Source of the DNA: Antedon bifida
Taxonomy: Eukaryota > Echinodermata > Crinoidea > Comatulida > Antedonidae
Length of the DNA stretch: 64,000 nt
Assembly: GCA_963402885.1 (NCBI GenBank)
Contig: OY727095.1
Location: forward strand, 10,793,001 to 10,857,000
Direction: 5' to 3'
Shown here in pieces: positions 1-64,000 of this stretch (its first letter is position 1; the number at the start of each line of letters is the position of its first letter). The position numbers and the translations under genes were made by a program. The notes under the pieces are model-generated. The model saw only the letters and a list, made by a program, of their open reading frames with translations. It had not been told where the DNA came from and did no database searches.

Positions 1-2364
1 CTCGTTTTATTGGTATTCAGTTTTATGTTATTTAATCTTACATCCAACTTGTGTACAAGTAAAATGAATACACTGAAATAGAAGCACTTCAATTTACTGC
101 GTGATAGGCCTAATATCAGTCGAAAGTTGTGGATTTGGTTGTTCAAAAGGGTGCATTTATTTAACTCATCCAGAGAGAAGCATAGCTAAATACAAACTTA
201 AATAAATCTTGTTCAAAAATGGAGTACAAATTTCGTTTCTAAACCAAATGTAAATGCAACATACGGTTCCAGTTCACCTTTACTTTGGACTTTATTACCT
301 GTATTTAGTAAAGATTCCGCTTGTTCTTTAAATAGGCCGAAGCCTACTTTTATCTTCAAATTCACTTAAAATCATACTTTTTATTATATCATCACTTTTT
401 TTTGCTAAAGCTTTCATATATAGTTTCGTTTTATCCATGTTTTGTGTTCGTAAAATAAATAACTGATATGAAATTTATCTTGTTCTTTATTGTGCAAAAT
501 TCTAATATAATTCTAGTTGTGTGTTAATGGTATGACTGAGTCACTAATCTTAAATACTAAGAACACAACATAAAAATGTATTTTACAATAAAATACGTGT
601 ACTGGTTTTGTGTATGTTGTACGGTATTGTATTATACTGTTTGACAATTTCTGAATTTACATCGTTTTAGAATGTATTTTTTTAGAAAATAATTATGTAT
701 TTAAAGATTGTAAAATGAGTCACACTATGAGCTACTTGCCGATTTGAAAGTTTGACAAACCATTTGACTCGACTCTGACATTAATGGTCCGTACGAAGGA
801 TGATTTTAACCCCAGTTTGATCTGAGCCTACATTACTGCGGATTATCGAACAGCATTTGAAATGACACTGTGTTTAATAGTACATGTCAATATTCAAATG
901 TAATGATAAACTGTACAGGTACCGTACAGTTATAACAATTATGTAAAATAACATGTACGCTATTTGAAAACAATATATAAACAACCCATTGAGGAAATTT
1001 GATTTGATTTAATCACTTTATTTCAGAATAAATATTCCATATATACTGTACAACAAAAAATAATAATAAAATCAAACTAAAATAGGATTTTTTCCCACTT
1101 AGTGTAGAAATAAATTAACAACTATAGATTTAAGACAAATTATGAATAAAGTATTTTGCTTTATATTTTACCTTATATCTCGATTTAGCCAAGATGTACT
1201 GTAGTACTTTTTCTGATTTATGGACATTATTTGTAAATGCAAATGATGAAAACAAATTAAGTTTTATATTAGGAGGAGAGTCTGTTCCTTTTTCTAATTA
1301 AATCATATAACTCATTTGATAAATTTTGTAAAAAATATTTAAGTTCTGCATGGAAGAAACGATCCTCTTTAAAGTACTCCCAATGATTAATTTATTGTAT
1401 TGTTGCTTGTAAATACTGTAGTTTCTGGTTAATTTTGTTTTTGTTTGCTTAGTTTAGTTTAGTTATTCATGTCTTTTCTCGATTCTATTTTTCTGTGCAG
1501 TGTGTAAATAAGACTTTTTAGTCGCGTAGACGCGACTCTATAGTTCACTATGTCGGTCGGTCTGTCTGTCGGTCTGTCGGTCTGTCGGTCTGTCTGTCGG
1601 TCTGTCGGTCTGTCTGTCGGTCCGGTATCACTATGCATTGTAGCACGCGACTTAATGGCTGTTGGCCTTGTTTGAAAAGGTTTTAATAGAAATTTCTATT
1701 AAAAAATCATGTTTATTGTATCTAAATTGCATCCAATGAAAAAATCGACTTTATTTGACATTACGTTAAAATATGTCTGAGAATAGAATAATGTCTCACT
1801 GCTAAGTTTTAACTTTAATCAAGTTGATACTTAGCCTCACTATCTTTAAAAACCTCCAAAACATCTAAATAAATAGCTTCGCTGAAAGGGCAACCTTGAT
1901 TTTTATTATGAATTTCTAAAAAAAACCTTTTAACAAATAATATTTATTACTGGATCATTGTATCTAAATATCGATTTTATTACATTAAGGTTAAATATTT
2001 AATAATATGTCTTACTATTAGGTCTGGATTCATATTAAAGCTCCTTACGTGAGAACCGATCCAATTTATTTATTACTTGAAATTTATAATAATCAATAAG
2101 TCTGTCTGTATCTTTTATCATTGTTTCCTTGAAAATCATGTATCTTCACATTATGGCCTTACTGTATATGTCCAGTATAATAGGCAAATTCGGTAAGTAC
2201 CATACTTATTACATGTGGCGCTTTTATTATGATGTTTAGTTAATACTGGCGTCACATGTGATGCATATGCTATACTAATATACAATAAATCATGGATGAT
2301 TATACTACACTAATTCCACAATAAGTTATAACCTTTGAGTTGTTGTGATTTAACAAATTGAATT
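1..2364 (-). mobile_element. Dispersed element, copy 1 (truncated by window edge), inverted relative to copy 2
   Basis: Bases 1-2364 are the near-identical reverse complement of 24990 to about 27442. The match stops sharply at 2364 (GATTTAACAAATTGAATT|ATATTG), which matches the copy 2 start at 24990 exactly, so this is a true element end. No long reading frame, so non-autonomous. Contains the GTCGGTCTGTCT microsatellite at 1553-1622 and the palindrome GTCGCGTAGACGCGAC (about 1521-1536). It lacks about 100 bases present in copy 2 (25865-25966). The left end lies outside the window. Confidence 0.85.
1553..1622. repeat. GTCGGTCT/GTCTGTCG microsatellite inside copy 1
   Basis: Interrupted tetranucleotide array of GTCG and GTCT. 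The corresponding array in copy 2 is 25735-25790 on the opposite strand and is shorter. Confidence 0.9.
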
Positions 2365-5300
2365 ATATTGCTGGTAACACGCAATGACCACCAGATTCTA
2401 CAGCTGTCACTAGATACATCTTAATTGACTACCGCAAGTCATTGCGATTGTATCTCAATATTAAATTAAGCGATAGTTAGTTAAAGATGTATATATAACA
2501 ACTGCAGAATCGGTGGAAATGCTTGGTACACAAGGATAACTGAGATGTTACTGAGATACTATATTTATATTATAATGATACAATGAAAACAAAGTATAAC
2601 TTTTTATTTAATATTTCCAAAGTTAGATATAGGCCTATAGATATGTTTCTATATTTCAAACATAAGCAAACAGTTTTTGAATTTCCTGATGCTTAAAAAC
2701 TCAACTCGTTGTACAGTACATGGTTAGTATATTTATTCCTACAGAAAAAGCAGAAAGCATGAGATATGAATACATACACAAACTTAATTATCTTTGAAAT
2801 GAAAAATTTGATATATAGATTGAGTTTTAAACCAATGATGTGCTCTTCTTACATCTACATTTCAACAGACAATCTGCCCGGATGTGTTATCATATCCATC
2901 ATTTGAAAGAGTAACACAACTGGTCTAGTTTCGGTATGGTTCATTGTCATGTTTTGTTTCCAGTTCTTCTTCACACTTGATTGAAGATGAATGTGGGTAT
3001 CCTCCTCATCCTTCCTTCCCTATCGTTGCTTTGCCCCACAAAAACAACTGATCAATTACATAAACATTAAAACGTTTTAAATCTATTACAATGCCAACAG
3101 TACCAATGATAATAAAGACATAATAATACTAGATGATTTTCTTTTTCACTGTCGTAGATTTTCTCATTTTCAAGTTATTTATTTCAAACATTTTGATGGC
3201 TTAGAGTAGGCCTATATCTCTTATTGATAAACTAAATTAGACTTTTCAGGGAAAACGTGTTGTTAATCTACAATAGAAGAACATTTGTGTCTGGTGATTT
3301 GTAATACCTGGAATGAAACTGTTCCCTACTTTTCCCTTTTTCATATTATAGTTCTCAGCTACTTCCCTCAACCTTAATGACAATATCAAAGTCAAGCCTA
3401 TGGTATGCGAACAGAAATGGGTTTTGTTCTGTTTTGAAATACAGTCATTTACTTGCGTTTAAATATGTAGTTGAACGAATTTCAGCAGACGTCATTTAAT
3501 CCAAAACCGGCCATTGGTTATTCCATTGTGCGCAATTCTAGACTATTTCGGTAAGAAACGCGGTAGATTGTATGGTAAGTACTTTACGATATGATACGCA
3601 ATGATGTTATAATTATACGCGGCTATGGTAGTTTGATTCTAAAATAGCCAATGCCAATACTAGATGAGGTAATTACTGGCTCAGTAACTACAAATGTAAG
3701 ATCATATTAATTGACCGGTCCGTGTTTGTTACACAACCATTAACGGCTTTTAGTATAGCGTATAATTTGAACATAGTATTGTTTTCATTACACACAATAT
3801 CTTTTATAGGATATTTGATATTAGAGGTTGACAAATAATGACATGCCGTTCGAAATTCATTAATATTTACTTTCAAATAATTATGTAACAAAATACCAAA
3901 ACAATGTGATTATTATGGCACTAAAGTTGTACTTTTCTGGTGTGTATGCGATTGTCACGTCGGTAGGCCTACACTTATATAGGTACTGTATATGTAGGTA
4001 AAATTGTGTCTTTTTTTTTACAACATTTGTATTTGCTTCGGTAAACTTTTTTGTGGGTGGAAGAGGCGATATTCTGTTATAAATGTGCCAATTATGTATA
4101 GTTGTGACAATGAATGTTTTTTATTTTGTTTATTTTAGTGTAATGATGTAATCAATTCGCTATATTTACAGAATATGAAGACGATGGGGAATTCTGGGGT
4201 AAAATACCTGATTATTAGCAGTATAGATATGATATCAAGAATTTTTGTAGGTTACCGATAGCCAATATGTCGGCCTACTCGCGAGTACAACATACATCGT
4301 GGATGAATTAGTTTAAAATTATTCTTCTCCATACATAGAATATTAACATTTGATCAAAATAATTAATATGAAAGAAAGATACCGATGTTAAAAATGTTTT
4401 GCAGCGTCACGCGTGACGTCAATTATTGACAGTTTAGATGGTTCATGATATAAGTACTTATAGTATATTAGGTTATTGTTATAGTATTGCCTGTCCTTAT
4501 TGACAAGTGGTGGTAACTAGGTCGGGTTATTTTTAATGTGCCTGAACATCGTAGTGTTAAAAGCTGTATGATAATAATTTGGATTTACTCAACCTTACAA
4601 GCACAGTATAGCCTAATCCAATTGAATTTAATATATTAATAATACAAAGTGATTTATAATGTATAAATAGCAATTTATGAAAATTATATAAAAACCGTAA
4701 GCTGTACCCTAAAAGCATATACAATTCAGAATACGTAATGTACTGTCTATTGAGTCCGTACATTTGTTCGACCTCTAATCTAAAGATTTGTTCTTTTGTA
4801 AATCACAACAATGTAGACATGTTGCCTGTCACATTTTCTAGTTGAATAATGTTTTAAAGAAACACACGTTAATAGCCTTCTCCTCTCCTGTATAAAAAGG
4901 TCTAATAAATATCATTGATAGAGGACAAACAAAACCGTTATAAGATAATCTGGCTAGCCAGGCCTAGTGTATATTTCACTAAGGTGACCTAGCCTATTTT
5001 TTAAATAACAACAAATCGTTTCGTATTAGCTTTTTTTTATCATCTTGGTTTTTAATGTAAACAAAAATGATGAATGTTTTGTTTTAATTACAATCTGTCT
5101 TGATTTCTCTTTTTCTATCAATCACGTTTTAATAAACCATAAAGCAGACTTAATACGATACAATGTTGACTTACAATCGTTTATCATTGTTTCAAGTGAA
5201 CTTTTTGTCGTCCATTCTTCGCAAAGTATAACGTCGTCGTTAATAGTAGTTTGTGGGGGAGGTGGAGGTTTAAAATTGAAAATATGTATAAATAATAATG

Positions 5301-5470
5301 TGAATCCACTCCGGCACTGGCACTGGTATCGCTTTGCTTTTTAAATTTCAGGAAAAAGATCATTGTTTTTGATATAGAGATCAGTCGGGCCAGAGAGATC
5401 TTATTTTTATAAATAAGTTTCAAAGATGATGATAAATGATGCCATTGGTGGCGCCCTACGTGCATTCAAA
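2365..5470. other. Intergenic, AT-rich, upstream of PNPLA6
   Basis: I see no coding exon with convincing homology or splice structure. TAGGCCTA words occur at about 2633, 3209 and 3965. The PNPLA6 promoter should lie near its right end, but I cannot point to core elements. Confidence 0.6.
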
Positions 5471-5566
5471 ATGGCAGACGGGACAATTTTGGTGCTCGTA
5501 TTTGACAGTGTTGTCAATACACTGTCAAATGTTCTGTCTCTTTGCATTGAAAATAAAGGAATCTCG
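5471..5566 (+). CDS. PNPLA6: PNPLA6 exon 1: start codon and lumenal N-terminus
   Basis: ATG at 5471 in good context (AAAATGG), 32 codons beginning [15 protein letters not shown], then donor CG|GTATGT at 5567. It ends in phase 0, which fits exon 2. The N-terminus is poorly conserved in this family, so the start rests on reading frame, Kozak context and splice fit rather than homology. An upstream non-coding exon is possible. Confidence 0.65.
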
Positions 5567-8500
5567 GTATGTTTGTAACATATTTTTTCTAGAGTGCAAT
5601 ACGTTAAAATTGTATATAATATAATAATGCATTGATATCCTAGGCTTGGTTAAATTCTAGGCCTACCCGTCCGCAGAAAGACAGAGCAGAGAAGAGAGGA
5701 GGGCGCACACCTTGCATGCAGGCTAAACTTTAGCCTAAAGGAAAACAATACCACATGACAGGAGGCCTACTCCTTCACTCACTAGAGTATACTGTACAGA
5801 TATGTCCAGTCTAAGCAGGGAGATCTCCCTGGTCTAAGACAAAGGGGTGGCCTAGCCTGTCACATACTTTATTTGTTTATAAAATTATATATTTATTTTA
5901 GTTAAGATCATGGTGGGACTGCTGACTCTTGTAGTTACAGTTAATCGTATTACTTTATCAGTCCCTGACCAATTCATCTTTGTACATTGTATATTATGTT
6001 TTGTTGGTCAAATAAATAAAATGAAATGAAATACCAATATAAAGTATTACTAATATTATAATAACCAATATGATAGGCCTATTTGTCTGATGATCAGATT
6101 AGTATAGATGACAATTTTAAAAATATCTAATTATTTTAAATTTACATGTTTTTATTTTTGATTGTTATTTGTTTGTTACTTGTGATTGTATTTCTTTTTT
6201 TTTTATATCCTAATATTGGAAAATGTTCATCAGGAGTTTCATGGGCTATAAATCTTGCATTTCTATTTAGTCTTTTTAAGCTAATTGTTATTTTTTAATT
6301 GTTGTATATACATTATCTAATCCATTATCTTAATTAGTTGACCTGATCATTTACATACCCTGTAGTCTGAAAGCAGTTTGTAAATGAGAAAGTTTCTATG
6401 AGAGGTTACAAATACAATATATCATCAATACTTGAAGTATTAAAATATAATTAATTTGTTTTAATATTGTTGTACTACATTGTATTGTAACTTAACAAAA
6501 GTTAAAAATACATACTGTACATGAGGACCGTTTGTAACATAGAAAGGTTGTAAATGAGAAGTGTGTAAATTAGAAGGTAGACTGTACAGGTACAGTATGT
6601 TTTTTAATGAGATGCAAATAAATCAAATCAAATTAACTGTGCTGAATTATCAAAAATATCTTAATTTTAAATGATTAATATTGATTATTAGGCCTAAGCC
6701 TACAGGGATAACAAGATTTGAGTCAACTTTACTGATATTTGACCGAATTAAACTAGCACAGTACCAGATGTATAGTAAGCTATTTACTACCTAGGTTAAT
6801 ACACTCAATTGTATGACCCACTATATGACCTCCGGGAGAGGTGCCTCATTTACAAATAATTATTGATCCAGGGGTGCGTCAAAAAACCATAATGTAACGT
6901 CACATCAATACACAATGGTGTGTCAATGTTCATCACTTTACCACCCACCATATTGTGAACAACATGGTAATTTTTCTTCAAAAGGGGTGCATCATGGTAT
7001 TTATACAGTAAGGTATGACGCACATCGGACAAATGACGCACCTCTCCGGGAGTCGTATAGTGGGTCATACAATTTGACAAGGTTAAATTAGACATGATTT
7101 TAGCCCTGGACAGCAATACCGATGAACTTTAATGTAGATGCTATGGATGTGGTAAGGGTTAAACCAGTTCATTTTATAGATATCAATTATTGTTCTTGCA
7201 GATTGCGATAATTAGTACTGTGGTCATTGGAATAACTGTCATCATGAATATACTAAACACTATGGAGAAAAATAAACAAAAGGGTAATATATATCAGTAA
7301 AATAGAATGCTTATCAAGGGAACACTCCCCTTAATATAGTCTCTCTGAGGTGTCCCTTAAGGAGAGGTTCTACAATATGTTTTCCTTGGGTAAATATTTC
7401 TATGAAAGTATTTTTAAAGGAACAGTTAATTATTTATTTTTGTTGAATTAATTATTTTTTTACACCTTTTTAGAAAAAGAGGCAGCAGCAGCGGTACCAA
7501 AACCAAGGTTTAGAAAAAGAGACAAAGTCTTATTTTATGGAAGAAAAATGCTACGAAAGGTAAATATATTCTTAAATGATGATCCATTATTATACATTTT
7601 CATATTTTTATAGCAAAGTTAAATTTGATCACAGACACACCCTTTTGGCGAAAATGTCTATTTGCTAATGTAAGCCTTACAAATAATCTTGAGTTTCCTC
7701 TTTGCTGTCATAGTATATGACCTTCTAACTGTTTTAAAATTGTCCACATATTAATCTATAAGCTCTAGTAAAGAATACAAGACTTAATTTTAGTGTGTAT
7801 TTCTAATAATAATGGTACCTAGATCTTATGACCCATTTTACTGCATTTTTCATATGTAAAATGAGTCACATAGATTGACAGGTGTAGTGTTGTTAATAGC
7901 TTGCATGTTTTTGCATTCTTTGACACAGTTTAAATGCAACTTTTCCATTACAGCTGCTAATGGAGCAGTTTATTTATTAATTGCAACAAACAGTCAAGCA
8001 AGATTATTCCAGGTTGTTTCAGAAAATTCCATGACAAACGATTTTTCTTGAGACGTTTATATGCTAATATAATATGCACTAATTAAATGATTTTGCATTA
8101 ATGTCAAATGTCATGCAATGGTATTCAAATAATGAATTTGTATGAGTTTAATACATCACATCACATAATCACATACATTAAAAATAGTACAGTATTTACA
8201 ATGTTATAAAGAGAAATGATGAAATGCATTTTAAGGAAACACAATAAGACCCCAGGTTGCAGTAGTGAAATTGGTTTTCTAATATAGTATATAAAATATC
8301 TAATACATAAATGATAATGATATTTAATGAATCTTGAATGAAATGGCGAAGACTATAGCTCATGCAAAATGAGAGGCAGTATATGTTTTAACACTACAAC
8401 CAACGTCTATTGTATTGTATCAACCTTTTTGTATTATATTTTATGATATTTTATTTATTTTATAATAATATAATATAATATAATAATTTTAATTTAATAG

Positions 8501-11500
8501 AGATTCTTCTGTATTTCAAAGAATTTTCCTTTACACACTAATTCCAAAACAAAGTGTTTTTTTTTTTTTTTTTTTTTTTTTCAAAATGGTGTCAGTGTGA
8601 AAAGGGTTTTATTTATCAATGTTTTGTTTTGCCTGCAGGTTAAGTCGTTTTCGGGGCCGGTGCATTATGGTGATCTGTCTGCACGTAATAGACTAAAAAA
8701 GAAAAGAGATATTATAAACCTTGCCAGAGGTCTTAAAAGGTAAGCTGTGAAGTTACGATTTATTACTTACATTTATCTTTTTAGACCTTTACATTCTTTA
8801 CCTACCTGTTTATTGAATAACAAGAAGATAAATTAAAATTAAAAGAAGTAGGTGCCTTATCGCAATGGGTCATTACAAAAATAAATATCTTAAAAAAAAC
8901 TCTAAAATGTGATTATTAATTTTGAGTACAGGTAAACAGAATAATAATGCACATTATCTTATTAGTTGCTTCAATCTAGGGGTAAAGAGTATAACACCTC
9001 CTTTGAGACACCCCTTTTGAGGATATATCAAACGAGAGGAAATGTTAACACTATGGCCAACCCCTATTCAGGGGAAACCCTTAAGCTCTGTCTACACTAT
9101 CAAACTTGACAAAAAAAAGTGTGATGTGCCCAAATATGGTGGTGATGTGCCCAAATATGATAGTGATATGCCCAAATATGGTAGTGATATGCCAAAATAT
9201 GGTAGTGATATGCCAAAATATGGTAGTGATATGACATGTTCATATATGGGGACATCACATTTTGTTGTCACATAAAGTTTGATATTGTAAACAGAGCTTT
9301 ATTAGGTGGGCATATATTTTGAAGTGTGTGTGTCTCCTTGATGATAGTGGGTTCTCTTCTATATGCAGTACTTGTAGTTGATCATTCATTGGTCTATCTT
9401 CATCTATTTTCTTCATAATCTTTCTTTTCTTTAGTATACTAAAGCTGCACGAAACTGGTGAGAACCAGCCAGTCTTGCAGGTTAAAGAACCTCCGCCTGC
9501 TATCCTGGAGGCTGACTGGCAAGAGATGCAACTACCACCAGAACTACATATACCTAATGAAGTTCTTTACATGTTAAAAAGTGTAAGGTATGTGTCAAAA
9601 GATAAAAAATTATTCTACTGCAGTTAATGTAGTAAACTACATTTTGTTTATTTTTTAACAGGGAATTATTATTATTTGTTTTTAGTGTTATACACACACT
9701 CATAAACTTTTAAACAAACTAAAATCGTACATATCTGTAATTAAAGATAATTAAATAATTCTGACAACCATAAAGTTACAGTTAACTAGGAAAGATACCA
9801 GAAAAGAAACCTTCGCAGGCATTTTGATGCGCCTGCCGTATGTACAGATGCGTGAAATAACAAACGATTTTATAACAAATGGAGCTTTAAAATATTAAAA
9901 AAATACTTTCTGTCTTAGAATGTTTTTATGGCATTTCATTTTTGTTTCTTGAGAAATGATTTATTGACCATACTACTGTACTTCTCATTAAATGTACTCA
10001 ACAAAATGAAACAGGTATTCCATACCTGCTGAAATTCAAGCTGTTTCACAAATTTAGTATACAAAAATTACCTGTAACCTTGTAAGAAATCACCTCATTA
10101 AATAATTTGACGAGTAATATTATCTATGCCTTTATTCCACCTATTTGTAATTGCACTATAATTGTAACTGATACTAATTCTATTGTTTTATGTTATTTAA
10201 ACTTCGAAGGTGGTATTGTTAGTGTTTTGTAGTTTGTCCTATTGCAAGCATCCATACACATGAGGTATCAAATTAACCCAATTTGATCCAATATGGTGGC
10301 CAAAATTTGTTATAAAAAATGTTTGCTATTTAATTGCGCACATCCACACATGGGGTATTAAAATCATTAGAATTGTACTGGGAAGATTTTACACCACATT
10401 TGAAGCAATTTTATATTACACTTTTAGCCAATGTAATTTATGTACTGTATATATTTTTTCAACAATTTGCTTATTTTGTGTTCATACTGATAGATTAATG
10501 TACCGTAATGTATTTATTTGATTTTTCTTTAAAGAGTATTTGGACATTTTGAAAAACCTTTATTTCTTGAGTTATGTCGGTCAGTTGAATCCAAGTTTAT
10601 TCCGGCCGGAGCTTCCTTATTCCGGAGGGGACAGAGTGATGACAGTATCTATGTGGTTCAGAGTGGACGACTTAAAGTATACATCACAGAGCCAGTATGT
10701 TCTTTTTTTTGTTCATTCAAAGCTTCCTCAATGTAGTTTAATCATCCTGTTTGCTATTGGAATTCATGTATAGTTTCATGTGTGCATATCGTAGGCTTTC
10801 TCTATCATTAATTTCAATGAAAATTACCTAACACCCTTATTTTAAGCTAAATTCAGACTTATAATCCATAAGGTTTATCGCAAATAACCTGTTATTACGA
10901 GGAACGTCATTGCACAATGCATGGTGGCAAACAAACAGTAAACAAATCCTGTAAACGTGTGTGCCCCATTTCTGTCCCATCATGCATAGTGCACGCTATT
11001 TGCGATAAACCTAGTATCAGTATAATCTCCCCCCCCCCCCCCCCTAATTTTCTTTAAATTTTTTACCTCATAGTCATATTCAGTATAATGTAATATGATT
11101 AATAAGTTAAATCAAAAACATACAGTAACCTCATTGTTGTTTAAATTTGTTTTTACTCTTGATATAGAGCGGTGAAGAGTTTGAAGTAAAACAGGTCACA
11201 ACAGGTGACAGTGTTCACAGCCTGCTCAGTATACTCGATGTTTTAACAGTATGTACAATTAATTATGACTGTCAGATATGTTGACACTTTTATAAATAGT
11301 TACCCACTCATCTTGTATACATCAAAGCAAGTTCATTGGTGTCTTAATAACAAATGTTGTGTATTTATTATGGTCAGTTTAAAAAAAATTTACAATGCAA
11401 TTAATTCTACACCCACACATTCATGTGGTGGTACATTTTCTTGTTTAAATGTCTAAATAGATTTATTTTATTTGCGCAAGATGCTAATGAACACTGATTG

Positions 11501-14500
11501 GTGTATACACTTGAATATATAAGAAACTTTCCGATTAATAAAGTCATCTGGAAATTTCAAATATCAATTAAATTACTAAAAAAAAATAATTCTCCATTGT
11601 TTGGGTTGCAATACTACATTTATACAGTACACTGATATTGATTCAATTTTGTTTTACTTTCAACATGCATATAAATCTGTCTACACTATCAAACTAGTTT
11701 GACCAAAAAAGTATGATGTGCCCAAATATTGTAGTGATATGCTTAAATATGGTAGTGATATGACATCTTCATGCCCGTTTATGGACACATCACATTTTTT
11801 TGTCACATAAAGTTTGATAGTGTAGATAGAGCTTAATAAAATAATTCAAACATTTATTTTCATTTATAAATTTGACTAGGGTCATCTTGCACCTTATAAA
11901 ACTGTATCGGCAAGAGCTGCAGAAGACACCGTGGTCCTTCGTCTTCCAGCCATTGCGTTCAGTAATGTTTTTGAACGATATCCTGAGTCTATGGTTCGAG
12001 TCGTTCAAATGATCATGGTGCGTCTTCAGAGAGTAACGTTCCAGACCCTTCATAACTATCTAGGTTTATCACACGAGTTAATCAATAAGGTAAATTTGAA
12101 AATAACTAACTTTGTCAGATAATTCATGTATGATTCCAAACGTTCGAGTTATAATTAAAATTGAAACCTGTCAGTATTTTAAGGCAGTTTGCCTGTTTAT
12201 TAAATGCCTTTTGATTTTGATTTTAACTAACTTTGTATTGTTTTGTTTCTCTTCTGTGACCAGAGGTCGGATTTATCAATTTGACTTCTGGTGATATATA
12301 ATCCTTGCTTTTTCTGCTTAGGAATGTGGTTGAGACTGCATAGGTTTCTTCCTTTACTGTAAATTAGCTAGTCATATCTTTTTTTATGAATGTTTTTATT
12401 CTTATTCTTTATTGCCATATCATCACAAACACAAAGAACCAGGAAGGAAACACAAAAGGAAACTAAATCATTACTGCTAAGAGCCAGTGTTACCCTTTTA
12501 TCAAGTAGCACATTAAGATAAAGTGTAGTATTTTGTCCAATAAACAAAAAGAAACTAAACAATGGAAATGTATGTGAATAATGAGTTTTATTATCTTACT
12601 CTGTATATAGGAAGACACAAGCGATCCAAAACTTTCTATCCATCAACTATCACCAAAAGTTAGCCCTAGTAAGAAAATTAGCAACCAATCAGTAGCAAGC
12701 TCTTCCAGTAGCAGTGAAAAAGTTACAAGAGTCATAGATTATCACGATGAAGAGAAGATACGAGAGTTACTCATTAAGGGAGGAGGTAAACTTATTATTG
12801 GGTATTTTCCATAAATTAAGGGGCCAGTAGGTATTTTAGTATTGGTGATAGTTAGTTTGCTGTTTATTCTGAATTGGTAATAGTTATTAAAAAATCATTG
12901 TGTCATATGATAGGACAATAGTATGCGTTAATTCTATTACCTGTTGAAAAAAAAAATGTTTGTAAAAAAAACATTTTTAAATCAATCCAATTTAAACCTT
13001 ATCGGATGTTTCTACACTTATGCTAAGGTCAAATACACTCACTCTAAGGTCAAAACTATCGAAAAGGAAATTTTTTTTTCCAAATTGTAAATTTTTTCAA
13101 ATTGTTAAGAATAATGAAAATGGCCAAATTGTTTCAGTAAATATATATTCATTCAAATTGTGTGATTAAAATGTACATAAAAGTAAAACATGATCACAAG
13201 AATGTTAGGCATATCTATTGGTCAATAATCAAATGTTATGTAACTGTACTTTAAGCGTTTAATAAAGGAGGTTTTCCCTAAAGAGTAGGGTGTGAAGAGA
13301 ATACAAATATCTCCACATTTTCGTTTTTCACCATTAATCTCTGGTTGAAAACAAAACAAATTTTGTACATAAGCAATTGATGAAAAAAAGTATATATATA
13401 TATCTATTTTCCATGGTATTCAATATATTTTGTTTTGTATGTTTAGTATTCTGTAGTATATAAATAATGGTTATCTTTTTTGGTTTTTTTTTAACAGAAA
13501 GATACATGAGTACAACTTCAGATAGTGAAAATGAAGGTCGCGTGAAACGAACATCATCCCGTAAGTTCTTAAATAATTAATAGATTTCTGATTTACTACA
13601 ACCTAGGACCATGGACCTATGCATTAATGGTGGTCGTCTGGTTATAGAATTCGCCTTACAGTGTTAAGGAAGGAAAAGGAAGATGTCCCTGTATACATGA
13701 ATTGATTTAACATTAGGTCAATTCAAAAGCGCCCTAATAACTTAATGACATTTTGTCCCCATCTGTGTGGTGGTCAATTCTTGTTTTTTGTATAATCAAA
13801 ATTGATATACTTCTATACCTTCTGTACTCATTATGTTTATAGCTAGAATTTGTTGATACTATCAACTTTCATGGGAAAAGGGCATTACTTCGGAGTGTAG
13901 AATAACTTTACTGGAGTGTTCATAAGTCTTTAATTCTATATTCCCTCAGATTTAATTACATTGGTTTATTTGTGTTTTGTATTTTACAGAGGGTGTCTCC
14001 ACATCAAAATTGATCAGAAGAGCAACTGCCTTTGAACTTGGCCACAATAGAATGAGTATGAGTCCGTCAGATTTTGAAGCAGCGGCTGGTAGGGCTAGGG
14101 TACTAAATCTTGAAGATGTACCCAAGGTATGACAATTTTGTAATAAAAAAACATAGACTAGAAGAATATTATTAAACCAAAGTTTAAAAACTGTTTATTG
14201 GACATAATTCAATTTCAGCAGTATATCTGTTGTCAAAAATCCTTACTGCAATGGTTTAGACCCATTGAGGTATATTAGGGTAAGGATAGACCGACAGCGA
14301 AGTGATGAACACAGGGATAGGGCTTTCAAAATGGTTGATTTACATTTCTTCAAAAATAGTGTAGAAAGTATAATCCTACAATATTACAATACTTCATATA
14401 TATAACACATAATATGTCTTATATGTAACATTGTTAAAGCACATCACAATTTTTATTGAATTAATTATATTGTTATTAGCAATGAGTTGGATAATCTCTT

Positions 14501-17500
14501 GATAAATGTCTTACATTTGTACGTACGAGGATCGTAAAAGAATGCGCTCTCTCGTTGATACATTCAAGACAGGTGTAGTGGTGCGTGACTGTGTAGTGGG
14601 CGTGACTGTGTAGTGACCGTGACTGGCTGCATCTGATTTGCTGATTGCTGCAGTCAAATTTTGTGGACCCTCTCCACGGTGAATCACTTTTTGAACTGCA
14701 ATAACATTGAAGTTACCAATCTAGCCAATTTATAATACCTCAATATTTAGACCACGCTTAATCATTTGATATTATCACGACCATTTTATTTAGTTTGAAT
14801 AATTAAAAATAAATCCCTCACAGACAATTACAAATGTGATATACATTAGTGAGCGTGAGATAGTTTATTTGACATGTTGCTCTAATCACTTTATTTGAAC
14901 ACAATCAATCAACTCAACTTTGGTTTTGAATTAGTAAATTACTTTGAAAAATGTGAATTGAATGACTTTTGTAAAAGCCAGTTAGATTTATTTAGTCGAT
15001 AAATATCTTTGCGAAAACTTAATGTGTTGCCTAATAAACAACAAGAATTTAACAAATTTGGGGTTTTTTTCCAATGAACTTCACTAATAGAGATCAGAAT
15101 GTTAATAACATATTTTGCAGTTGATTAATTTTTGATTAAATTTTTTTTTTAAAGCAGAAAAATTTAACTTTAAATTTAAAACCTTTACAATACAGTAGAA
15201 CCCGTGTTAATAAATGGACATCTTTCAGACACAAAAAAGGGGTGTACCCTGAATAGGAGTGTTAAATGATATACTTCTCAATGTTTGTTTTACAAACCCC
15301 TTAATAGGGGTGTCCGCAAGAAAGGATTTCACTGAATTATTTAAACAATCTAAAGCTCAAACTTTATGTGACAAAAGAATGTGATGTGCCCATATATGAT
15401 AGACATGATGATGTCATATTTGGGCATACCACTACCATATTTAGGCACATCACACTTTTTTGTCACACTAGTTTGATAGTGTAGACAGATCTTTAAGCTT
15501 TGTCTACACTATCAAAATTTATGTGACAAAACAAATTTGATGTGCCCAAATATGGTAGTGATATGCTTAAATATGGTAGTGATATGACATCATCATGTCC
15601 TGGGCACATCACATTTTTTTTTGTCACACTAGTTTGATAGTGAAGATAGAGCTTAAAGATGATGATGTTTGTTTTTGGATTTTATAGGATGCTGACGGGA
15701 AACCATTAGAGAAACCAAGAAAGTTAGCAACACAGATAAGTGAGGAGCTAGGAACAACTACAAGGTCTCGAACCAAGTCTGGTGATAGTATGTATTCAGA
15801 TGATGATATATTGGCTCTGGCACAGACTGATCTAACAAAACTATTTGGTTTTGATGTAAGTCACAACATTGTATAGTATAACAGAACTATGTAATGTAAG
15901 TCAGAAATTTGTGGTGTAAGTCAGAAAGTTATGTAAGTCAGAAATTTGTGATGAAAGTTAGAAATTTGTGATGCAATTTAGAATGTTAGAATGTGATTAA
16001 TTCAGAACTTTGGTTATTTAAGTCAGAACTTTGGTTATGTAAGTCAGAAATTTTGGTTATGTAAGTCAGAAATTTGTAACGTAAGTCAGAATGTTGTTAT
16101 GTAAGTCAGAAATTTGTGATGCAAGAGAGTATATTTTTAATTTGACCATAGACTACAGATTTAAATAATCATAAATAATAGTGTAATATTTGTTGTAATT
16201 TTTGTTTATTTATTTTCAGGATGAGGCCTATCTTGATGGACACCTGCAGTTAGCTCATGTTGACGCTGGTAGTATTTTAACCCACGAAGGTGATCAGGTA
16301 ATGCATCCGTTTAAATACATGTCATTCGAATATTCAATCGGGTTGGGTGAGAGTACTATGTTTCGTTTGTCTGCAATACATGCAAATGCATCAAATGTGT
16401 GTTAATAATAATAATTATCATAATGGCTTACCGAACACAAGTTGCAATTGGAATCGATTTTACATTCTGGCTTTTTGTATCTTTAATTTTTATAATTTGA
16501 TCACATACATTAGGACCCGAAAAAGGTAGAACCTTCAAGACCCAAAAATGTTCCTCCTAATAGAGGTGTCCAAAAGTGGGAACTGTATTTAACATATTAT
16601 TTGCATTTTGTATGCAACAAAAATAATGTTTTATGTGAACTTTTTAAAATAAATGTTTATTTGATGGGATTTCTAAATGGGAAAATTGACAAATATGTTT
16701 AATGATAATATAATGTATTAATTTTTGTGTAGGATGCCAGCTTATTTTTCATCGTCAGTGGTAAACTTGGCATGATGCAAAAGACGGTGGACAGTGCCGA
16801 GGAGAAGGGTGTATTTAAAGCGCATCCAGGTGAATTCATTGGAGAGTTAGCAGTCCTTACTGGAGAGCCTGCTTTCTTCACTGTCAAAGCACTTATTTAT
16901 TCTAGAGTCGTCGTAATTAGCAAGACCAGTTTCTACAGGTATGACTTGACTTGACTGAACCTGGTATTAAGAATGCGAGGACAAACTTATTATTTATTTC
17001 ATGTTTTTATTGCATACGTATCCAACAGCAAGCACACACTTGCCAATTACAGGATGGATAAACTATTTTATAATTTATTGTGTTTATAAACATCATACAT
17101 ATCTCGTTTGAGGCTTAGGGTGTGGAGTTGAAAGAACAACCCTGGCACTAGGTCAGGATTGAACCCTGGACCTTGGAATTTGAAGGCAAGCACATTAACC
17201 AGCAAGCTACACCTCCACTACAATTGTTCCACTTTTATTCGGATCACTTGCCATGCATTACTTTATCGTTGATTCAAAAAATATTCTATTACAGTATTAT
17301 GAGGAATAAACCTGAAGTTGTTTTAAAGATTGGACATTTTGTGGTTCGAAAGCTCTCATCATTTGTTCGGCAGACTGACTTTGCTCTTGATTGGATGATG
17401 ATAGAAGCCGGTAAAGCCCTGTATAGGTCAGTGAAACATTGTTAATTCTCACATTAGAATGTATTCATTATATCCTGACACATTGTGGGTGGTATGTCAA

Positions 17501-20500
17501 AAATAGAACGTTTTCAATGCAGTTGTTTAAGGGAAACCATTTTGACATTTTGAACAAATATCCTTAAATTATGTCATCTTTACATTGAACAAGATTTGTT
17601 TACCTCACATTAGAAATTATGTCCTGATGCATTGTGGGAGATATGTCAAAAATAGAATGACGTTTTCAGTGCAGTTGCTTAAGGCAATTAATTTTGACAT
17701 TTTGAACAAATATGTTGAAATGATGTCATCTTTACATTGAACAAGATTTGTTGACCAGTGTTTTGTGTCTCATCTCCCTCAATAAACAAGGTTCAGTCAG
17801 ATATAGAATAGTAGTTTTTGTAAACAACAAAATATCTTCAGTTTAGAAATTGTGAAATAACGTACCAATCTATTTAGTTACAGAAATTTGAAGTTGACAT
17901 ACTCTTTTGAACTTTGCCCAATCCTAAAACAGCAAACTTTTTCCTGGTTAGACAGAGTTGACTTATTGTTTGTTTTCTTGTATTTTGTGCAGACAAAGTA
18001 ACGAGGGTGATAGCACATACATTGTATTGAATGGACGTTTGAGGTCTGTTATCACACTACCAAATGGTAAGAAAGAATTGCTAGGAGAATTTGGTCGTGG
18101 CGAGATGGTTGGCATGATTGAAGTTCTTACACAGAAAGAAAGAATCACTACAGTACATGCTATTAGGTAACGTATACATTATCTCAATCAGTCAGAATCA
18201 ATTTAAAGATGTATTGTCTCCCAAAAACATGAAAAATAAAGATTAATAAAATCAGACTTTGAATAGATTATTTTGTTGTTTTAATAATTTAATCACTTCC
18301 GTAGAAAAAAAATTAATGTTTTTACTTATAAAATGACAAAATAAATGGTTAAATTCAACCAAAACCCCATCGGCTGGCAGCCAATTTGACTATTTTTTGC
18401 TTTAAATTACAGTTTTTTTAGGTAAAAACATTTTTTTTCAAATTTTTTATCAAAGTGGATAACTATTAAAATGGCATATTCAAAAAAAAAATTTGTAAGA
18501 ATTATTTTTTAAACGGGACAATACATCTTTACTATTATAAAAAAAAAGTGCTGGTTTATTTAAATGGCGACCCTGACTGAGTAAAGCTCTATCTACACTA
18601 TTAAACTCTATATGATAAAAAATGTGATGTGCCTATTATGGACATGATGATGTCATATTTGGGCACATCACACTTTTTTTGATAGTGTAGAAAGAGCTTA
18701 AGAAACAAGAAACGGAAAGGATTGATATAAGGGACAGGATTCTGTTGAGAACCACGAAGTGAAGAAATACAGGTTTATTGGCATTGTCTTTTTAGGGATA
18801 CTGAGCTGGCAATGTTACCATCTGGTATGCTGACTCTTATAAAGAGGAAGTTCCCTCAGGTTGTCACCAGACTCATTGAGATACTTGGTCAGAAACTTGT
18901 TGGACAGGTCAAAGAAAAAAATGTATCAAATCCACTCAGAGGTAAACAATATATTTTATTGCTAGGGGGAAAATGGCAAAATCAGCACTGTGGTCATGTT
19001 ACAAGAGTTGTCAAAACAATATAGATTATCTGATAAAAATCCTAGAAAGTAGGAAACCTTTTGCCGTTTTCCCCCTGACTGTTATAGCTTTCATATTCAA
19101 TTGTATTTCTGAGTAATATCAACATTTTTAGAGGCCTGTTTTTTCTGGAAAATAAAAAATAACATTCAAACAGTAAAAATTGTTGTAAAAATAGATTGTG
19201 TTAGAACACCATTTAATTGGTTATCACTGTGCAACTTTTAGCTGCAACGCATAGTTATTTGATTGACCACTGTTTACCTTGAGTCAACTATTAACATTAA
19301 AACATGTTATTTTGTTTGATGTTTTTATCTGTGTCTATTGCTATATTATATATTTCTACACACACATAAGCCAGAATTGACTGGTCATGTTGTAAATGAG
19401 CACATTTTGTGTTATGTTAACATTTTTGTGGATGACCCACAGATTTTCAGAGTCAAACTGCAGAAATGTAATTATGTAATAATATAAATATTATATTATT
19501 AAAATCTATTTTTACTTTTCAGTCATTTGGTGTTACAATTCCGATTAACATACACAATGTTATTTATTATATTCCTTCAGCAATTTCCCAGAATGTCGGT
19601 GTCCGTGGTAGTCCCCCAAATGTTGATAACTTGTCAACGTGTGCAATAATAGCTGCCTCAGACCAAGTACCATTGTCAAACTTTTCTCAAGAACTCTGCC
19701 ATTCTCTTTGTGCAATAGGTAAGTACATACAGTTACTGATGGACGATTATTTATGGAGTGGAGTGAAGTTGTGTTCTGGTGGTTATGATGCTTGGCTACC
19801 ACTCCAAGGGTCCTGGGTTTAAGTCCTGTCATATGTCAGGATTTTTTCTAATGACAAAACTACAACTCAATCAATCAATCAATCAATCGTTCGATTTATA
19901 TAGCGCCATTCCAACATTCATTGCTCATGGCGCTGTAGAAAAAATCAGAAAAGGTGAGTTTTGAGTAGTGACTTAAAGTGACTCAATGATGATGAACTCC
20001 ACTTCCAAGGACTTGTAATAAGACTTCGTTTATGTAGAGCATCTTGTGTATATGTTTGTCTTGTGAACGGGATTGCCATCTTTAAGAAGGATAGTGAATG
20101 AATTCACTTATGGTTATCATTGGCAATTTGCCTAAATGTATAAAAACGAAAAGTTTAATGGTAATTGTAGACTAACAGCCTGATGATCATTTGATGATTT
20201 GGCCTAGCATTTGACATCAGTTTCAAGATGAAAATGACCTAATTGAATAGTTTTACTATAGAAATAGGTGTGTTAAAACAAATAATGAATGGTTTGAAAT
20301 CATTGAATGGTGAGAATATTTTCATTCATTGAAAGCATGAATGTTCTATTTTCGCTTTGTTGAATAGAACAATTTTCCGAAAGCATACAAATATTCATTC
20401 ATTTATCAGTGGAAAATTACTTTCATTTATTGTCATTTGCATATAAAATATACATAGACATTATGTTTGCTCTGAGATATACAAAAACAGATAAACGAAA

Positions 20501-23500
20501 ACTTAAAAAAACAATTACAAAGTGTCACATCACTCTCGTACAGTATACTGACAAGCATTCAGTGCTAAAAGATGTTACGAAAACCTATTTTTATGAGAGA
20601 TGATGGACTGGTAAACGTCTACCGCTACACAACACCTCAAATACATTATGCATTATATTATACATTATGCTTCCATTTCAACTCATAGACATTCATTATT
20701 TTGATAATATCTGGAATAATATAATAAATTGATCGATTATCATTACTTGCAGGTCCATGTCTTCGATTAACCAGTGACTATATATTAAAGACACTTGGCA
20801 GTGCTGCTCTTGATAGGTAAAATCTTTTTGATAAACGCTTAATTACAACAAAGAAAGAGTATACAGTTGACACTAAGTGCCTTTGAGTTTATTGAGCTTT
20901 AACCGATATTTCATCATTTTTCCAATGAAAAAAATGCCTCTCAATTTTGATACTGTAATTGAATTCATTGTCAACAACTTTTTGGATGACTGTTTACAAG
21001 AGATGCTAAAAGCATTAATTACAGTAGAACGCCAATTAAGGGACACTTTGGAACCCAAAAAATTATCCCCTTTTGGATGACCACAGAGTAGGGGTATTGT
21101 TCAATCATATATTTCCCCTTGTGTCATTCGTTTTACAGAAAAGTGTCCCTTTATTAGGGTGTCACAAAGTAGGGTTTCTACTCCAGAGTTTCTTCCATAT
21201 GAAAGGTGTCCTTTGAGATGTACACATTGAGGTTAAATTAATTTTTTTCAAAGACTCTACCCATCTGATTTCTGTATTATTAAGCCTTAAATAATTGTGT
21301 TAATATTTAATTAAGACTTTATTTCACAACATTTGCAGTATACATGAGTTCCGGTTAACAAGTTGGTTAGGTTTACAGGAAGACTTTCATCGTATTGTCC
21401 TCTATCAGGCTGATTATAAGATGACTCCATGGACACAAAGGTGCATTCGTCAGGTAAGAGAATATATAAATTCTTCCTTAGACCTATATATTTTATTATA
21501 ATAGAATTAAAATAATATTATTGTGTCTGTAGAATACAAATAAGCCTATGTGGTTTGATTATAGCTGTATGTCATTATAGACAAGGGAAAGGAAATAGCA
21601 ACAAATATAAATGAACGATTTGCATTTATTTAATTGTTTATATAATAATAATTTATTTGCTAATTTTTATATTGTCCAATTATTTATTAGTCATCTCATT
21701 GTTTTGTTTGTTAAGTTTTAATACGAATGTTTTAGAATTGTGTATTTAGTATATGGTATTTTTTTGTTATGATTTAAATTTTCTTTATTTGAAATATATA
21801 AAATATAATATTAATATGCTGATGTTCTAATGTTCCATTGTTTTTTTTTCTTTATTATATTTTAAAAATGTGAAATATGTACTATTGGTAATGTGTTATA
21901 TTCTTTCTGTCTTTTTTAAAAATTGTTTAGGCTGATTGCATTTTAATAGTGGCATTAGCAGATAAAGATCCAAATGATATCAGTGAGATGGAAGAACAAT
22001 TAGAAAACCTTGCAGTTCGTGCTCAAAAAGAACTGATGTTGCTCCACCGAGAAAAAGATTCAAGATACAAGCCACCAACCAGAACGGCTGAATGGCTTAA
22101 TGCTCGCGGCTGGTGCGTTACTCATCATCACATCCGATGTCCAAGGCGGATGTTCTCAAAAAAGTCCCCAGCAAAGCAGCGAGAAACTTATGACAAGCTT
22201 TTTCAAAAACCACCAGATCGTCATTCAGATTTCTCAAGAGTGGCACGGTTTCTAACTGGTACCTCAATAGGATTGGTGCTTGGTGGGGGTGGGGCTAAGT
22301 AAGTATGTTTTATTATTTGGCAAATAGAGAGCAAGACCATTTAGGGTTTGACCCCAAATTTTTCGTAACAAGATGAGAGGTCCAGAACTATCGTTGAAAC
22401 ATCATACTAAAATTCTTAAAAAATCCTCCTTGTGCTCTCCGAGAAATCCAAGATGAAGTTGGAGCTCTGAATCTTTCCTGAAAAAATTAGCATGTAACAA
22501 AAAATGTGCCTATGCTTATGAACTAATGCTCTTGGACTGAAAGTACAGTAGAACCACTCTTTTAGGACACCCCTATTCAAGGAGCACCCCTATTAAGGGG
22601 ACACTGTGAAATGGACAAGGAGAAATATATGTTTTAACACTATGGCCAATCCCTACTCAGGGAACACTTTTTTGGGGTTCAGAATCTGTCACAACAGGGG
22701 TTCTACTTGATTTTTATGTTTTATTACACGATTTTCAAGGTATTCTTTTAGCGCATGATTTAGTTATAATATTTTGCAATGTTATAAAACAAAGTCGCTT
22801 CGTTGTTACAGAGGTGCCTCGCAAATTGGCATCATTCGAGGTCTGCAAGAATATGGAATCCCAATTGACATGGTAGGAGGAGTCAGTATCGGTGCTTTTA
22901 ATGGTGCATTGTACTGCGAGGACCTCAGCTGGCAAAAGATGGAGGTCAGAGCAAAGAACTGGTCAAAGGTCATGACCTCATTCTGGAAGCAATTGGCTGA
23001 TCTTACATATCCATTCACAGCCATGTTTTCAGGTATGTTTTATCTGTGCTCCAGACATGAAAAACTGGATTGAAAGATTATTAAAATTATGACATTTTAA
23101 AATGCAGAAGAGACAGGTTTTAAACTGCTTCATCAAAATGAGCATTTGATGATCATTCTTCTCCCGAGATTTCTCAGGGTTCAGGATTACGTGTATGGAA
23201 ATGTGTAGTAAACTAGGAGATCAAACCTGGTTTCAAGTTGTTACAAGTTTTAACAATCTATGCAGATGTGAAAAGGCTGGTTAGTTTAATTTTGGCGTCC
23301 TTGGCCTACGATGAAATTCATCTTTGTATTGTATTTTTTGTATTGTATTTACTGGCTGAATTGAGTGAATGAATGGAAAATGAATCTGTTACTCAAAATA
23401 TATAATTATCAATGTGGTTTTTTTCTCTATTAGGACGGGGATTTAATAGAACTATCAAAGATGTGTTTGCAGAAAAACAAATAGAAGACTTGTGGATTCC

Positions 23501-26500
23501 ATACTTTACGATCACAACAGATATCAGTGTCTCACAAATGAGAATACATACATCAGGTGGGTTGTCAGTCATTTTTTATTCATTCTCTTTTTTTATAGAA
23601 AAACTTCACCATTAAACTTACACTTTACAGTAAAATGTTTACTTCAGGACCCAATGAATTGTCCTCTGAATTGGGATATCCCCTGAACAGTGATTGTTGA
23701 AACATATATTTCACTTGTTTTTTTCATGTTAAATTGCATCCTTAATTAGGTTACCTGCTGAATAGAGGTGTCTTAAGGGGGAGTGAGGTTCTACTCAAGC
23801 ACCTCTAGAGATCTGGAACCAACTTCCTTGTTCCATCCATTACATTTGATCCCAACTTTTCAATTCAAATCTCTCCTATCTCACCTATTTCAAAAGTTTT
23901 TTTTTTCATGTTGTACTTTATAAATTTTCGCTATTACTATTATTATTAATACTTTTAAGGTTGAATTATGCTGTATTGGGACTTACTAAATACTTCTAGA
24001 AACAATATTTGATCAATCTTCATTGCAGTTTAATGTATGTTGTCACCATGGTAACTAAATGGTCATGTGAAATCTTTTCAACAAATTAATGAAAATTTGT
24101 AGCTAACTAATTGGTTTTATCTATGAAATGCACAATAACATTATTAACTTTATGAGTCTGTATGTAGAAAATGTGCTACAAAAACTAAAAATAGAACTAT
24201 ATTTTATAAAGCCATCGACAGATTTACTTGCTTAAAATTTCGTTCATGATAATTCAGATTGCAATAAGGGAGAATCAGTAGCTTTGTTGTTTGGCTGGTG
24301 GCATGTGACATTAAACACAATTACAATGTGACAAAGTCAAGTGATTACAGTATACAACCCTTGCATTGGGACACATAAAATGAGCTATTGTAAATATGTA
24401 TTAAACTCTATTTATGGGACACCCTATTGAGGGACAGATCACATTTTAACGGTGTTCCTCAATATAGTTAATATTAATGGGATTCTGAGTGTAGGCCTAT
24501 ACAGGAACTACTATTACCATGCATAACTAGACATAAATACAGTATAATCCTTATTAAATGGACCACAACAATTATGTGTCCCCTTATAAAAGGGACCACA
24601 AAAAGTGTAGCCGTGGTAGGCCTTAGTATTAAAACATATTGCTCATTTCATGTGTCCCCTTAATAAGGGTGTCCATGAAAAATTATTTTTTATTTATTTT
24701 TTGTTTTAATATGCCATTTTAATGACACATAATATAGTTTGAACAAAATAATAATAATAAAAAATAATCAAATTTGAATAAGCAAAAAAATTGTCAAATT
24801 GGCTGCCAGCCAATGGGTTTTTGGTTGAATTTGACCATTTATTTTGTCATTTATGATAAAACATTTTTTTTTACAGAAGGGATTAACTTTATTAAAACTA
24901 CAAAATAACCTATTAAAAGTCTGATTTAATTAATCTTCATTTTTCATGTTTTTTTTGGTGGGGGGACAATACATCTTTAAGTCCTTTTCAATTCAATTTG
25001 TTAAATCACAACAACTCAAAGGTTATAACTTATTGTGGAATTAGTGTAGTATAATCATCCATGATTTATTGTATATTAGTATAGCATATGCATCACATGT
25101 GACGCCAGTATTAACTAAACATCATAATAAAAGCGCCACATGTGATAAGTATCATGGTACTTACCGAATTTGCCTATTATACTGGACATATACAGTAAGG
25201 CTATAATGTGAAGATACATGATTTTCAAGGAAACAATGATAAAAGATACAGACAGACTTATTGATTATTATAAATTTCAAGTAATAAATAAATTGGATCG
25301 GTTCTCACGTAAGGAGCTTTAATATGAATCCAGACCTATTAGTAAGACATATTATTAAATATTTAACCTTAATGTAATAAAATCGATATTTAGATACAAT
25401 GATCCAGTAATAAATATTATTTGTTAAAAGGTTTTTTTTAGAAATTCATAATAAAAATCAAGGTTGCCCTTTCAGCGAAGCTATTTATTTAGATGTTTTG
25501 GAGGTTTTTAAAGATAGTGAGGCTAAGTATCAACTTGATTAAAGTTAAAACTTAGCAGTGAGACATTATTCTATTCTCAGACATATTTTAACGTAATGTC
25601 AAATAAAGTCGATTTTTTCATTGGATGCAATTTAGATACAATAAACATGATTTTTTAATAGAAATTTCTATTAAAACCTTTTCAAACAAGGCCAACAGCC
25701 ATTAAGTCGCGTGCTACAATGCATAGTGATACCGGACCGACAGACAGACCGACAGACAGACCGACAGACCGACAGACAGACCGACCGACATAGTGAACTA
25801 TAGAGTCGCGTCTACGCGACTAAAAAGTCTTATTTACACACTGCACAGAAAAATAGAATCGAGAATCGGTTGTATTTATTTATTTGTTGACCATATACAC
25901 CTTTGTATCAGTGGCACTCACAATATGCGGTGCGGTCCAGCAAACAAAGCAGAACATTATAGAAAAATAAAAAGACATGAATAACTAAACTAAACTAAGC
26001 AAACAAAAACAAAATTAACCAGAAACTACAGTATTTACAAGCAACAATACAATAAATTAATCATTGGGAGTACTTTAAAGAGGATCGTTTCTTCCATGCA
26101 GAACTTAAATATTTTTTACAAAATTTATCAAATGAGTTATATGATTTAATTAGAAAAAGGAACAGACTCTCCTCCTAATATAAAACTTAATTTGTTTTCA
26201 TCATTTGCATTTACAAATAATGTCCATAAATCAGAAAAAGTACTACAGTACATCTTGGCTAAATCGAGATATAAGGTAAAATATAAAGCAAAATACTTTA
26301 TTCATAATTTGTCTTAAATCTATAGTTGTTAATTTATTTCTACACTAAGTGGGAAAAAATCCTATTTTAGTTTGATTTTATTATTATTTTTTGTTGTACA
26401 GTATATATGGAATATTTATTCTGAAATAAAGTGATTAAATCAAATCAAATTTCCTCAATGGGTTGTTTATTGTTTTCAAATAGCGTACATGTTATGTTAC

Positions 26501-29500
26501 ATAATTGTTATAACTGTACGGTACCTGTACAGTTTATCATTACATTTGAATATTGACATGTACTATTAAACACAGTGTCATTTCAAATGCTGTTCGATAA
26601 TCCGCAGTAATGTAGGCTCAGATCAAACTGGGGTTAAAGTCATCCTTCGTACGGACCATTAATGTCAGAGTCGAGTCAAATGGTTTGTCAAACTTTCAAA
26701 TCGGCAAGTAGCTCATAGTGTGACTCATTTTACAATCTTTAAATACATAATTATTTTCTAAAAAAATACATTCTAAAACGATGTAAATTCAGAAATTGTC
26801 AAACAGTATAATACAATACCGTACAACATACACAAAACCAGTACACGTATTTTATTGTAAAATACATTTTTATGTTGTGTTCTTAGTATTTAAGATTAGT
26901 GACTCAGTCATACCATTAACACACAACTAGAATTATATTAGAATTTTGCACAATAAAGAACAAGATAAATTTCATATCAGTTATTTATTTTACGAACACA
27001 AAACATGGATAAAACGAAACTATATATGAAAGCTTTAGCAAAAAAAAGTGATGATATAATAAAAAGTATGATTTTAAGTGAATTTGAAGATAAAAGTAGG
27101 CTTCGGCCTATTTAAAGAACAAGCGGAATCTTTACTAAATACAGGTAATAAAGTCCAAAGTAAAGGTGAACTGGAACCGTATGTTGCATTTACATTTGGT
27201 TTAGAAACGAAATTTGTACTCCATTTTTGAACAAGATTTATTTAAGTTTGTATTTAGCTATGCTTCTCTCTGGATGAGTTAAATAAATGCACCCTTTTGA
27301 ACAACCAAATCCACAACTTTCGACTGATATTAGGCCTATCACGCAGTAAATTGAAGTGCTTCTATTTCAGTGTATTCATTTTACTTGTACACAAGTTGGA
27401 TGTAAGATTAAATAACATAAAACTGAATACCAATAAAACGAGCCCCAAAGAGGTTCAATCGGGTAACTACGGCTTACTTGTATTTCAAGTACCACTGATG
27501 ACGTCCTCATATTTTGAACTAAAACATTACAATATTGTCACTATTCGTACGCCATTCCCTTCGTATGTTGATAATGAAAAGGGAAAAGAAAATTTAGAAC
27601 ACATCGCCCCTCATACCTATATGCGAAATATCTGAAACTTGATTTCTGCAAAAAAAAAGTCGTCTTAACTTTTGCATAAAAAATGTTAAATTTTCTTAAT
27701 TTACAAATACAATACAATAATTGTATAAGCAAAAATGTTTGCTTAATTTGTCTAAAATCTAAATTGTTAGTTAGGTGATTTCCTCAGTAGAATATTAGGT
27801 CTATATTCAATCAGGTAAATGCGGCTAACTTGTATTCCAAGTACCTGATAACATCATGATATACTTGTAACTAAACATTATAATATCGTCTATTGAATGA
27901 AATAGTATTATGTGTATCAAATAAAATTATTTTTTATTTATTTTTTGTTTTAATATGCCATTTTAATGACACATAATATAGTTTGAACAAAATAATAATA
28001 ATAAAAAATAATCAAATTTGAATAAGCAAAAAAATTGTCAAATTGGCTGCCAGCCAATGGGTTTTTGGTTGAATTTGACCATTTATTTTGTCATTTATGA
28101 TAAAACATTTTTTTTTACAGAAGGGATTAACTTTATTAAAACTACAAAATAACCTATTAAAAGTCTGATTTAATTAATCTTCATTTTTCATGTTTTTTTT
28201 GGTGGGGGGACAATACATCTTTAAGTCCTTTTCTGATAATCCACTTTGTTGACAGTTTTCAGGGTTTTTTTTAACTTTTAAGTTCAAATTATACATTAAT
28301 ACTGATAGTACATACTAGATACTTACAGAAACAATATTTGTTTAATCTTTATTGTTTGTATTTGAATTTATTGTGTCACCATAGCAACTAACACGTCAAT
28401 TTAATCCAAAATTAAGAATTTTGCTTGAGTGTGACGACATTTTTCGGAAGCGTAATACTTTATTTAGAAAACACTGTTTAGTAATGATGTTTGTTAAACA
28501 ATTACAATTTTGTTAATTTGCCAATGTCAAGCTTCCATTGTTGCTTTGCTTATGTTGGCATTATTACACATTTTATAAAGCAGATCTGTTAAATTGTTTT
28601 CATTCTATTTTTATTGTATTATTCTAACATTTGTTTGAATGTTATGAAACAGAGGACATCAATCATCAAGAAAAAAAAAAATATATATTCGAGTCTCGGT
28701 TGGGGCGACTTTTTCTCATTCTCACAGATTTCCTCATCTTTATCGTTTCAAATTAATTAATTAAATTTCAGTATATCACCGGGCGGTTTAGAATTAATGT
28801 TCTTTGCCTCTTGTGTTTATATATATATATATATATATAAATCCAAAGGCAAATTACTGAAAAAAATGACAATGCTGTGGGTATCAGTGGCTGGATCTCA
28901 ATGGAGATACAAATAAAAAAGCGAAAAGCTAAATCAAAACGATTAAGTAAACAGCCAGAAAAGTTAGCAGAGCTTTCGGGCAACACTAGCCCTTCATCAG
29001 TGCAAGTGAGGGAATTTGGATAAAGTCATAGCATATGAGTTGGCAAGTGCTGCCTGGGTGGACAGGAATAAAAGAAATATAACAATAGAAACAGCGTGTT
29101 GAATAGTGGGTGGAGACTGATATATATATATATATATGTAATAATAATATGTACACTTGCACTAATGAAGGGCTAGTGTTGCCCGAAAGCTCTGCTAACT
29201 TTTCTGGCTCTTTTACTTTATCGTTTTGATTTAGCTTTTTCGATTTTTTTTTGTATCTCCATTGAGAACAGAATTGTCATTTTTTTAGTAATTTGCCTTT
29301 CGATTTATATATGTAATAAACAACATAATCTGATCATACCATGATTAAAGAATAAACATAATACATTATCTTACGAATGTTACCTTTACCTCACAGAAAG
29401 TTAAAATCAAGACATATTATTGTAAATTATTCCAAATCCCTTTTTTCAAAGTGTTCGAACTTAAGTCAATTTTGTTATCTTCTTTATCACAATGCACTAA

Positions 29501-32500
29501 CATGCATTACAACATTCACACCCTATCACCTGTTCTGTTTCAGGCTCGCTTTGGCGTTATGTCCGAGCCAGCATGTCGGTGGCAGTGTACCTGCCGCCAC
29601 TGTGTGACCCCCGTGACGGCCACCTTTTGGTCGACGGTGCATATTGTAATAATCTGCCAGGTGAGGACTAATTTGCATAAGATACCAAGTGTTTTATTTA
29701 TGCTAATCAACCGTTATGTTTGCAGGCTCCCTCTGGAGGTATGTCCGGGCCAGTATGTCGCTATCTGGCTACTTGCCACCGTTATGTGACCCAAAAGACG
29801 GTCATCTGCTTTTGGACGGAGGTTATGTGAATAATCTACCAGGTGAGGTCAATTGATCGCTTCCTGTCACCAGGTCGTACATCTTCGCCTCAATTTCATT
29901 GGTGCAATTGTATAAGCATGTTTTGCAGCACTAATTTTAGTCTCTTTGTTATAATATAAATGTGGGTATTGTATTGTTGATTTCTCCTCTCTATTGTAGC
30001 CAAGCTTACATTCTTTGCTATTCCTGCATATCCTCAATCCTATCTCTCTATTTACTTTTTATGTTTGCTTTTAAATTCACTACTCTACCTTTTTGCACTG
30101 TTGTGTGTGGACAATCATAATGTATTTCTAATCCATCATGTCACCTAAACTGGTTTCTATCTTAGAGATCAGACTGTCATACAAAAGTTCAAATTTGGAA
30201 TTTAGTTTCTACCCCATCCCATAGTTTGTGTTCCAATAGAAACTTCATGACAGTAACAAAAACATTTGTCTACAATTCAAATTTATATTCTGTTTAAGTA
30301 AATTGACTAAATAAAAAATATGTCTAAAAAATTTTCCCCAAGCTGGATTTTTGTCGATTTTGGATATGTTATTCTCCATAAAATTCCAATGATGTAAAAA
30401 TTTACTTTGTACCATTTTTTTCCCGGTTCAACCTTTCAACTACCAGACTATTCTTGTTAAGCATGCTTTTATTCCATTAAAATACTGCTACATGATTTGA
30501 AATGAATAATTAATTTGTTTCATTTACAATCTGCATGATGACCATCAGATGATCATTTCCATATGTAGAAATACTATAGTTTACGACTTTTCAATGTTCA
30601 TTATAGCATATTTCCATGAGACTACAAAAGCTAAACATATATATAAAGTCAATGGTTAATAAAAACCATGCTGTAGCAATTCACAGGCAATTATGCTGTT
30701 TTATTTACATTCTAGGTGCTATTCAATTGCCTACTTGGTTAATATTCCAATTGGACAATTTATTTGTACATGTTACACTAATTTCCCTGCATACACAGTA
30801 TTTAAATACAGTCATGCTCTTGTGGGGAAAATGTGCTTATATTTGATAATAATTGTATTTAAAGGGTTTTTATTTATTTCTTTTATTTAGTTTATTTATC
30901 TATTTTTTATTTGGACGCTATTGGCTCTGTTAAATGTTTTTTACATCGACTAAAATAATAAGAATAACAATTTATTTTATTTGTTTTATTTAGTTTATCT
31001 ATTTTTTAAAATTTTTTTTTTATTTATTACTACAGTAATTTTTTTGCTTTGACACTATTGGCTCTGTTAAATGTTTTTTACATCGACTAAAATAATAAGA
31101 ATAACAATTTTTTTAATTTGTTTTATTTAGTTTATTTATCTTCTTTTTTTTTAAATTTATTGTATTTATTACCACGGTAATTTTTTTGCTTGGACACTAT
31201 TGGCTCTGGTAAATGTTTTTTTACATTGACTAAAATATTTAAACATTTAAAAAAACTAGTTAATACTGCAGTATCTGTCTTTGCATTTATTAAAACTTTC
31301 TTTTTTTTTGTCTCAGCTGACATTATGAAGGCGATGGGTGCACAGACTGTGATTGCCGTAGATGTCGGCAGTGTAGATGAGACCAATCTCACCAATTACG
31401 GAGATGAACTATCTGGTTGGTGGCTCCTCTGGAAACGTTGGAATCCTTGGTCAGAGGCAATTAAAGTAAGACACTCTAAAATACCACCAAGGTTTTGGTT
31501 AATAATATCATTTTGAGCAGGGTTTTCGTGAACATATTGTGGTAACATTTGCTGTAGATTTGACTTCCATTGGCTCACATAAACCACCCACATATCCATG
31601 TACATGGAGGATGCATATTTTAAGCTAATATAAAATAACAAAATAATGAATATTGACAATAATAAAAAGCAATGAACAAAAAAACTTATAAATATAATTT
31701 AGTGCCCTGAGTTGAAGCTACCAATAAATGCTTTTTATTTATTTCATTTTCTCGTTTTAGGTCCCTGACATGAGTGACATCCAAAGCAGACTAGCTTATG
31801 TATCATGTATGAAACAGAAAGAAGAACTTATGAAGAATGATATGTGTGAATATATAAGACCTCCAATAGATAGGTAAAAATATAATGTACTAGTTAAATA
31901 GATGTACACCTCATTGTGCTCATTTCTAACATACTTTTATGTACGGTTGTGTGGCACAATGTCTTAAGCTCTGTCTACACTCTCAAATTTTATATGACAA
32001 AAAAATGTGATGATGTCATATCACTACCATATTTGGGTATATCACTACCATATTTGGGCACATCACAACTAGTTTTATAGTGTAGGGTCAAACACCCAAC
32101 CTTGTATAGTACTTTTTTGCTTCCGAAATCATTATATACTCCATTTGTGTTTCACTGATCTATAAAATTATTTTCTTGTCAGTGCTTATTATAGCTACAA
32201 CCATTATCATTATTTTTTTTGTGTTGTGCAAACAGTCACAGTCCTATCAAAATACAAATTCAATAATGAAAATAAGAAAGATTTTCTTTTCTATTATTAT
32301 AGCGTTATAGTTTATTATTTTTTGTATGTAAAGTCATTTTTAATATCGGACATAGAGATTTAAGTGTCCCTCAGTGATGCAAAAACCAGGCATTGAAATC
32401 ACTATAGTTTGTCTCATGACCAGGGTACAATTAAGAAGGCAGTTTCATATGAATCAAACAAGTGAAAATGTTTTATTTAACACTACAGCCCACTTCTATT

Positions 32501-35500
32501 GTTGTTTTTTTTCTCTTTTGTGGCGTAAAGACCACTTTTATTCACATTCATATTATCTTTCATGTCATTACATACAATCATAACATCCTTCATCAGTAAC
32601 ATTTTTGAATTCCGTATTACAGTACCTCCTTTTTTCATTAATTTTCTTATATTTTTCTATAATACACTTACAAAAGAAGTTTAAAAAGTTAAAACAAATA
32701 CGTTTGGTCTAAATAACCTTTTTGTTTCGAAACCTCGTTATAACATATTTACTTTCATTATACATGATCATTATTATCCATCTCATTTTAAAATATTTTA
32801 CACAGAAAGAACAATTTCCCCTTTATGAGTTTTTCATTTATTTTTTTTCATTTTAGAACCCTAATTATACAATTTATTTATATTACAACTATTGTTGTTA
32901 TTGATTTTCCACAAGTAATACATATCTTTATAAATTATTAAGTATTTTATAAATGTGGATGGTGGTCAAAATAATTCTAGAAGTAGACTTTAAGCAGAGA
33001 CCACCATTAACAAAATAGACAAAAAACATTACAATGAAATTACTGTAAAATAATTCAATAAATAGAAAAAAAAATAACAATAAAGTGGTTTACATATACC
33101 TTTATCTGTGGCTAAACATGTCATAATTCAGATGGGGGGAAATGGGTTCCAATAGAAGCAAAAGGAAGTAGAGAGAAAAAATAAATCAGAACAGAATGCT
33201 TACCTGACATAAACCGAGACCAGATGCTTTTTAATATTAAATTTAAAGGATGAAAAAGTTGGTTGAGATTTTAAAAATGTGTCTAAACTAAGCAAACTTA
33301 TATTCAGGAAAACTTTGTTGGGTCCCTTAATAGAGGTCCTACTGTTTTGCAATTTTTTGTTTTTTTTTTGCTTCAAATATTTTTATTTTGTTTCAGATTC
33401 AAGACCCTTCACTTCAATCGTTTTGAGGAGATCAAAGATGTAGGGTATCAGCATGCACAGACTGTGTTGTCTGGCTGGGGTAAGAGTGGACTCTTAGCTG
33501 AACTTACTGGCGAAGATTCTGTAGAGAAACGAGAAGTGGTTTCCAATAAGGTGTCCTGTTATTTTGATTTGATTTATTTATTTTTTACCGCATTTATTTT
33601 TTATGCATTTAGGTTAGGTAGTGTATATAAATGTTTTTTTATTTGATCTCTGTTTTGCAATTGTTGTTAAAAAGTGAAAATATTATTTTTTTTAATTTAA
33701 AAATTATTAAGCTAAAAACCTACAAAAAAGATTTTAAAAATGATCAAATTTCTTGATATTACTTCTTTCAATTGCTAAATTAATACATTTGTTTAATTGT
33801 TAAGGGCATGGTTTGATTATTTCTCATGTCTGGCCTGTGCATCTTTTGGACAAGTAGGGTTTACCCCAGAGTACTGTTCCATCTCGGCCCTGGTTGTGGA
33901 CAAATGAATGAGTACCGAAAGTATGGAGTCACATGTGTGACTACTCAAAATTAAGTTCTGCAGAGAAGATTATAATGATACTGATAGAATCATCATCATC
34001 ATCATAATAATAGTTATTTCAAAATAATGGTGGCGTCACCAAGAAAGCAAATGCTTGTGTCAGGGACACAGACAAAAGGAAACAAAACCATTATACTGGA
34101 TTTGTTATTTATCATTTGTATTCAAATTAAAACTAACCTATTTTGTTTTTTTTAATTAGATGCAGACAAAGCAGAAACAAATACCTACTCAATTCACAGA
34201 TCTTGCTGCCATGATTTCACGTCTTGAACCAGTACCAGCCAGACGAGTAATCTTTGAAGTCCCAACACCAGAACCAGGTGAGACTTCTTAAAGATATATT
34301 GTCCCCCTAAAAATTCTTTTTTTTTAAATTTTTTGTTGAATATGCCAATTTAATTTCACATAATAGTTATTCAAATGTTTCTTACGGGAGGTACCAAATG
34401 CACTAATTAGATAGGAAGAACAAACAGGCTTTTGAAAGTGCGGCCGTTAAGGGAGGTGGCCGCTTATGGGAGGTGGTCGCTCACGGAGATTCAACTGTAA
34501 ATAAAATATGGGGTTTTCATGAATAAAAATAATCACAGAAGAAAGTCCTTACGAATATGACTTTGTGAAATGGTAATTTGAAAATGCAAATAAGGCATGC
34601 CTGTTAATAATCTACAAATTAAAATTTTTATAAGATAGTATGAAAAATCTACAGAATATCTCAATTTTAGTTACCATAGTAACTGTTTTTATGCATAACT
34701 AAGGGAAATTAAATAATTATCCTATAATAATCAATTAATAATTACTACTGAATCCAACAATCACAGTAAAAACAATTAAAACCAATATTTAATATAAAAT
34801 GTGATATTTTACATGCTGACTTTAAATGAAATGGTATCAAAAACTTTTAAATTTAAAAATGGTAAAAATGCATTTCACATCAGGGCTTTAATATTTGTTA
34901 TGTAGAATTACATGAGTATACCATTGACTTTTGGTTTTGGGGAGGTAAGTGGTGATGGATGGGCATGTGGGATCTGCTTAGGTTGGCAAATAGAAGAAGT
35001 AAAAAAAAAAGAGGAGCTTCAAAATAAGAGAGGAGTAATCTGTTCACAACGATCTGATAATTTATTCAAATTTCAAGAGGATATAACCTAGAAAATGACA
35101 TTAAAAATATTGTTTTTTTTTCTCACAACACAACTCGCATTATATAAAACTTTAAGAATTGTTTTGAGTAATGGGTTTATAATCAGATAATCAAAGAAAA
35201 TAAAATGTTTTTACTAATATACCATGTTTTTTTTTTTATAAAAATGCCTATGTTTCTGGCAACACTGCTTGTAGATTTTTAAATTAAACCAGTATTTTAT
35301 TTTAGAAATCACTTATTAAACATTAGAACTACCTATTTGTAATAAATCAGCTTAAAAAATACACCACTTTGGGCATTATGGTGAAGTAAAGTTCATTATT
35401 ATTATTATTTTTGTAGGTTTGTATTACAACTGCAAAACGGCTTACACAAATTCTGATTTTATTAATCGTAATTTTTCATGTTTTTGAGGGACAATATATT

Positions 35501-37273
35501 TATTAATTTGTCCTTATAGTAAAAACCCTCCTTTGGGACACATGTATTCAGTAGACACTCCTATTAAGGGACAGTTTCACATGAAACACATAAGTTAACA
35601 AATTTGCTCCTGCATACCAGGGGCGAATTGCAATAAAGGTCTTAACCGCCGTCTTAGACTCAAGTCCAAGATGAAACCCTTAGCAACGATGGTCTTAGAT
35701 TTAAGACCATTGCAATAAGAAGTCTTAGCCTTAGAATTTCAGCGCCGTGGTCTTAGATTCTAAGCGAACGCTCCTAGGCTAGCTAGTAATATCATGGCGA
35801 AATTAACTTCTTTAAATACTGCTGTGAATTGATTTTATGATACTAGTGTAGAAAAGGGGTATTGAACTATAAGACATAAAATCTATATAGGCCCACACCT
35901 ACCTGACGATCAATTACTATTAGCGGTCCACAACTGCACCAACAAGCTGTACGCATATTCTCCATACGCGGCCTAGCGCTACACTATTTTGACCAAGAAA
36001 AGACTACATATAGTAGCATATTTAAAAGTTTTTTTTTTAAATATTTGCTATCAAATTACATACAATTTTGTTGCCAATATTTTTAATTATTTGCTAAAAT
36101 CTCCTAGTATTTACATAATCTTAACGCTATTGAATAGGCAGTGTGTCCATTCATGCATTAAAATGGCCTCAATATGTCCTACTGAGGAGGTTGTCGCTAC
36201 TCCTTATTGTTAGATTACTCTATTTGCACTTGTTGGTATAGCGCCCTCATTTGTCGGTAACTATAGGCTGGTTTGATTGTTTGAAATTCTTTACTAATAA
36301 AGTCTCAGTTAAGACCACTATATTGCAATCGACTTTGCTGAGAGGCTTAACTAAGACTTTCGCGAGGGGCTTAGGGCTTAGATCTAAGACAAAGTCTTTA
36401 TATTGCAATCCGCCCCTGATGTTCGCTCAAATCGGTGACACTTCATTTTCAAACGAAAATCGAAAGTTAAGCAAATCTGAACACTTTGCTGTTACAACAC
36501 TAATTTTAATATGACATTTCTTGCGATACGAAGCATAACTTCATTGATCTGAACAACCCTAATTGATGATTGCATTATTTGACCTTACAATATTCACTGA
36601 GTATGTTAACATAAGAATTCTCAATTGTATACACCGAGAGTTACAATTCTGTTTTAATTTGTATTTGAGAGATTTACAACTTGTGATGCGCTTAAACCTT
36701 CACAATATATCGACCAATTATGTTCTTGTATTTCTAATTTTTATAGGCATAATGGTTTACAATTATTTTATTTTACAATATCACAAAAAGGCATGACTCT
36801 GGAACAAAAAGTCAGTTGATTAAATGCTACAAACAATCAAATATCATTTACATTTTGAATTGGCATCAGATGATGTTATGGCCTTAATCAGCAAAACAAA
36901 TGCCAAAGATAGTCCTTGAAAAACTAATCTAAAATAATTTTTTAAATAAGTGAATTGCTCATCAACTAAAGAGATTACATTATTTATTATATAATGCCAT
37001 AAAGATTTTATCAATTAGAAATTAACAAATGAATTACAAAAAAAAAAAAAAAAATGGAAATCAAATCAAAATTTAATTTTACCAATGGTTTACTTCACAG
37101 AGGCTGAAATGGAGGGACAAGATTTTCCAGTAACAGTTTCAATGCCTACCGTAGATGAAGTCAGTTACGATGATGAAAGTGATGTGGATGTAGAGGACTC
37201 GGAATCCGACACAAATACGCGCAACTTTGCGCCACGCAACAAACTAAACTCCACGCCAACTTCCAGCGATTGA
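5471..37273 (+). CDS. PNPLA6: Neuropathy target esterase / Swiss cheese orthologue (patatin-like phospholipase 6/7), 29-exon gene
   Basis: Spliced model, all GT/AG with matching phases: 5471-5566, 7202-7283, 7474-7559, 8639-8739, 9435-9587, 10535-10694, 11168-11248, 11880-12089, 12611-12785, 13498-13560, 13990-14126, 15688-15855, 16220-16297, 16733-16938, 17295-17426, 17993-18166, 18796-18941, 19581-19718, 20753-20816, 21339-21453, 21931-22298, 22812-23032, 23434-23556, 24a 29544-29660 or 24b 29726-29842, 31317-31465, 31761-31873, 33397-33550, 34160-34277, 37101-37273. With one copy of exon 24 the sum is 4101 bases, 1366 residues plus stop, close to vertebrate NTE. Order: N-terminal membrane helix (about 33-50), basic motif [13 protein letters not shown] (72-84), three cNMP-binding-like domains (about 175-320, 505-640, 640-745), patatin domain with oxyanion motif GGGGAKG, Ser in GVSIG (about 1003) and Asp in DGG (about 1123). 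The family deacylates lysophosphatidylcholine and phosphatidylcholine at the ER face. An acidic, Ser-rich tail replaces the vertebrate tail. PNPLA6 versus PNPLA7 cannot be distinguished; most invertebrates have one orthologue. Confidence 0.95.
6807..7074. mobile_element. Foldback MITE with about 45-bp TIRs, intron 1
   Basis: Left AATTGTATGACCCACTATA...CCGGGAGAGGTGC and right inverse GCACCTCTCCGGGAGTCGTA...TGGGTCATACAATT. About 268 bases, no coding capacity. Confidence 0.85.
7202..7283 (+). CDS. PNPLA6: PNPLA6 exon 2: transmembrane anchor
   Basis: Acceptor TTGCAG then a hydrophobic stretch ([15 protein letters not shown]), the single ER membrane helix expected in NTE, followed by a polar and basic segment. 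Donor G|GTAATA at 7284, ending in phase 1. Confidence 0.85.
7474..7559 (+). CDS. PNPLA6: PNPLA6 exon 3: conserved basic motif after the membrane helix
   Basis: Encodes an Ala-rich start then [17 protein letters not shown], nearly the same as vertebrate NTE just after its membrane segment. Acceptor TTTTTAG at 7473, donor AAG|GTAAAT at 7560. Intron 2 is only 190 bases. Confidence 0.95.
8557..8581. repeat. Poly-T run in intron 3
   Basis: About 25 T, ending 57 bases before exon 4; it could act as an extended pyrimidine tract. Confidence 0.9.
8639..8739 (+). CDS. PNPLA6: PNPLA6 exon 4
   Basis: Follows CCTGCAG; encodes [13 protein letters not shown]..., then a basic stretch ending LARGLKR, which aligns with the NTE linker between membrane helix and first cNMP domain. 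Donor AG|GTAAGC. A long poly-T run lies 57 bases upstream. Confidence 0.9.
9081..9302. mobile_element. MITE family A copy with internal tandem repeat, intron 4
   Basis: TIRs TTAAGCTCTGTCTACACTAT and its inverse (TTGATATTGTAAACAGAGCTTT). The interior carries five units of GATATGCCCAAATATGGTAGT-like repeats. It creates a spurious frame rich in MPKYGSD; that is not a gene. Confidence 0.85.
9435..9587 (+). CDS. PNPLA6: PNPLA6 exon 5: lead-in to first cNMP domain
   Basis: Encodes SILKLHETG... with the family-conserved [11 protein letters not shown] and [10 protein letters not shown]-like segment (here [13 protein letters not shown]). Acceptor TTCTTTAG, donor AG|GTATGT. Phase 2 in and out. Confidence 0.95.
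10535..10694 (+). CDS. PNPLA6: PNPLA6 exon 6: first cNMP-binding-like domain, N-terminal part
   Basis: Encodes [14 protein letters not shown]... and [20 protein letters not shown], the beta-strand core of a cyclic-nucleotide-binding fold (residues about 174-226). Acceptor TTTAAAG, donor CCA|GTATGT. Confidence 0.95.
10871..11012. mobile_element. Short MITE with perfect 16-bp TIRs, intron 6
   Basis: AGGTTTATCGCAAATA at 10871-10886 and its exact inverse TATTTGCGATAAACCT at 10997-11012. Followed by a run of 16 C. Confidence 0.85.
11029..11044. repeat. Poly-C run
   Basis: Sixteen consecutive C, just after the MITE in intron 6. Confidence 0.9.
11168..11248 (+). CDS. PNPLA6: PNPLA6 exon 7: first cNMP domain, middle
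   Basis: Twenty-seven codons, [18 protein letters not shown] then LLSILDVLT, matching the '[16 protein letters not shown]' region of vertebrate NTE. Phase 0 on both sides. Confidence 0.95.
11672..11835. mobile_element. MITE family A copy, intron 7
   Basis: Left TCTGTCTACACTATCAAACT, right AGTTTGATAGTGTAGATAGA. Ends 44 bases before exon 8. Confidence 0.85.
11880..12089 (+). CDS. PNPLA6: PNPLA6 exon 8: first cNMP domain, C-terminal part
   Basis: Seventy codons, phase 0 both sides: [16 protein letters not shown], then [20 protein letters not shown] and LHNYLGL, all highly conserved in the family. Acceptor GACTAG sits only 44 bases after a MITE copy (11672-11835). Confidence 0.95.
12611..12785 (+). 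CDS. PNPLA6: PNPLA6 exon 9: Ser-rich linker
   Basis: Encodes a Ser/Lys-rich linker between the first two cNMP domains ([21 protein letters not shown]-type). This region is poorly conserved across animals, so support is splice phase and open frame. Donor GGAG|GTAAAC. Confidence 0.8.
13498..13560 (+). CDS. PNPLA6: PNPLA6 exon 10: short linker exon
   Basis: 63 bases, phase 1 both sides, so it could be skipped without a frameshift. Encodes [21 protein letters not shown]. Acceptor TTTTTTTAACAG, donor CCC|GTAAGT. Candidate cassette exon in a variable linker. Confidence 0.7.
13990..14126 (+). CDS. PNPLA6: PNPLA6 exon 11: linker
   Basis: Encodes [18 protein letters not shown]... and ...[10 protein letters not shown]. 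Acceptor TTTTACAG, donor AAG|GTATGA. Phase 1 in, 0 out; consistent with the neighbours. Confidence 0.8.
15180..15342. repeat. Dispersed 'TACAGTAGAACCC' repeat, intron 11
   Basis: Representative of a degenerate family built on ACAGTAGAACCCCT, AAGGGGACACCCC and CCCTGAATAGGGGTG words. Other copies in the window: 7305-7370, 8980-9080, 16513-16580, 21018-21230, 22548-22711, 23630-23797, 24351-24482, 24536-24675, 35518-35600 and 39157-39348. All intronic or 3' flanking, no coding potential. Confidence 0.65.
15350..15493. mobile_element. MITE family A copy (left end eroded), intron 11
   Basis: Right end AGTTTGATAGTGTAGACAGA intact; left end reduced to AAAGCTCAAACTTTATGTGAC. Abuts a second copy. Confidence 0.8.
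15494..15656. mobile_element. MITE family A copy, tandem to the previous one
   Basis: Left AAGCTTTGTCTACACTATCA, right AGTTTGATAGTGAAGATAGA. Ends 31 bases before exon 12. The two copies are head to tail. Confidence 0.8.
15688..15855 (+). CDS. PNPLA6: PNPLA6 exon 12: lead-in to second cNMP domain
   Basis: 56 codons, phase 0: [16 protein letters not shown]... then [15 protein letters not shown], aligning with the 'AKQELAKLMRIED' helix of human NTE. The donor GAT|GTAAGT begins a minisatellite of similar GTAAGTCAGAA units (15856-16128). Confidence 0.9.
15856..16128 (+). repeat. Minisatellite of GTAAGTCAGAAATTTG units beginning at the exon 12 donor
   Basis: The exon 12 donor GTAAGTCACAACATTG is followed by about ten degenerate 16-22-base units. 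About eight contain a perfect GTAAGT (15856, 15896, 15916, 15932, 16039, 16061, 16081, 16100). It looks like amplification of a segment that includes the 5' splice site. Confidence 0.85.
16220..16297 (+). CDS. PNPLA6: PNPLA6 exon 13: second cNMP domain, start
   Basis: 26 codons, phase 0: [19 protein letters not shown] then LTHEGDQ, matching the 'HHAKAGTIIARQGDQ' strand. Acceptor ATTTTCAG, donor CAG|GTAATG. Confidence 0.95.
16733..16938 (+). CDS. PNPLA6: PNPLA6 exon 14: second cNMP domain, core
   Basis: Encodes [14 protein letters not shown]..., then the phosphate-binding-cassette-like [16 protein letters not shown] and VISKTSFYR. The canonical PBC Arg is replaced by the family's GEP context, as in vertebrate NTE, whose cNMP binding has not been shown convincingly. 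Confidence 0.95.
17105..17222 (-). mobile_element. tRNA-derived SINE relic, intron 14
   Basis: Read on the minus strand: GTAGCTTGCTGGTTAATGTG resembles an A box and GGGTTCAATCC a B box of a pol III promoter at suitable spacing. No clean cloverleaf, so a SINE rather than a tRNA gene. Confidence 0.55.
17295..17426 (+). CDS. PNPLA6: PNPLA6 exon 15: end of second cNMP domain, start of third
   Basis: Encodes [19 protein letters not shown], then [14 protein letters not shown] and EAGKALYR, a strongly conserved NTE segment. Acceptor TATTACAG, donor AG|GTCAGT. Confidence 0.95.
17452..17755. repeat. Tandem duplication of about 150 bases, intron 15
   Basis: Two units (17452-17602 and 17605-17755) share TATGTCAAAAATAGAA, TTTTGACATTTTGAACAAAT and ATGTCATCTTTACATTGAAC. 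They differ at scattered sites. Confidence 0.85.
17993..18166 (+). CDS. PNPLA6: PNPLA6 exon 16: third cNMP domain
   Basis: Encodes [19 protein letters not shown], then [16 protein letters not shown] and VEALT-like [18 protein letters not shown]. Acceptor TTGTGCAG, donor AG|GTAACG. Phase 2 both sides. Confidence 0.95.
18202..18531. mobile_element. MITE family B copy, intron 16
   Basis: Complete copy with both ends: TTTAAAGATGTATTGTC on the left and GGGACAATACATCTTT on the right. Internal CATCGGCTGGCAGCCAA core. No coding capacity. Confidence 0.8.
18582..18701. mobile_element. MITE family A copy, intron 16
   Basis: AAGCTCTATCTACACTATTA on the left, GATAGTGTAGAAAGAGCTTA on the right; shorter interior than other copies. 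Confidence 0.8.
18796..18941 (+). CDS. PNPLA6: PNPLA6 exon 17: end of third cNMP domain
   Basis: Encodes [18 protein letters not shown], then [16 protein letters not shown], conserved across NTE proteins. Acceptor TCTTTTTAG, donor AGAG|GTAAAC. Confidence 0.95.
19581..19718 (+). CDS. PNPLA6: PNPLA6 exon 18: start of the inter-domain region before patatin
   Basis: Encodes [17 protein letters not shown], then [20 protein letters not shown]. It corresponds to '[23 protein letters not shown]' in human NTE. Acceptor CCTTCAG, donor ATAG|GTAAGT. Confidence 0.9.
19736..19950 (+). mobile_element. tRNA-derived SINE relic, intron 18
   Basis: TGGTTATGATGCTTGGCTAC (A-box-like) and CTGGGTTTAAGTCC (B-box-like), then a (CAAT)n run and the word TTTATATAGCGCCATT ... 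GGCGCTGTAGAAAA, a tail common in invertebrate short repeats. No reliable cloverleaf. Confidence 0.6.
20753..20816 (+). CDS. PNPLA6: PNPLA6 exon 19
   Basis: 64-base exon: [21 protein letters not shown], matching the '[21 protein letters not shown]' segment. Acceptor ACTTGCAG, donor AG|GTAAAA. Confidence 0.9.
21018..21230. repeat. Dispersed 'ACAGTAGAAC' repeat, intron 19
   Basis: Same family as 15180-15342: TTACAGTAGAACGCCAATTA, then GTGTCCCTTTATTAGGGTGTC. Confidence 0.6.
21339..21453 (+). CDS. PNPLA6: PNPLA6 exon 20
   Basis: Encodes [19 protein letters not shown], then [20 protein letters not shown]. Well conserved. Acceptor ATTTGCAG, donor CAG|GTAAGA. Confidence 0.95.
21931..22298 (+). CDS. 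PNPLA6: PNPLA6 exon 21: pre-patatin region and oxyanion-hole start
   Basis: Longest exon. Encodes [14 protein letters not shown]..., [46 protein letters not shown], and ends in LVLGGGGAK, the first part of the patatin glycine-rich oxyanion motif. The K codon is split across the intron. Confidence 0.97.
22548..22711. repeat. Dispersed 'ACAGTAGAACC' repeat, intron 21
   Basis: TACAGTAGAACCACTCTTTT, CACCCCTATTAAGGGGACAC and ACAGGGGTTCTACTTG; the two ends are roughly inverted copies. Confidence 0.65.
22812..23032 (+). CDS. PNPLA6: PNPLA6 exon 22: catalytic serine (GVSIG)
   Basis: Completes GGGGAKG and encodes the nucleophile elbow G-V-S-I-G (Ser about residue 1003; vertebrates have GTSIG), then [16 protein letters not shown] and [10 protein letters not shown]. 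This is the start of the patatin alpha/beta domain. Confidence 0.97.
23434..23556 (+). CDS. PNPLA6: PNPLA6 exon 23: patatin domain, middle
   Basis: Encodes [19 protein letters not shown], then [20 protein letters not shown]. Phase 1 both sides. It is followed by the largest intron (5987 bases to exon 24a), which carries the 2.9-kb repeat and several MITEs. Confidence 0.97.
24678..24989. repeat. MITE family B copy, left direct repeat flanking the 2.9-kb element
   Basis: About 310 bases, apparently identical to 27923-28233. Contains TTGGCTGCCAGCCAA (palindrome) and ends GGGGGGACAATACATCTTTAA. It belongs to the family with ends AAAGATGTATTGTCCCC; the left terminus is missing. Confidence 0.85.
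24990..27922 (+). mobile_element. Dispersed element, copy 2, inserted in PNPLA6 intron 23
   Basis: Starts AATTCAATTTGTTAAATC, exactly where copy 1 ends. 24990-27442 matches copy 1 in inverted orientation; 27443-27922 has no counterpart inside the window. It is flanked by two identical direct repeats of about 310 bases (24678-24989 and 27923-28233). The right end near CAAATAAAATT weakly mirrors the left end (AATTYWATTTG), a possible short TIR. No transposase frame seen. Two similar sub-blocks at 27459 and 27811 share the words ACTTGTATT and CAAGTACC. Confidence 0.8.
27923..28233. repeat. MITE family B copy, right direct repeat flanking the 2.9-kb element
   Basis: Same sequence as 24678-24989 including the trailing GTCCTTTTC, then continues TGATAATCC. 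The two copies bracket the element in direct orientation. Confidence 0.85.
28817..29310. mobile_element. Inverted pair of repeat arms with hammerhead-like core, intron 23
   Basis: The arm at about 28840-29009 reads, on the minus strand, almost like the arm at 29152-29310 on the plus strand: CACTTGCACT[G/A]ATGAAGGGC, TGTTGCCCGAAAGCTCTGC, then TTAGCTTTTTCG and AGTAATTTGCCTTT. Both arms end in AT microsatellites (about 28820-28840, 29119-29137). Hammerhead-like motifs in short repeats are known from Penelope-like elements and retrozymes; no reverse transcriptase is visible. Confidence 0.7.
28966..29002 (-). ncRNA. Hammerhead-ribozyme-like core (candidate)
   Basis: On the minus strand: CTGATGA, A, stem II GGGC/GCCC around loop TAGTGTT, then GAAA, a possible two-pair stem III (GC-TCT-GC) and TAA at the predicted cleavage position. 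Stem I pairing is not obvious in the flanks, so activity is doubtful. The plus-strand arm (29162-29188) has CTAATGA, a core mutation. Confidence 0.35.
29544..29660 (+). CDS. PNPLA6: PNPLA6 exon 24a: alternative catalytic-Asp exon (DGA version)
   Basis: 117 bases, phase 1 in and out, acceptor CTGTTCTGTTTCAG, donor CCAG|GTGAGG. Encodes the same 39-residue block as exon 24b with 7 differences. Relative to 24b: L13V, S14A, G15V, K24R, L30V, G33A and V35C (block numbering). The catalytic Asp is kept, as DGA rather than DGG. The frame is fully open and the splice sites are strong, so it does not look like a decayed copy. Vertebrate NTE resembles 24b, so 24a is probably the derived copy. Likely used instead of 24b in some transcripts. 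Confidence 0.88.
29726..29842 (+). CDS. PNPLA6: PNPLA6 exon 24b: catalytic-Asp exon, canonical version (DGG)
   Basis: 117 bases, phase 1 both sides. Encodes [19 protein letters not shown], then [18 protein letters not shown], almost the vertebrate sequence. Asp (about residue 1123) of DGG is the second member of the patatin Ser-Asp dyad. Acceptor TTATGTTTGCAG has a weaker pyrimidine tract than 24a; donor CCAG|GTGAGG. Confidence 0.95.
30870..31235. repeat. Triplicated block of about 120-130 bases, intron 24, just upstream of exon 25
   Basis: Three diverged tandem units, each with TTTATTTAGTTTAT, GACACTATTGGCTCTG and AAATGTTTTTTACAT[C/T]GACTAAAAT. The last unit ends about 80 bases before the exon 25 acceptor. 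Confidence 0.85.
31317..31465 (+). CDS. PNPLA6: PNPLA6 exon 25: end of patatin domain
   Basis: Encodes [19 protein letters not shown], then [20 protein letters not shown] and [10 protein letters not shown], strongly conserved. Acceptor TTTGTCTCAG, donor AAA|GTAAGA. Confidence 0.97.
31761..31873 (+). CDS. PNPLA6: PNPLA6 exon 26
   Basis: Encodes [19 protein letters not shown], then CEYIRPPID, matching human '[16 protein letters not shown]'. Acceptor CGTTTTAG, donor AG|GTAAAA. Confidence 0.97.
31964..32087. mobile_element. MITE family A copy, intron 26
   Basis: TTAAGCTCTGTCTACACTCT on the left, TAGTTTTATAGTGTAGGG on the right; interior CACTACCATATTTGGG repeated twice. Confidence 0.75.
33397..33550 (+). 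CDS. PNPLA6: PNPLA6 exon 27
   Basis: Encodes [21 protein letters not shown], then [13 protein letters not shown], equivalent to human '[20 protein letters not shown]'. Acceptor TTGTTTCAG, donor AAG|GTGTCC. Confidence 0.95.
34160..34277 (+). CDS. PNPLA6: PNPLA6 exon 28
   Basis: Encodes a Gln/Lys-rich start then [19 protein letters not shown], matching the conserved 'FTDLAEIVSRIEP' near the NTE C-terminus. Donor CCAG|GTGAGA. Confidence 0.93.
34288..35506. mobile_element. MITE family B copy split by later insertions, intron 28
   Basis: Left end TTAAAGATATATTGTCCCCC at about 34288 and right end TTTTTGAGGGACAATATA at about 35480-35500 of the same family. Between them lies unrelated sequence, including a GGGAGGTGGCCGCTTATGGG-type repeat (34380-34500), so the element was probably broken by a nested insertion. 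Confidence 0.6.
35618..36418. mobile_element. Foldback DNA element with CAGGGGCG termini, intron 28
   Basis: Left CAGGGGCGAATTGCAATAAA and right inverse TATTGCAATCCGCCCCTG, about 800 bases. Subterminal regions are full of GTCTTAGA/TCTAAGAC words in both orientations. No transposase frame. Termini resemble non-autonomous hAT-type elements, but I could not identify a clear 8-base target duplication. Confidence 0.75.
37101..37273 (+). CDS. PNPLA6: PNPLA6 exon 29: acidic C-terminus and stop
   Basis: Encodes [20 protein letters not shown], then [17 protein letters not shown] and ends TPTSSD with TGA at 37271-37273. The vertebrate tail is also acidic but not alignable in detail. Acceptor CTTCACAG at 37100 follows a poly-A run (37038-37053). 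Confidence 0.88.
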
Positions 37274-37553
37274 TCATTGATGTTAATATGATATGAAGAA
37301 CAACTATGCAAGTGAGTGTTTGGCAACATGACCTATGACCTATCCAAGCCGCATTGGTGTCCTTACGTCACATGATTTTCTTCCATTCCCATTTAACATT
37401 ACTAAACCTTATTTATCATATACATCCACATGTTAAATAGCTAGGTAATGCAAAATGTCCTACTAATGCAATATATAGTCGTATTCCCATGTCACATAAC
37501 TAATCATATATGGAATGCTAGAGTACTCTTTGCATTAATGCCTAATTACTCTC

Positions 37554-37559
37554 AATAAA
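37554..37559 (+). terminator. Candidate poly(A) signal for PNPLA6
   Basis: First AATAAA downstream of the stop codon, 281 bases after it. Others occur further on (for example 38799-38804). In such AT-rich DNA the hexamer alone is weak evidence. Confidence 0.3.
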
Positions 37560-39156
37560 TAATCTTTGACAATAACACCTTTATATATCGGTGGTGGAGA
37601 AGAATGAACAAAACAACATTAAATGAAAGTAAATCAAAAGTAATTAAAAATAATTAAAAGAACTAATTATGTACAGATTAAACAAACGCAACAAAAAAAA
37701 TGACTTATGTTATGTTTTACATAGCGATTTACAGAATTTGTCAACTACATTTTCATAATATAATTTTCATTTCCAAGGATGAAATGTTCTTTTTCTGTTG
37801 AATTAAAAGACAAAACTCTATCCCAAGCTTAATTGATTAATTTCAATAATTCATAATTAATAATTCGTAATTATTCATATTCCTGTGTTATTGACTGAAT
37901 GAGTAAGAAACAGATACTGTACATGAATCTTTATTTTTTTTTTTATCTATTCTGATATAAATTGGATGCCAAATTTTAGATTATTTGTACTTATATTTGT
38001 TTTTATTATTTATTATGTTAGAATAATATATTTTATGCCAAATTACTATTTCTATTATTATTATACACATTGGTGTAGTTATGAAGATATAAGTAAAACA
38101 TTTAAACTATTTAAGATAGTTTTTTTTTTAATAAAATACTGTGATATTGAGAAGCAAGCAATAAATCTTAGTATTTTTCAACAATTCTGGAACTGCCTAA
38201 ACCATAGCTAGATTTATTTTTTTTTAATTTTACACGCTGACTCAAAAGAAGTAATAGATCTCTCCCTATATGCAGGCCTTTTTTTTAAATAGTGTAAGTG
38301 TGTTACAAATTGCACTTCTCAATACATTCAGGGGTGCTGTAGGTGTGCCGTTTGTATTTTGGTGTGTAGAAGTTTACCAAATTTAAGTGTGTTGTAAATC
38401 ACACTCCTCAAGGGCAGTTTAGGAATGCGTTAGGTGAGTGATCGCACTCGCTCACCTGCCTGCCTGCTTTATATATGTACACATTTAGAAAATATAATAA
38501 TATAAAATAAGATAAAGTGGAGCTTGATACATTTGAAATGTTTTCCTAAATATCTCATACAGGGAACATCATAACGTAATGTAAAAATATATATTATAAA
38601 AACTATAATTTATACGAATGTTATTTTAGTCATTAATCTGTATTATTTTTGACTGTCATGGCATAATAATAATATCGGATTGTTTTTGTTTTTACTCCGC
38701 TGTGTTGTTTATAATGTACAAATAAATTAACTTTAGTGATGTTTCCATAATAAGTTTGATGCTGCAGTTATAGTTTTAATTATCTTGTCTTCTTCTTCAA
38801 TAAAAATAGGATGTATATTTGTTATAACAAGGAACTTGAGGGAGGTAAATTTAGGGTAAAGTTATCTCATAGAGATTTCACTGGACATGTATAATTATGT
38901 GTATTGTGTAAATAATAAATATATCTAGTTAGGAAATATGAAGCAATGATAATGAATTGAACAAGTATGTGCATTTTTGCTTCCTGAATATGCTTTACTC
39001 TTTTGTCTTGTCCTTCAGGAAGGACGTTTAGCCGCTGGCCCTGTGTACATATATGTGCATGTAACACTATTCGGAAAGGGTTAGTTTGTGTTTTGTACTG
39101 TGGTTGCCGTGGTGGGTCCGTAGTAACTGGAATGCAATGTTGTTAACATTATACAG

Positions 39157-39348
39157 TACAACCATTAACTGGAATGCAATGTTGTTAATATTATACAGTA
39201 CAACCATTAATGGAAAACTTTTGGGCCCCAACCAAGCGTCTTCTTACTAGGGGTGTCCCCTGAATAAGGGTTGGCTGTAGTGTTAAAACATATATTTCAC
39301 TGGAAAATGTCCCCTTAATAGGGGTGTTTCAAAGCGTTTTCTACTGTG
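39157..39348. repeat. Dispersed 'AGTACAACC' repeat plus local duplication, 3' of PNPLA6
   Basis: AACTGGAATGCAATGTTGTT and ATACAGTACAACCATTAA occur twice in tandem (from 39127 and 39169), followed by GGGGTGTCCCCTGAATAAGG and CCCCTTAATAGGGGTGT words of the same family. Confidence 0.6.
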
Positions 39349-41125
39349 TAGTTATATATTTTAGTTAAGAAATCCTTCATTATTCATGTTCATATTTCTC
39401 AGGAATTATAATTAGTTTTATCACTAAGCACATGGTACTTGCATGTTTTAACCATCAAAATACCGTGTGATGATTCATTATAATATGCAAAACATTGTTC
39501 CTATTATTTTACCGATTTACACTTACAAATTAACACCATTTGATCAAATTAATGTATAATTTTACTAAATTGTTTTTATTTTATGCAAATCAATGCAAAT
39601 TGTTTCAGTATAGTTTATTGCGTACTATTCTTTTAAAGTGTGTCAAATAAGTAGGCTATACAATGTTGGGGTGTTTCTTTTATTTTTGTCATTTTACGTA
39701 ACTAATAAGATGTTTACTTTATCTTATTCTTAAATAATAATTGACGTCATATCCGTAAATAAACGATCGAGCAAGTTTCCCATGTTGTTCTTGTTTATTA
39801 TTCCCTGTGGTAAAAAATAAAAGTAGCATTATTGTTGAACTTTGACGAATTGAATTTAATTGAATTCAACCTGTTCCTGATTGAATGTGTTCATCTGAGA
39901 AAAAACAACATAACCATGGGCTTCTTTTATATTATAACTCTTGGGTGGGCTTCATTTCGAGTTTAAATTTGCAAATGTCTACACCAACGACGATGGTGAA
40001 ATATTACTGATTTTAAAAACAATGTTTGTTAAAACTGAACGACGCTATTATCATCTATCACGGATGATTTATCTTGGCCTATACTAGACCACCATTTAAC
40101 AATGATTGCATTGGCTATGGGATGTTTCAGCGTCAAATTATTGTTTAGATTCAGAACAAAACCTTTTTGGAGGAGGTGGGTGCGACGACCATGTATATCT
40201 ATGTGGTTATAGCATGGTTCTTTTTGGTTTCTTCCAAAACTCACACTAGACCTAATTAGGTGGTTATGTATAATCTAATAACACAAAAGCAGGCGATTGC
40301 ATGGTTACGTTTGTTGGGCAGTATACCTTTGCGTAACGAATTGTCACAGTCCGAGTCATACGTCACGTGTATAACAGGTGACGATGATGATTTGCGTAAT
40401 ATGTTCCATCAGGTGCAAGCTACGTTATAGAATTTAACGAGTAGGCCTACGCCTCGCATCTCGATAAAAAGAGATGTCGCTTCTCCGCCATTGTGACCAT
40501 TGTAAGTACGATTATTCTTTTTACTTATACTAATACTATTAACAAACATTATATTGCTAGTATATTATATTATGCAGTGCTATGGTTGTGGTTGTACACC
40601 GAAGACTATTGCAATTTAAACCAGCATGTTGTAGAAGCCGGGCTGTATTCACCATTGCCTATATTCTGATGCGAAGGTGTTGGGACAGCCATATTAATTA
40701 GAAATATAAACATCCATTGATTAGAATATACATGCGTGTGCGGTGAATTTTGTATTCTTATCTCACCATCTCTGTTAACTTTTTTAGTGAAATATATAAA
40801 CCATCAGATAACAGGCCTTCATAGCTCATTTAATAATTTGACATAAATCTCAGGTTTAAACGCCATGAATATTTTACTCCACATATAATTTCCATTTATT
40901 CAACAATATATATAATATTTATAATAATGCACTAACGTCAGAATTACGTAAATTAGTTTATTCACAATTTACAATTACAATTTCATTTTTTTTTACAATT
41001 TAACATCCAACAGTACACCAAAAAGAAGCGAGTGCTTGTCCGTTTGGTGACTATTATTTAAATGCATGTCATACATACATACAACATACAATAATAATGT
41101 CAATAAAAAAAGTGAAAAAAAAACA

Positions 41126-41391
41126 TTGGTCGCTCACGACCGGTCAGCACCTCCGGTGTGGCACTCCCCTGTGGTGTTACGGGGAAAATTTCCCTCTACT
41201 TTCAAAGTGACCACCACAGGTGAGGTATACAATGACAAACAAGGCCAACAGCCATAAGTCGCGTGCTGAAACGCATAGTGATACCAGACCGACCGACATA
41301 GTGAACTATAGAGTCGCGTCCACGCGACTAAAAACAGGATGAACCCTGTTTGTCCCCCGGAAGCACTATGCCGATCGTGAGCGACTCAGTA
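41126..41391. mobile_element. Composite foldback repeat containing copy 3 of the GTCGCGT module
   Basis: Ends GGTCGCTCACGACCGG and CCGATCGTGAGCGACT are imperfect inverses. Inside, 41238-41334 is a shortened copy of a module also present in the two 2.9-kb elements: AAGGCCAACAGCCATAAGTC, GCATAGTGATACC, GACCGACCGACATAGTGAAC and the palindrome GTCGCGTCCACGCGAC. Confidence 0.7.
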
Positions 41392-43264
41392 GGCATACAT
41401 TTTTTTAGTATGTACTCAAATATCATTGTAATTACATAAACAACATGTGCCGTATTCACTGAATTCGGAATTCACATCACATGGATTGCTTGCTAATTTG
41501 CATATAATTGCATTGTGTTCCTTAACATATTTATTTTCTGTTGTACTTAAATTTCGAACGAAAAGCCACTTAACACTATCATTTGAATTTCGTTTTATAC
41601 ACATTTTCATTTTTATATTTACGACAACCCATCTGCTCCATTTTTCCAAAATATCTAGGCCCATTCCTGATTACATATCTTCATTTCCATTGATAACAAA
41701 ATGTAACTAAAATCCTCTATTACTAGGGTGAGTAATCGGCAAGCGTTTGACATCGTATCTGCTATCTCAGAATTAAGCATGATTTTTATTTAGTTTTACG
41801 TGCTGCCTCACACAAAGCTCTCTTTTTTTTGTTCTCTTTTTTTGGAATTTGCCCGTCTTAGTTTAATCAAATTATTGTTAATTTATTATTATGAACTTAT
41901 AAGAGAAATAAATGTTACTTTAAATTAATTGATTGATTTAGATCTTGAAATAATAATTATTTGTGAACCTGTTGAGTGATTCGGCGAGGCTAATAATAAT
42001 AATATATAATAGTAGTACAGTGATAGTGACACTTGCATTCATTCATACACTCGTATTATTCATTCAATACTTAACTACATTGTGGATCAGATTACAAAAT
42101 ATACAAATATTATTTTTATCGGAGACCATTTTCATATTATTACCATGATCCAGTCGAATAAGCACCATGATATATACTGAATAGATTAATTGTAGGCCTA
42201 AATTGTTTGTTTTTTAATATAAGAAAATATGAATCCCATGCATGGGCAATGAACTTAAGTATAGGTCTATATTCCCTAAAAAATGAAGCATTAAAACATT
42301 GTTTTTATTGACCGTGACTAAAAATTGGATCGGAAAAAATATGGTCTACTTAAAGCACATTGACTCAGACAACATGTTTTTGGTTAACCGTTGAAATATT
42401 TATTATTGACTAAGGCTATAAAATGGTATATTCAAAGTTTGATTTTATTCATTTTATTAGTGGTGGAGGAGTGGTGGTAATATATTTGTTGTCAATAACG
42501 CCAGTTTAAAACCTTCTATGCACCGAATAGAAGGACTTGTTTTTTTTTTTAACTCCACAAGCTTTGTACCAGTTACGATATTGCTGAAATGTTGCCAATA
42601 AGAAGAATACGTACAATTCAATTGAAGAAAAGAAAGAAAAGCTGCAGCACATACTTCTCATGTAGCATGACATACTTCTAAAACTACATTGTAAGAGAAG
42701 GTTACAGTCCGAGAAAGTATGTACTGCAGAAAACTAGTTTACAGGCCACACTAGTTTGTAATCATGGGTTTCTGCAGGTGGCATCCAGTAACGTAATCTT
42801 CTTCAAATTGTGGAAAACTGGAGTTTGCAAATAAATGTTTGGCAAAGTTTGCCAATTGTAGACTACGATTAAAAAACGACATTCTCAACATTACATTTAA
42901 TTCGTGTTTTGGAATCACTTTGTGTACCACAAACCTTACTTTAATAGTGTTATTTGCATACATTTAGATAATTATTATGTGTATTGTGTTAAATCCATCA
43001 TTGACAGAGGTTCAAAACAACATATGCATACTGTTTCTTTTACAACAAACTGGGAATCACACGTGGAAATAAGATTTGGACTTCGGCCACTTCATATCAG
43101 TGTGCCAATAAATATTACCAATATATATAATATACCAATGTAAGCCTACATTATTATCAATATAGTGGCTAATCCATAATGCCCCTGTTGTGAAGGGTTA
43201 ACTTAAACTTGATTGAAATCAACTGGTGACAGCATTTAGATAAATTTAGTTGAATATTTTATTG

Positions 43265-44134
43265 TTACTTTATCTTCAAAATTGATAGAAAATGTTTCCT
43301 ATAATCTTTATTACCAAAACCAAAGATGAACGGACTAACAGCCGAGGTACTGTATGCAAAAAAATGCGATATTATATACGCCATAACACTTTCAGAAGGA
43401 TCTGTAACAGCAACGACGAGAATGAAGGGAATTCTAACTACAAAGATATATGCAACCACAAATAACAACAAAAGAGCAGTCTTCGCTTCTCGTTTTAGTT
43501 TGAACCCAGTATTCTGCGCACCCAAGTGAGATGCTGCCTCGGATGCCTGTATCTGCTTAGCATGTCGTTTCACAAGTATGAATACCCGGATGTACAGGAA
43601 TATTATTGCTGGAAGGGGCATAACCCAATTTGCTAAAACCCATGCATAATAGCCGTTGATTAATACGGTTGCTAATCGGCAGTCGTTTTCAAGAGAGCCT
43701 GTGTTTCCAAATAGCGGCATCATAACCGGAAGAACACCAATCGTGACAGAGTATCCAGTAATTATGACAATGGCAATGTAGCATCTTCTCTCTGTTAAGA
43801 TGGTAAAGCATTTCAATGGTCTACTGATGGTGATGTACCTCTCAATTGATAGTGCTAATGTAAAGTATACATGAGCTACAGATAATATCGAGATGATACA
43901 CATGAAGGCTATGCATTCTGGATTATCGGATAGTTTTTTGAGGTCCACTAAACATTGTATGGGATATGCAGAAGCGATACCGAAATCAATAAAGGCTACA
44001 CATGTCACTAACGTATTCGAAACAGTCTGTAATGTACGAACTTTGAAGAATAATGCTATGATTGAGATATTTCCGACGAAAGCGAATAAACACAATAAGA
44101 CCGTAAACACCGTTGCAACAACTTCCATTGCCAT
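43265..44134 (-). CDS. Rhodopsin-like (class A) GPCR 1, single exon
   Basis: Intact 289-residue intronless frame. Seven hydrophobic segments. TM1 GN (GNISII), FID in place of LAxAD at TM2, Cys before TM3 (PEC), ERY at the end of TM3, ECL2 Cys (DCRLAT), Pro in TM5 (WVMPLP), basic ICL3 with KLKREAKTA, TM6 VVRIPF where the usual Trp (6.48) is Arg, TM7 AVSPFIF replacing NPxxY, then helix 8 GNKDYRKH. Start context AAGATGG; a second Met is at residue 3. No signal peptide and a very short N-terminus, as in small-ligand receptors. Orphan; reminiscent of the expanded intronless GPCR lineages known in echinoderms. The most diverged of the four here. Confidence 0.9.
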   Translation of the reverse strand: MAMEVVATVFTVLLCLFAFVGNISIIALFFKVRTLQTVSNTLVTCVAFIDFGIASAYPIQCLVDLKKLSDNPECIAFMCIISILSVAHVYFTLALSIERYITISRPLKCFTILTERRCYIAIVIITGYSVTIGVLPVMMPLFGNTGSLENDCRLATVLINGYYAWVLANWVMPLPAIIFLYIRVFILVKRHAKQIQASEAASHLGAQNTGFKLKREAKTALLLLFVVAYIFVVRIPFILVVAVTDPSESVMAYIISHFFAYSTSAVSPFIFGFGNKDYRKHFLSILKIK

Positions 44135-44580
44135 CTTGATTTAAAAATCTATATAAAATAAAAACATATAAAATAATACTATTATTCAAAATTGTACATA
44201 ATGAAGTTATATATACAATGTCCGACAGACACCCGATCAAAGATTTGAACTTGAAACCTCCGTCTTGAAGTCAAAACGAAATCATGTGTACGAAAACCGA
44301 GCTGGATCGAAGCTGAATTCTTCCCTGGGAAGTCCGATCTACTCAAGTCGGGAAAAATATTGTAAACAATCGGAAAGGAGTTATAAGCTACGAATTTTAT
44401 TTTAAACATCGATAAGTCAACTTATACCGTAACTATTAACTATTTCTACTACTATTTTGTTAATTCAGTCAGATTGTATAACAACCTGTTGAAATGCAAT
44501 ATGTACTTTAAATGACTAGAAGTTACAAGCACTCGACCATAATGAACATAGTTAACATAATTTTAATAAATTAATTCGCA

Positions 44581-44643
44581 ACGTACATGGATTTATCAAA
44601 GCCATTTGACGTCATCGATCATAACAAATTATGGAATTGTCAT
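44581..44643 (+). pseudogene. Scrap of a LINE reverse transcriptase
   Basis: Encodes MDLSKPFDVIDHNKL, the conserved 'DLSKAFDxVDHxxL' motif of non-LTR retrotransposon reverse transcriptases. The surrounding frame does not continue as RT, so this is a small fragment. Confidence 0.4.
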
Positions 44644-45535
44644 TATGTAAATGATGTAATGCAAGCGCACAGATCGATTTTATTAGCTTGGCCGATGAGG
44701 CCTAAAAATGTGTCAAATGACCTAAATACGTTGGCAAATATAATAAATGGCAAATTAGGTAAAACCAGTGCGTGTGGTTGTTCAAAGCTAATATACTCTT
44801 ATTAAACACAATCAACATATTTTAGACTGCCCAATGACGTGTAGTTGGTAAAAACCAATCTAGATTTGTCCTCAATTAATGTTTAAACAAACTGCTACTG
44901 TGCTAAACTACTAATCACCGATCCTCAGTACGGAAGAAGTCAACGCAGGAGTAATATAATATCGCTAAAATTGGAATGTATGATAAAGGTATAAAAAAAC
45001 CTTTTGGAATTAAAATAACAACAATGAAAACATTGATGTTTGTCTATTTAATAATATTGTTATTCAAACTCTGATTTCATATATCATCGTATTTGTTTAA
45101 CTCAAGTACCCATCTCTAGTTGTAAATGTTGTTATTTGTAACAATATTTGTGTTTTTGCATTAATTTTCTGCATTACAACTCGTTGCACCGAATGGACTA
45201 TAATTAAACCGAAATACAATAGTTAAAACAGAAATAGATGAATTGTTGATTTATACGAATTAAGAACTTGGCGTGACAGTGGATTTATCATTCTTTTGTA
45301 ACCAATTTTCTTAGTGTATAGTCAAATAACAATATTATCTATAGCATTTATTGACTGCAGATAATCTGAAATTTACAAAGCATTTTGATACAATTTGTAC
45401 TTTGTTTTATCACTATTGTGTTTTTTGTAAGGGGCGTTTATTTTATTATTATAGATGTTACGATTTTACGCCAAAAAATTAAATAAAGACAAATAAACGA
45501 AACATTATTAATATTTCTTATACCTCATACTAAAT

Positions 45536-45938
45536 TAAAAGATATTGTCCCCCGCCTAACATTTTTTATTCATTTTTTTTTTAATATGCCATTACCATGT
45601 CACGTAGTAGTTATTCACTTTGACCAAAAATATATGCAGTACCAATACAGCCTTCAAAAATATATTTACACAGTACAGTTGTAATCCAGATAAACAGCAA
45701 TAAAGAACAACAACTGGATCGAAAAAAAAGAAGATTTACCTAAATTTACTAGATTTACTTACTCTGTCAGACAATGGTTCTTGGTTAAAATTTAGTTGTT
45801 TCGTTTGTCTTTTTAAGTGAAATAATATTTTGAATAACTTTATTGATATTAAAACTGCAAAATAGCCTAAAAAAAAAAGCCTTAAAGTCTGATTTTATTA
45901 ATCTTCATTTTTCATATTTTTGGGGGACATCTTTAACA
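45536..45938. mobile_element. MITE family B copy, intergenic
   Basis: Starts AAAAGATATTGTCCCCC and ends TTTTGGGGGACATCTTTAA, with the family's internal AATATGCCATTA... block. Confidence 0.7.
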
Positions 45939-46137
45939 TGTATATTGTGTAATTTTTACCTAATAGGCCTAAAACAACATTGGGAATTGTAAAATGTTAC
46001 ACGTAGTTTGACAACATAATTATTGTCCCGGACAACGTTAGGGTTTGCTCCGGTCGGAGTGGTCCACGAGCTCAATTTCAAAAGTTTGACAGCTTGGATA
46101 TACGCGACCATATAACTAGGAAATGTCGACGTCAGAT

Positions 46138-46418
46138 TAAACTTGTTTTTCACTTGAAAGCAAGTACACCGCAACGACCAATCACAAGCGACAGTTCGGA
46201 TAATCTATCGCGTCGTGATTGGTCAGTTTCAACTTGTTTACGCTCTCGCTGCGTCCAAGCGGGTTAAGCGTGATTCCCACTAGAGTCGCAACGAAAGCAC
46301 GTACGGACAACGCAGACGAATTGACCAATGACAAGCCACTGTTCGAATAATCCATCGCATATGATTGGTAAAATCATTTACGTCCTTGCGTTGCGTCTCT
46401 GGTTGGAACCAAACTTTA
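46138..46418. mobile_element. Two adjacent related foldback MITEs
   Basis: 46264-46418 begins TTAAGCGTGATTCCCACTAG and ends inverted CGTCTCTGGTTGGAACCAAA. The preceding 46138-46262 shares CCAATCACAAGCGACAGTTC and CGTGATTGGTCAG with it in diverged form. Both are hairpin-forming and GC-richer than their surroundings. Confidence 0.65.
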
Positions 46419-47175
46419 GTACTGAAAAATGCAGTGTCGCGCTCCTGGTTTTGATATAGTTATTTTTAATTTTCCGTTTTATAGATTAATTAATATACAG
46501 TCATTGGTCGTTTTTTTAGTTTCTGATTTCAAGACACATTACAAACCACTAAATAACTGAGTGATGTTTAGAAAATGTTCATTAGATTACACAATTGGCC
46601 CAATGGATGTCATTATAAATTTGTCACAATAAGGCCAGAAATGTAAAGGCATAACCCATTTTTTATAATCAATATTAAGTGCTGTGCTGAATTTAATAGC
46701 TGCATGCTAACTTCCTTTGTTAATAATTGATTTTAACAAATGTTCTCTATCATTTTTGTTGTACTTGGAAGTATCAGTTCTTGCCCAGACTTATAATTTT
46801 TATATTGTAATAGTAAATTGTACCCCTTTAAATTATACTGGTCAAACACCCTGGTGTCCGGGGATGTGTGTCGTCCGCTAACAAGAAGTTCGGCCGCCGA
46901 TAGTGCGTCTTGTGACCGGATTTTTTATTTTGTCGCGTTTTACTACCTCTTAGTGTTGACTATAGGAAAACTATTTGAGTATCCGATTAAACCGGATGAA
47001 ATTGCTCAGGCCTACAATTTGCCTACAACAGATTAATGTACCGCTGCATGGTAATAAACAGAACATAAAGAATGAGGTAGACAGGCCTAATGCGTCATTA
47101 AACATTGTATGACATTTACGCAATAAATCATTTCATTTCATCAAATGTTGTAGTAGATCACCCAAAATCGTAATT

Positions 47176-47294
47176 AAAACTTGGTTTCCACTAGCGACGC
47201 AACGTAAGTACGTAACGCAAAGTTTTGTCATTAGTCAACTCGCTTGCGTTGCGCGTACGTCATTGCGTTACGTCTCTAGTGGGAACCACGCTTA
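47176..47294. mobile_element. Hairpin MITE of the TTCCCACTAG family
   Basis: AACTTGGTTTCCACTAGCGA, GCAACGTAAGTACGTAACGC on the left and GCGTACGTCATTGCGTTACG, CTCTAGTGGGAACCACGCTT on the right; nearly the whole element is self-complementary. Confidence 0.75.
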
Positions 47295-47312
47295 AGAAAG
47301 CATTGGCCTACA

Positions 47313-47571
47313 TTTAAAGATATATTGTCCCCTATTTTTTATTATTATTATTTTTTGTTGAATATGCCATTTTAATGTCACATAATAATTATTCACTTTG
47401 ACCAAAAACTGATTTAACTGAAAAAAATTTAATTTAAAGTAAAATATGTTGCGTTAAAATTAACCGTTTCTTTTGTCTTTAAAAGTAAAATCATTATTTT
47501 TGTTTTTATTTTACAGAAGTGGATAACTTAATCTTCATTTTTTATGTTTTTGGGGGACAATACATCTTTAA
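47313..47571. mobile_element. MITE family B copy, intergenic
   Basis: Starts TTTAAAGATATATTGTCCCC and ends GGGGGACAATACATCTTTAA. About 260 bases, clean terminal inverted repeats. Confidence 0.8.
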
Positions 47572-48529
47572 GATTCATGCGATATAAATCAAATTGATAT
47601 AAATATATTACAATCTCACACTCTTCCCTGGTTTGATCAATGAACAGTCTGTATCAATAACTTTTACCATTTAAGTTTTCCATCTAATTGGTTTGTTAAA
47701 AGAAAAGGACCCGTTATTTACCCGAGAAAGTAAGTTGGTTCCTACCCACACAAAAGTTAGCGATATCTGGGTAAGTAGCTAATATGAACGAAGTCAATAA
47801 TTGAGAAAAAAAAGCTCATGTCACAGCAACTTACCAACAGTTTTCCAATGGTTAACAACGTCTTTGTATAGTGTCCTCGGTAGCATGAATGCTTCGCCAC
47901 TATTTCACCGGAGTTTTATCACAAAAAAAAACGTCCGTGACTAGTCTAGCCTGACCATGGAGGAACGAAGATCGTCGGCGTAACCATAGTTACTAGATGC
48001 TTCATAAATCGGGAAGTATGATTGCTTCAGGTGTCGACGTGTGTAAATCAATAATCAATGTAGGAGAGCCAATTAGTGTGTGTATTTTACAGATGCATAA
48101 AAAATTGAAAGATTAATTAAATTAAAAAATGAAGCCGAGTATATTCCAGTAATTTTCTGAAATAAAAAAGACCGAGGTTTATCTACGGTGAACAAAATAC
48201 TTTTGACGTAATCTGTAACCGCTTCAGTCGTTTTGATATTGAATAGGCCTAATTCGAAATCTGTTAGCTGGCAAATTCGCTTGACACCCTTTGAAACTTT
48301 ATGGGTACCACTTTACATTAGCCTTATATATCACGTATCACTGGTACGGTAAACCACATTTTAAATACATATTTTAATTGTGAATCTTCTTCTTATTGAA
48401 TCCACTATTGTGGTGGTGTTAGGATTAGTTCGCTGAGGTAGGGCGAAGTCATGGTATTTCTAGCTTGACTATATACTACATTAGCTTATCCAGGGCCGCG
48501 TGTATATGAATACGGACGCTCCTAACTTG

Positions 48530-48620
48530 ACCCTCTATACAGCACCCGCCGCTATTTCTAGATGGTCTCCCATCCAGAACGCAACCGGGCCCAACGTTGC
48601 TTAACTTGTGGATTTAGCAG
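48530..48620 (-). pseudogene. 5S-rRNA-like relic (or 5S-derived SINE)
   Basis: Plus-strand words ACAGCACCCG, GATGGTCTCCCATCCAG, AACCGGGCCCAACGTTGCTT match the complement of the 3' half of animal 5S rRNA. The similarity fades past AACTTG, so the 5' half is missing or diverged. Confidence 0.5.
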
Positions 48621-49089
48621 CTGTGATGTTTACATTTTTACGTGTTAATGTAGGCCTATACATCTTATCATGTGCCTACTTGTAGTAGGCGATCAACATG
48701 TTAGCACCATATTTACAACAAAATAAAGAAGAATAGACAGAATAAAATAATATAATAATAAAATAAATATAGAAGTGAATACCAAGTAAATACAATCTAA
48801 ACTAGTAAACTTTCCTAAAATATATCCTTAGGCCTATATATAAATATAAGTGGAACTGGTCGTATCGCAGCCACAGATAAACCCTTTGATCTCAGGAGCT
48901 CATCAGTCCTGTTTTTAGATTGCCTTGGCCAGAGTAAGGCAAAACATCTTAACTTCGAGATAAATATCATTCTGTCATTTTTCTCCATATTTTCCATCGA
49001 TCAGAAAATGGCATGCCAAACCATGTGCAACTGGAAAGTATAGCTTAGTTTGCGCGGCATAAATAAAAGTAGTTAGTATAAAATGAAAT

Positions 49090-49980
49090 CTATATAATTA
49101 TTTGATGTTCCTCAGTATTTCTTATTTTCAAAATCGAGAAGAGATGCTTGCGATATTGTTTATTACCAAAACCAAAGACAATTGGACTAACGACAGAGGT
49201 ACTGTATGTTAAAAAATGCGTTATTATATACCACATAGCTTTTTCAGAAGGATCTGTAGTCGAAATCAAGACAATTAATGGGATCCACACTATAATGAAA
49301 TACACAATCATAGAAAACAGCAAAAGAGCAGTCTTCGCTTCCTGTTTTAGTTTAAATCCCGAATTCTGTATAACTATTTGAGAAGCTATCTCGGATGCCT
49401 GTATACGCTTGACGTGACGTTTTACAATAATAAACACCCGGATGTACAGGATGATTATTACTGTAAGAGGAATAATCCAGTTTGCGAAAATCCAACTCAC
49501 ATACACTTTGGTGTACAAGGTCTCTAACCTGCAGTAGCTTTCAAGAGAACCCGTGTTTCCAAATGGCGTCAAAACCGGAAGAATACCAATCGTGAAAGAG
49601 TATCCAGTAATTATGACAATGGCAATGTAGCATCTTCTCTCTATTAAGATGGTAGTGTAAGTCAGTGGCCTACTGATTGTGATGTACCTCTCAACGGATA
49701 GTGACAACTTAAAGAAAGTATGGGCTATAGATAAGACTATTATAACAGAAAAGAACGCCATGCATTCTGGGTTGTTGTTCAGTACCTTGATGTCCACCAG
49801 ACATTGTATTGGGTATAACATCGTACCAACGAGATCTGCAAAGGCTAAGCAAGTCACTAATGTATTGGAGACAGTCTGTAAACTACGAACTTTGAAGAAC
49901 AACGCTATAACTGAGGTATTTCCGATTAAACCAAATACGAACAAGATAAAAGTACACACTGTTGCAACAACCACTTCCAT
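49090..49980 (-). CDS. Rhodopsin-like GPCR 2, single exon
   Basis: 296 residues, intact. GNTSVIALFFKVRSLQT (TM1/ICL1), LAFADL (Asp 2.50 present), Cys in NNPEC, ERYITISRPL, ECL2 Cys (SYCRLET), WIIPLT in TM5, KLKQEAKTA, IVWIPL (Trp 6.48 and Pro 6.50 present), VVSPIVF instead of NPxxY, GNKQYRKH. TM4 lacks the usual Trp. C-tail ends NTEEHQIII. Starts ATGGAAG right after CAAG. Lies on the left unit of a tandem segmental duplication with GPCR 3. Confidence 0.93.
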   Translation of the reverse strand: MEVVVATVCTFILFVFGLIGNTSVIALFFKVRSLQTVSNTLVTCLAFADLVGTMLYPIQCLVDIKVLNNNPECMAFFSVIIVLSIAHTFFKLSLSVERYITISRPLTYTTILIERRCYIAIVIITGYSFTIGILPVLTPFGNTGSLESYCRLETLYTKVYVSWIFANWIIPLTVIIILYIRVFIIVKRHVKRIQASEIASQIVIQNSGFKLKQEAKTALLLFSMIVYFIIVWIPLIVLISTTDPSEKAMWYIITHFLTYSTSVVSPIVFGFGNKQYRKHLFSILKIRNTEEHQIII

Positions 49981-51704
49981 CTTGATTATAATTAAGAGAA
50001 TTTAAGAATGATTGGAGCTGAATAAAGTTGGAGAAACACCCTTTGGCGATAGTTGTTTTTGATAGCGCTTCTCTTCCTCAGTGCTCCCTTTTTATGTTTC
50101 ACTGAAATGAATAAATAAATAAGTGTAAGATATTAACGTAAAGTAAGGTGGAGTGTTGTAACAACTGCCTCACCAAGAGAAAGAAAGAGCTAGTTACGAG
50201 GGCGATTATTCTGGTTACATTAAATATTTTCTTAAAAGTATTCTGTTCCGGTGAGCTCCTGCATTTAGAGGAGCTTTAAAATGCTGGAAAGAACGGAACG
50301 GTGAAAATGGTTCTTCTGCGTCAATTTGATATTTTTGGATATAGGCCTAAGGCACTACTTTTGTTTGTGCGCAAGCACCTAGAAAAAATATACATTAGAC
50401 ACAATATAAGACAACCTTTAAATTATCATTTGTAGAAATGAGAAACAACATAATATACTTGATACTGTCTCATTTACTGAGGGATTAACGAGAGTCTATG
50501 AGTCCAGCATAACAAGAAACGTTGTCCCGATCTAATTATGTGTGCCATTTTATTCAACAATATCACAATATAACATACTTTGTTTTTGAAATATACGGGC
50601 TCGCAGTGACACCACACTTTAACTAAACAACTTCTTACCATTAAGCAACTCCCAATCAGTCGAACAATAATTGCCAGATTTGACTTACGCTTATTCTTTG
50701 TCTAAACATTCCACCTCTATGTTGTGCAGCAGCCAGACTATCGAGAGAACAGCTTGCATGGTAGACTTACAGGTAAACTTGTAGGCCTTTATATGTGTTT
50801 CAAAGTATGTCTGATGAAGTTTTCTTCGGGTCTGTTCCTCGACCAATAGGGTGAATGAATTATTGTAGTGTGGATATATTAATTATAAAGCAAAAAGCAA
50901 TGTCCTCCGTCATTACAGTACAACATTAATATTATTAACTGAAGTATTGACGCTGGAACTCATTAGAACTAATAAGGTGTCTATAATTATTATTAATAAA
51001 GCGATAACAATTAGATTTCCAAATTTAATATCGAGACCTTTAAGAGATCGCAAAAATCGTAGAAAAAAGCAGAGGAATTAAACATCCAATTAACGTAGTT
51101 CTAGGTCAGTTTAATAAAATAGAATTATGTTGTCCATTGCCAAGGCGCGTTGTGTACACTGTCATCGTGTTAAGAATTTTCCACTTGGCCTGTAATGGCA
51201 TCGAAAGCCCATTTTCACCATCATCGCCACCAAATCCATTATAAGGCTTACATGATTATCACTCGGCTGAATATGAAAAGACTTTACCTGAAAATCCGAG
51301 AGAACTCTATATGGTGGGCTTGGTGCCAAAACTGTCTATGTCCAGTTTGAGCAAAAATGAGTTAGACCCTCTATTAGTTATGTTCTTGGATATACTTTCT
51401 CTGCCAGAAGTGACTAGGTCCACTCCCTTCAAAATAGGGGGCGTTAGACAAAGTAAATTAAGTCTATGTCCATATATATGATTTTGATTTATGCCAGAAC
51501 TGTCTATGTTGGGAAATTTTTTTAAATTTTTGTGGGACATAGCCATATCTTTTACATTGGATTCCTGTATGCAGCGGTGGTGTCCATGCTGTCTCTTCCG
51601 TATTATCATTTTCAAGTTGTTTCTCACTTCTTTGGTCAATTTTTGTGATTTAAATATCATTTCTAAGAGGCTTAGAAGAGGTAAGTTTCAAAGGATCAAT
51701 CAAA

Positions 51705-52005
51705 GTCAGAGTAGGGCAAACATCTGACCAATTACTCAACTCCCTGACGCAAACCTACTCCACTGTAGTTTAAATAATTACAATCCTGTTGGTGCAGTAC
51801 CCGCTGCTTACTTGGGCTCGAATCTAACCACTAGCCATCAGCGCAAGCTCGGTGGTCTAGAGGTATGAACGCCAGGCTAGTGATCTGGAGGTCGTGGGTT
51901 CGAGTCCCACCCGAGAACTACTTCCATATTTTTTCGCAAGTATTCTAAAATGTACTTAGTATGAAGTATAAATTACGTCAGAGTAGGGAAAAACATCTGA
52001 CCAAT
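51705..52005. mobile_element. tRNA-like insertion bounded by direct repeats, unit 1 only
   Basis: GTCAGAGTAGGGCAAACATC... at 51705-51732 recurs as GTCAGAGTAGGGAAAAACAT... at 51977-52005. The corresponding place in unit 2 (about 55980) lacks the segment, reading ATCAATCAAATTACGTCAGA. Confidence 0.6.
51846..51917 (+). tRNA. tRNA-like sequence (Thr, AGT anticodon by fold), probably a SINE head
   Basis: A box TGGTCTAGAGG, B box GGTTCGAGTCC, T arm GTGGG/CCCAC, anticodon stem CCAGG/TCTGG with loop CTAGTGA (AGT). The acceptor stem pairs 5 of 7 and the D stem has one mismatch, so I doubt it is a working tRNA gene. It sits in an insertion present only in duplication unit 1, flanked by 28-29-base direct repeats. 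Confidence 0.45.
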
Positions 52006-53356
52006 AATGAACGGAAAGTGACGTCAGCCGTGCAATAGTACTTTTTTTTCTTGAATGAGACGATTAATTAAATCCCACATTACCAATCAGAAGGTTGGAA
52101 TCACAACAAGGTGTTGTGGGGATAATGCATTCGAGTCAATGCTGCCCCTGTGTTACTTTAATAAAATACATTGTTGATAAATGAACCAAAATAGTACTAT
52201 GTCTGACTTTGATTATGTCCATTGTGTTTTTTTTTCTACCAGAACTAGTTATGTCCATTTTTGGCCCACCCAAGGGAAGAACGAGTATGAGGCCCAAACA
52301 TCAACTTTGACTGAGTATTAGTAACATAATTCTTGAGTATTATTGTTTAGCCTAGATTTTTTGATTTGTAAGACATAATCAAACTTTGAAACCTCTTTTT
52401 CTCAACAGTCAGACAGTTCTGACTCTAAGCCCACGATATTATAATCTCTCTTAATTATTATATAATAACCCCAATAATCGAACCAGTTAATCAGCGCAAG
52501 TCACCGTTAGGCAAAGAGCTGGCAATTCATGCTTAGCGCCCCGCTAAAATGTCTTTATGCTATTCATGTGCTCACTCAAAATTGGCACCGTCTTTCTGAT
52601 TTTTAGAGAAAGTCCTTGGCAAAAAAATAGCTTCAACCACCAGAATTGGTTAAACAAAGAAGCGTAACAGACAGAAATAAACAAATAAACGGTATCAAGG
52701 AAGATCGTCAAATAAAAAGGAAGCGTTTTATTTAAGGCCTATTTGTAACAAAGGCTATTATGTCTTACTGGGAAATATTGATTCAGCAATATATGTTATA
52801 CCATTGTGTCCCACCTTCCATTGTTTGTATATCACAAGTACATACTGTACATTCCTTGTGTCCCATTATAATTATGTCTTAACTATTCTAATGTGTACTA
52901 TTATCAATTTAAAAAAAAACCTTTTTTACTGGTAGATACAAATCAAATAGTTGTAGGCCAAAAGAATGCTAAAACACTGTTGTACCGTCACTACAGTAGC
53001 GGCATATATGGTTTTGAATACTCCAAACTTCCTGTAGAAATGCAATACTAATCAATGGTCACACTCTTGTGTAACATGAACACTCAGTTAATAATAATAT
53101 TTACACCTATTTTTACACTTTAGACAAATATTAAATAATTATTCAAATACATATTAAATTTGTATAAACATTTTTCATTTATTCACATTTATTTGAAAAC
53201 AGACCAAGAAAAGTAACAATCATACATTAACAATAAATTAAATGGTATCAATAATAGGAGCTGTTCAGGGGTTGGAAATAGAAGTAAAATAACTTTAAAG
53301 CTTTATAACAATCCCAAAACAGAAAAAAAAAGACAATTAAACAACTACATGACATA

Positions 53357-54244
53357 TCAATTGCTAATGTTAGATACAGTATTTCTTATTTTCAAAATCG
53401 AGAAGAGATGTTTGCGATATTGTTTATTACCAAAACCAAAGACAATTGGACTAACGACAGAGGTACTGTATGTTAAAAAATGCGTTATTATATACCACAT
53501 AGCTTTTTCAGAAGGATTTGTTGTCGAAATCAAGACAATTAATGGGATCCACACTATAATGAAATACACAATCATAGAAAACAGCAAAAGAGCAGTCTTC
53601 GCTTCCTGTTTTAGTTTAAATCCCGAATTCTGTATAACTATTTGAGAAGCTATCTCGGATGCCTGTATACGCTTGACGTGACGTTTTACAATAATATACA
53701 CCCGGATGCACAGGGTGATTATTACTGGAAGAGGAATAATCCAGTTTGCGAAAATCCAACTAACATACACTTTAGTGTACAAGGTCTCTAACCTGCAATA
53801 GCTTTCAAGAGAACCCGTGTTTCCAAATGGCGTCAAAACCGGAAGAATACCAATCGTGAAAGAGTATCCAGTAATTATGACAATGGCAATGTAGCATCTT
53901 CTCTCTGTTAAGATGGTAGTGTAAGTCAGTGGCCTACTGATTGTGATGTACCTCTCAATGGATAGTGACAACTTCAAGAAGGTATGGGCTATAGATAAGA
54001 CTAATATAACACATACGAACGTCATGCATTCTGGGCTGTTGGTCAGTATATCGAGGTCCACCAGACATTGTATTGGGTATAACATCGTAGCAACGAGATC
54101 TGCAAAGGCTAAGCAAGTCACTAATGTATTGGAGACAGTCTGTAAACTACGAACTTTGAAGAACAACGCTATAACTGAGGTATTTCCGATTAAACCAAAT
54201 ACGAACAAGATAAAAGTACACACTGTTGCAACAACCACTTCCAT
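53357..54244 (-). CDS. Rhodopsin-like GPCR 3, single exon, recent duplicate of GPCR 2
   Basis: 295 residues, intact. Nearly the same as GPCR 2 through most of the protein; differences concentrate in TM2-TM3 (DLDILTNSPECMTFVCVIL) and TM5. The C-terminal tail switches after RNT to VSNISN because the duplication breakpoint lies in these codons. The 5' flank (about 2.7 kb) is also shared with GPCR 2, so both probably have the same promoter. Confidence 0.93.
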   Translation of the reverse strand: MEVVVATVCTFILFVFGLIGNTSVIALFFKVRSLQTVSNTLVTCLAFADLVATMLYPIQCLVDLDILTNSPECMTFVCVILVLSIAHTFLKLSLSIERYITISRPLTYTTILTERRCYIAIVIITGYSFTIGILPVLTPFGNTGSLESYCRLETLYTKVYVSWIFANWIIPLPVIITLCIRVYIIVKRHVKRIQASEIASQIVIQNSGFKLKQEAKTALLLFSMIVYFIIVWIPLIVLISTTNPSEKAMWYIITHFLTYSTSVVSPIVFGFGNKQYRKHLFSILKIRNTVSNISN

Positions 54245-57007
54245 CTTGATTATAATTAAGAGAATTTAAGAATGAGTCGAGCTGAATAAAGTTGGAGAAA
54301 CACCCTTTGGCGATGGTTGTTTTTGATAGCGCTTCTCTTCCTCAGTGCTCCCTTTTTATGTTTCACTGAAAGGAATAAATAAATAAATAAGTGTACTACA
54401 TATTAACGTAAAGTAAGGTGAAGTGTTGTAACAACTGCCTCACCAAGAGAAAGAAAGAGCTAGTTACGAGGGCGATTATTTTAGTTACATTAAATATTTT
54501 CTTAAAAGTATTCTGTTCCGGTGAGCTCTCCTGCATTTAGAGGAGCTTTAAAATGCTGGAAAAAACGGAACGGTGAAAATGGTTCTTCTGCGTCAATTTG
54601 ATATTTTTGGATATAAGGCACTACATTTGTTTGTGCGTAAGCACCTAGAAAAAATATACATTAGACACAATATAAGACAACCTTTAAATTATCATTTGTA
54701 GAAATGAGAAACAACATAATATACTTGATACTTTCTCATTTACTGAGGGATTAACGAGAGTCTATGAGTCCAGCAAAACAAGAAACGTTGTCCCGATCTA
54801 ATTATGTGTGCCATTTTATTCAACAATATCACAATATAACATACTTTGTTTTTGAAATACGGGCTCGCAGTGGCACCACACTTTAACTAAACAACTTCTT
54901 ACCATTAAGCAACTCCCAATCAGTCGAACAATAATTGCCAGATTTGACTTATTCTTTGTCTAAACATTCCACCTCTATGTTGTGCAGCAGCCAGACTATC
55001 GAGAGAACAGCTTGCATGATAGACTTACAGGTAAACTTGTAGGCCTTTATATGTGTTTCAAAGTATGTCTGATGAAGTTTTCTTCGGGTCTGTTCCTCGA
55101 ACAATAGAGTGAATGATAATTATTGTAGTGTGGATATGATATTAATTATAAAGCACAAAGCAATGTCCTCCGTCATTACAGTACAACATTAATATTATTA
55201 ACTGAAGTATTGACGCTGGAACTCATTAGAACTAATAAGGTGTCTATAATAATTATTAATAAAGCGATAACAATTAGATTTTCAAATTTAATATCGAGAC
55301 CTTTAAGAGATCGCAAAAATCGTAGAAAAAAGCAGAGGAATTAAACATCCAATTAACGTGGTTCTAGGTCAGTTTAATAAAATAGAATTATGTTGTCCAT
55401 TGCCATGGCGCGTTGTGTACTGTCATCGTGTTAAGAATTTTCCACTTGGCCTGTAATGGCATCGAAAGCCCATTTTCACCATCATCGCCACCAAATCCAT
55501 TATAAGGCTTACATGATTATCACTCGGCTGAATATGAAAAGACTTTACCTGAAAATCCGAGAGAACTCTATATCGTGGGCTTGGTGCCAAAACTGTCTAT
55601 GTCCAATTTGAGCAAAAATGAGTTAGACCCTCTATTAGTTATGTTCTTGGATATACTTTCTCTGCCAGAAGTGACTAGGTCCACTCCCTTCAAAATAGGG
55701 GGCGTTAGATAAAGTAAATTAAGTCTATGTCCATATATATGATTTTGATTTATGCCAGAACTGTCTATGTTGGGACATAGTCAGTTCTGGCATGATTTTT
55801 TATTTTTGTGGGACATAGACATATCTTTTACATTGGATTCCTGTATGCAGTGGTGGTGTCCATGCTATCTCTTCCGTATTATCATTTTCAAGTTGTTTCT
55901 CACTTCTTTGGTCAATTTTTGTTATTTAAATATCATTTCTAAGAGGCTTAGAAGAGGTAAGTTTCAAAGGATCAATCAAATTACGTCAGAGACGAGAATG
56001 AGACGATTAATTAAATCCCACATTACCAATCAGAAGGTTGGAATCACAACAAGGTGTTGTGGGGATAATGCATTCGAGTCAATGCTGCCCCTGTGTTACT
56101 TTAATAAAATACATTGTTGATAAATGCACCAAAATAGTACTATGTCTGACTTTGATTATGTCCATTGTTGATGATTTTGGCCCACCCAAGGGAAGAACGA
56201 GTATGAGGCCCAAACATCAATTTTGTATTAGTAACATAATTCTTGAGTATTATTGTTTAGCCTAGATATTTTGATTTGTAAGACATTTAATCAAACTTTG
56301 AAACCTCTTTTTCTCAACAGTCAGACAGTTTTGACTCTAAGCCCACGATATTATAATCTCTCTTAATTATTATATAATAACCCCAATAATCGAACCAGTT
56401 AATCAGCGCAAGTCATCGTTAGGCAAGCTGGAAATTCATGCTTAGCGCCCCGCTAAAATGTCTTTATGCTATTCATGTGCTCACTCAAAATTGGCACCGT
56501 CTTGCTGATTTTTAGAGAAAGTCCTTGGCAAAAAATAGCTTCAACCACCAGAATTGGTTAAACAAAGAAGCGTAACAGACAGAAATAAACAAATAAACGG
56601 TATCAAGGAAGATCGTAAAATAAAAAGGAAGCGTTTTATTTAAGGCCTATTTGGAACAAAGGCTATTATGTCTTACTGGGAAATATTGATTCAGCAATGT
56701 ATATTATACCATTGTGTCCCACCTTCCATTGTTTGTATATCACAAGTACATACTGTACATTCCTTGTGTCCCATTATAATTATGTCTTAACTATTCTAAT
56801 GTGTATTATTATCAATTTAAAAAAAAAACCTTTTTTACTGGTAGATACAAATCAAATAGTTGTAGGCCAAAAGATAATAAGGCCAATAATAGGAGCTGTT
56901 CAGGGGTTGGAAATAGAAGTAAAATAACTTTAAAGCTTTATACCAATCCCAAAACAGAAAAAAAAGACAATTAAACAACTACATGACATATCAATTGCTA
57001 ATGTTAG
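53379..57007. repeat. Tandem segmental duplication, unit 2 (with GPCR 3)
   Basis: Starts TATTTCTTATTTTCAAAATC and ends AATTGCTAATGTTAGATA, the same end word as unit 1. Flank words such as GGTGAGCTC, GGAGCTTTAAAATGCTGG and TTGGCCTGTAATGGCATCGA occur at matching offsets in both. Confidence 0.88.
55753..55792. repeat. 40-base perfect-looking hairpin
   Basis: TGCCAGAACTGTCTATGT, loop TGGG, ACATAGTCAGTTCTGGCA: an 18-base stem with one T-T mismatch. In unit 1 (51494 onward) only the left arm remains. Confidence 0.75.
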
Positions 57008-57250
57008 ATATATATATATATATATAATCATACAAAATTCATAAATTTTCAGACATTTTATTTAATAAATACAAATTTAACTACGGCACATTATGATTGT
57101 ACTTGGAAATATATATATATATATATATCATATGCTAGTGTTAAATATATAAATAATAATCATAAAATATTCATAAATGTTTAAAATATTTCATTTAACA
57201 AATACAAAATTAATTACGGCACATTATGATTGTATTTGGAAATATATGTT
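57008..57250. repeat. AT microsatellites and a duplicated 110-base block
   Basis: (TA)n at 57006-57025 and 57107-57128. Each is linked to a copy of ACGGCACATTATGATTGTA, TTGGAAATATAT and preceding ATACAAATTTAA-like sequence. Confidence 0.75.
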
Positions 57251-58253
57251 TTTTAACAGATTTATTAAATATTTTAAAGTTTTTACAACATGTCCTTTCT
57301 TTTAGATACATATTTATAAATATGTATCTAAAATGTTGATTCTTTAATTTACGGTATAGATTCATACTTTTAGTTACGGTACGTGATCAGCATTAAAAAA
57401 AAATTAAAGTTATACTTCTCTGTACCATTCAAATATTTGTTTAAGGTATGACTGGAGTAGGTATAAAGTAGGAAAACCCACCAAAACAATTTAGCTCCCA
57501 GATGAAAAGTTTGTATTAGGCCAAAAAAAGAGGAGATATGTAGACCTCAATTGTCAACCTCTGAATAAATTTCGAGGGAAGGAGAGCGTTTTTTTGTAAT
57601 TGTTATTACTTTGTTAAGCTGACACAACTTTATAAAAAATGAACAAATGAATCACTACAAACATTTTTATTTTTCATTATTTTTTGTACAGAGGCCGCGG
57701 CTCGAAAATAAGGCGAGTGAGGTGGTTTACCATTGTATATATTTGTTCAGCCTTATATTGTATTCGTCAAAAGTGCTGTTGCTAGTTCTGTATTTAACGA
57801 TGCAGTTAGTTAGGCATATCGTCTTTGTGTTAACTTCTATTGTAAATGTAAAGTGAGGTAAATATAATACAAAGATTATAATAAATACAAAGTGGATTTA
57901 CAAGATTTAAAATGTTACTGATGAAGTTGATCAAATTAACATAAATGTGATAATAATGAAAATAATATGATTTTACGGTGACGACATGAAAAATGATATT
58001 AATGTGAATAAAAGTGGTGTTTACTCCACAAAAGAGAAGAAAAAAAATGCATCTTCTTATCCTGATGTTTAGGCTTACTACCAACAGGAACATCGTAATT
58101 ACCGTATTGTTAAATTTTCAATGCAGGTTACTCGATCAATGTTTTCCGTCTTTTCCATGAAACCACCAAGTGACATCAGAAAATGTCCCAATGGCAACTG
58201 CATAATATTTACCTTTATACTAAAACAATATGCAACTGAAACGAACTTGAAAA

Positions 58254-59186
58254 TTAATTTGAACTGGAAGTTTTAGCTCGCGTGGTGTAAACAGAATCTA
58301 TTTGATTTTCATCAATGTTTCTTATTTTCAAAATCGATAGTAAATGCCTGCGATATTGTTTAGTACCAAAACTAAATATAAGCGGACTGACGGCAGCTGA
58401 ACTGTATGTTAAAAAATGCGTTATTATATACCCCATGACGCTTTCAGAAGGATCTGTAGTCGAAATCAAGATAATCAATGGGATCCACACTATAACGAAA
58501 TACACAACCATAGAGAACAACAAAAGAGCAGTCTTTGCTTCCCGTCTTAGTTTAAATCCAGAATTCTGCGCACCTATTTGAGAAGTTACTTCAGATGCCT
58601 GTATTCGCTTGACGTGACGTTTTACAAGAATAAACACCCGGATGTACAGGGCGATTATTACTGGAAGAGGAATAATCCAATTCGCGAAAATCCATGGAGT
58701 ATAGCCATTTATGAATACGGTTGCTAATCGGCAGTCGTTTTCAAGAGAACCTGTGTTTCCAAATAGCGGCATCATAACCGGAAGAACACCAATCGTGACA
58801 GAGTATCCAGTAATTATGACAATGGCAATGTAGCATCTTCTCTCTGTTAAGATGGTAGAGTAAGTCAGTGGCCTACTGATGGTGATGTACCTCTCAACGG
58901 ATAGTGACAACTTAAAGAAAGTATGCGCTATAGATACAATTAGAATAACAGAAAAGAACGCCATGCATTCTGGGTTGTTGTTCAGTACCTTGATGTCCAC
59001 CAGACATTGTATTGGATATAACACCATAGCAATGATATCAGTAACGGCAAAACACGTCACTAGCGTATTGGAGACAGTCTGTAAACTACGAACTTTAAAG
59101 AACAACGCTATAACTGAGGTATTTCCGATTAAACCAAATACGAACAAGATGACGGTACACAATGTTGCAACAACTTCCACTTCCAT
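58254..59186 (-). CDS. Rhodopsin-like GPCR 4, single exon
   Basis: 310 residues from the ATG at 59186, chosen because the AAAG|ATGG context and MEVEVVATL match the other three; an in-frame ATG at 59213 would add nine residues. GN, FAVTDI (Asp 2.50), PEC, ERYITISRPL, ECL2 DCRLAT, WIIPLP, KLRREAKTA, IVWIPL, AVSPLIF, GTKQYRRH. The tail is longer, Ser/Thr-rich (...TTRAKTSSSN), with possible kinase sites. The TM4-ECL2 segment is GPCR1-like while the rest is GPCR2-like. Confidence 0.92.
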   Translation of the reverse strand: MEVEVVATLCTVILFVFGLIGNTSVIALFFKVRSLQTVSNTLVTCFAVTDIIAMVLYPIQCLVDIKVLNNNPECMAFFSVILIVSIAHTFFKLSLSVERYITISRPLTYSTILTERRCYIAIVIITGYSVTIGVLPVMMPLFGNTGSLENDCRLATVFINGYTPWIFANWIIPLPVIIALYIRVFILVKRHVKRIQASEVTSQIGAQNSGFKLRREAKTALLLFSMVVYFVIVWIPLIILISTTDPSESVMGYIITHFLTYSSAAVSPLIFSFGTKQYRRHLLSILKIRNIDENQIDSVYTTRAKTSSSN

Positions 59187-59515
59187 CTTTATTTCAAATC
59201 TAAACAAAATCAAATCGGGATTTAAAAGTTAGTTCAGGCTTATATGAATGGTAACTGCCTTTCAAAAATATGGTCCCATTATGTTGCAGCCATGGAAGTC
59301 AGTATTCATAATAGCCTGCACGAGACCAAATATTATTTGATCTGTTAATTAAAAGATATTTTCCATAAAGGATAATAAACCATTACTAACAATTAATAAC
59401 TAACAATCAAATAAATAGTAGCAATGGTTTGTCGAACGTACAACAGGAAATTATACTTTTTCAGATCCAATATCATTATTCATTGTATGCATAAATGTGT
59501 ATTAAAAGATGTTTT

Positions 59516-59998
59516 AAAGGACAACTTTACCGACAACCATATTTTGACAACATATTAGGGATGATGATTTCAGAACAATTGCGAGATTTACCATATCTCC
59601 GCTCGCGCTCACCGTACAGCCGTTGCCGTAAATTGCTGTGACGTGGGTGTCAAGCGCGAACATTTCTAGTAAACACAAAAATCATAAAAAAAATTAAATG
59701 TTGATTTTTTTATTGTTTCTTTTGCCTATCTGGATATTGGTGTGTTTCTTCAAAATAACAGACTAATCAAATTTAAGCCTAATGCAGGTCAAATTAGCAA
59801 TTGAAATGACAGGTACCTATCTCTTGTTAACAACAGTGAAAACTCATGAGGTAGATTTTGCTAAGCAAACTTGACGTCACAGCAATTTACGGCGAGCGCG
59901 CGACGATATCGTAAATCTCGCAATTGTTCTGAAACCATGTAGGCCTACATCCCTAATACGTTGTTAAAATATGGTTCTTGGTAAAGTTGTCTTTTAAT
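59516..59998. mobile_element. Foldback element with about 130-bp TIRs
   Basis: Left AAAGGACAACTTTACCGACA...CAGAACAATTGCGAGATTTACC and further GTAAATTGCTGTGACGT; the right end is the inverse (ACGTCACAGCAATTTACGGC ... GTAAATCTCGCAATTGTTCTG ... GTTCTTGGTAAAGTTGTCTTTT). No coding frame. The right arm has a small TAGGCCTAC insertion. Confidence 0.85.
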
Positions 59999-60206
59999 GT
60001 AATGTACTCTATAAGGAGTACCGTACAAGTTTTTTTTTAAATAAAAGAAAGTAAAATAACAAATATTGGGATCCTGGCCGGATTACCCCCAATTCATTTA
60101 CTAGAGTCGTCCGTGGCCACATATCAATCTGGATCCGTTTTTTAGTTTTGACGTTAACAAACACATATTAACAGTGTCATAAATGAAAACATGGAGAAAG
60201 TGTGAT

Positions 60207-60340
60207 TGATTTTCTTTTTTAAATTATACGAAATCAACATTTAGTAGAAAAACCCCACGCGCCTGTGGTAGTGTTGAATCGCTTCCTAACATATAACGAC
60301 AGGCACATTTGGCATCAATATATAAAGCTTAAGATATATT
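60207..60340. repeat. Direct repeat, left copy (130 bases)
   Basis: TTTCTTTTTTAAATTATACG, CACGCGCCTGTGGTAGTGTT and CACATTTGGCATCAATAT; recurs at 61171-61312. Both copies run straight into the AAGATRTATTG end of a family B MITE. Confidence 0.85.
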
Positions 60341-60597
60341 GTCACCGAACAAGATGACAAATTACAAATAATTAAATCGTATAGAAAATAGAAAAAAAAA
60401 TCCCGAAAAAATAATGTTTTAACTTATAAAATGACAACATAAACGGTTAAATTCAATTAAAACCCCATTGGCTTGCTTCAAATTACAGTTTTTCAGGTAA
60501 ATCATTCTTTTTCCGATCTAATTTTTTGTCAAAGTGAATAACTATTATGCGACATTAAAAATATTCAACCAAAAAAATGGGACAATACATCTTTAAT
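60328..60597. mobile_element. MITE family B copy, intergenic
   Basis: Starts TTAAGATATATTGTCACC and ends GGGACAATACATCTTTAA; internal CCATTGGCTTGCTTC is a decayed form of the family core. Immediately follows a 130-base block that is repeated at 61171-61312. Confidence 0.7.
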
Positions 60598-61170
60598 TGA
60601 TATTAACTTTTTGTATACATGTTTTTGGGTAAAATTACAGTAGGGTCATTTTCAGCATTCCCAACATGTACCAGTTATGACACTTTTTTTCCGTCTAGTT
60701 TGCTTAATGATATCTTAAGATGACATGCAGTATAACATTGTAGACATTTCTATTGAAAAAAGGGTTAATTTTATGTGAAAAATCATACATTACCCTTGTG
60801 TCATAATGATACTTTTATTATCATAATAAATAAAAGTATTTTTAAAATTCGGTACAATTTGAATAGATTCTAGCCCAAACAAGATGTTATCATTAAGAAT
60901 TCTGCAATCAGTTGAATAACAATAATAATATATTTTAAATATTTTGCAAACTTTTTTTCTTTAAAAAATGTTGGCAATTACCTGTTATTGTCTATGTCCT
61001 GTTCGCTGCAGTATGTAATTAAGAATAACATTAGTCGAGTGAGAATCATTTGCAATGTCGTAGTAAGTAATCGATACTTCGTAACCATTGGTTAATTGCC
61101 CTATCACACAGGTTGGCTTTTGTTCTAAAACATTGTCAGCAATGTACACCTCCCTCATGTGAACCAAGTT

Positions 61171-61312
61171 AATAGATTTTCTTTTTTAAATTATACGAAA
61201 TCAAAATTTAGAACAAAAAAACCCACGCGCATGTGGTAGTGTTGAATTGCTTCCTAAGATATAACGACAGACACATTTGGCATCAATATTTAAAGCTTAA
61301 AGATGTATTGCC
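61171..61312. repeat. Direct repeat, right copy with a solo MITE B end
   Basis: Same words as 60207-60340, then CTTAAAGATGTATTGCCCCC and an abrupt return to unrelated sequence, so only the first 20 bases of the MITE are present. Confidence 0.8.
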
Positions 61313-61745
61313 CCCAAGTACCAAGTTAATAGAGCTGTTTGAAAAGTGTTATATAGAATGTCGTATCACAATTATAGTAATAAAACACATTTTCTATGTC
61401 GCACCACCACATATTTGTATTCAAATATATATTAAATATGATTAAATATGATGAGTAAGGTAGGAATAAAAAATCCTTGAGTTGTTATATTGCTATAAAA
61501 GATGAATTTCAAAAGTACTTTAATCTGTGATGCCGATACCAAGAAATATCCTAATAAATATGAAAGTGATATCATGATACAAAGAACAAGATAAAAAAAG
61601 AAAAAAATCTAATCAGGAATGTCGGCTCTGGCTGACACTCTTTTACGGAATGTGATCGGTGACAACCAATATCCCATGATTTGGTGTCTGAATCACCCTC
61701 AAACTAGCTATACCCTAATAATTCTTCCCCCTCCCCACTCGTTGT

Positions 61746-61885
61746 CTTAGCTCTGTCTACACTAAACAAGTGTGATGTGCCCAAATAGGGGTAGTGAGAT
61801 ACCTAATTATGGTAGTGATATTACATAATCATGTCCATAAATGGTCACATCACATTTTTTTGTCACATAAAGTTTGATAGTGTAC
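61746..61885. mobile_element. MITE family A copy, intergenic
   Basis: TTAGCTCTGTCTACACTA on the left, AAGTTTGATAGTGTACCAGA on the right; the only family A copy seen outside the PNPLA6 gene. Confidence 0.75.
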
Positions 61886-62207
61886 CAGACAATAGGTTTC
61901 TTGTTCTTTGCATTATGGTTTTTGCGATAATGTTTACACCTTATTTTTTGAAGGGACAATATACAGTATCTGTAATTCATCGTATACTTACATCCCGCCC
62001 CTGATATACTTCTAGTATGAACAATATTTTTTTAACGATATGGACATTTTTTAGTTTGGTTTCCGATAGTATAAACAATCGATCTAGACAGCACATAAGA
62101 ACAACACCATTTTTTTGCTTTAGGCCTATACGTCGTGTAAAAGCTTGTTGTGATGTTATTATGTTCTCTAAATCCCAGAGATGTGTCCAGGCCAGTCTAT
62201 TACCCCT

Positions 62208-62264
62208 TTCACACCAAAAGCAAAACTCCGGAGACACTCCAGAGTTGATGCCCCGGTGTTTTGG
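62208..62264. repeat. Small foldback repeat
   Basis: TTCACACCAAAAGCAAAACT and AGAGTTG...TTTTGGTGTGA are inverse; CTCCGGAG sits near the middle. Confidence 0.6.
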
Positions 62265-62907
62265 TGTGACATTTTGTGTTCTAATTGATGTAGGAACGTC
62301 ACTACCTAATTATCGTTCTATCTATATGACATTGAGCTTCCACCGTATAGATTTTCCATTACAATTTGTTTTGTTTTTTTGGGCCTATTTAATTTTAGTG
62401 CGTCGGGCTCTTATCAGTTGATCTCAATCTGCTCCCTAACACGTTCCACTTTACTAGGAGGTAACTTTCAGACAGTTAACAAAGGTTTTTAATAAAAGAA
62501 AAGAAAACAATACAATAGGTACAAAAGAACAATGATAGAGTGCTAAGAACTTTTTATTAGGAGACTACTCCCCTTAAAATAACTATGGTACATTAACAAT
62601 AAGTATTGTGTAGACAAAAAAGCCCAAAGGGCGGAGGCTGATACAGAAGGTAATAATAGAATATCATACTGAACTACGCCCGATAGGTAATCTGTTCCAT
62701 AGGCATAGTGCGTACACTTAATCTGTTAAATATATTATATTTAAATTATTTCTATTTTTGTAGCAATCTTCAAATATTGCACAAACAAATAAAAGTAATA
62801 ATAATTTTAGTAGAACCAATGGTATACCAACTCCCTGTGTATAAAATTCATTGAAAAATCACCAAAACAAATTTAAAGTGCAGTATAACAGTATGTAGAT
62901 ACTAACT

Positions 62908-62942
62908 ATACATATATATATGTATATATATATGTATAGTAC
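62908..62942. repeat. Palindromic TATATG microsatellite
   Basis: Alternating TATACATATATATATGTATA units, self-complementary. Confidence 0.85.
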
Positions 62943-64000
62943 AATATGAATATATTATATATTACATAGAGACACTAATAATATAATATTAATTTGACAT
63001 TAGAAAACAAAAATGGAAACCATATAGGTCAAATTCAACGTTTTGTGCTACAATCCTTTTCCTATTAGTAAAATGGACGAGTCCGCCAATACGGCAAAAC
63101 CACGCTGGTGGTTTTCAAATAAACCAAGTGTTTTAAAACTACTTATATAAAAAATCCTGTTCCCTTATCTTAAATACATTTACATATTACAAATAAGGGA
63201 TAATAACTCTTAACTTTCGTGAAAAAATAAAGCGTTTTGGATAAGTAGTTTTTCAGCAACTGTAATATTAGTTTTAACGTTACGTTCTGACTGCTCATGA
63301 AAGGTTGGACGACTTCGAAAATTTTCGCCTATCCTTTAACACTAGCCGGTCACTGACAAACCAAAACACTGCTTCAAAAAAGGGGCTGTGCCGACGAAGT
63401 ATCTGAACCAATCACATTTTACTTTGGGTCATTAGAAAGCTTGATTGATTAGCTTTTGCATGGTGGAACAGCCAATTTCATTGGATAATTAGGTCAAACG
63501 TTATGAACGTTTTTGTAAAGATCTCAACAAATTGGCAAAACAAGCCTATTCTTTAACACAGGGCAATTTTAAAATCGTCTAACTTTAAAAATCAATGCCG
63601 ACGACGTTTTAAGTTTTTTTAAATTAAAAATAACATGACATCGTAGGTACTTAATTAGGCATTACAATGTCGAAACAGCCAGCCGGTCAATTAATAACAA
63701 AGTTACATTGAAAAAACATAAAAAAAATAGCTGTTTTTCGGTGATTTCGTGCCGTTTAGCGGAAATCGCCCGGATTTTTGGGTACATAAAACAAATTGTA
63801 ATGAAGGCCTATTCACTCATTTAAGGTTTTTTTTTAAAGGGAAGTAAAAGAACGAGTATTATGTAGTGGCGTTCCTACATCAATTACAACACAAATGATT
63901 CGTCCATGATTTCAATGAAAATAAATAATTAGCTGAACAAGTTTCACTCGAACTAATTAGGAATAATGAGGTCGTAATTATTATCAAGAGATATCGTCAA

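Follow-up and report, generated by a model that had tools for sequence, protein, structure and literature searches.

Does a crinoid make two forms of neuropathy target esterase (NTE) from one gene, by choosing between two copies of the exon that supplies half of the catalytic dyad? The question is raised by a stretch of DNA from Antedon bifida (contig OY727095.1; 64,000 nucleotides, hereafter the window), in which an original prediction described two 117-base exons, phase 1 at both ends, bounded by GT/AG splice sites, open in frame and identical at 32 of 39 residues. All of these properties were recomputed and are confirmed. The relevant features are given below in window positions. The label "24" is a name only; the gene model is provisional at its last joint and at its first two, and some of the other joints are best guesses.

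7500..37273, plus strand: approximate span of the NTE gene (PNPLA6/7, Swiss cheese type), from N-terminal exon to stop codon (exon seeds and joints, Pfam Patatin)
22812..23032, plus strand: exon encoding GVSIG, the motif of the nucleophile Ser (exon seeds and joints)
23434..23556, plus strand: exon 23, which precedes the pair and ends in phase 1 (exon seeds and joints)
29544..29660, plus strand: exon 24a, the apparently derived copy, catalytic Asp kept (VDGA)
29661..29725, plus strand: 65-nt intron separating 24a from 24b
29726..29842, plus strand: exon 24b, the copy of ancestral-like appearance, catalytic Asp kept (LDGG)
31317..31465, plus strand: exon 25, which follows the pair and is entered in phase 1 (exon seeds and joints)

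The two exons thus have the arrangement of a mutually exclusive pair, being adjacent, homologous and equal in phase, and encoding the same segment of the protein. Each is 117 bp long, encodes 39 residues in an open frame entered and left in phase 1, and is flanked by AG on its 5' side and GTGAGG on its 3' side. A matrix built from introns of the gene itself scores both donors at 9.1 bits, a value above those of 16 of the 20 other donors. The acceptors of both exons are weak by the same measure, with 3.5 bits for 24a (3 of 20 others lower) and -0.3 bits for 24b (1 of 20 lower).

Identification of the gene as NTE is based on recognised sequence and on its fit to the published numbering of the human protein, which is described below. 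Exons located before position 20000 have, by eye, a cyclic-nucleotide-binding-like appearance. The downstream patatin domain contains both members of the dyad, with Ser in GVSIG, which we take to be the motif holding the nucleophile of NTE, and Asp in DGG (24b) or DGA (24a). When joined to its neighbours, either exon yields a match to Pfam Patatin (PF01734) that is above the cut-off and covers profile positions 1-189 of 191, with scores of 103.8 bits for 24b and 102.9 bits for 24a.

Vertebrates carry two genes of this kind, PNPLA6 and PNPLA7. In the crinoid assembly (315.6 Mb, 27 contigs), a whole-genome protein search with the NTE catalytic region returned at least seven matches with E values of 0.001 or better; all of those listed fall in one gene, and two of them are 24a and 24b. 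Pfam patatin matches in the genome also number at least seven, of which one is inside the NTE gene and the others are without NTE likeness at that sensitivity. A PNPLA7-like second gene was not found in this genome-wide protein search, the counts from which are lower bounds. Likewise, a six-frame scan of the window revealed no third copy of the exon block. When 19 NTE exons were searched against the window, only the 24a/24b pair matched at high identity; the other matches were weak, involving two cyclic-nucleotide-like exons, or short and chance-like in one case.

Elsewhere in the window, between 43268 and 59228 on the minus strand, there are four similar single-frame open reading frames in tandem (291-324 residues) that resemble rhodopsin-type G-protein-coupled receptors by eye. 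In addition, Rfam RF00005 matches at 51848-51915 (tRNA, 41.4 bits).

43268-44140, minus strand: receptor-like open reading frame (by eye)
49093-50001, minus strand: receptor-like open reading frame (by eye)
53360-54265, minus strand: receptor-like open reading frame (by eye)
58257-59228, minus strand: receptor-like open reading frame (by eye)

The mitochondrial genome of the assembly (15,844 bp) exhibits all the crinoid traits considered, namely AAA read as Asn, a T-rich and C-poor coding strand, and a displaced nad4L, so that the assembly can be assigned to a crinoid. Its COX1 gene has six in-frame TGA codons and carries AAA at two sites that are presumably Asn in other animals. T makes up 46.7% of the main coding strand and C 11.4%, and the gene order, judged by eye from open frames, is cox1-cox2-atp6-cox3-nad3-nad4-nad4L-nad5-cob, with nad1, nad2 and nad6 on the opposite strand. 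A unique rearrangement of nad4L is reportedly known within crinoids, and flatworms also read AAA as Asn. Among deuterostomes this codon change is specific to echinoderms (PMC2697986), and T-rich, C-poor mitochondrial genes mark crinoids; Florometra, for instance, has T at 45% and C at 12% (PMC7748595).

If only one of the two exons enters each mRNA, something must prevent 24a from being joined to 24b. Reading frame cannot do so, because both exon lengths are multiples of three, whereas exclusion by frameshift and decay calls for a length that is not. The 299-nt exon-intron-exon segment is only modestly stable as a fold (z = -1.32, with 19 of 200 shuffles equally stable), the long inverted repeats near the pair (28400-30200 searched) are AT-rich or derive from a repeated hairpin element, and RNA structure, although still conceivable as an exclusion device, was set aside. 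The hairpin element itself is an inverted repeat at 28817-29315, in the intron before 24a and approximately 230 bases upstream of that exon. One of its arms has at least 46 matches in the genome, where scoring covered 40 of 1880 first-look candidates. Identity is 98-99% for many of the matches, and the element is a recently active, MITE-like repeat.

The short intron offers a more promising device. Measured from the donor of 24a, four candidate branch points conforming to yTnAy lie at 11, 36, 40 and 46 nt. By motif prediction the best placed is the last of them, within TGCTAAT, which is 19 nt away from the acceptor. Against the steric reading, shorter introns do get spliced in some animals. 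Steric thresholds differ between animals, and so we sampled the gaps between consecutive exons in the crinoid's own genome. None of 64 gaps is shorter than 78 nt, in a sample that represents two gene families (48 gaps from 110 p450 matches and 16 from 84 myosin matches) and in which some larger gaps may span neighbouring genes; kinase matches, mostly long open frames, were left out. The smallest gap, 78 nt by match ends, proved on base-by-base reading to be an intron of 90 nt. Ten p450 gaps were read in this way; all but L069 hold a plausible intron, with lengths of 90-186 nt. One myosin gap is 83 nt by match ends. The remaining 22 modelled introns of the NTE gene are all at least 295 nt. All four candidate motifs are also within the distance of about 50 nt from the upstream donor below which steric interference has been proposed, a threshold derived from vertebrates (PMC7969005, PMC5740500).

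These distances bear on the strongest competing explanation, in which 24a is a cassette that is sometimes included together with 24b, or in which both are skipped, to give inactive or regulatory proteins that stay in frame. Exon lengths divisible by three would keep the frame in either event and the weak acceptors could permit skipping, but the interval between the exons is below every one of the sampled gaps, and the protein sequence has been kept in both copies. Moreover, a 14-residue insertion between Pro1142 and Ala1143 of human NTE abolishes activity (PMC13282554). Joint inclusion would add 39 residues at exactly the equivalent junction, which counts for exclusion, and we regard the cassette arrangement as unlikely. 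The earlier suggestion that the exons are probably mutually exclusive is thereby strengthened, in that they are tandem duplicates whose spacing (65 nt, with no branch-point candidate more than 46 nt beyond the donor) should block joint inclusion.

What would a choice between these exons alter in the enzyme? A model of the human NTE catalytic domain has a Ser1014-Asp1134 dyad and a hydrophobic pocket that includes Phe1066, Met1114 and Leu1116, the last of which touches three of six docked ligands (PMC10708158). The crinoid block can be placed on this numbering by equating block position n with human residue 1103+n. Six anchors fit, with Arg1111 (a residue mentioned in PMC13282554), Met1114, Leu1116, Asp1134 and Pro1142 exact in 24b, and Thr1115 replaced by Ser. 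Furthermore, the designation c.3428-44 places, by arithmetic, a human intron between the first and second bases of codon 1143, which corresponds in place and phase to the crinoid intron after 24b. By equal arithmetic c.3313 does not fit codon 1115 (PMC13282554), and we therefore relied on the protein numbering.

On this numbering Asp1134 is block position 31 and is present in both exons, which bears out the claim that the block carries the Asp of the Ser-Asp dyad. Met1114 is also present in both. At position 13, the equivalent of Leu1116, exon 24b encodes Leu, followed by Ser-Gly at the next two positions; 24a encodes Val, followed by Ala-Val. Shared by the two copies are Asp31-Gly32, Met11, Arg8 and the NNLP end. 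The proposal that one locus yields two enzymes with different active-site walls can now be made concrete, position 13 being the counterpart of a residue in the modelled human pocket.

Comparison with bacterial patatins gives some indication of which copy is the older in form. The bacterial set was assembled from a pattern scan (3 loci) and the best 30 loci of one phylum, in which 187 of the 198 genomes had a match, and 32 of the 33 loci cover the block. Because the loci were chosen with 24b as query, the set is biased towards 24b, and it is with this bias that 24b outscores 24a in 29 of the 32 sequences, equals it in three and is lower in none. From these higher scores, 24b looks like the ancestral-like copy and 24a like the derived one. 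Asp31 and Gly32 are present in all 32 bacterial proteins. Position 30 is Val, as in 24a, in 28 of 32, and position 33 is Gly in 15 and Ala in 2. At position 15 there is Gly in 27, Ile in 3, Val in 1 and Thr in 1. Position 14 is Pro throughout, with neither Ala nor Ser in any sequence, and Val at position 13, as in 24a, occurs in none. A bacterial relative (L019, 370-2286, Omnitrophota) encodes a 638-residue protein in which, by eye, a cyclic-nucleotide-binding domain is followed by a patatin domain, as in animal NTE. Structural mapping was attempted with an AlphaFold2 prediction of this protein aligned with L018, but the mean pLDDT was 45.5 and no residue was mapped.

None of the 32 bacterial patatins has Val13 or Ala14, so the 24a form may be less active. 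The exons might then be exclusive, with the 24a form catalytically poor and acting not as a second enzyme but as a scaffold or a competitor, and the altered wall does adjoin position 1115, where substitution of Thr by Pro (T1115P) abolishes activity of human NTE (PMC13282554). We judge this to be improbable, however, as 24a retains Asp31-Gly32, Met11, Arg8 and the NNLP end, its Pfam score nearly equals that of 24b, and its Val30 and Ala33 are found in relatives. The 24a form is probably active, with a changed wall.

The history of the pair is consistent with long use of both exons. The proteins differ only at block positions 13, 14, 15, 24, 30, 33 and 35. At the DNA level 82 of 117 bases are equal, and the 35 differences are distributed 9/4/22 over codon positions 1, 2 and 3, such that 16 codons are identical and another 16 are silently changed. 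The NG86 method gives a dN of 0.16 with dS saturated, and maximum likelihood gives a dN of 0.10 with a dS of 21, which likewise amounts to saturation; being pairwise, this divergence cannot assign changes to one copy or the other. Similarity extends just six bases beyond the exon on each side. When 35 random substitutions were placed on 24b in a neutral simulation, none of 100,000 copies kept 32 residues (the best kept 27), and 68% gained a stop codon. Saturated silent change combined with low dN indicates that both copies have long been kept as protein, and tandem exon duplication followed by long purifying selection on both is supported by these comparisons. That 24a is a dead or unused duplicate, intact in looks only, is very improbable in view of the simulation, the saturated silent change, the intact splice sites and a base composition (GC and GC3 both 0.58, the highest among 22 exons scored) that is high against a background of 28-37% GC per 2 kb of the window.

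We therefore consider it likely that 24a and 24b stem from an old tandem duplication and are used in a mutually exclusive manner, in the only NTE gene found in this crinoid, to give two active isoforms. In the mechanism that we envisage, the branch point of 24b would lie no more than 46 nt from the donor of 24a, too close for U1 and U2 snRNPs to act on both jointly. Consequently 24a would not be joined to 24b, each mRNA would carry one of the two, and regulators acting at the two weak acceptors would choose between them. The isoforms would differ at the wall of the acyl pocket, where Leu1116 would be exchanged for Val and the next two residues, Ser-Gly, for Ala-Val, and around the catalytic Asp, where LDGG would become VDGA. 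Both would be active lysophospholipases with a shifted preference for substrates or inhibitors. A fuller version of this proposal, in which the single NTE gene yields two lysophospholipases with different acyl pockets through a switch that is old, tissue-regulated and enforced purely by the 65-nt intron, is one that we advance more tentatively and hold to be possible.

Both the steric mechanism and the swapping of active-site exons are already known; as far as we have searched, what is new is the gene, the animal group and the exchange of a dyad residue. For example, exons 4a and 4b of vertebrate OGDH, like the NTE pair, are tandem duplicates in an enzyme gene separated by a short intron, and branch points less than about 50 nt from the donor (46 nt in sunfish) have been proposed to enforce their exclusion (PMC7969005). 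Unlike the NTE pair, the OGDH exons change calcium sensing and not a catalytic residue, are separated by 118-131 nt in birds and mammals rather than 65 nt, and have been proven at the RNA level (PMC7969005). Among human clusters, 57 of 629 have a donor-branch distance below 50 (PMC5740500), as the NTE pair does by its branch-point candidates. Human KHK resembles NTE in that the swapped exon is by the active site and a catalytic arginine is conserved in both isoforms, but it is a vertebrate sugar kinase of proven expression (PMC9741552). In oyster alternative oxidase, an invertebrate enzyme, exon 10 contributes to the active site and comes in two versions, although there the exon is terminal, carries its own stop and is selected by an alternative 3' site without internal exclusion (PMC5589949). 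Finally, muscle myosin heavy chain of sea urchins and the acorn worm exchanges catalytic-domain exons, with two exons in cluster 8, in a motor protein for which ESTs support both versions (PMC3912159).

Two similar exons, 102 and 90 bp long, also stand in tandem in a muscle-type myosin gene of the same crinoid genome (L056), at G000:C9:20613603-20613704 and 20613429-20613518 on the minus strand. By reading, they encode the switch-1 region and are separated by an 84-nt intron. This region is myosin cluster 3, described from scallops; sea urchins and the acorn worm are reported with cluster 8 only (PMC3912159).

A report of mutually exclusive exons in NTE, PNPLA6 or PNPLA7 was not found among the matches listed from the open-licence PubMed Central literature, and PNPLA does not occur as a string anywhere in the main texts of PMC9741552, PMC5740500 and PMC9013439. 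To this extent the literature agrees with the original prediction, which knew of no earlier description for PNPLA6/7 or Swiss cheese.

If our interpretation is correct, a single-copy animal NTE gene gives rise to two enzymes through a swapped segment that holds half of the dyad together with part of the pocket wall. Such a pair would offer a natural comparison for the role of the Leu1116 wall in substrate and inhibitor selectivity, beside the human disease residue Thr1115. It would also supply a case with a very short intron in which steric exclusion can be examined outside vertebrates. Exon swapping in the crinoid would then do what two genes may do in vertebrates.
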